Source: a virus. From it: 26,284 nucleotides of DNA. A model generated the notes under the pieces. It was not told the origin of the DNA. It saw nothing but the letters and a program-made list of their open reading frames with translations, and searched no databases. The position numbers were made by a program, and so were the translations under genes. The first letter of the stretch is position 1. Every line of letters starts with the position of its first letter. Shown here piece by piece: positions 1 through 26,284 of the stretch. The stretch spans positions 1 through 26,284 of IMG/VR virus record IMGVR_UViG_3300025086_000201. The stretch is one strand, 5' to 3'.

Positions 1-213
1 TTTAATAGGTTTTGTTTTATCCCATGCTAAAGTTGGACCCTCCTTGACAGTATCACAGATCGTGCTAGGCCATCGACTGTCATGGACCCTGTTAATAACT
101 GTTGTTGCCACGGCGAGTTGGCCCACTAAAGGCTCTCCGCGGCTCTCATGGTACACTGTGACTGCCAGACAAGTCAGTTGTAATCCTATTGCGACTATTG
201 CTGTCTCTAACAT
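1..213 (-). CDS. SleB-type cell wall hydrolase, 3'-truncated by window edge
   Basis: The frame is open from ATG at 213 to the window edge, giving 71 residues with no stop. After a short hydrophobic N-terminus (about residues 5-20, a possible signal or anchor) comes YHESRGEP (21-28), then GQLAVATTVINRV (31-43) and RWPSTIC (47-53). This is the pattern of the SleB/Hydrolase_2 family, peptidoglycan-cleaving enzymes first known from spore cortex lysis and common in phages; E23 is the expected catalytic Glu. The start is supported by GGAG at 221-224 and a conserved ATAAC leader. It is the last visible gene of the leftward replication block, far from the GH24 endolysin at 15396-15851, so the phage probably encodes two different wall hydrolases. 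The C-terminal half lies outside the window. Confidence 0.85.
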   Translation of the reverse strand, partial: MLETAIVAIGLQLTCLAVTVYHESRGEPLVGQLAVATTVINRVHDSRWPSTICDTVKEGPTLAWDKTKPIK

Positions 214-214
214 T

Positions 215-236
215 GTTATGCTCCGTTATAAGTTAT
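215..236 (-). promoter_or_regulatory. ATAAC leader with GGAG ribosome-binding site (no promoter)
   Basis: On the minus strand this reads ATAAC-TT-ATAAC-GGAG-C-ATAAC, followed by the hydrolase ATG at 213. It matches the leaders at 5943, 7268, 7641, 8235, 8508, 8958, 9547 and 15351. I see no promoter directly upstream, so here the element acts inside a polycistronic transcript. It overlaps the stop codon of the preceding ORF. Confidence 0.7.
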
Positions 237-430
237 ACAAGAATATCTATTTTAATTCCCCGTGGTGGATTTGGTGGTGACAGATGATCAGCGTGATCGT
301 GTGGTGGTAGGATTTGATCTGTCTGATGTTTGTGTCGCTCAACGTGTTTAGGTTCAAGACCTGTCTGTTGGCCTGTTGAATTAAATATTGGGTGCCACAT
401 GAGGCTTGAGTTGATGCTATCAATACCCAC
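233..430 (-). CDS. Small His/Pro-rich hypothetical protein
   Basis: A 65-codon frame starts at GTG 430, overlapping the previous stop by one base (TAGTG), and ends inside the leader of the next gene. A shorter version would start at an internal ATG (residue 11). Neither start has a good Shine-Dalgarno site. The protein is hydrophilic, with a His cluster (KHVERHKHQTD and PPHDHADHL, residues 28-45) and a Pro-rich stretch (PPNPPRG). The His/Asp pattern could bind metal, but no family is recognised. Its position filling the gap between two genes and the lack of a competing frame favour a real gene; the weak start argues for caution. Confidence 0.45.
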   Translation of the reverse strand: MGIDSINSSLMWHPIFNSTGQQTGLEPKHVERHKHQTDQILPPHDHADHLSPPNPPRGIKIDILV

Positions 431-624
431 TACATATCCACTTCATTAATTTTTGTTGTGTTTGCTAGCTCATCCAATTCTTTTTTGATGTCGGCTTTTC
501 TGTTCTTAATTTCTTCTTGCCTAATTTTTTCTGCCTCACTGATTTTTGATTTGTGTGGGACGGAGTCAACAATCTTGTCGAACTGATCTTGGATTTTGCG
601 CATAAACTCTTCATCATTTGACAT
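430..624 (-). CDS. Small coiled-coil hypothetical protein
   Basis: The 64-residue protein from ATG 624 (MSNDEEFMRKIQ) is very rich in Lys, Glu, Asp and Ile. Its central part (about 25-55, KISEAEKIRQEEIKNRKADI and on) has the charged heptad look of a single coiled-coil helix. The frame also opens further upstream to 681, but the 624 start is preferred because it overlaps the end of the glycosyltransferase gene by only 11 bases; the Shine-Dalgarno site is weak. No family is recognised. It lies between the glycosyltransferase and the His-rich ORF on the same leftward transcript and has no signal peptide or membrane segment. Confidence 0.6.
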   Translation of the reverse strand: MSNDEEFMRKIQDQFDKIVDSVPHKSKISEAEKIRQEEIKNRKADIKKELDELANTTKINEVDM

Positions 625-1750
625 ATATTTTTTCCAATCCGTAATTATTAACGACCTCGTCATATACAATGTCAGGGTCAACTCTGATTAATTTATTACG
701 TTCAAATGGTTTGTAGTCAACCCAGTGATGCCAACGGTTGAACCGCCAAGTGACTTTTGCTACATCTGGGTGCATCTCTTCTAGCATCTTTGACTTGAGC
801 ATTGTGCCGTCTTGCTCATAGAACTCTTTAGTGTTTCCACCCTTCAATTTTTGAGTAGACATTTTGTCTTGAAGGACGGCATGGAACTGTATCGTACATA
901 GGCCATCCTTGAGCACCCTGAGACATATGTCAGTGTCCTCGTTGTATCTACCTCTCCATCTATACGGTATGGAGTTATCTATAAGTAGGCACGAGTAAAT
1001 GCGTCTGTTTTTAAGGAATGGTGGAACGTATTCATTCTCGTGGCAAAACGTATTGTACTGAGGTCCAGCGATTACTACGTTAGTGTAACGGTCTACAAAG
1101 TTCTCCATAATCTTGAAACACGTTCCATCGTCAAATCGTATTCTTTCGTTACGGTTGAGACGTTTCATCCACTCGATGTTGTCATCCATGACCCAGTGTC
1201 GTTTATGTCCGTTCTCGATACTATGGTCCCAAGCAAAGTTTCTAGCTGGGCCAGGTCCAACTCTGGGATCGTCATCAACCCAGAACGTATCATAGTCATC
1301 TTTGTAATGTTGTGGGAGTATGAGCACTTTGTCTTCACCGACCAACTTACAATATTGTTCGTACTCTGACTGTTCGACTACCATGTGGTATGGCACCTTC
1401 AGTCTTTCTAATGTCTGTGATGTTGGATTGTTTGTGAACCGTCCCTTACTGACGATGTAGATAGGATACTTTGGCTGTTGAGGATCTGTGGACCTCATTA
1501 CATAGTTACTTCTAACTTCCTTGAGTGGATACCAAGTAAATTTCTTTTTCTTTTCCTGATAGCCATCAATAAACTTGGCACCGTCATAAACGTGGACCTT
1601 GAGCAATTCTTTGAAGTGTTGATAGTCAGCCTCGTTACGAAATTTAAACGTGGCGGTAATTTCTGGGTCTGGTTCGTTTTCCTGATTAAACTCAGGCATA
1701 TCCAACCAATGCAATCGGTAGTCGTAATCATCAAATAGATCTATAGTCAA
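614..1750 (-). CDS. TAGT-like glycosyltransferase (candidate DNA-base glycosyltransferase)
   Basis: The 378-residue protein has two parts. Residues 10-80 (LHWLDMPEFNQE to TWYPLKE) form a small domain I recognise from other phage proteins linked to DNA modification or ParB-like functions. Residues 94-340 look like a GT-A glycosyltransferase of the TET-associated (TAGT) type: PIYIVSKGR (96-104), VPYHMVVEQSEY (119-130), GPGPARNF (165-172), HWVMDDN (185-191, the probable metal/nucleotide-sugar DDN), and GRYNEDTDICLRVLKDG (267-283). In phages this family is proposed to glycosylate hydroxymethylated or otherwise modified pyrimidines as defence against restriction. No oxygenase or base-hydroxymethylase is visible; one could lie beyond the left edge. 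The start at 1750 overlaps the primase stop by 4 bases. Family confidence is good; substrate is inference. Confidence 0.75.
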   Translation of the reverse strand: MTIDLFDDYDYRLHWLDMPEFNQENEPDPEITATFKFRNEADYQHFKELLKVHVYDGAKFIDGYQEKKKKFTWYPLKEVRSNYVMRSTDPQQPKYPIYIVSKGRFTNNPTSQTLERLKVPYHMVVEQSEYEQYCKLVGEDKVLILPQHYKDDYDTFWVDDDPRVGPGPARNFAWDHSIENGHKRHWVMDDNIEWMKRLNRNERIRFDDGTCFKIMENFVDRYTNVVIAGPQYNTFCHENEYVPPFLKNRRIYSCLLIDNSIPYRWRGRYNEDTDICLRVLKDGLCTIQFHAVLQDKMSTQKLKGGNTKEFYEQDGTMLKSKMLEEMHPDVAKVTWRFNRWHHWVDYKPFERNKLIRVDPDIVYDEVVNNYGLEKIYVK

Positions 1751-3891
1751 AACGGTATCTCCTCTAAGTTATCCAATTCGTTATTTGTTATCTGTTGTTC
1801 GTTCACTCTTAACCCATGTTTGGCTCTTCCTTTAGCCTCTGGTAATTCAAACTCTTCAACAATTCCTTCCCCTATCAAATGCTGTATTGCCTTTTCCTTA
1901 CGAGGCTGAGAGCCAGCGACACCGCCTCTGGCTGTAGACATTCTCGTATAGTAAGTTATTGCATGGTTAGGATCGGACCTAATTTGATTTTTTAAAGCAT
2001 CGCATAATTCTAGATGGGCTTCCCATTGCTTTTCATCTTTCTTTCTTTGCTTGGCACTGAGCCGTTCACCGTCAGCTAATGGACGAGCTATAGAATGCTG
2101 AAACCAAACCCTGTTATCATAGCCCAAAATATCCTTATGGTCCTGACAATTTGTGACTAGATTAAAAGTTAATTCGTTAAACTCTGTCGGAAATCTCGTC
2201 TTAGTCGCACGCAATATTCTGGGACTGTCAGCCTCTTCCCCATCCTTGAACACCTGATAAATCCCCATTGCATCACCCGACCAAGCAGAAGCTCCTCTAG
2301 GTGACAAACTGTTGCTTTCCCCATCTCCTAATGCTTTTGCTGTATGGGCAATAATGATAACAGGGAAACCATCGAAAGACTGTTTTACTAAAGCCATCAC
2401 TCGACCCACTTGAGAGTTATCGTTCTCATTTTCAATTTCAAAAACAGAGTTAGCTGTATCGAACACGACTAATGGCAAAGCATCGTAAGTTCCACCGTCA
2501 GCCATTTCGTTAGGCACTGTCCAAGTACGATACTCTTCAGCAACTTGGCAGACTATCTCAGCATCCAATCTCTGGGATGGGATAACTTTAATTCTCTCCT
2601 CAAAGTCTGAGGCTCTGGCTCCTGTGTTGCCCCATGTGAATAAACTATACAACACCCTTTGAACTTGAATTACTGACTCCGTAACAATGATTATATTTCT
2701 ACGGATCAACGGTGCCAACGTGTAATCTACGGGGTACAAGTGAGCACAACTAACAGCCAATGGAATAGCCAGCGTAGTTTTGCCAATTCCTGGCGGTCCA
2801 GCTAAAACATTAACCCCGACACTTATGAAGTCATCAAGCAGATACTCAAACGTGGATACTTGTTCTACACCTGAGTGGACGGCTCTATCAAAAGACAACG
2901 GATGGCTAGAGCTTTCACCCTCCAAAAGCACTTGGGAGGAAGCAGATTTTAGGTTTGGCCCCGTCCATCCATTGTCCATTGCCAAACGAAATATGGACCG
3001 ATAAGTGATACTGTGCGGAGTATCTAAATCCCGATCCCATTTCTTCCGACAAACTGAAGCGTCAAACTTTTCTGGACTTGTCTTACTCCATTCTAGCCAA
3101 GTTGCAAAGCCATTTTCACCATACGGATGTAATGCTAATCCTACATTTACCCAAGTCTGATAGTCATCACTGTCTACACATTTTAGAGCCTCTTTAAGAT
3201 CATCAAACGTCTGTGCCGTTGCCACAGGCACTCCACCGCGCTCAACCAGCTCATAACTCGTTGTATGTGGCCTAGACTTGTCACTGATAAACTTTGGTAG
3301 CTCTGATGGTAAACTGGGATTGATTTTACTGATGGGTGATTTGCCATCAAACCATTGGTATGAACCTGACACACCGACAGATGGTGCCACACAAATATAG
3401 CCTTGATGCTTCAAGTCTAAGCCAGCGCCCAGTGACGATGGAAAAGAATAACCAGTGTCAGCCTTAAATAGACGGTGCTCACCACCACCTTGAGTCTTGG
3501 CGATACAATCACTGTAAAGCACGCCATGTTCTTTCTCTATGGCCTCTAATGTCTCCACACCACCATTCTGTGGGTCTATATCCAAAGCAATCAACCCAGA
3601 CTGAGCGAGACTAATTCCAAGTCCACAATCTGGGTCTGTAGACAGCCAGTCTTGTATCACCCGTGGATCATTAGATGCATCGAGGTGACCTCTGGGAGCG
3701 AGATTTGCCTGTGGGTGTTTTCCTGGCTTGTGGCCGCGTTCATTATTATCTCTACCACATCTACAAGTGCCGTCCTCGTGTACGTTCCAAGTCGGCACAA
3801 TAAACCAACCCAGCTGGATATAACTCATGGCGTAATCTAAAGTAGACGGAGCCTTCTGAACTTCCCATAAATATTTCGGTGTTCTTGCCAT
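1747..3891 (-). CDS. Primase-polymerase / RecA-like helicase fusion
   Basis: The 714-residue protein is a replicative primase-helicase fusion. The N-terminal archaeo-eukaryotic primase (prim-pol) domain has LDIDP (103-107, metal-binding D104/D106), GGGEHRLF (135-142, H139) and LDLKHQGYICVAPS (158-171, D159). A Cys/His patch (CRCG, then HKPGKHP, 43-60) precedes it, as is usual in this family. A PriCT-2-like linker follows (about 230-310, YQTWVNVGLALHPYG to ITYRSIFRLA). The C-terminal AAA_25/RecA-like ATPase has Walker A GPPGIGKTT (365-373), Walker B LVVFDTA (474-480) and VIIIAHTAKA (511-520). It would prime and unwind DNA for the family B polymerase at 9925. ATG 3891 directly follows the helicase stop, indicating translational coupling. 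All catalytic motifs are intact. Confidence 0.92.
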   Translation of the reverse strand: MARTPKYLWEVQKAPSTLDYAMSYIQLGWFIVPTWNVHEDGTCRCGRDNNERGHKPGKHPQANLAPRGHLDASNDPRVIQDWLSTDPDCGLGISLAQSGLIALDIDPQNGGVETLEAIEKEHGVLYSDCIAKTQGGGEHRLFKADTGYSFPSSLGAGLDLKHQGYICVAPSVGVSGSYQWFDGKSPISKINPSLPSELPKFISDKSRPHTTSYELVERGGVPVATAQTFDDLKEALKCVDSDDYQTWVNVGLALHPYGENGFATWLEWSKTSPEKFDASVCRKKWDRDLDTPHSITYRSIFRLAMDNGWTGPNLKSASSQVLLEGESSSHPLSFDRAVHSGVEQVSTFEYLLDDFISVGVNVLAGPPGIGKTTLAIPLAVSCAHLYPVDYTLAPLIRRNIIIVTESVIQVQRVLYSLFTWGNTGARASDFEERIKVIPSQRLDAEIVCQVAEEYRTWTVPNEMADGGTYDALPLVVFDTANSVFEIENENDNSQVGRVMALVKQSFDGFPVIIIAHTAKALGDGESNSLSPRGASAWSGDAMGIYQVFKDGEEADSPRILRATKTRFPTEFNELTFNLVTNCQDHKDILGYDNRVWFQHSIARPLADGERLSAKQRKKDEKQWEAHLELCDALKNQIRSDPNHAITYYTRMSTARGGVAGSQPRKEKAIQHLIGEGIVEEFELPEAKGRAKHGLRVNEQQITNNELDNLEEIPF

Positions 3892-5469
3892 TTAGAAAGT
3901 CTCCTCCAAAACATTCCAATATTGCCCACGTTTTTTCAGGACCACTGATGTTGGCTTGGGTGCCGACTTGATCATGTAGCTCAAACGATTGGGTGGACAC
4001 GGTAACGTGACGGGTAAATTTCGTCTATCAAAAAATCGATAAACATCATCACTTTCTTTATTGGTGTTCAAAAATTTAGTTGCCGTGATCTTGGCATTGT
4101 TCTCTGTAAGGCAAACATACTTTACGGAAATGTAATTTTTTCCACGAGGGACAAAGCCCTGACAGGCCGATACAGTAGCTGTAACACTGCCGTTGTCACC
4201 TATAGCTTTACCAGTGTTAGGATCAACAGGCTCTATCGTGGTAAGGCCAGGATGTAGGAACCGTTCCTTCTTAACAAACGGTAAGGGAATAAAATTACCT
4301 TCAACTATTTCATCGTTAATTGTTGGACGCTTTTCCATCGTCCATTGTGGCATCATAGAGCAACCACCAAGCCTGAGAAAATTACCAGCAAAGTCTAGAA
4401 CCAGACAATCTTTTTTACCCTGAGACAATCGCGTGCCTCGACCTAACGTCTGAACCCACAGGCTACTTGAAAGTGTTGGACGCAAAGATATAATACAATC
4501 AAGACTAGGTAAATCAAATCCAGTAGTCAGCATATCAACACTGGTTACTGCATTATATCGACCATCCTCTAAGCCCTGATAAACTTCTTGACGTTCATCT
4601 TGATCCATCTTGGAATGTAAGACAGCTACCTTACGGTCAGTGTATTTTTCTAATTTTTTCTTAACGACCATAGCAACCAAAATTGTAGGCGTGTATACAG
4701 CCATAATTTTTCTGTCACGAGCTACGGTATCGAGCTTTTTACAAACAGATGTAAGCCAACCGTCAGTGATCAACCGTGATGCATCTGCCTGATTGAAATC
4801 ATTACCGATCAATTCACAGTCGCTCAAATCCAATTGGATACGGTCTGAGGCTCCGACTAATGGGGATAGGTAACCTTCTTCTACACCTCGTTCTACATTA
4901 TATTCGTAACTGCATTTATTAAACCACCGACTGCCAGAGCTATCGTGTAGGTCACCATTATTGCTATCTCGAACATTGTCATTCTCCCTATAAATTAATC
5001 CGTTATCCAATCTCCAAGGCGTTGCCGTCAAAGCAACTTTTTGGGAACGTGGATAGGCTGTAAATAGTTTTTCGTATTGGCTCGTTCCGTTTTCACATGG
5101 CACCCTGTGAGCCTCGTCTATGATGATTATATCAGGTGCTAAAATGCTAAGATTAGATATGGTCTGAATTGTACCATAAATAATTTTTTCATTTATATCT
5201 TGTTCAGTTGGTTTATGGATCGAGCTACAACAAATGCCGACAGGTAAAGCAGATAGTCTTTTAAACTGTGCCACATTTTGTTGAACCAACTTTGTGGTGT
5301 GCGTTAAAATCCAAACCCGTTTATTCTGTCGGCTAAGTGTGTAGGCCAAATCAGCTATAATCAATGATTTGCCAGTTCCAGTAGCTAGATTGAGAACGGG
5401 GTTGTAGCCCTTCTCTAAATCAGCCAAGCAAGTTTTGATTGCTTCAAGTTGATAAGGTCTAGCCCTCAT
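3892..5469 (-). CDS. SF2 DEAD/DEAH-box helicase
   Basis: The protein is a 525-residue superfamily 2 helicase resembling phage RadD/Type III-res-like helicases. It shows the Q-motif-like RPYQLEAI at the N-terminus, motif I ATGTGKS (29-35), motif II DEAH (118-121), motif III TAT (148-150), LHSKMDQ and DMLTTGFDLP in the second RecA lobe, and motif VI QTLGRGTR near residue 365. The C-terminal ~120 residues are lineage-specific. An ATG also occurs at 5481, but 5469 is chosen because GAGG lies six bases upstream. It overlaps the end of the small ribbon-helix-helix-like gene by 11 bases and abuts the primase fusion. Likely roles are replication-fork or recombination helicase; which one cannot be decided from sequence. 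Confidence 0.9.
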   Translation of the reverse strand: MRARPYQLEAIKTCLADLEKGYNPVLNLATGTGKSLIIADLAYTLSRQNKRVWILTHTTKLVQQNVAQFKRLSALPVGICCSSIHKPTEQDINEKIIYGTIQTISNLSILAPDIIIIDEAHRVPCENGTSQYEKLFTAYPRSQKVALTATPWRLDNGLIYRENDNVRDSNNGDLHDSSGSRWFNKCSYEYNVERGVEEGYLSPLVGASDRIQLDLSDCELIGNDFNQADASRLITDGWLTSVCKKLDTVARDRKIMAVYTPTILVAMVVKKKLEKYTDRKVAVLHSKMDQDERQEVYQGLEDGRYNAVTSVDMLTTGFDLPSLDCIISLRPTLSSSLWVQTLGRGTRLSQGKKDCLVLDFAGNFLRLGGCSMMPQWTMEKRPTINDEIVEGNFIPLPFVKKERFLHPGLTTIEPVDPNTGKAIGDNGSVTATVSACQGFVPRGKNYISVKYVCLTENNAKITATKFLNTNKESDDVYRFFDRRNLPVTLPCPPNRLSYMIKSAPKPTSVVLKKRGQYWNVLEETF

Positions 5470-5632
5470 TAGATGCCTCATCTCTGAGGTGTTGCGCTAC
5501 TTTTAATAAACGCTCACGGTCAGCCTCTGGGACTAACACCGTGACCTTGACAAACCCCAACGCCAGATTTTTCTGACGTTGAGTTTCGTTCCACCGCATC
5601 TGGGTGTTTTTATCATATTTGTTATCAGTCAT
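5459..5632 (-). CDS. Small ribbon-helix-helix-like protein
   Basis: This 57-residue gene starts at ATG 5632, which overlaps the preceding stop by one base (TAATG), and ends inside the helicase start. After a basic N-terminus (MTDNKYDKNTQMRWNETQ) comes FVKVTVLVPEADRERLLKVA (28-47) and then AQHLRDEA. A short beta strand, then a VPEADRERL-type helix and a second helix is the arrangement of Arc/MetJ/CopG ribbon-helix-helix regulators, which bind DNA as dimers on short palindromes. The remaining turn/helix signature cannot be verified by eye, so the assignment is tentative. It is the second gene after the operator-containing promoter at 5973-6001, where an autoregulator might sit. Confidence 0.65.
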   Translation of the reverse strand: MTDNKYDKNTQMRWNETQRQKNLALGFVKVTVLVPEADRERLLKVAQHLRDEASNEG

Positions 5633-5943
5633 TATGCCACCTCCTTTAAAACATTGATTTTGGTTAGGGCTTTAGTTGCAACTGAAACTACTTCTTTCTG
5701 AGAAGTGTGAGCTAATAAAAACTGTCGTGAAACTTTAGCTTTTAAGGCAGAAGTATCAACCACATTACGAGTAGCAGTGCGGATTTGCACAACGTGCTCA
5801 GTGCCTAAAACGTCACAGGAATTACCATGATTTACTTTAAGGTGAGATTTTAGAACTTTTAATCGTGCAGTTTTTGTAGCAATGTCTGCCTCTAAAGAAG
5901 CAATTTCGTTAACTGTTGAAATTTCTGTAAAAATTGTTTTCAT
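5632..5943 (-). CDS. Hypothetical protein with N-terminal coiled coil
   Basis: The 103-residue protein starts at ATG 5943 (MKTIFTEISTVN). The frame opens six codons earlier, but GGAG at 5950-5953 and the ATAAC leader fix the start at 5943. Residues 12-40 (VNEIASLEADIATKTARLKVLKSHLK) look like a helical coiled coil. A beta-rich middle (SCDVLGTEHVVQIRTATRNVVD) and a Lys/Val-rich tail (LKAKVSRQFLLAHT, VSVATKALTKINVLKEVA) follow. Its layout resembles small phage recombination or host-interaction proteins, but no family is recognised. It is the first gene of the leftward replication block, directly under the promoter/operator at 5973-6001. Confidence 0.75.
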   Translation of the reverse strand: MKTIFTEISTVNEIASLEADIATKTARLKVLKSHLKVNHGNSCDVLGTEHVVQIRTATRNVVDTSALKAKVSRQFLLAHTSQKEVVSVATKALTKINVLKEVA

Positions 5944-6001
5944 CGTTATCTCCGTTATCAAGTTATTCTTATGTTATACATCCTAATTATATTAGGGTCA
6001 A
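5944..6001 (-). promoter_or_regulatory. Sigma70-like promoter with palindromic operator and ATAAC leader
   Basis: On the minus strand: -35 TTGACC (6001-5996), a 17-bp spacer (5995-5979), -10 TATAAC (5978-5973), then the ATAAC-TTG-ATAAC-GGAG leader and ATG 5943. The region containing the spacer holds the palindrome CCTAATATAATTAGG (5982-5996), which overlaps the -35. It starts right after the stop of the gene at 6008 and should drive the whole replication/modification block down to position 1. Confidence 0.8.
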
Positions 6002-6007
6002 GTGTGT

Positions 6008-6412
6008 TTATTCATTTTTTATTTGCATGGCGTGACGCATAAAAGCCTCTGCCCAGACAGCGTAATGAACAGCACACGATGTTTTACAAAAAAGTCCGTT
6101 GCCATATTTGTGGGGAAGGTAATCACCATTCCATACAATGCGTGTCTTTCTATTAAAGCTATCTCTTTTATGAGATAAAACTACACCGTTTGTCGGAGGC
6201 CATTCTGGAAAAGTGTTAGGTGTTTCAGCGTGCTTATCCCATTCGTCACCTTTAGGTAGTTTTCTCCTATAGTCTGATCCATTGTTTTTTAAATCATCCC
6301 ATTCAAGCCATGAGTTCTCCGACCATTCACCGTCATCGTTAGAGTTGAGGTACTGTAGCTCTGTGTCTTTCTTGGGTGGTTTGTTGCACCACTTACAATT
6401 TTCAACTGTCAT
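6008..6412 (-). CDS. Hypothetical protein with zinc-finger-like Cys pairs
   Basis: The 134-residue protein begins MTVENCKWCNKPPKK and ends with GLFCKTSCAVHYAVWAEAFMRHAM. The pairs C6-x2-C9 and FCKTSC (C-x3-C) about 100 residues later could bring together one zinc site, as in treble-clef folds, with an acidic/aromatic insert between (EWSENSWLEWDDL and DEWDKH). No family is recognised. ATG 6412 overlaps the stop of the upstream gene by 4 bases (ATGA), so it is translationally coupled and closes the short unit that runs from 7641 leftward. The next promoter begins immediately after its stop. Confidence 0.75.
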   Translation of the reverse strand: MTVENCKWCNKPPKKDTELQYLNSNDDGEWSENSWLEWDDLKNNGSDYRRKLPKGDEWDKHAETPNTFPEWPPTNGVVLSHKRDSFNRKTRIVWNGDYLPHKYGNGLFCKTSCAVHYAVWAEAFMRHAMQIKNE

Positions 6413-6702
6413 AATGACCTCGATACTGTTACAGCCATTTTGTCTTTAGTCTGTCTTATAGTTATATCTGTTTCTGAAGGAGAATGTCTCCTTAAATAAC
6501 TATAAATTGTGGATCTCATATTATTTAAAACTGTTTGATTATCGGCATGGCGATACGATGCCATACCATATTCATTACGTTTATCCAAAAACTCTTTAAT
6601 GGTTATCAGGCGTTGTTCACCAATTTCCCAAGTGTGGATAGGAACATCAAACATCTCATCACAAAAAGCAGTCGGTTTAAAAAGTTTATTTTTCTGAACC
6701 AT
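6409..6702 (-). CDS. Hypothetical protein (97 aa)
   Basis: The likely start is ATG 6702 (MVQKNKLFKPTAFC), overlapping the end of the upstream gene by 17 bases. The frame is open to 6780, but those extra residues would lie wholly inside the upstream gene. The second half, NQTVLNNMRSTIYSYLRRHS followed by DITIRQTKDKMAVTVSRSL, suggests a helix then a beta hairpin, and might be DNA- or RNA-binding. That is only an impression. No family is recognised. It is coupled on both sides within the five-gene chain 7268-6008. Confidence 0.65.
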   Translation of the reverse strand: MVQKNKLFKPTAFCDEMFDVPIHTWEIGEQRLITIKEFLDKRNEYGMASYRHADNQTVLNNMRSTIYSYLRRHSPSETDITIRQTKDKMAVTVSRSL

Positions 6703-6979
6703 TATTTTTATCCAATCTGATACGTTGAACTTGAGGATCATTAAACCATTTATCTCTACGGAGATTAGTGTCATCATCAATAAATTTTCGTAATTGAATA
6801 TGAACGTCTAAATTAGTTGGCACAAATTCATCCATAGCCGTTGATAAAAAGTGCTCTAAAATAATGTATCTGGGAATGTTAAATGTTTCACAGAAAACTT
6901 GAACCTGTTCCAATAAACTTTGTCTAAATAATGTTGATGGCACTGTCACAGGACTATTAACTTTAGGTTGCTTGCTCAT
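6686..6979 (-). CDS. Hypothetical protein (97 aa)
   Basis: The start is ATG 6979 (MSKQPKVNSPVTVPSTLF), preceded by GGAG eight bases upstream and overlapping the stop of the 32-residue membrane ORF (ATGA). The longer frame up to 7111 would run through that small gene and is rejected. The first 50 residues (VPSTLFRQSLLEQVQVFCETFNIPRYIILEHFL) have an amphipathic helical look with a ribbon-helix-helix-like arrangement, but this is not secure. The C-terminal half is charged (RKFIDDDTNLRRDKW). Function unknown. Confidence 0.65.
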   Translation of the reverse strand: MSKQPKVNSPVTVPSTLFRQSLLEQVQVFCETFNIPRYIILEHFLSTAMDEFVPTNLDVHIQLRKFIDDDTNLRRDKWFNDPQVQRIRLDKNNGSEK

Positions 6980-7074
6980 TGTGTAACTCCAAATCCGATT
7001 GCATAAAAATAAATTAAAACAGGGATGCCTACCAAACAGCAAACACCCCCAACAAATTCCATTAGATCTTTCAT
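6976..7074 (-). CDS. Very small single-span membrane protein (32 aa)
   Basis: ATG 7074 overlaps the previous stop (ATGA) and its own stop overlaps the next start (ATGA at 6979). The 32-residue product (MKDLMEFVGGVCCLVGIPVL and on to FGVTQ) is a single hydrophobic helix of about 20 residues with a short polar head. Support comes from the exact 4-base overlaps on both sides and from the strong membrane-helix composition. Roles of such tiny early phage membrane proteins include host-physiology takeover; none can be assigned here. Confidence 0.6.
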   Translation of the reverse strand: MKDLMEFVGGVCCLVGIPVLIYFYAIGFGVTQ

Positions 7075-7268
7075 ACGAAAGCCTCCCATTTATAGTCACC
7101 TTCCCACTCATTCATAAAGTCTCTGAAAATAGGAGAAGTCACATTGATCGAGTGAAGGTATGGGTAGCGCATTTTTCTCAACAGCCACAGTTCGCCACGG
7201 GCTGAAACAGGTTTGACGCAAACCACGTTTTTCTCATTGGTATCAAAATTAACTGCAAAATCATTCAT
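7071..7268 (-). CDS. Hypothetical protein (65 aa)
   Basis: The start is ATG 7268 (MNDFAVNFDTNEKN), fixed by GGAG at 7277-7280 and the ATAAC leader; the frame is open further upstream across a hairpin and is not used. Residues are mixed beta and aromatic (NVVCVKPVSARGELWLLRKM, then FRDFMNEWEGDYKWEAFV). There is no signal peptide or membrane helix and no family is recognised. Its stop overlaps the ATG of the 32-residue membrane protein. It begins a chain of five overlapping genes. Confidence 0.7.
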   Translation of the reverse strand: MNDFAVNFDTNEKNVVCVKPVSARGELWLLRKMRYPYLHSINVTSPIFRDFMNEWEGDYKWEAFV

Positions 7269-7271
7269 ATC

Positions 7272-7292
7272 GTTATCTCCGTTATAAGTTAT
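7272..7292 (-). promoter_or_regulatory. ATAAC leader with GGAG ribosome-binding site (no promoter)
   Basis: Minus strand order: ATAAC-TT-ATAAC-GGAG-ATAAC, then the ATG at 7268. No -35/-10 pair lies upstream; instead a UACG hairpin (7297-7312) precedes it. It is an internal copy of the leader inside a transcript starting at about 7667. Confidence 0.7.
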
Positions 7293-7296
7293 AGGA

Positions 7297-7312
7297 AGGG
7301 GCCGTAGCCCCT
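7297..7312 (-). other. Intercistronic hairpin with UACG tetraloop
   Basis: On the minus strand AGGGGC-TACG-GCCCCT forms a perfect 6-bp stem closed by C-G around UACG, a member of the very stable UNCG tetraloops. It lies between the stop at 7318 and the next leader. No U tract follows, so it is more likely an RNA-stability or processing element, or an inefficient terminator. Confidence 0.6.
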
Positions 7313-7317
7313 GTTGG

Positions 7318-7641
7318 TTAAATACAAAAAAATCCACGCCGTGCAAAGTGAGTAATGTCTGTGCCGTTGTCTAAGCGTCTACAGTAATCACTCAACATAA
7401 ACACAATTGCCCATCGTCCTGTGGACACTTGAGTAACCATAAAAATTGGATCAAAATCTGTTTGATTGTAAGCACTAAAATCTTGAGCTTCTTTTTCAGC
7501 AATATCAAATGCTCTTTCATGGGAAGCATAGGTTTTAATGCTTGATTTGTTTTCTTTAAGTCGTTTTTCAATGCGATCAACGGCACTAGAAATAAAGTTG
7601 CCACTAACTTTGTGAATTCCAATTGGTGGTAAGTAAGTCAT
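7318..7641 (-). CDS. Hypothetical protein (107 aa)
   Basis: ATG 7641 follows GGAG (7650-7653) and a full promoter-leader unit. The N-terminus (MTYLPPIGIHKVSGNFISSA) is followed by a charged helix (VDRIEKRLKENKSSIKTYAS, then HERAFDIAEKEAQDF) and a beta-rich C-terminus (DPIFMVTQVSTGRWAIVFML, then a short Arg/Phe-rich end). There is no membrane segment. No family is recognised. It is the first gene of the unit 7641-6008. Confidence 0.7.
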   Translation of the reverse strand: MTYLPPIGIHKVSGNFISSAVDRIEKRLKENKSSIKTYASHERAFDIAEKEAQDFSAYNQTDFDPIFMVTQVSTGRWAIVFMLSDYCRRLDNGTDITHFARRGFFCI

Positions 7642-7701
7642 ATCAATTTCTCCGTTATCAAGTTATACAAAGAATATAACCCTACTATGTAGTAGGGTCA
7701 A
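7642..7701 (-). promoter_or_regulatory. Sigma70-like promoter with perfect palindromic operator and ATAAC leader
   Basis: Minus strand: -35 TTGACC (7701-7696), 17-bp spacer (7695-7679), -10 TATATT (7678-7673), then ATAAC-TTG-ATAAC-GGAG and ATG 7641. The spacer region carries CCCTACTACATAGTAGGG, an 18-bp palindrome with perfect 8-bp arms. It begins six bases after the stop of the gene at 7707. Confidence 0.82.
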
Positions 7702-7706
7702 GTCTT

Positions 7707-7997
7707 TTATGCTATTTCTTTTAAACTTTTTACAAATGGGTGAACTTTAAGTTTGGCAACTTGTTTGTCACTTCCCAAACTACGGATTACCCTTAACCTT
7801 CCAGAAATATGTCTTTCATGGTTCAAAAGATTTTTTATGGTTGTTAACATAGCATCGTGGCCTAGAATAGTAGCCTCAATGACTTTGGAGGTAATACAGT
7901 AATCAAGCTCAAAAGCATTTTTACGAGCTTCAGCTACAGTGCAAAACCAGTCGGTGCTGTTCGAGCCTGTTGGGTCTTCTACTTGAAATAATTTCAT
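7707..7997 (-). CDS. Hypothetical protein (96 aa)
   Basis: The start is ATG 7997 (MKLFQVEDPTGSNSTDWFCT) with AGGAG eight bases upstream; an in-frame extension to 8057 lies inside the upstream gene and is rejected. Residues 1-45 look like a small alpha/beta module (VAEARKNAFELDYCITSKVIEA), followed by a helical middle and a basic C-terminus (GSDKQVAKLKVHPFVKSLKE). No family is recognised. It starts one base after the stop of the preceding gene (TAA A ATG), so it shares the transcript from 8535. Confidence 0.7.
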   Translation of the reverse strand: MKLFQVEDPTGSNSTDWFCTVAEARKNAFELDYCITSKVIEATILGHDAMLTTIKNLLNHERHISGRLRVIRSLGSDKQVAKLKVHPFVKSLKEIA

Positions 7998-7998
7998 T

Positions 7999-8235
7999 TT
8001 ACCACTCCTTCTTAAAATCGTCTTTTTCGTTTTCTTCATAGCCCTCGTAATATTCACGAATGCTTTCCTCAGTCATATCGCACTCTTCAACCTTGCGAGA
8101 GCGATAAGTGCCTTCCTCGTAGAAATGAGGCTTACGAGGTCTGCCGTAGTAACTGTCAGCCATGCCTCTGTCATAAGGTGACCCGTGACGATGGGTGACA
8201 GGTGAAACTGAAATCCAATGTAGTAATTTAGCCAT
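7999..8235 (-). CDS. Hypothetical protein, acidic and Tyr-rich (78 aa)
   Basis: ATG 8235 is preceded by GGAG and an internal ATAAC leader. The sequence is polar: HGSPYDRGMADSYYGRPRKP (17-36), then CDMTEESIREYYEGYEENEK (52-71), ending in DDFKKEW. The N-terminal half is basic and His/Tyr-rich, the C-terminal half strongly acidic. It looks largely disordered apart from a C-terminal helix. A polar two-charge layout of this sort occurs among phage host-takeover and DNA-mimic proteins, but nothing specific supports that here. Confidence 0.7.
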   Translation of the reverse strand: MAKLLHWISVSPVTHRHGSPYDRGMADSYYGRPRKPHFYEEGTYRSRKVEECDMTEESIREYYEGYEENEKDDFKKEW

Positions 8236-8237
8236 TT

Positions 8238-8258
8238 GTTATCTCCGTTATTAGTTAT
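8238..8258 (-). promoter_or_regulatory. ATAAC leader with GGAG ribosome-binding site (no promoter)
   Basis: Minus strand: ATAAC-TA-ATAAC-GGAG-ATAAC then AAATG for the gene at 8235. The 27-base gap to the upstream stop is too short for a promoter. This is another internal copy of the shared leader. Confidence 0.7.
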
Positions 8259-8262
8259 AATT

Positions 8263-8508
8263 TTAAAGTGGACTTAATTGAAATAAAATTCTTTCATAAA
8301 AAATTGCAACGGGTTCTGAATTATCTGTTTCTTGCATATAATGATATTGTTTATCAGTATCGATACTATCATTAGCAGAAACCAATAATGCTGTAGCTTG
8401 CTTGAGTGAAAGATCAGCTTTTGACGTTGCTAATGTAATTTCATCAGTGACCTTATCGTCAAGATCGTACCAAATGTGTTTTTTAATTACTTTGTATTTA
8501 TTAGCCAT
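8263..8508 (-). CDS. Hypothetical protein (81 aa)
   Basis: ATG 8508 follows GGAG (8516-8519) and the promoter-leader at 8511-8565. The protein begins MANKYKVIKKHIWYDLDDKV, continues with a beta/alpha pattern (EITLATSKADLSLKQATALL) and ends FYERILFQLSPL. It is soluble and small with no family recognised. It is the first gene of a three-gene unit (8508-7707). Confidence 0.72.
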   Translation of the reverse strand: MANKYKVIKKHIWYDLDDKVTDEITLATSKADLSLKQATALLVSANDSIDTDKQYHYMQETDNSEPVAIFYERILFQLSPL

Positions 8509-8510
8509 TT

Positions 8511-8565
8511 GTTATCTCCGTTGTTAGTTATTACTCTTTATACACCCTAACCGTATTAGGGTCAA
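8511..8565 (-). promoter_or_regulatory. Sigma70-like promoter with palindromic operator and ATAAC leader
   Basis: Minus strand: -35 TTGACC (8565-8560), 17-bp spacer (8559-8543), -10 TATAAA (8542-8537), then ATAAC-TA-ACAAC-GGAG-ATAAC and ATG 8508. The operator is CCCTAATACGGTTAGGG, overlapping the -35. It shares AATACGGTTA with the operator at 9673-9689 in the divergent region. It follows directly after a strong terminator. Confidence 0.85.
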
Positions 8566-8570
8566 CCCCT

Positions 8571-8604
8571 AAAATAAAAAAAAGGGAGAGCCGTAGCCCT
8601 CCCC
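8571..8604 (-). terminator. Rho-independent terminator, minus strand
   Basis: On the minus strand GGGAGGGC-TACG-GCTCTCCC forms an 8-bp stem (one G-U pair) closed on a UACG tetraloop (8603-8584), followed at once by eight U and then AUUUU. The wobble pair makes the structure better on the minus strand. It terminates the single-gene unit 8611-8958 and separates it from the next promoter. Confidence 0.88.
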
Positions 8605-8610
8605 TTATTA

Positions 8611-8958
8611 TTAGAAGTTATAGTCATAATGTTTATGTGGAGCTTCCGCTAAATTAAAACGGCTACCACCACTGTTTTTCCATTGCCCTGATTTATGTTT
8701 ACGAATACGAATAACAGGATTGTTCAAATTAGATTTAATGTCCCACTTTTGACCTTCGACATTTCTGGTAGCGTGACCAAAAAATCCACCGTAAACAAAA
8801 CCAAGATCTTTAGTAGTGTGGAGTTGTTCTGCATCCATCTCTCTGATCTCTAAAGTCTTATCTGAAATCACTTTAACAATTTCGTAAGGACTAACATCGG
8901 ACCACCCGTGAAAGTTTGCGTATCCGAAAGAACCATCTTTGTTTGTGAATTTAACCAT
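8611..8958 (-). CDS. Hypothetical protein (115 aa)
   Basis: ATG 8958 (MVKFTNKDGSFGYANFHGW) follows GGAG and its own promoter-leader, and the gene is closed by a strong terminator, so it is a one-gene unit. The sequence is aromatic and beta-rich, with EIVKVISDKTLEIREMDAEQ in the middle and VIRIRKHKSGQWKNSG near the end. The pattern of a small beta-barrel with an EIREMDA core followed by IRxRKxGxW is one I associate with uncharacterised phage proteins. No function can be given. Confidence 0.75.
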   Translation of the reverse strand: MVKFTNKDGSFGYANFHGWSDVSPYEIVKVISDKTLEIREMDAEQLHTTKDLGFVYGGFFGHATRNVEGQKWDIKSNLNNPVIRIRKHKSGQWKNSGGSRFNLAEAPHKHYDYNF

Positions 8959-9018
8959 CTTTATTTCTCCGTTATCAAGTTATAAAAAGAACCTAACCCT
9001 ACTGTAAGGTAGGGTCAA
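8959..9018 (-). promoter_or_regulatory. Promoter with palindromic operator and ATAAC leader (weak -10)
   Basis: Minus strand: -35 TTGACC (9018-9013), 17-bp spacer (9012-8996), -10 TAGGTT (8995-8990), then ATAAC-TTG-ATAAC-GGAG and ATG 8958. The operator is CCCTACCTTACAGTAGGG. The -10 is the poorest of the set, so this promoter may be weaker or need activation. Confidence 0.7.
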
Positions 9019-9031
9019 GTCCTAATTTCAT

Positions 9032-9547
9032 TCAGGCTACTTTTTTTTCAGGGTCAACATCCCTCATTATATTTTTGTTGACTATCTCTCTACGGAGAAT
9101 GCGATAGATCTTCTGCCAGTTCTTCCCGTGAGGTGTGTTGTCACCGTCACGCAACCACCGTGTGTAGATGAAGTAATTGAAGTGTATGAGATGTGCTACC
9201 TCATGGGCAACGATAAGCATCAGAGCGTCCTCTGGGGTTGCAAACGTACCTTCCCCAATAATCGGATCGTTTTTAATTCGGGCGTACTCATGTTGAAAAG
9301 TTCTACCCTTGCGATATTGACTTACATCAATACACATATAATTTTTACCGCCAGATGAACTTTGGCCTCGACACTTAACTTTAAGATATAGTTTATCCCA
9401 GACTTTAGCGACAGTCAGTTTCTCAGATCTTGGCCCCATGATTTCCCATTTGGATTTCACGATCTCTTTCAGGCATTGTTTGGTAAGACGCTTCACCAAG
9501 TCGCGCTCTGCGATAGTGACGTTTTTAGATTTATAAATTAATCCCAT
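9032..9547 (-). CDS. SprT-like zinc metalloprotease
   Basis: The 171-residue protein carries AHEVAHLIH (HExxH at 115-119) and a third ligand in HGKNWQ (H140), the arrangement of SprT/Spartan-like zincins. E116 would be the catalytic base. The N-terminal half (AERDLVKRLTKQCLKEIVKS, then VAKVWDKLYLKVKCRG) is family-typical support structure. Eukaryotic Spartan removes DNA-protein crosslinks; roles in phages are not established. Length is normal for the compact bacterial/phage version. It is the first leftward gene from the divergent control region, under the strongest-looking promoter, so it is probably expressed very early. Start ATG 9547 has GGAG nine bases upstream. Confidence 0.82.
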   Translation of the reverse strand: MGLIYKSKNVTIAERDLVKRLTKQCLKEIVKSKWEIMGPRSEKLTVAKVWDKLYLKVKCRGQSSSGGKNYMCIDVSQYRKGRTFQHEYARIKNDPIIGEGTFATPEDALMLIVAHEVAHLIHFNYFIYTRWLRDGDNTPHGKNWQKIYRILRREIVNKNIMRDVDPEKKVA

Positions 9548-9607
9548 AGTTAAATCTCCGTTATTGAGTTATTTAAGAAGTATACGCCTAATCGTATTAG
9601 TTGTCAA
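9548..9607 (-). promoter_or_regulatory. Near-consensus sigma70 promoter with operator and ATAAC leader
   Basis: Minus strand: -35 TTGACA (9607-9602), 17-bp spacer (9601-9585), -10 TATACT (9584-9579), then ATAAC-TCA-ATAAC-GGAG and ATG 9547. The spacer contains CTAATACGATTAG. It has the best match to consensus of all promoters here and reads leftward out of the divergent region. Confidence 0.87.
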
Positions 9608-9695
9608 TACACCTGGTAAGTCATTGTTTTTATTGACTTTTTTTGGGCCCTAAACCGAAATCGGTTAGCAGTTTACCGAATACGGTTAAATAGGG
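9608..9695. promoter_or_regulatory. Divergent control region with paired palindromic operators
   Basis: Between the leftward -35 (9607) and the rightward -35 (9696) lie two palindromes: AACCGAAATCGGTT (9653-9666) and ACCGAATACGGT (9675-9686, inside TTACCGAATACGGTTAA). Their centres are 21 bp apart, two helical turns, fitting side-by-side binding of a dimeric regulator. The second site sits 7-10 bp upstream of the rightward -35. AATACGGTTA is shared with the operator at 8543-8560. An AT-rich segment (9621-9644) lies on the left side. No gene is seen here. A replication origin is possible but not shown. Confidence 0.65.
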
Positions 9696-9745
9696 TTGTC
9701 ATTTCTGAGGCGATTCGTTATGGTTGCAGAGTCATAACTTATAAC
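9696..9745 (+). promoter_or_regulatory. Rightward promoter with ATAAC-type leader lacking GGAG
   Basis: Plus strand: -35 TTGTCA (9696-9701), 17-bp spacer, -10 TATGGT (9719-9724), followed by ATAAC-TT-ATAAC at 9734-9745. Unlike the leftward copies the ATAAC pair is followed by GAAATAGC and not GGAG. The spacer is not palindromic; the operators lie upstream of the -35. It should drive 9759-14660. Confidence 0.65.
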
Positions 9746-9758
9746 GAAATAGCGACTA

Positions 9759-9932
9759 ATGATGCTTTCAAAATTTGTACTCATATTATTTTGTCTAGGC
9801 ACCCTTGCACTTTATGCCTATGTATCCTCTGCCGATTGGGACATGGAAGATCGGGAGTTTAAGGAATATTGTCAGATGGTAAAGTGGGGAGCTTGGCCCG
9901 ACTATAAAAATCTGGAGCAACACTGTGACTGA
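9759..9932 (+). CDS. Small signal-anchored protein upstream of the polymerase (57 aa)
   Basis: ATG 9759 is followed by a second ATG and a hydrophobic helix (LSKFVLILFCLGTLALYAYV, residues 3-22), then an acidic segment and EYCQMVKWGAWPDYKNLEQHCD. The last part, with two Cys separated by a W-x-WPDY motif, is a pattern I recall from many small marine phage proteins. It is probably membrane-anchored or exported, and the Cys pair (C38, C56) could form a disulfide. There is no strong Shine-Dalgarno site. The stop overlaps the polymerase GTG start by 8 bases. First gene of the rightward unit; function unknown. Confidence 0.7.
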   Translation: MMLSKFVLILFCLGTLALYAYVSSADWDMEDREFKEYCQMVKWGAWPDYKNLEQHCD

Positions 9933-11748
9933 AAAGCATTGGGTGTTTGACACAGAGGTCTATAGCAATTGCACATTATTTTTAGCTCAGTGTGTTGAGA
10001 CAGAGGAATGGTTTGAACTGTTTAAATCTGACGATGGGTCTGACAGTCGTTTAGAAGCGTTTCTGAGGGAGCCTAATACATTTGTTGGGTTCAACTCCCA
10101 AAATTATGACACCCTCATTGTATCGGCTTGGTGTCAGGGTATGAGTAGCGAACAGATTAAGGCTATGAGTGATGACATCATTCAAAACGAAATCAGCCCG
10201 TTTGCAATCAAGAAAAAATATAAGTTAAAAGACAAAATTAAAAATCATATAGATTTGATTGAGGTTGCCCCGTCATTTGTGGGTCTTAAAGCATACGGTG
10301 CGAGAATGTTTATGGATCTCCTTCAGGACTTGCCATTTGAACCTGATAGCGTACTCACAGAGCACGATGAACATGAGTTGGCGTTGTACTGTCAAAATGA
10401 TGTTAAGACCACTGTAGAGCTATTTAAAAGGCTTCAGAAAGAGATTGAACTGCGAATAGAGTTGTCGGTGCAATATTGGTTAGATCTCCGTAGCAAATCT
10501 GATAGTCAAATTGCAGAACAGGTATTTATAAAAAATTTGAAGTTAAAGGCACAGGAAATACCAATTCCAAAAACGGTACGGTATCAACCGCCTCATTATT
10601 TACAAATGTATTTCAGTGGAACTCAGGAGGTTTTAGACAGAGCCTCAAATTTAGAATTTCAGGTAGACCAACAGTCAGGTCACATTAAGATGCCGTCTGA
10701 GTTGGATATTGAAGTCTACAGTCGCACTGGGTCATATAAGATTGGTATCGGTGGTCTACATAGTACCCACGATAAAAAGGTTACTCACGTTGCAGGTAAA
10801 GACCACCAGATCATGGAAATAGATGCAGCGAGCTTTTACCCCACGATAATGTTAAATGGCGGTCTGTGTCCTTCTCATATCGGTCAAAAGTTTATTGACG
10901 AATATCAACGGATTTATGATCAACGCATTAAGGCTAAAATGTCAGGGGATAAGACTGTAGCTGACACGCTCAAAATTAGTTTGAACGGTACGTTTGGAAA
11001 ACTGGCAAGCAAACATTCAACACTCTATGCCCCAGACCTTATGTTAGCCACAACTCTGACGGGTCAGTTTACATTACTGATGTTGATTGAATGGCTTGAG
11101 AACGAGGGATCAGAAATTGAAATCCTGTCAGCTAATACAGACGGCATTGTCGTAAAGTTTCCAAATTTTAGAGAACAAAATGTTAGAGATTGTGTGGCTG
11201 AATTTGAGGAACTGTCTTGTTTCAGTTTTGAATACACGCCATACAAGTGTCTCGCCATAAAAGACGTTAACAATTATATTGCCGTGAAACCTGATCAGAC
11301 GATCAAAGCTAAGGGGATATATGCTCCAATCAGTTTACGCAAAAATCCCACGGCTCCAATCTGCTCAGAGGCTGTAGGCAAGTGGTTAGCAACAGGCGTG
11401 GACTTTGAGACAACGATTGATCAAGCACCCTTCCACGGCTTTATAACAGCCCGTAGCGTGACAGGTGGAGCACAACAAGGTGGATTGTATCTAGGAAAAG
11501 TTGTGAGGTGGTATCAATCAACTGAGAGCGCAACACTTGCACCAATCCTTTATGAAAAGAACGGCAACAAGGTAGCTAAATCTGAAGGAGCGCGACAGTG
11601 CATGAATATACAGAAGTGGGATGAACAACCAAAAGATTTAGACAAGGCTTGGTATGTTCGGGAATGTATTGAGATTGCCCATCAATTAGGTGCCGAAACT
11701 TTTCTTGATCTTAATCAAATATTTGTCAGTAATTTTGGAGTGAAATAA
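9925..11748 (+). CDS. Family B DNA polymerase with 3'-5' exonuclease
   Basis: This 607-residue polymerase has all exonuclease motifs: DTE (Exo I, D9/E11), FNSQNYD (Exo II, 56-62) and YCQND (Exo III, Y155/D159). The polymerase motifs are EIDAASFYPT (A, D300), KISLNGTFG (B, 350-358) and ANTDG (C, catalytic D406). The first Asp of the usual DTD motif C is Asn; the second, catalytic one is retained, so activity is expected. It is short for family B, and with a separate primase encoded it need not be protein-primed. The start is GTG 9925 with GGAG seven bases upstream; the next gene overlaps by one base (TAATG). It is the replicative polymerase of this phage. Confidence 0.93.
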   Translation: MTEKHWVFDTEVYSNCTLFLAQCVETEEWFELFKSDDGSDSRLEAFLREPNTFVGFNSQNYDTLIVSAWCQGMSSEQIKAMSDDIIQNEISPFAIKKKYKLKDKIKNHIDLIEVAPSFVGLKAYGARMFMDLLQDLPFEPDSVLTEHDEHELALYCQNDVKTTVELFKRLQKEIELRIELSVQYWLDLRSKSDSQIAEQVFIKNLKLKAQEIPIPKTVRYQPPHYLQMYFSGTQEVLDRASNLEFQVDQQSGHIKMPSELDIEVYSRTGSYKIGIGGLHSTHDKKVTHVAGKDHQIMEIDAASFYPTIMLNGGLCPSHIGQKFIDEYQRIYDQRIKAKMSGDKTVADTLKISLNGTFGKLASKHSTLYAPDLMLATTLTGQFTLLMLIEWLENEGSEIEILSANTDGIVVKFPNFREQNVRDCVAEFEELSCFSFEYTPYKCLAIKDVNNYIAVKPDQTIKAKGIYAPISLRKNPTAPICSEAVGKWLATGVDFETTIDQAPFHGFITARSVTGGAQQGGLYLGKVVRWYQSTESATLAPILYEKNGNKVAKSEGARQCMNIQKWDEQPKDLDKAWYVRECIEIAHQLGAETFLDLNQIFVSNFGVK

Positions 11749-12056
11749 TGCCAACAGTTTACGTTATACAAAACGACAATAAAGATTTATCAGATGCTAA
11801 ACAGTATGGAGAGCTTGAGGCAGTTTTCTTTAATCCTAGAAAGCCATACGATACTAATTTTTTATTAGACATGGCTCACAAGGTTTTAAGCAAAATAACC
11901 AAATATGATTACATTCTTATGGTAGGTGACCCTGCTTTGTGTAGCGTGGCAACGGCTGTTGCACGCGAATACTGTGATGAAATAAATATACTCAGTTGGG
12001 ATAGACGGAGCTTCAGCTACGCCCCTCTGACGTTCGATTTTGCAGATGCGGAATGA
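11748..12056 (+). CDS. Conserved-looking hypothetical protein (102 aa)
   Basis: The product begins MPTVYVIQNDNKDLSDAKQY and contains a hydrophobic strand-loop DYILMVGDPALCSVATAVA (54-72). This gives an alpha/beta impression, with a VGDPA turn resembling a small nucleotide- or substrate-binding loop, but no catalytic signature. Proteins of this type sit between polymerase and recombinase genes in other phages, to my recollection without a known function. ATG overlaps the polymerase stop (TAATG), and its own stop precedes the Sak4-like start by about 30 bases. Confidence 0.75.
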   Translation: MPTVYVIQNDNKDLSDAKQYGELEAVFFNPRKPYDTNFLLDMAHKVLSKITKYDYILMVGDPALCSVATAVAREYCDEINILSWDRRSFSYAPLTFDFADAE

Positions 12057-12085
12057 CAACCGCTAATTTCATAAAGGAGAAAAAA

Positions 12086-12838
12086 ATGTCAAAACAAAAA
12101 GAACCTGAATGGCAAAGGAGTTTGCGTGTTGGTAAACAGAAAGTGCCACCCCGTATTTGTTTGTACGGAGGTCATGGGATCGGCAAGTCAACATTGGCTA
12201 GTCAGTTCCCAGAACCAATCTTTATAAGTACAGAGGACGGCCTAGATAGTTTGGACGTTACGAGCTTTCCAAAGGCTACCGAAAATAGTCAGATTATCGA
12301 TGCGATAGGCACGTTAATTAAAGAAGATCACAAATTTAAAACGTGTGTTATTGACTCAGTGGATTGGCTAATAGAGCCTTTAATTTCCACCCTCGTAGAA
12401 AATAGTCACGAGGCTAAAGATTTAGCTTACGGTAAATTTGCCGTGTTATGTGCTGAAGAATTTCGTGAGATATTACAAGGTTTGGATGTGCTCCGTCAAA
12501 AACGTGGCATGAACATTGTGTTGGTTGCTCACTCTCAGGTATCTAAATTTGAAGATCCAAGAACTGAGCCTTACGATAGGTATAGTCCAAAGCTACCAAA
12601 CAGATGTAATGCTCTACTAATGGAGTGGGTAGATGTTTTAGCATTTTGTGCAATGGATGTGATGATACGAAAATCAGACACTGGCTTTAACACTTCAAAG
12701 ACACGAGGTGTATCGTCAGGTGAACGTCTGTTGCACTATGTTGAAACGCCAGCTTTCGCATCTAAAAATCGTTACGGTTGCCCAGAGCAATCACCAATGA
12801 CCTATGAAGAATTATCTTCTGTAATCCCTGTTGTATAA
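12086..12838 (+). CDS. RecA-like ATPase (AAA_24, Sak4-type annealing/recombination)
   Basis: The 250-residue ATPase has Walker A GGHGIGKST (28-36), FISTEDGLDSL (46-56), Walker B VIDSVDW (88-94) and IVLVAHSQV near residue 150. This is the single-domain RecA-like fold of phage Sak4/AAA_24 proteins, which promote single-strand annealing or recombination together with an SSB. The frame opens at 12053, but AAAGGAG seven bases before ATG 12086 decides the start. It is followed after 15 bases by the DUF669-type protein and then a nuclease, making a recombination cassette. Sak4 versus another RecA-like subfamily cannot be settled by eye. Confidence 0.85.
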   Translation: MSKQKEPEWQRSLRVGKQKVPPRICLYGGHGIGKSTLASQFPEPIFISTEDGLDSLDVTSFPKATENSQIIDAIGTLIKEDHKFKTCVIDSVDWLIEPLISTLVENSHEAKDLAYGKFAVLCAEEFREILQGLDVLRQKRGMNIVLVAHSQVSKFEDPRTEPYDRYSPKLPNRCNALLMEWVDVLAFCAMDVMIRKSDTGFNTSKTRGVSSGERLLHYVETPAFASKNRYGCPEQSPMTYEELSSVIPVV

Positions 12839-12853
12839 AGAAAGGAAACAACA

Positions 12854-13327
12854 ATGCCTAAATTTGGATTTGATATAACTGAAGTTGAAGCTAACGAGCC
12901 AATCAATTATGACCCATTACCAAAAGGTGAATACACCTTGCGTGGCATAGAGGCTGAGTTAAAAGACACCAAAAATAACGCTGGCAGTTACATTGCTGTT
13001 AAGTACGAGGTATCTAAAGGTGAATATGAAGGACGTTTTATCTGGTTTAATTTTAACGTCACGAATGCATCTCAACAGGCTGAGACTATCGGTAGACAAC
13101 AATTAGTTGCATGGGCAACAGCTTGTGGAAAGCCTGACTGTGATGACACCGATATGTTAATGGAAAAACCATTTCAGGCAAATGTTGGGATACGGACAGG
13201 AACAAATGGTTATGCTGATAAAAACGAGATAACAGGTTTTCTTTTTAAACCTTCAGCAAAACCACGGCCTGCTCCTAAATCAGCACCTGTGGAAACCCCG
13301 TCAAGTTCAGGTAAGCCTTGGGATTAA
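12854..13327 (+). CDS. DUF669-type ssDNA-binding protein candidate
   Basis: The 157-residue protein begins MPKFGFDITEVEANEPINYD, followed by LPKGEYTLRGIEAELKDTKN and YIAVKYEVSKGEYEGRFIWF, the standard start of DUF669 proteins encoded next to phage recombinases. After a beta-rich core (to about 135) there is a Pro/Ala/Lys/Ser linker and a short acidic end (KPWD), echoing the partner-binding tails of SSB proteins. It is expected to coat single-stranded DNA for the neighbouring ATPase and polymerase. The Shine-Dalgarno AAAGGA is eight bases upstream. A stable GC hairpin lies right after the stop. Confidence 0.8.
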   Translation: MPKFGFDITEVEANEPINYDPLPKGEYTLRGIEAELKDTKNNAGSYIAVKYEVSKGEYEGRFIWFNFNVTNASQQAETIGRQQLVAWATACGKPDCDDTDMLMEKPFQANVGIRTGTNGYADKNEITGFLFKPSAKPRPAPKSAPVETPSSSGKPWD

Positions 13328-13335
13328 TAATAACA

Positions 13336-13355
13336 GGGGAGGGTTATCCCTCCCC
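13336..13355 (+). other. Perfect GC-rich intercistronic hairpin
   Basis: GGGGAGGG-TTAT-CCCTCCCC is a perfect 8-bp stem with a 4-base loop between the DUF669-type gene and the nuclease gene. It is not followed by a U tract on the plus strand, so it is probably not a strong terminator. It could stabilise the upstream message or lower expression of downstream genes. Confidence 0.65.
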
Positions 13356-13368
13356 ATAAGGATTACTT

Positions 13369-14187
13369 ATGGTTGCGTTTCCTAAAAGCCCAGAACAAAA
13401 ACTTATAGATGCTGTATATAAATCTTATGAAAAAACAGAAAACCTGTCGTTTAGTCGATTAGGTGCGTCTGGTATCGGTGAAGAATGTATTCGTAAAATC
13501 TGGTTTAACTGGCGTGGATTTTCAAAAAAACAATTTGAAGGACGGATGTTAAGACTGTTTGAAACAGGCCATTTACAAGAAGACCGTGTAATTCAGGATT
13601 TAATTCGATCTGGTAAAGAAGTTTATTTTGTTAATGAGTATGGCAGTCAATACGAATTTGAACATGACAGTGGTCATTTTATTTGTAAGGTTGATGGTGT
13701 TATAAAACACCAAGATAAAAATCATTTATTAGAAATAAAAACGCATAATAAAAAATCATTCAGTGCATTACAGAGACACGGTGTAGAAAAGTCTAAACCC
13801 GTTCACTATAGCCAAATGCAAATCTCTATGTATTTAGGACACTTTACACGAGGCTTATATGTGTCGTTATGTAAAGACGATGAACATTATTACATTGAAA
13901 AAATAAAAGAAGACAAAGCTCATCAAAAATCATTGATTAAAAAAATAGAAAGTCTGATTAATGCACGCATGAGGCCAACAGGCATTAGTGAGGATGCGAG
14001 TATTTTTGCTTGTAAATTTTGTGATCATAAAGATGTGTGCGTTAAAGAAACAAAACCTCTGTTTCATTGTCGATCTTGTGTGAATGCTATTCCTATAAAT
14101 AATGGTGGATGGAATTGTGACTTGCATGGTACGCTTTTAAACAAGCAACAACAACTCATAGGATGTGAGGACTATCAGGCATTATGA
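13369..14187 (+). CDS. Cas4/RecB-like PD-(D/E)XK nuclease with Fe-S-type cysteines
   Basis: The 272-residue nuclease has the PD-(D/E)XK core KVDGVI (D109), LEIK (E122, K124) and HYSQMQ (Q149/Q151, the RecB-type QxxxY region). Cysteines C40 and C215-x2-C218-x5-C224 match the spacing of the 4Fe-4S cluster in Cas4, AddB and Dna2. A further group (HCRSC 233-237, WNC 248-250, C266) could bind a second metal. In phages such enzymes act as recombination exonucleases with an annealing ATPase and SSB, exactly its neighbours here. AAGGA precedes ATG 13369. Its stop overlaps the RuvC start by 4 bases. CRISPR adaptation is unlikely: no cas gene or repeat array is present. Confidence 0.85.
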   Translation: MVAFPKSPEQKLIDAVYKSYEKTENLSFSRLGASGIGEECIRKIWFNWRGFSKKQFEGRMLRLFETGHLQEDRVIQDLIRSGKEVYFVNEYGSQYEFEHDSGHFICKVDGVIKHQDKNHLLEIKTHNKKSFSALQRHGVEKSKPVHYSQMQISMYLGHFTRGLYVSLCKDDEHYYIEKIKEDKAHQKSLIKKIESLINARMRPTGISEDASIFACKFCDHKDVCVKETKPLFHCRSCVNAIPINNGGWNCDLHGTLLNKQQQLIGCEDYQAL

Positions 14188-14660
14188 TTACCATTGGAAT
14201 AGATCCTGGCCTTACTGGAGCCATTGGTGTTTTAAATGATGGTCAATTTGTTGCTGTAGAGGATATGCCAGTTATCGTGAAGGGAAACGGTAAAGTAAAA
14301 AATGAAGTAGATGTTTCTGGCACTATCCGACTGTTGAGGCAATACGGAGAACCTTCTGAATATATTTCGTGTGTTATTGAGCGTGTTAATGCAAGACCGC
14401 ATCAGAATGTATCAACCATATTTTCGTTGGGTGACTCTTTTGGGTGTGCTCGTTCTGCTGTATCGGCTTGCCGTTTTGAACTACGGTATGTAACGCCACA
14501 GGTATGGAAAAAACATTTTAAATTAAGTTCTGACAAAGAACAGTGTCGGGCATATGCTGTTAAACTATGGCCTGACGCACCATTGCATTTAAAGAAACAC
14601 CAAGACAGGGCCGAAGCCCTGTTGATGTCTAAATGGCTGTACGATACTTTCTACGACTGA
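14184..14660 (+). CDS. ruvC-like: RuvC-like Holliday junction resolvase
   Basis: The 158-residue protein starts MITIGIDPGLTGAIGVL, the RuvC signature with D7, then VIERV (E66), SLGDSFG and the C-terminal LKKHQDRAEALLMSKW (D141, with H139 and E144 close by). Length and acidic residues fit bacterial and phage RuvC, which cuts four-way junctions during recombination and before packaging. ATG overlaps the nuclease stop (ATGA). Its 3' end is only four bases from the convergent gene at 14665 and contains an embedded minus-strand UUCG hairpin. It closes the rightward unit. Confidence 0.88.
   Translation: MITIGIDPGLTGAIGVLNDGQFVAVEDMPVIVKGNGKVKNEVDVSGTIRLLRQYGEPSEYISCVIERVNARPHQNVSTIFSLGDSFGCARSAVSACRFELRYVTPQVWKKHFKLSSDKEQCRAYAVKLWPDAPLHLKKHQDRAEALLMSKWLYDTFYD
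14605..14622 (-). terminator. Possible minus-strand terminator hairpin inside ruvC 3' end
   Basis: On the minus strand ACAGGGC-TTCG-GCCCTGT is a perfect 7-bp stem with the UUCG tetraloop, followed by a moderately U-rich stretch (CUUGGUGUUUCUUU). It is 43 bases past the stop of the leftward gene at 14665, where a terminator is expected. In plus orientation the loop would be CGAA. The tail is weak, so the call is tentative. Confidence 0.5.
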
Positions 14661-14664
14661 CCTA

Positions 14665-15351
14665 TTACCTCCTATCTTCCATTGGGTCCCAACCGTTCCA
14701 ACCATCATTCTCCTGATATGGAGCTACATACTCTTCTGGTTCTGGATCTGGGTCTAAAATTCCAATTCTATTTTCTCTAGTGCTTTCTGTTAACACTGCT
14801 TTGGTAGGTCTTTTGAAAAACCCAAATTTCGGGTCTTTGTCAGATGGTGTAACTGTGGCAGAAAAAGTAATGGTATCGCCCTTGGCACAGTTAGCTACTC
14901 TACCATCAATGCTTGGGATAGATCCCCACACTACAAAACCATTATTATCTTTAACTGTCATTTTCCAAACTGAACCAAAAGGAGTGTTTTTTAGATCAAC
15001 TTTAAGAATTGTACCAGAAACAGTGATTTTACCTGTTGGTACATCTTCCGCTTTAGCTTTCTCTTCTGCCCACTGTGCCTCACGCTCTACTTGTTTTTCT
15101 GCGAAAGTAAGACCACCTGTGATCTCACGCTGTTTAGCTAATCGCTTCTCTTGACGAGCAAGTAAAGCCTCATCTCTTTTTTTCTGAGCACGAGCACGAG
15201 CTAATGCGCGATCTTCAGGAGAAGTTTTGAAGGTTTTGTGACCTACGCCTTCACAATCCCAACAAGATTTTTTATGATCAGGACGGTCAATTACACCCCA
15301 TCTAAGAAGTCCTGTGCCGTCACATTTTGTGCAAGTTTCTGTAAAAGCCAT
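14665..15351 (-). CDS. DnaJ-type zinc-finger protein with OB-like domain
   Basis: The 228-residue protein begins with CTKCDGTG (7-14) and CWDCEGVG (30-37), two CxxCxGxG knuckles as in the DnaJ zinc domain. A long charged helix follows (about 42-98, SPEDRALARARAQKKRDEAL and on). Residues 105-190 (TVSGTILKVDLKNTPFG, WKMTVKDNNGFVVWGSI, GDTITFSATVTPSD) look like a small OB-fold barrel. The tail is acidic and aromatic. The combination suggests nucleic-acid binding, perhaps ssDNA, but this is inference. It is the only leftward gene right of the divergent region that has the CCCTA-operator promoter and ATAAC leader, so it is probably regulated with the genes at 1-9547 and not with the late genes. 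Confidence 0.75.
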   Translation of the reverse strand: MAFTETCTKCDGTGLLRWGVIDRPDHKKSCWDCEGVGHKTFKTSPEDRALARARAQKKRDEALLARQEKRLAKQREITGGLTFAEKQVEREAQWAEEKAKAEDVPTGKITVSGTILKVDLKNTPFGSVWKMTVKDNNGFVVWGSIPSIDGRVANCAKGDTITFSATVTPSDKDPKFGFFKRPTKAVLTESTRENRIGILDPDPEPEEYVAPYQENDGWNGWDPMEDRR

Positions 15352-15353
15352 TT

Positions 15354-15409
15354 GTCATCTCCGTTATAAGTTATTCTTTATTTATATACCCTACTTTACT
15401 TAGGGTCAA
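15354..15409 (-). promoter_or_regulatory. Promoter with palindromic operator embedded in endolysin 3' end
   Basis: Minus strand: -35 TTGACC (15409-15404), 17-bp spacer (15403-15387), -10 TATAAA (15386-15381), then ATAAC-TT-ATAAC-GGAG and ATG 15351. The operator is CCCTAAGTAAAGTAGGG. The -35 and half of the operator are also the last codons of the endolysin gene (V-D-P-K-stop), so the site is conserved under two constraints. Confidence 0.82.
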
Positions 15410-15851
15410 CCCTTAAAAACAAATTTTTTTCATCTTTTCTTCTACGATTTAAACCCCTGATGTACTTGCCTGATGCGTAGCTCCACTTTGGGAACTCTTT
15501 GCTTGCACCTTCCATATCGCCTTTCAAGAGTTTTTTTCTAAGTGTGGATGAACCTAGACTTCCACTACCTAGATTATAAGTAAAGCTAACTAGGGCATCG
15601 AATTGTGACTGTGTTAGTGACACTGGCACCAATCGCAACACTGCTCTTTCGTATTGCACCAATTGGTGTTGAAGTAAGGCCATCGCCTCATCTTTTGTAA
15701 CAGGTGGCGTATTCTGAGTAACACGGCTGTTGTCAGCCAATCTGGTTGACCCATATCCGATTGTCCATACATTTCCAGAACAGCGATATGGATCACTTCT
15801 AAAACCTTCCCAATGGCAGATTAAATCAATACCTGCCTGTGATGTTTTCAC
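15396..15851 (-). CDS. GH24 endolysin (T4/P1-type lysozyme) with catalytic Cys
   Basis: The 151-residue muramidase has HWEGF (E15), WTIGYGST (T30) and the C-terminal FPKWSYASGKYIRGLNRRRK block of phage GH24 lysozymes. The triad spacing E-8aa-D/C-5aa-T falls on E15, C24 and T30: Cys replaces the Asp of T4 lysozyme, as known for P1 Lyz. Another Cys (C12) is close by. No signal-arrest-release helix or signal peptide precedes the catalytic domain, so release should depend on a holin. ATG 15851 overlaps the stop of the EF-hand membrane protein by 4 bases, linking the two in one lysis unit. Its 3' end contains a promoter for the next gene. Confidence 0.92.
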   Translation of the reverse strand: MKTSQAGIDLICHWEGFRSDPYRCSGNVWTIGYGSTRLADNSRVTQNTPPVTKDEAMALLQHQLVQYERAVLRLVPVSLTQSQFDALVSFTYNLGSGSLGSSTLRKKLLKGDMEGASKEFPKWSYASGKYIRGLNRRRKDEKNLFLRVDPK

Positions 15852-16132
15852 TTTCTAGACATCCACGCTTGCATACCGTAGTAAGCACCAATAATACCAG
15901 CCAGCGCAACAAACAGGGTTGATATGAGGCCCGACAAGGCTTGGATTCTAGAGTCAGGAATTAATCCTGATAGCAGCACACAAGCCAATAAAACCATGAC
16001 TACAAAACTAGCAACGGTAATCCGGCTTTGGATGGTAGCCTTTTGATGTTGATCGGCAACCTGCACTTCTTCGGCACTAATGATCCCGTCACCATCACGG
16101 TCCATTTCTTTTTCAAATTTTATGGCATTCAT
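15848..16132 (-). CDS. Two-span membrane protein with EF-hand (holin candidate)
   Basis: The 94-residue protein has a cytoplasmic-looking N-terminus with a perfect 12-residue EF-hand loop, DRDGDGIISAEE (11-22; ligands D11, D13, D15, S19, E22, with G16 and I18). Two hydrophobic helices follow (about 38-57 and 66-86), and the end is MSRK. Two helices, small size and 4-base overlap with the endolysin make it a class II holin candidate. An EF-hand would imply calcium binding. A single EF loop may also serve structurally. The clearer GTA-type holin lies two genes upstream, so this protein could instead be an antiholin, pinholin or other accessory lysis factor. Confidence 0.75.
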   Translation of the reverse strand: MNAIKFEKEMDRDGDGIISAEEVQVADQHQKATIQSRITVASFVVMVLLACVLLSGLIPDSRIQALSGLISTLFVALAGIIGAYYGMQAWMSRK

Positions 16133-16317
16133 GCTCTACTCTTTTTTATAGGTTTTTTAGCGGTTTTTGCCGATTGTATAAACGCCTTTTTTGTAGGAGC
16201 ACCTGGACTTCCTACTTTACGAGTTGGCTCTACTTTTCTTCCAGCAGCTTTTTGAGCAGCCTGTCTTTTTTGTTTTGCATTAATATTAGCATATAATCCT
16301 CTTTTAACTGGTGCCAT
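16129..16317 (-). CDS. Small basic KGLYANINAK-type phage protein (62 aa)
   Basis: The start is ATG 16317 (MAPVKRGLYANINAKQKRQA) with AAGGA eight bases upstream. The protein is rich in Lys, Arg and Ala and contains GLYANINAK, GSPGAPT and FIQSAKTAKK. This set of motifs recurs in short basic proteins of many marine phages, to my recollection without known function. It is probably nucleic-acid-bound or a minor virion protein. The sequence is low in hydrophobics, so it is not membrane-inserted. It sits between two membrane-protein genes; the stop overlaps the EF-hand protein start (ATGA). Confidence 0.75.
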   Translation of the reverse strand: MAPVKRGLYANINAKQKRQAAQKAAGRKVEPTRKVGSPGAPTKKAFIQSAKTAKKPIKKSRA

Positions 16318-16318
16318 T

Positions 16319-16504
16319 TTACTTATCCTTTCCATTGTTAATACGATCTCTAAGTGAATTTACCAGCGTAAATAAAACCTCTATTTTCTTCTGAGCTTCC
16401 GCTAATAAAACGTGGTTCCTGACTAGGGCAAAAACGATTGATCCTAACACGGCGAAAACTCCAAGGAAAACATTGATCCATTCAGTGATGCTTACCTCGT
16501 CCAT
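16319..16504 (-). CDS. Single-span membrane protein with C-terminal coiled coil
   Basis: The start is ATG 16504 (MDEVSITEWINVFLGVFAVL) with AGGA six bases upstream; the frame is open to 16531 but those codons overlap the holin gene. A membrane helix (about 10-33) is followed by a helical coiled-coil-like segment (LLAEAQKKIEVLFTLVNSLR and on, 37-58). N-in or N-out topology is not clear. The layout of one membrane helix plus a coiled coil resembles inner-membrane spanins (Rz-like), but it is shorter than usual. It is part of the lysis block. Confidence 0.7.
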   Translation of the reverse strand: MDEVSITEWINVFLGVFAVLGSIVFALVRNHVLLAEAQKKIEVLFTLVNSLRDRINNGKDK

Positions 16505-16505
16505 T

Positions 16506-16952
16506 TCATTTCCTGAACATCCTACTCCCAAAATAAAATGAAATAATGCTGGCTAGAATAGGACTATCCACTTCATCATTCCAAATGAGAGGCAAAGCAT
16601 CTGCCACGACAAGACCTTGAGACAGAGCATTCCACAAACAAACACCTTTAATCCCTAAATAAGTAAGTAAAAACAAGTAACTTATTGTGGGCCTTACTGA
16701 TGCTCTGTACGCACCAATCCACCCATCGTTTTTCTCAGTGCTTGCCTGTTGATAAAGGGCAACTGTCTCAGCCGATAGAGCTTGCACCTCTGCCTTGTCA
16801 CGTTCAAACTCAGCCGTAATTCTGGTCAATTCGGCTTGCTTGTCCATCAACGCCAACTCGTGCCTATTACTTTCTTTCTCTTTAAAAAAGTCCAAAATAG
16901 ACGGCAGGAAACTGGTTCCGAACCCAATTAGGCTTCCGATAATAGTTAACAC
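16506..16952 (-). CDS. GTA-type 3TM holin
   Basis: The 148-residue protein starts at GTG 16952 with GGAG seven bases upstream. It shows an N-terminal hydrophobic helix (IIGSLIGFGTSFLPSILDFF), a charged coiled coil (about 24-65, KEKESNRHELALMDKQAELT and on), then GWIGAYRASVRPTISYLFLL (77-96) and a final hydrophobic region ending FYFGSRMFRK. That is the organisation of the 'holin of 3TMs for gene-transfer release' family known from alphaproteobacterial gene transfer agents and marine phages. It should time lysis by opening the membrane for the GH24 endolysin. It is the first substantial gene of the lysis block. Confidence 0.85.
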   Translation of the reverse strand: MLTIIGSLIGFGTSFLPSILDFFKEKESNRHELALMDKQAELTRITAEFERDKAEVQALSAETVALYQQASTEKNDGWIGAYRASVRPTISYLFLLTYLGIKGVCLWNALSQGLVVADALPLIWNDEVDSPILASIISFYFGSRMFRK

Positions 16953-16954
16953 CG

Positions 16955-17083
16955 TTAAGCTCCGTTAAAAGCAGAAATTAGTAAAGCAATTACAATAAAC
17001 GTACTAACAAAAAGTATACCTAGTTGAACGATAATAGGTTGTTTTCCTACCCACGTTTGAATTTTATCTAATAATTTAGGCAT
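16955..17083 (-). CDS. Very small single-span membrane protein (42 aa)
   Basis: ATG 17083 to TAA 16955 encodes MPKLLDKIQTWVGKQPIIVQ followed by a hydrophobic helix (LGILFVSTFIVIALLISAF). The amphipathic N-terminus plus one membrane helix is typical of small phage lysis or host-takeover peptides. It is placed two bases after the stop of the 710-residue virion protein and runs to the start of the GTA-type holin, whose GGAG lies inside its last codons. A holin partner or antiholin role is possible but unproven. Confidence 0.65.
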   Translation of the reverse strand: MPKLLDKIQTWVGKQPIIVQLGILFVSTFIVIALLISAFNGA

Positions 17084-17085
17084 AA

Positions 17086-19218
17086 TTAGTCCTCTGTATT
17101 AAACATTTTTTTGTTAAGTTCATTTAATGATAATGAAGCATCATTGTCATTTTCCTGATTATTAGAAGAAGGTGTTTGTATTGTTTCTTCTTGTATTCTT
17201 TCAAAATCTTCATTAACTGGATTTGACTTAGACGGTTCAATTACTTTTTGAGTAGTGCCATAAGCAGTAACTGCACCTGTTGAAATACCGCCTCCTAAAT
17301 CTTCAAAACCTTTGCCTACTACTTTTTTGAGAGCTTTATTAACGAGCGTTGTTAACGTAGCTAAACTTTCAGGACTACCGTCTGATAACAATTCAGAAAT
17401 TCGTAATGCAACTTGATCTTGAAAAGCATCAGTTTCTGAATCACTCGTAAAAAGTTTTGATACTTTTGATAATAAACTATCTGGGCCAGTAATAATTTTT
17501 TTTAATTGTTTAGATTCTGTGGTTTTATCAAAATCTTTTATTTTTTGTTGTCGTGGTGCTGTAGGTGATCCCCCCATAGCTCTCATGCCTCTTTGATAAA
17601 GTTCTGATTCCAACATCATTACTTTTTCAAAAATATCTGCCTTTATCACATCGTCACCAAATAAAAGTCTTATTTTTTCTCTAGTTAAAACACCACCTTT
17701 ACCACCTGTTCCACCGCCTAGCATTTTAGCAATGTTTGTAGCTCCATCTGGTTTTAAAATTTTTTCTTGAAGTAAATCTACTACACCAAGAACTGCCATT
17801 TGTCTTTCAGCGTTGGAATTAAATCTATTTAATTGTTTTTCTAATTGTTTTGTTGATGATTTATTCCACATTCGTCTTAACGTATTTCCTGCATCAATTA
17901 AACTTATTCTATCACTATATACGGCACGAGCCTCTGCATATTCTGGAACAATTTTATCTATTTCATCTAAAAATTCATTTTTAGCATTGTTAATTACTCT
18001 ACCTTTGTTACTCATTTTTCCATCTTTAATTTGAGCACTAACAACATCATCAATACCTCTTTTTACATTATTTGCAACTTCTACTGATATTGCAGTAATA
18101 TCTCCAGAGTTAGATTTTATAATTTTATCTTGCAAAGATATAAGTTCTGTTACATCTCCACCTTCATCTTCTACAAGTTGAATAGCATTTTTTAATGCTT
18201 TTTTAAAAGCAGGTCTTTTAAAAAAATCTAATACTTTTTTATCAGTAATTCTTCTTGGAGTTTTAGGATCTCCCTTTACATAAAAAGACCTTCTGTACAA
18301 TGGTTTTGATTGTTCAATCATTTCTTTATTAAGTTTTTCGGTAATTTCAAAAAAACCTTCACTTAACATTTCTGGATTAATATCTGTTAATCTTTGAGTA
18401 ATTCTTGTTTGACTGTCTAGTGTATCATCTATTGCATCTTTAAGCATAGGACTAGCATCATCAAAACCTTTAGTTATAATAGTATCGGATTGCTCTGTTA
18501 ATGGATTAGTAGCAAGTCCAGGAATAACAGGAACACCCATTGCTTGTTTTTGTTTAATATCTGTTACAACTTCTTCTACGGTTTCATTAGGAAAATTCTT
18601 AGCAAGTTGTTCTCCTGCTACATCATCAACAACATTAGGTTTTTTAAATAATCTTTTACCTACATTTGCTATTTTTTGTATTACGGGAGGAGCTACAGCG
18701 CCAGCAACAGATCCTAAAGCACCTCCAAATCTTCTAGCTTGTTTTCTAATTTCTTCTCGTTCTTCATCCGTTACATTATCAGCGGCTTCTGAATAATAAC
18801 CAGCAATATCACCGCCCACATAACCACCGCCAAATCCTGCACCAGCTCGTTTTGCTGCTCTCATGCCTTTACCCGTAAAACCGCCTGGACCTCTAAGTAC
18901 CTTTGCAACTTTTCCTAAAGTTCCTCCTGCGCGTGCTACATTTGCTGCAGCTCCAGCTTGTCCTCCTGGCAAAAACATTAAAGGTATGGCTGATGCTAAA
19001 GCACCAGTAACGTCTGCGGCTAATGCTGTTTTTTCAAATTGTGATTCGTAATTTTGCATTTCTTTAGAAATATCGGCTAATTCTTCGGCTTTTGTTCTTC
19101 CAGAAATTAAAGATCTCAAATATGCTTCGGCATGAACACTACTTCTAAAAGATGCACCTTTGCCTAATTGTCTAAGTATTCCATAATCAAATTGGCTTCT
19201 TTTTGGAGAATCTGCCAT
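17086..19218 (-). CDS. Large internal/ejection-type virion protein
   Basis: The 710-residue protein has a mixed N-terminus (to about 55), then a long Ala/Gly-rich, weakly hydrophobic segment (about 62-180, such as GALASAIPLMFLPGGQAGAA and GAGFGGGYVGGDIAGYY) and a long helical, charged remainder ending in an Asn/Asp/Ser-rich tail. Gly/Ala membrane-active regions are typical of podovirus internal core or ejection proteins that form a conduit through the envelope. No catalytic motif is seen. It has AAAGGA before ATG 19218 and is the last of the structural genes before the lysis block. The specific role is inference. Confidence 0.65.
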   Translation of the reverse strand: MADSPKRSQFDYGILRQLGKGASFRSSVHAEAYLRSLISGRTKAEELADISKEMQNYESQFEKTALAADVTGALASAIPLMFLPGGQAGAAANVARAGGTLGKVAKVLRGPGGFTGKGMRAAKRAGAGFGGGYVGGDIAGYYSEAADNVTDEEREEIRKQARRFGGALGSVAGAVAPPVIQKIANVGKRLFKKPNVVDDVAGEQLAKNFPNETVEEVVTDIKQKQAMGVPVIPGLATNPLTEQSDTIITKGFDDASPMLKDAIDDTLDSQTRITQRLTDINPEMLSEGFFEITEKLNKEMIEQSKPLYRRSFYVKGDPKTPRRITDKKVLDFFKRPAFKKALKNAIQLVEDEGGDVTELISLQDKIIKSNSGDITAISVEVANNVKRGIDDVVSAQIKDGKMSNKGRVINNAKNEFLDEIDKIVPEYAEARAVYSDRISLIDAGNTLRRMWNKSSTKQLEKQLNRFNSNAERQMAVLGVVDLLQEKILKPDGATNIAKMLGGGTGGKGGVLTREKIRLLFGDDVIKADIFEKVMMLESELYQRGMRAMGGSPTAPRQQKIKDFDKTTESKQLKKIITGPDSLLSKVSKLFTSDSETDAFQDQVALRISELLSDGSPESLATLTTLVNKALKKVVGKGFEDLGGGISTGAVTAYGTTQKVIEPSKSNPVNEDFERIQEETIQTPSSNNQENDNDASLSLNELNKKMFNTED

Positions 19219-19221
19219 TTT

Positions 19222-21312
19222 TTAATCCTTTGATTTAGGTGTTAGTGATTGATATTCACCTGAATTAATTTGCGCTAATCTTTTTATTCTTAAATTTTCT
19301 TTAGCTTTTACTTCTCGTATAACTCTATCAATTAATCGTGCTCTTTCTTCCGCGCTATCTATAGTACCCGCACCAAAAACTTCAAAAAATACTTCTCTTT
19401 CACTATCAGACAATTGAGCACCAAATGTAGCTTTTAATTGAGATATGGAAAATTCTTTAAGAACTTGTCTTACTTCTCTAGTAGCTAATTGTTGTTCAGT
19501 AAGTGTTCCTCCTTCTAGTCCAATTCTTTCAAGTGCTGAATCAAGATCTGTATAACCTCCTGCTCTTTCATTAACTTTTTTTACATATGCTAATTTTTTT
19601 AATCCTTCTTCAAATGCAAGCAAAGAATCTTCATCTTTAATTTTTTGAGCTAATGCACCACTAGATAATTGAGACTGTGCAAATTTTTCTTTTCCTGTTT
19701 TAAGAAAAAGTTCCATTGCTTTTTGATTATTTTTACTTAAAGACTCAAAAACTTTTAACATATATTCTCTATAAGATTTAGCTTGAGAAGATTGTTTATC
19801 TTCAATTCTATTATATTTAGCTTGTGCTTGTGCCATTTTAGTTTTAGCTAAACTAAGTTCTAAGTCTTGTGCTTTAGTTTCAGCTTTTCTACTGTCTTTA
19901 GCAAAATCTGCTAATACTGTAGGAACATTTTCTAAAAATCCAAATGATTTAGATTTAGTGGGTTGAGCAAATGCTGAAGCCAAACGAAAATATAATTCTG
20001 CTTTATCTGGACCTTTTTCTCTTTTAGCAACAATGTTTTTTATTAAATCGTTAAAATCACTTTGTTCTTGTGTAAAAGCAGTTTGAGCTGCAAGACGTTG
20101 ATCAGTTAAACTTTTATCAAGAGTAGGAGCGGCATCTAACAATAAACCAACCATTTGTTTTGTATCTTGATAATTTGGAACTGTTTCAATTTTTTCTTCT
20201 ACAATTGTCTCAGTACCATCGCTTAAACCAACATCAGACGTTACTCCTATAGCATCTTTTTCACTTACTCCAAAAGGTGCGTATCCTCCACCAAGTTGAT
20301 ACCCTTTAACCTCACCGCCTCTGTTGTACCAACTACGTCCTTCTTCTCTTCCGTAATCGACAAAGTGCTCTTTAGCTATGTTAGCTAAAAACGCTGGCCT
20401 GTCTGGTCCTGGCAATACTCCCGCTGCATCAGCAACCCTATTAGCGTGAGCATATACATCTTGATTTCTACCCAAATAGTTTGCCCACGTTGGTTGTGCG
20501 TTACTGCCTAATGACATTGGATCAATATTTCTTGCCTCAGCATCTGAGTAACCAGTAGTAGGCAATGGGTTATTTAAATTAGCGTTAATGATATCTTGTT
20601 GATTTGCAAAATCTAAAAATGTTTGCGATACTTCTCCATCTACTACTGGAGGGTTGTCAGGATCATAATATGCTTGATCTGTTGTCATAATTGTACCAGT
20701 GAATGGTGGATTTGGATTAACAACAGTTGGGTTTCTCTCAATAAACGGTGCTGATGGGTCAATAGGATTAGTAGGAGAAACCATACTACTGTCATTAAAA
20801 TCAGGATTTCTTAAAATGTTGCCGTAGTAATTACCAATTTGATCTGACACCAATTGATTGCCAGTATTCCTAATTCCTAAATCAGCAAATTCATTTTCAT
20901 ACTGTCTTAAAAATTGTTGTCTTTGGGCATCGCTAAGAGGATCACTACCAATCCTATTTATTGTAGCTAGTTCTCCATCTCCAACAGGATCTCGACCTAA
21001 ATACATTTGAAACATATCTTCGTATGTTTGAGGCTGTTGTTGTGTAGGTGTTGTGCGAAATTGAGCACTTTCATACATAGGTCTGTTGCTCAAACGAAAT
21101 TGATATTGATCTTGATAATCATCGAATGCAGCTTGCTTTGCAGGATCAAACGTAACGGTTCCTGGAGTCGTGCCGATCACTTCTCCAAATGTTTCAGAAC
21201 TTTCGTCTTCATCAATGATGTCAACGTCTGGCCCTGTTTCTCCTGCATATTGAGCCATAGTAGGAGTGGCTAAACCATACTGTCTCATCAACCTGTTTAG
21301 ATTATAACCCAT
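19222..21312 (-). CDS. Large virion protein, possible internal core protein
   Basis: The 696-residue protein divides into an Asp/Gln/Pro-rich first half and a helical Lys/Glu/Ala-rich second half (about 380-690). Two features stand out. YEDMFQMYLGRDPVGDGE (97-114) resembles a phycobilisome-linker-like or DUF4214-like unit. YLGRNQDVYAHANRVADAAG, then AKEHFVDYGREEGRSWYNRG (280-334), resembles the short 'H-Y-x-x-x-G-x-x-EGR' repeats of large marine proteins. GGEVKGYQLGGG follows, akin to the GGL motif of the protein at 22387-24360. It is probably a core or tail protein. No enzyme motif is visible. Confidence 0.6.
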   Translation of the reverse strand: MGYNLNRLMRQYGLATPTMAQYAGETGPDVDIIDEDESSETFGEVIGTTPGTVTFDPAKQAAFDDYQDQYQFRLSNRPMYESAQFRTTPTQQQPQTYEDMFQMYLGRDPVGDGELATINRIGSDPLSDAQRQQFLRQYENEFADLGIRNTGNQLVSDQIGNYYGNILRNPDFNDSSMVSPTNPIDPSAPFIERNPTVVNPNPPFTGTIMTTDQAYYDPDNPPVVDGEVSQTFLDFANQQDIINANLNNPLPTTGYSDAEARNIDPMSLGSNAQPTWANYLGRNQDVYAHANRVADAAGVLPGPDRPAFLANIAKEHFVDYGREEGRSWYNRGGEVKGYQLGGGYAPFGVSEKDAIGVTSDVGLSDGTETIVEEKIETVPNYQDTKQMVGLLLDAAPTLDKSLTDQRLAAQTAFTQEQSDFNDLIKNIVAKREKGPDKAELYFRLASAFAQPTKSKSFGFLENVPTVLADFAKDSRKAETKAQDLELSLAKTKMAQAQAKYNRIEDKQSSQAKSYREYMLKVFESLSKNNQKAMELFLKTGKEKFAQSQLSSGALAQKIKDEDSLLAFEEGLKKLAYVKKVNERAGGYTDLDSALERIGLEGGTLTEQQLATREVRQVLKEFSISQLKATFGAQLSDSEREVFFEVFGAGTIDSAEERARLIDRVIREVKAKENLRIKRLAQINSGEYQSLTPKSKD

Positions 21313-21322
21313 AGTTTAATCC

Positions 21323-22387
21323 TTACGCTGGTTTGTTAGCTAAATTTTGTAGACCTTTATAAGTAGCAAGACCTGCGGCTATTTGTGATAGTGGACTTGG
21401 GGAATATGTAGCACCCTCTGACGTTCCGCTTTGAGTGGTTCTCGATGGCGTTATAGGAGCCAAGCCTCTTAATTGCGTGCTTAAAAAATCTGCCTGTTGC
21501 ATGGGATACATTTGTTGATCTAAAAATTCTTTTTCTGCTGCACTTAATTGCTGTTGCATTTGAGCTTGTTGTGCTTGCCCTGCAGCTTCCAAAGCGGCTG
21601 TATCGGTATATCCAAGTGCTTGTCTCTGAGCACCAAGATTAGACAAGTTATTTAATGCGCCTAACTGTCTAGCTAAATCTGATTCTTGTATCTGAGCTAT
21701 TGTTTGACCAAGACCGGCTTGTCTTGCCATGTCTGCCTGTGCAGCCCCCATTGCCTGTTGATAACCCGTGTTTAACAAGTTAGCTTGAGCATTTTGTAGA
21801 CTTTCTTGCTCATCACGCAGTGCTCTAGAACCAAAATCACCCATGCGACTAGAGCCAAATTGACCAGCTTTAATAAAAGCATCTGAAACAGCAGGTAATA
21901 AATTTTCAGATAAATTTCTAGCACTTCTTTCTGCCATTTTATTCATCACGTTAGTAGTGTATGGGTTCATATAACTAGTAATATTGTCATATGATGTGTC
22001 ATCTGCTTTGTCAAAAAATGGTTTAGCTTTTGCTTGAGCCGTATTTGTAGTCATCATTGCTGGGTTTTGCATATTGGTTGGAAGCATACTAGTCGGTGTG
22101 TCAGGCAATGGTGCTAACCCTGCTACTGCTCTTAATCCTGCCTGTGAGGCGTTTAAATCGTTTAGATATGATCCTTGAGCACCTTGCACTGCCGTGTATG
22201 CCTGTTGTTGTAAAGGGGATAAATCTGCAACTGTTGGTAATTCATAGCTTTCAAATGGACGGTTTGCTAAATTTTGAGACAGTTGCACCTGATTAAAGAT
22301 TGCATCTTGCATCCATTTTGGAGTTTCACTTGTACTGGTGCTATAACTTGTAGCTGTTTGTGGCGAACCTTGAAATAAACTAGCCAT
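21323..22387 (-). CDS. Gln/Ala-rich virion protein
   Basis: The 354-residue protein starts MASLFQGSPQTATSYSTSTS and is strongly enriched in Ala, Gln, Leu and Ser. It is nearly all helix (for example QAQMQQQLSAAEKEFLDQQM) with FGSSRMGDFGSRALRDEQES in the centre. Such proteins next to large ejection proteins correspond to the middle internal virion protein of T7-like phages (gp14/gp15 position), though identity cannot be shown. ATG 22387 overlaps the stop of the preceding gene by one base (TAATG), and the following gene starts after ten bases. Confidence 0.65.
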   Translation of the reverse strand: MASLFQGSPQTATSYSTSTSETPKWMQDAIFNQVQLSQNLANRPFESYELPTVADLSPLQQQAYTAVQGAQGSYLNDLNASQAGLRAVAGLAPLPDTPTSMLPTNMQNPAMMTTNTAQAKAKPFFDKADDTSYDNITSYMNPYTTNVMNKMAERSARNLSENLLPAVSDAFIKAGQFGSSRMGDFGSRALRDEQESLQNAQANLLNTGYQQAMGAAQADMARQAGLGQTIAQIQESDLARQLGALNNLSNLGAQRQALGYTDTAALEAAGQAQQAQMQQQLSAAEKEFLDQQMYPMQQADFLSTQLRGLAPITPSRTTQSGTSEGATYSPSPLSQIAAGLATYKGLQNLANKPA

Positions 22388-24360
22388 TACGCACTCCTCT
22401 TCATATATTCAAGTGGTGACTTAGCATCTGGGCTAAATCGACCATCTGCCAGAGCTTTTCCTTTATGAGATCTTAAATTTTTTCTCATGTCGTTTAACAT
22501 TTTAGCCCCTGCTTTATTTGACCCGTTCCCCAACATTGACACTGACTCAGCATCTATAACAAACTCGCCGTCTGACAGTCTAGCATTTATTAAATCAGCG
22601 CGACCATCTCCAGACCCCGTAGCATATCCTGGAATTGCACTAAGACCGCCTCTTGCATATCGTTGTGATGCAAATGATTGTACATAACTTGGTTGTTGGT
22701 CAAACATACCACTATTTGCTTCAGATCTAAACTTAGGATTAGTAATAAACTCAGTAACACTTGTTCCTTTAGAGTTAGCCATTGCTTGAATTTTATTCCA
22801 ATCCCAAGTAGCTAAATTTCGATTAAAATATTCTTCTTGTTCTGGAGTAAATTGAGGCATTTCTACACCACTACCGCTACCGCCATCCATTGATGCCAAC
22901 AGAGCAACAATCCCTCCTACTTTAGCAGTGTCAGAACCAATTACGTTAGACAGTCTAGATAAAATTCCTTGTGAATCACCTACATTTTCACCACCCATTA
23001 GCTCACTGTCACTGTAACTTGCCATTGATGGATTAGGTGAATTTACAGCATCCATATCATTTACTAGTGATGATGCATTATTGTTATTGTTAACTGATTG
23101 AGGATTAGTTCCTGCAAATTGATTTTCTTGACGTATGATTTCACCCACAGAAGGAGCACTTTGACTCATTGCATACGCCCCTTGAGGGTTATTACTAGGA
23201 AGTCCTCTCTGTCCACCACTACCTATATCCATGTAATCATCTTGTGGGAAAAGCTCTAATGGATTAGGACCACCCATTAGCTCATTATCACTGTAACTTG
23301 CCATTGATGGATTAGGTGCCATAAAGTCATATGTGTTTGTATCTACAAACGTATCCGCAACAGGAAGACCTTGCTCACTAAACACGGCATCTGATATTCC
23401 TGAATAGGGAGTAGTATCTGTTGAAAAGCCTTGTGTTATAGGACTTGTAAAATTACTTACAGCGTTTGTCATTGGGCTAAATGTATTTTTTAATGAGTTT
23501 ACTACTGACTTACTTGCATTTTCAATTTGAGGTTTGAACATAGAACCTGCCGCACCTAACATGGCACCTTGAGCTATATTACCGCCTCTAATCGCAGACG
23601 TTAACGCCCCAGTTCCTGCCCCAACAAGTAAATTAGCTGTTGGTTCACTTATGTTAGCAAACGCACCTAAAGATTCACTTAGACCTGAAGCAGCCCCACC
23701 AATACCACCTGTCAACGCACCCAATAAAGGATCACCACCCGTAACAAATGAAGTTGCACCACCTAAAAGTGCTCCACCAGCCACAGCTGCAGCCGTACCT
23801 GTTCCAAGTCCAATTGCTGTTCCAATAGCTGTTCCAAGTCCTGGAGCAACAATACTTAAAGCGATTGGCAATGCCACTCTTATTATATTTTTAAGACCTT
23901 TATATTCTTGCAAGCCTGTGTTTGGATTGACAGTGCCTTGACCACCCATCCTTCTGAGAACTTCAGCCTCTCTAGGATTAATGTGGGCAAGCATAGTGTC
24001 TCCACCTTGACCCATGCGTCCTAGTTGTTTACCTGCAACTCTAAGACCACCTCGTGAGTAACCCTCTTGAACGAGACTGTCTTGCAAGCCATACAAAACA
24101 ATCAACAAACTTATAATGATAGTTTTATCAAACTCTGGGGGAAACATACCCTCATCAATTAGACCGTCTGCTATTGCTGCTTGACGAATTTCTGCATACT
24201 TACGAGGGTCTTCTATGATCATTTCTAACATTCTTATTGCTTCAACTAAGTCTTCAGCAACAATATTAGTGTTAGCCATTTGCCTTTTTATTTGATCAAT
24301 AGAAGTCTGATAGGACGGATCAGAAACCGCAATTTTCATTATTTCTTCTTTAATGCTCAT
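22387..24360 (-). CDS. Large virion protein with Gly-rich membrane-active segment and internal repeat
   Basis: The start is ATG 24360 (MSIKEEIMK), coupled to the GNAT stop by an ATGA overlap and preceded by GAGG; a longer frame to 24381 is rejected. The 657-residue protein has a helical N-terminus (to about 105), RGGLRVAGKQLGRMGQGGDT, a long Gly/Ala/Leu region (about 160-260), a Ser/Asn/Pro-rich centre with a duplicated PNPSMASYSD(N/S)ELMGG (near 348 and 441), and a C-terminus with RYARGGLSAIPGYATGSGDG and LSDGEFVIDAESVSMLG. The last motif recurs in marine phage tape-measure-like or internal proteins. Ejection function is likely but not proven. Confidence 0.65.
   Translation of the reverse strand: MSIKEEIMKIAVSDPSYQTSIDQIKRQMANTNIVAEDLVEAIRMLEMIIEDPRKYAEIRQAAIADGLIDEGMFPPEFDKTIIISLLIVLYGLQDSLVQEGYSRGGLRVAGKQLGRMGQGGDTMLAHINPREAEVLRRMGGQGTVNPNTGLQEYKGLKNIIRVALPIALSIVAPGLGTAIGTAIGLGTGTAAAVAGGALLGGATSFVTGGDPLLGALTGGIGGAASGLSESLGAFANISEPTANLLVGAGTGALTSAIRGGNIAQGAMLGAAGSMFKPQIENASKSVVNSLKNTFSPMTNAVSNFTSPITQGFSTDTTPYSGISDAVFSEQGLPVADTFVDTNTYDFMAPNPSMASYSDNELMGGPNPLELFPQDDYMDIGSGGQRGLPSNNPQGAYAMSQSAPSVGEIIRQENQFAGTNPQSVNNNNNASSLVNDMDAVNSPNPSMASYSDSELMGGENVGDSQGILSRLSNVIGSDTAKVGGIVALLASMDGGSGSGVEMPQFTPEQEEYFNRNLATWDWNKIQAMANSKGTSVTEFITNPKFRSEANSGMFDQQPSYVQSFASQRYARGGLSAIPGYATGSGDGRADLINARLSDGEFVIDAESVSMLGNGSNKAGAKMLNDMRKNLRSHKGKALADGRFSPDAKSPLEYMKRSA
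22991..23318 (-). repeat. Two near-identical 49-bp direct repeats inside the virion gene
   Basis: Copies at 22991-23039 and 23270-23318 differ at only two of 49 positions by my reading. Both are in the same frame and encode the PNPSMASYSD-x-ELMGG segment. The high nucleotide identity suggests a recent duplication or gene conversion. Confidence 0.85.
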
Positions 24361-24806
24361 TTCGCCCTCGCATTTGACCATGCATGGTTAATGTACTCAT
24401 CGCGCAATAACCCAAAAATATTTAAATCTTCGTCATTTTCATAAGCACATCTCATCACACCCTCGTGCTTAAATCCTAACTTATTTACAAACTTTTTAGA
24501 AGATGAATTACTATCCCCTACTAATGCTGTAGCTCTTACAGCCTCTAATATCTTAAAAACATAAGTAAAAATAGCATTATACATTTTTACTGTTTCTTTT
24601 GGTGCTGACCAATAACCCTCTTTTGCTACAAAATTCATATCAATATTTCGTTTAGTAAAATTACTAAAAATAGCTACACAAACAAATTCACCTTTATCAT
24701 CTACAGCCGACATAGCCCTAAAAAACTCAGGATTACCCTTTACGCCTAACCGATCTCTGGCCCATTTTTCAGCCTCTTCTTCTCTACTAAATCCAATAAA
24801 CTTCAT
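24357..24806 (-). CDS. GNAT-like acetyltransferase of the virion gene cluster
   Basis: The 149-residue protein has a GNAT layout: FFRAMSAVDDKGEFVCVAIFSNF (strands 2-4 region), then AVRATALVGDSNSSSKKFVNKLGFKHEGVMR (91-119 or so), where ALVGDSNSSSKKFVNKLGF is the usual motif B ending of GNAT enzymes and HEGVMR the last strand. The usual RxxGxG/A acetyl-CoA loop is not evident, so catalysis is uncertain. GNAT-like proteins occur at this position in T7-like and marine podoviruses (gp13-type internal virion protein). Both ends overlap neighbours by 4 bases. Structural and enzymatic roles remain alternatives. Confidence 0.75.
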   Translation of the reverse strand: MKFIGFSREEEAEKWARDRLGVKGNPEFFRAMSAVDDKGEFVCVAIFSNFTKRNIDMNFVAKEGYWSAPKETVKMYNAIFTYVFKILEAVRATALVGDSNSSSKKFVNKLGFKHEGVMRCAYENDEDLNIFGLLRDEYINHAWSNARAK

Positions 24807-25036
24807 AGCGTTGTCTGAACAAATCGTTCAGCCCATTCTCTCCAATCGTCATACATATAAGGGTCAGGAAAATCTTCTACGAGGTTTGTAGCATTAAGAA
24901 ATTGACTGCCCCAATCTTGCCATTTTTCTGGATCTTCTAAAGGATCAAAAGCTCCAAAATCTACAAAGTCTGTAATCAGGCAATTTGCCCAATCCGTCAA
25001 TTCTATACCAACAGGCCATGTGACACTTAATCCCAT
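24803..25036 (-). CDS. Small acidic Trp-rich virion-cluster protein (77 aa)
   Basis: The 77-residue product begins MGLSVTWPVGIELTDWANCL and contains repeated W/D/E motifs (DPEKWQDWGSQFL, DPYMYDDWREWAERF). This pattern of paired W-x-x-W units between the stabilisation-like protein and the GNAT protein is one I recall in other marine podovirus genomes, without known function. It is strongly acidic and soluble. The ATG overlaps the preceding stop by one base (TAATG), and the stop overlaps the GNAT start (ATGA). Confidence 0.75.
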   Translation of the reverse strand: MGLSVTWPVGIELTDWANCLITDFVDFGAFDPLEDPEKWQDWGSQFLNATNLVEDFPDPYMYDDWREWAERFVQTTL

Positions 25037-26284
25037 TACCCTAGATCCGTTCCATCACCGTTGTCTAAATGCCCTATAATTTGACCCATTTGATAGTCTC
25101 CGTATAAAGCATTACTCGTAAATTTAACTCTTAATTCTCTACGTTGTTCTTTTAACATTACAATTTGTTCGTAAGGTTGATTGGCAGAAGCAGGAAATGC
25201 CACAGTCGAACTTGTAACTTCTGGTGCTCTTGCATTGGCTCTACCTGTGATTTCTACTGTCATGTCACCCACTTGAACAAAATCAGGTTCAATTTGTGTT
25301 ATTCTCAAATAACGATCTAACCCTTGTGGCAATGTAGATAAATCAGCCGTTTCAAAAAACGATTTAATTGGATTAATTGTTGGACCGTCTACTTCATCAA
25401 CACCAAATTCATGTTGCCAGACTTTGTAACCAACACCTCTGATATTTGTGTTTATCTGACCACCCATCCCACTATGAATTTCACAATAATAATATAAAGT
25501 TGGTGCTCCACTTGGTACTATAATTTGTGTGTATGCGCCTGCTTGCCCTAACACCCCGACAACTGTTACGCCTGTCGTATATTCCACACCACCGCCATGC
25601 GTGCCGTCTGATGTTGAAGACAAACGCAAGGGATGACCTACGTTAGAAGAATCAGATTGATCAAATCGGTAAGTGTTGCCCTCTCTAAAAGTTAAAGTTG
25701 GTTGTGCGCTCCCACTCATATTATATTTGTTACCAGAACCAGAATTAACCACTGTAACAGCAAGTGTTTCAGTAGGGTCTAATGGCAATGGAGAGGGTTC
25801 CACACCCGTCAATATAGGTGCGGCAAATGAATTGTTAAACTGACCTGCTGATCGACCATTATTAGGAAGTTCTGTGTCGTACCATGTATTTTCACGAATG
25901 TTATAAACTACAGCGTGCGTGCATTCGGTAGCTGTACCTTTTGGATATGCCCACCATATTTCACCATACCTTGGAACTTTATATGCAAAGCATTTTGTTG
26001 CTGCATTACGATTAATTCCATCGAAAAAATAGTTTAAATTCAATGAGTTAGGTACTTCTCTAACTACACCGTTAAACATATAAAAACGATCAACACCTGC
26101 CCAGTAAAAAACACCATCATAATCTATCGGAGAAAATGGTGATAAAATAGAGGTATCTGTTGCTACAATATCAAATTGAAATATTGCTGTTCCACCTACA
26201 AAAGTAGCTCTAATAACAGCGTCAAACGCCCAAAATAGACCTGCAGGTGCTGTTCCTGAACCTGCTCTAAGTGGAAGTGCTTTT
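25036..26284 (-). CDS. Tail/head stabilisation-like protein with inserted cupredoxin domain, 5'-truncated
   Basis: The frame is open from the right window edge through 415 residues to the stop at 25036; the true start is outside. Positions here count from the internal Met at 26079. The N-terminal part (GVFYWAGVDRFYMFNGVVRE and YGEIWWAYPKGTATECTHAV, YNIRENTWYDTEL) is the beta-propeller-type repeat of podovirus DNA-stabilisation or tail tube proteins (P22 gp10-like/T7 gp12-like). An insert at about 104-213 is cupredoxin-like: FREGNTYRFDQSDSSNVGHP (H149), then LYYYCEIHSGMGG (C199, H202, M205). The propeller-type fold resumes afterwards (YLRITQIEPDFV). Structural role is likely; the precise name is uncertain. 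Confidence 0.7.
   Translation of the reverse strand, partial: KALPLRAGSGTAPAGLFWAFDAVIRATFVGGTAIFQFDIVATDTSILSPFSPIDYDGVFYWAGVDRFYMFNGVVREVPNSLNLNYFFDGINRNAATKCFAYKVPRYGEIWWAYPKGTATECTHAVVYNIRENTWYDTELPNNGRSAGQFNNSFAAPILTGVEPSPLPLDPTETLAVTVVNSGSGNKYNMSGSAQPTLTFREGNTYRFDQSDSSNVGHPLRLSSTSDGTHGGGVEYTTGVTVVGVLGQAGAYTQIIVPSGAPTLYYYCEIHSGMGGQINTNIRGVGYKVWQHEFGVDEVDGPTINPIKSFFETADLSTLPQGLDRYLRITQIEPDFVQVGDMTVEITGRANARAPEVTSSTVAFPASANQPYEQIVMLKEQRRELRVKFTSNALYGDYQMGQIIGHLDNGDGTDLG
25441..25770 (-). other. Cupredoxin-like domain with type-1 copper ligands
   Basis: The insert spans about 110 residues. Potential ligands are H149, C199, H202 and M205 (from the Met at 26079). The C-x2-H-x2-M spacing equals that of amicyanin. 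Similar domains appear in marine phage structural proteins to my recollection; copper binding is not shown. Confidence 0.7.

Follow-up and report, generated by a model that had tools for sequence, protein, structure and literature searches.

The spacers of several leftward promoters in a viral contig hold inverted repeats, which raises the question of what reads them. The window analysed here is the whole 26,284-nucleotide stretch of IMG/VR record IMGVR_UViG_3300025086_000201.

A palindrome lies between the -35 and -10 boxes of six promoters

An earlier note on this DNA had described six leftward promoters with TTGACC or TTGACA, a 17-bp spacer and a palindrome within it. All six were confirmed on the minus strand, where their -35 boxes have the first T at 6001, 7701, 8565, 9018, 9607 and 15409, and the six listed palindromes are all present, though that list did not follow coordinate order.

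5973-6001, minus strand: promoter TTGACC-N17-TATAAC, operator CCTAATATAATTAGG at 5982-5996; heads the 103-aa, 57-aa, helicase and primase genes
7673-7701, minus strand: promoter TTGACC-N17-TATATT, operator CCCTACTACATAGTAGGG at 7680-7697; first gene encodes a 107-aa protein
8537-8565, minus strand: promoter TTGACC-N17-TATAAA, operator CCCTAATACGGTTAGGG at 8545-8561; heads the 81-aa gene
8990-9018, minus strand: promoter TTGACC-N17-TAGGTT with a weak -10, operator CCCTACCTTACAGTAGGG at 8997-9014; heads the 115-aa gene
9579-9607, minus strand: promoter TTGACA-N17-TATACT, operator CTAATACGATTAG at 9588-9600; heads the SprT-like gene
15381-15409, minus strand: promoter TTGACC-N17-TATAAA, operator CCCTAAGTAAAGTAGGG at 15389-15405; heads the 228-aa gene

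The set of promoter palindromes exceeds chance. The pattern CCCTA-N3-8-TAGGG occurs four times against 0.03 expected, a count reached in none of 100 shuffles, and at the threshold chosen here 5 of the 8 TTGAC[CA]-N17-TA sites in the window carry a palindrome, whereas 200 dinucleotide shuffles averaged 0.225 and never exceeded 3. A terminator reading of the window sites was rejected, there being no T-run directly after them.

A near-identical record of 47,273 bp (G001) contains eight promoters of this kind, termed type A: the six of the window and two outside it, at 19769 and 20297 on the minus strand. All eight type-A positions in G001 lie inside promoters. The site tabulation had fixed the spacer at 17 bp; when spacings of 15-21 bp were compared free of that constraint, 17 bp gave the best -10 at 8/8 sites, and seven of the eight -10 boxes matched TATAAT at 5/6 positions. 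Among the six -10 boxes of the window, the TAGGTT at 9018 matches TATAAT at only 3/6.

The operator arms, previously called constant, are nearly so: the 6001 site lacks the final G, 9607 reads ACTAAT...ATTAGG, and 15409, where the arms are unmatched as at G001 20297, pairs CCTAA with GTAGG. The half-site is better described as CCTA(A/C)(T/C/G), with an inner spacing of 3 bp at 6001, 8565, 9607 and 15409 and of 4 bp at 7701 and 9018. Such variable spacing is loose for a single rigid dimer and, like the unmatched arms and the weak -10 at 9018, counts against the explanation that we favour, in which sigma70-type promoters for the host polymerase probably carry spacer operators for a lineage-specific dimeric regulator, most likely a repressor.

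MerR-type activators also bind palindromes in the spacer, and MerR-type promoters have a spacer of 19-20 bp. An activator or a phage-modified polymerase could read the palindrome and switch the promoters on at middle time, which would suit the weak box at 9018. The preference for 17 bp at every G001 site and the good -10 boxes at seven of them argue against this reading, and we consider it improbable. Repression is preferred over activation because of the position of the operator.

That position has a precedent in phage P22, whose record (BK000583) places the Arc operator within the promoter of arc/ant (Pant), TTGACA-N17-TATATT. As there, a palindromic operator fills an N17 spacer, and the P22 promoter is followed by the gene for the repressor. 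Unlike here, P22 is temperate and has one such site; the phage described here has six to eight, and no Arc-family protein was recognised.

Related phages differ in operator type across the whole set

Close relatives carry a different palindrome, CTACTCCGGAGTAG (type B), at the same promoter position. With search patterns each derived from its own set of sites, type-A positions number 22 in four A records (G001, 8; L011, 6; G003, 4; G004, 4) and none in six B records (G008-G013), while type-B sites number 27 in seven B records and none in the four A records. The separation is complete among the records compared, and operator type changes as a whole set. All 27 type-B sites are preceded by TTGAC or TTGCA, and many retain just one full arm, for example CTACTCCGGAAAAT, which speaks against the favoured explanation. 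Four low-scoring positions were set aside by eye as non-cassettes (G008 17132, G012 9729, L164 6511 and L165 6664).

Within type A, the operator at the 9018 site of G001 and G003 is the exact reverse complement of that in G004, and the operator at the 7701 site of G001 and L011 is the exact reverse complement of that in L193. The -35, -10 and leader are unchanged in both cases, and the inversions are compatible with symmetric recognition.

Of the strict viral matches, 1/9 and 1/6 fell outside the clade; one is a stretch that looks coding, the other a hairpin resembling a terminator. A looser pattern, TTGACCCTA-N5-8-TAGGGT, matched at least 119 stretches, of which loci with at least two matches or a leader were examined; the others are probably chance. 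In distant relatives, identified by SprT loci at 37-42%, the strict pattern found no spacer palindrome, and in the L203-L266 loci of at least 9,000 bases it found one coding-looking site only; because the pattern is strict, both results are weak evidence of absence. In Caulobacter phage RW, which gave the best portal match of any cultured phage (51%), a repeated TGCAA...TTGCA-like element was seen by eye to overlap -35-like boxes and not the spacer.

Multi-site systems are known from other phages. One report describes SPBRE of SPbeta, a 15-bp motif in many promoter regions bound by the phage master repressor MrpR, the motif having been described long before the protein (PMC10516654). One motif likewise recurs across many promoter regions here; unlike this phage, SPbeta is a temperate prophage and MrpR, as there described, a former recombinase, of which no counterpart was recognised. 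The earlier note had also compared the sites with mycobacteriophage stoperators. Work on Cluster A phages reports genome-wide sites with a consensus that varies from one related phage to another in step with the phage's own repressor, most of them outside promoters and blocking elongation (PMC6550527), and one Cluster A repressor that reads an asymmetric sequence (PMC9283540). Sites across the genome with a consensus that differs between relatives are shared; the stoperator comparison is otherwise not supported, the sites found here being near-symmetric and located in promoters (8/8 type-A in G001; 27/27 type-B in seven records). Nor is the SOS-like regulon suggested in that note supported.

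A third palindrome occupies the same position in cultured Roseobacter phages

In the cultured Roseobacter phages CRP-901 and CRP-902, a third palindrome of TGACA-NN-TGTCA-like sequence is flanked by a -35-like and a TATA-like box at six places in CRP-902 and five in CRP-901. One CRP-902 site has matched changes on both arms. The -10 of these cassettes is ambiguous, with spacings of 16 to 20 bp, and two CRP-901 positions (41041 and 8576) that have no leader were set aside. By the earlier note, non-palindromic spacers in relatives would speak against its reading; the relatives have palindromes between the promoter boxes too, in three different sequences.

The CRP-902 motif was the useful lead from a general scan for recurring palindromes in 22 sequences, the negatives of which are uninformative because its own positive controls did not stand out. 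The words 'promoter' and 'palindrom' are absent from the text of the CRP-901/902 paper. These phages grow on Roseobacter sp. FZCC0083, a cultured system in which the architecture is directly testable.

Genes lie under different operators and one match runs from leader to leader

Each of the six promoters is followed by a common leader that ends in AACGGAG and a start codon.

8516-8522, minus strand: AACGGAG leader, the exchange junction of the 81-aa gene
5950-5956, 7650-7656, 8967-8973, 9556-9562 and 15359-15365, minus strand: the same heptamer, following each of the remaining five promoters
221-227, 7277-7283, 8243-8249 and 16960-16966, minus strand: the same heptamer with no such promoter in front
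5632-5943, minus strand: 103-aa protein, first gene of the 6001 promoter
7318-7641, minus strand: 107-aa protein, first gene of the 7701 promoter
8263-8508, minus strand: 81-aa gene, under a type-A operator in the window and a type-B operator in G012
8611-8958, minus strand: 115-aa gene; its 115/123-aa family lies under A (window, L011), B (L128) and third-type (CRP-901/902) operators
9032-9547, minus strand: SprT-like protein, with orthologues 93-94% identical under a type-B operator in G008 and G011
14665-15351, minus strand: 228-aa protein of the 15409 promoter, with a weak DnaJ-type zinc motif below the cut-off

The 81-aa gene differs between the A lineage and the B lineage (G012) at 5 of 280 bases, and the close match extends between two successive AACGGAG ribosome-binding leaders. 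For SprT, the close match between A and B begins inside the gene and not at the leader; on the SprT tree the A/B labels need two changes, of which the strongly supported branches force only one. The conserved AACGGAG leader would be the point at which related phages exchange genes, and a gene so acquired would fall under the operator of the recipient. If exchange takes place at the ribosome-binding leader, the operator remains with the chassis, which would be one way for phages to trade genes and keep their transcription programme intact.

T4-type phages have mobile promoter stem-loop cassettes (PeSL) linked to gene shuffling. Repeated promoter cassettes and gene shuffling are linked here as well; unlike PeSL, the palindrome lies inside the spacer, and what is exchanged at the leader is a gene and not the promoter. 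The units might still be mainly copied promoter-leader cassettes, with the palindrome a hairpin or recombination feature and no regulatory protein involved. Promoter, palindrome and leader do repeat as a unit, the 81-aa match stops at leaders on both sides, and two palindromes are inverted between relatives, as hairpin-driven inversion would produce. Copying of this kind is nevertheless highly improbable given that the arms are kept while the centres differ, that lineages differ in which of three unrelated palindromes fills this position, each as a set, and that a CRP-902 site has matched arm changes. There is good support for the palindromes forming a set of operators that one factor reads, and this part of the earlier proposal of one dimeric repressor at many host promoters stands; its repressive action is suggested by operator position.

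Candidate regulators differ between operator types

Two small genes that differ between types encode putative DNA-binding candidates.

6686-6979, minus strand: 97-aa protein, the leading candidate, ribbon-helix-helix-like by eye only
5459-5632, minus strand: 57-aa protein, the second candidate; modelled as a helix (8-25), an extended stretch and a helix (36-55)

The 97-aa protein is 27-36% alike between types in an alignment of three type-A and nine type-B sequences, and its AF2 model has helices at 22-33 and 37-52 (mean pLDDT 63). Pfam found no family for the window member and five scattered weak ones among 12 members, and a PDB sequence search returned three weak unrelated matches. Profile comparison with Arc and Mnt from the P22 record, at a profile depth below 2, gave no support for the ribbon-helix-helix assignment, nor did Foldseek or VIA, and the protein is kept as a lead. 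The 57-aa protein, the regulator suggested first, does differ between operator types; several other proteins differ likewise, and it has no fold or profile support and no convincing family, its A and B versions matching PHROG 11804 (unknown function) weakly (E 0.07 and 0.02). A search of 50,697 phage records gave no convincing relative of the 57-aa protein (B version) or the 97-aa protein (both versions). In CRP-902, the small proteins gp12 (HTH_3) and gp02 are candidates. Large parts of the early and replication block differ between A and B phages, and many proteins therefore co-vary with the operator.

A host regulator, such as a LexA-type or metal-type repressor, could instead read the operators, each phage lineage carrying the operator of its own host, so that operator switching would track host switching. 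In a marine alphaproteobacterium the LexA box has the form CCT-N10-AGG, which did not appear among the literature matches listed. No phage regulator was recognised: RHH_1, HTH_3 (PF01381) and integrase (PF00589) had no match in six records whose completeness is not given. There is also a precedent in GIL01, where host LexA is reported to govern phage promoters (PMC6182141). Against a host factor stand the nearly identical SprT proteins in phages with different operators, the inner spacing that varies between 3 and 4 bp, and the single match, lacking a -10 by eye, of the strict B composite in genome_contigs (84,980 species), a search with that composite only in a collection from which hosts may be missing. 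We regard a host factor as rather unlikely.

The favoured model, with a regulator of the phage itself, builds on what the DNA displays directly: the sites, their position, the separation of types, the shared genes under different operators and the leader-to-leader match. We infer that in this marine phage, which looks virulent, host RNA polymerase would transcribe from the sigma70-type promoters, and that one phage-lineage-specific dimeric regulator would bind the palindrome between the -35 and -10. A small phage repressor at this position would occlude polymerase and shut the genes off once it had accumulated, and its own gene probably lies within an operon under its control. The principle is already known; the motifs, the operator switching and the leader junctions are new variations on it. 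For the exact motifs, only works unrelated by title were among the literature matches listed, and similar systems may be in print. If the model is correct, environmental phage contigs could be sorted into regulatory groups by DNA alone, and the regulator could be sought through co-variation. More speculatively, and to our minds doubtful, the operator set may act as a lineage barcode, by which moved genes are captured by the resident operator and the repressor silences both its own phage and superinfecting phages of the same barcode, giving immunity groups without lysogeny.

One further palindrome pair was seen, separate from the CCTA set.

9650-9740, plus strand: divergent region with the palindrome pair AACCGAAATCGGTT and ACCGAATACGGT

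This region also contains a possible rightward promoter, TTGTCA-N17-TATGGT, ahead of the polymerase genes.

A lineage-specific palindrome lies in the spacer of phage promoters

All six leftward promoters that the earlier note had proposed were found on the minus strand of the window, a virus record of 26,284 bases (first T of the -35 box at 6001, 7701, 8565, 9018, 9607 and 15409). A related record, G001 (47,273 bases), overlaps the window, differs from it at 6 of 25,887 aligned bases and contains two more promoters of this type (type A), located outside the window.

G001 19769, minus strand: type-A promoter
G001 20297, minus strand: type-A promoter

When spacings from 15 to 21 bp were compared, the best -10 element was located at 17 bp in all eight G001 sites, matching TATAAT at 5 of 6 bases in seven of them and at 3 of 6 at the 9018 site. 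Each palindrome overlaps the end of the -35 box and stops just short of the -10 box; at 19769 and 20297 it starts one base further left, with the 17-bp spacing unchanged. The half-site in its best form is CCTA(A/C)(T/C/G), and the gap between half-sites is 3 or 4 bp. Downstream of each promoter is a common leader ending in AACGGAG, followed by the start codon. Leaders of this kind were also observed without a palindrome promoter upstream (window 221-227, 7277-7283, 8243-8249 and 16960-16966).

The exact pattern CCCTA-N3-8-TAGGG occurs four times, compared to 0.03 expected. A palindrome was detected by score in 5/8 TTGAC[CA]-N17-TA sites (mean of 0.225 and maximum of 3 in 200 shuffles). The half-site pattern, which was derived from the type-A sites themselves, marks eight positions in G001, none of them outside promoters.

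Related records were retrieved with three query proteins: the 228-aa protein, the SprT-like protein and the polymerase. The CCTA operators are kept in G001, L011, G003 and G004, and in L047, L021, L193 and others. A second group (G008-G013, L128, L158, L159, L163, L164, L166 and L167) carries a different palindrome, CTACTCCGGAGTAG, in the same spacer (type B); its core TCCGGA is kept while one outer arm is often missing. Because each pattern was built from its own group's sites, the test lies in the zeros of the opposite group. Type-A positions number 8, 6, 4 and 4 in four A records and zero in six B records (182,843 bases in total), and type-B sites number 4, 4, 4, 3, 3, 4 and 5 in seven B records and zero in four A records. 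All 27 type-B sites stand behind TTGAC or TTGCA.

The 9018 operator of G001 and G003 is the exact reverse complement of that in G004, and the 7701 operator of G001 and L011 is the exact reverse complement of that in L193; in both cases the -35, -10 and leader are identical. These inversions fit symmetric recognition and also a functionless, hairpin-driven inversion. Many type-B sites have a single complete arm (for example CTACTCCGGAAAAT), which counts against perfect symmetry.

The operator type follows the phage

In sequence comparison, the operator type goes with the phage and not with the gene. The B record G012 also has the 81-aa gene that lies behind the type-A site at 8565. Over the 280-base stretch that extends from one AACGGAG to the following one, the two copies show 5 differences, and upstream of the gene in G012 TTGACTCTACTCCGGAGTAGTGGTATAAG takes the place of the type-A site. 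The SprT proteins of the window and of B records G008 and G011 are 93-94% identical under different operators. On the SprT tree the A/B labels require two changes, and either label was made one-sided in 0% of bootstrap trees; only one label change is forced by strongly supported branches. The close SprT match starts within the gene rather than at the leader, and L011 has two such promoters with their leaders, that of G001 at 7701 and one resembling the 9018 promoter, in front of proteins with different first residues. The leader is thus an observed, not a universal, junction, with one clear case of gene exchange there.

A third palindrome was found in the cultured Roseobacter phages CRP-902 and CRP-901, whose portal proteins are 34% identical to that of G001. 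Its repeated, promoter-like units are short and open with TTG(T/C)AAT; next come the palindrome, which is TGACA-NN-TGTCA-like, then a box of TATA type and a leader of the GAGAGAGAG type. They occur at six places in CRP-902 and five in CRP-901, a CRP-901 count that leaves out two rows without leader; a stricter pattern gives five and five.

CRP-902 12531, 13163, 13749 and 14298, plus strand: cassettes, palindrome pattern
CRP-902 1939, minus strand: cassette, palindrome pattern
CRP-902 near 2244, minus strand: less regular cassette, looser count
CRP-901 12017, 12647, 13266 and 14279, plus strand: cassettes, palindrome pattern
CRP-901 1598, minus strand: cassette, palindrome pattern

The -10 in these units cannot be placed uniquely: its distance from the -35-like box could be 16 to 20 bp. 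One CRP-902 site has both arms changed in match (TGCCA-NN-TGGCA), 2 of 11 sites have one unmatched arm position, and the exact core also occurs at CRP-901 28205. Directly behind a CRP site, CRP-902 gp25 and CRP-901 gp24 are 49% identical to the window 115-aa protein (50% over 105 residues for gp25 in a separate comparison), and relatives of this protein come immediately after A sites in both the window and L011, and immediately after a B site in L128. In Caulobacter phage RW, the cultured relative with the most similar portal protein, GCAACT...GCTTGCAA is repeated, overlapping -35-like boxes, upstream of 9255 and 10462 (plus strand) and 2109 and 2720 (minus strand).

Probable repression and candidate regulators

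A protein bound in the spacer would shut out polymerase, and repression is more likely than activation because of the 17-bp spacing and mostly good boxes. The arc/ant promoter in the P22 record is built alike: TTGACA and TATATT are 17 bp apart, and the Arc operator is marked inside the promoter. The genes would likely be turned off later in infection, in phages without detected lysogeny genes. Integrase, HTH_3 and RHH_1 gave no match in six records of unstated completeness, and for CRP-901/902 the authors report no lysogeny genes (PMC10149686). CRP-902 does encode an HTH_3 protein next to primase, above the family cut-off; the matches listed for it include none in G001 or G009.

Any protein that A and B phages share almost unchanged is unlikely to account for the operator difference. 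Two of the early proteins that do differ stand out: the 97-aa protein (window 6686-6979), with 27-36% identity between types in an alignment of 3 A and 9 B sequences, and the 57-aa protein (5459-5632), with 34-38% in an alignment of 2 A and 8 B sequences. Both are small and stand behind an operator in A and B alike. By eye the 97-aa protein resembles ribbon-helix-helix proteins, and its model places two helices where that fold needs them, with modest confidence; none of the searches made supported this identity. Further proteins that diverge between types, among them those of 103 and 110 aa, may also be candidates. Alternatively, the sites could be read by a host regulator. A search of genome_contigs with the strict B composite gave a single hit, with no -10 by eye; since the phage hosts may not be represented there, a host regulator retains some probability.

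One phage repressor serving many promoters is already known: MrpR of SPbeta acts at many promoters (SPBRE), and in cluster A mycobacteriophages repressor and site consensus diverge in step. The likeness to stoperators drawn earlier is not supported: the A and B sites are near-symmetric and lie within promoters. What we judge new within this known kind is a set of operators that is specific to the lineage and sits in the promoter spacer, in phages where no lysogeny genes were detected, with one clear leader exchange.

Other differences were observed between the lineages. The window encodes a TET-associated glycosyltransferase (TAGT; 614-1750, minus strand, E 9e-45), for which none of the nine other records compared gave a match, though several of them do not reach this locus. 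B records instead carry a protein of the Mom family (PF25680; L128 2264-2932 matches at E 2.6e-34), with orthologues in G008, G009, G010, G012 and G013, and CRP-902 gp22 is Mom-family by similarity; DNA modification may differ between lineages. The divergent region at window 9650-9740 contains a second palindrome pair, AACCGAAATCGGTT and ACCGAATACGGT, and several B records carry another palindrome, ACAAAAAATATTATTTGT, at this region (for example L128 7998, minus strand). The rightward replication operon may be under a second regulator.
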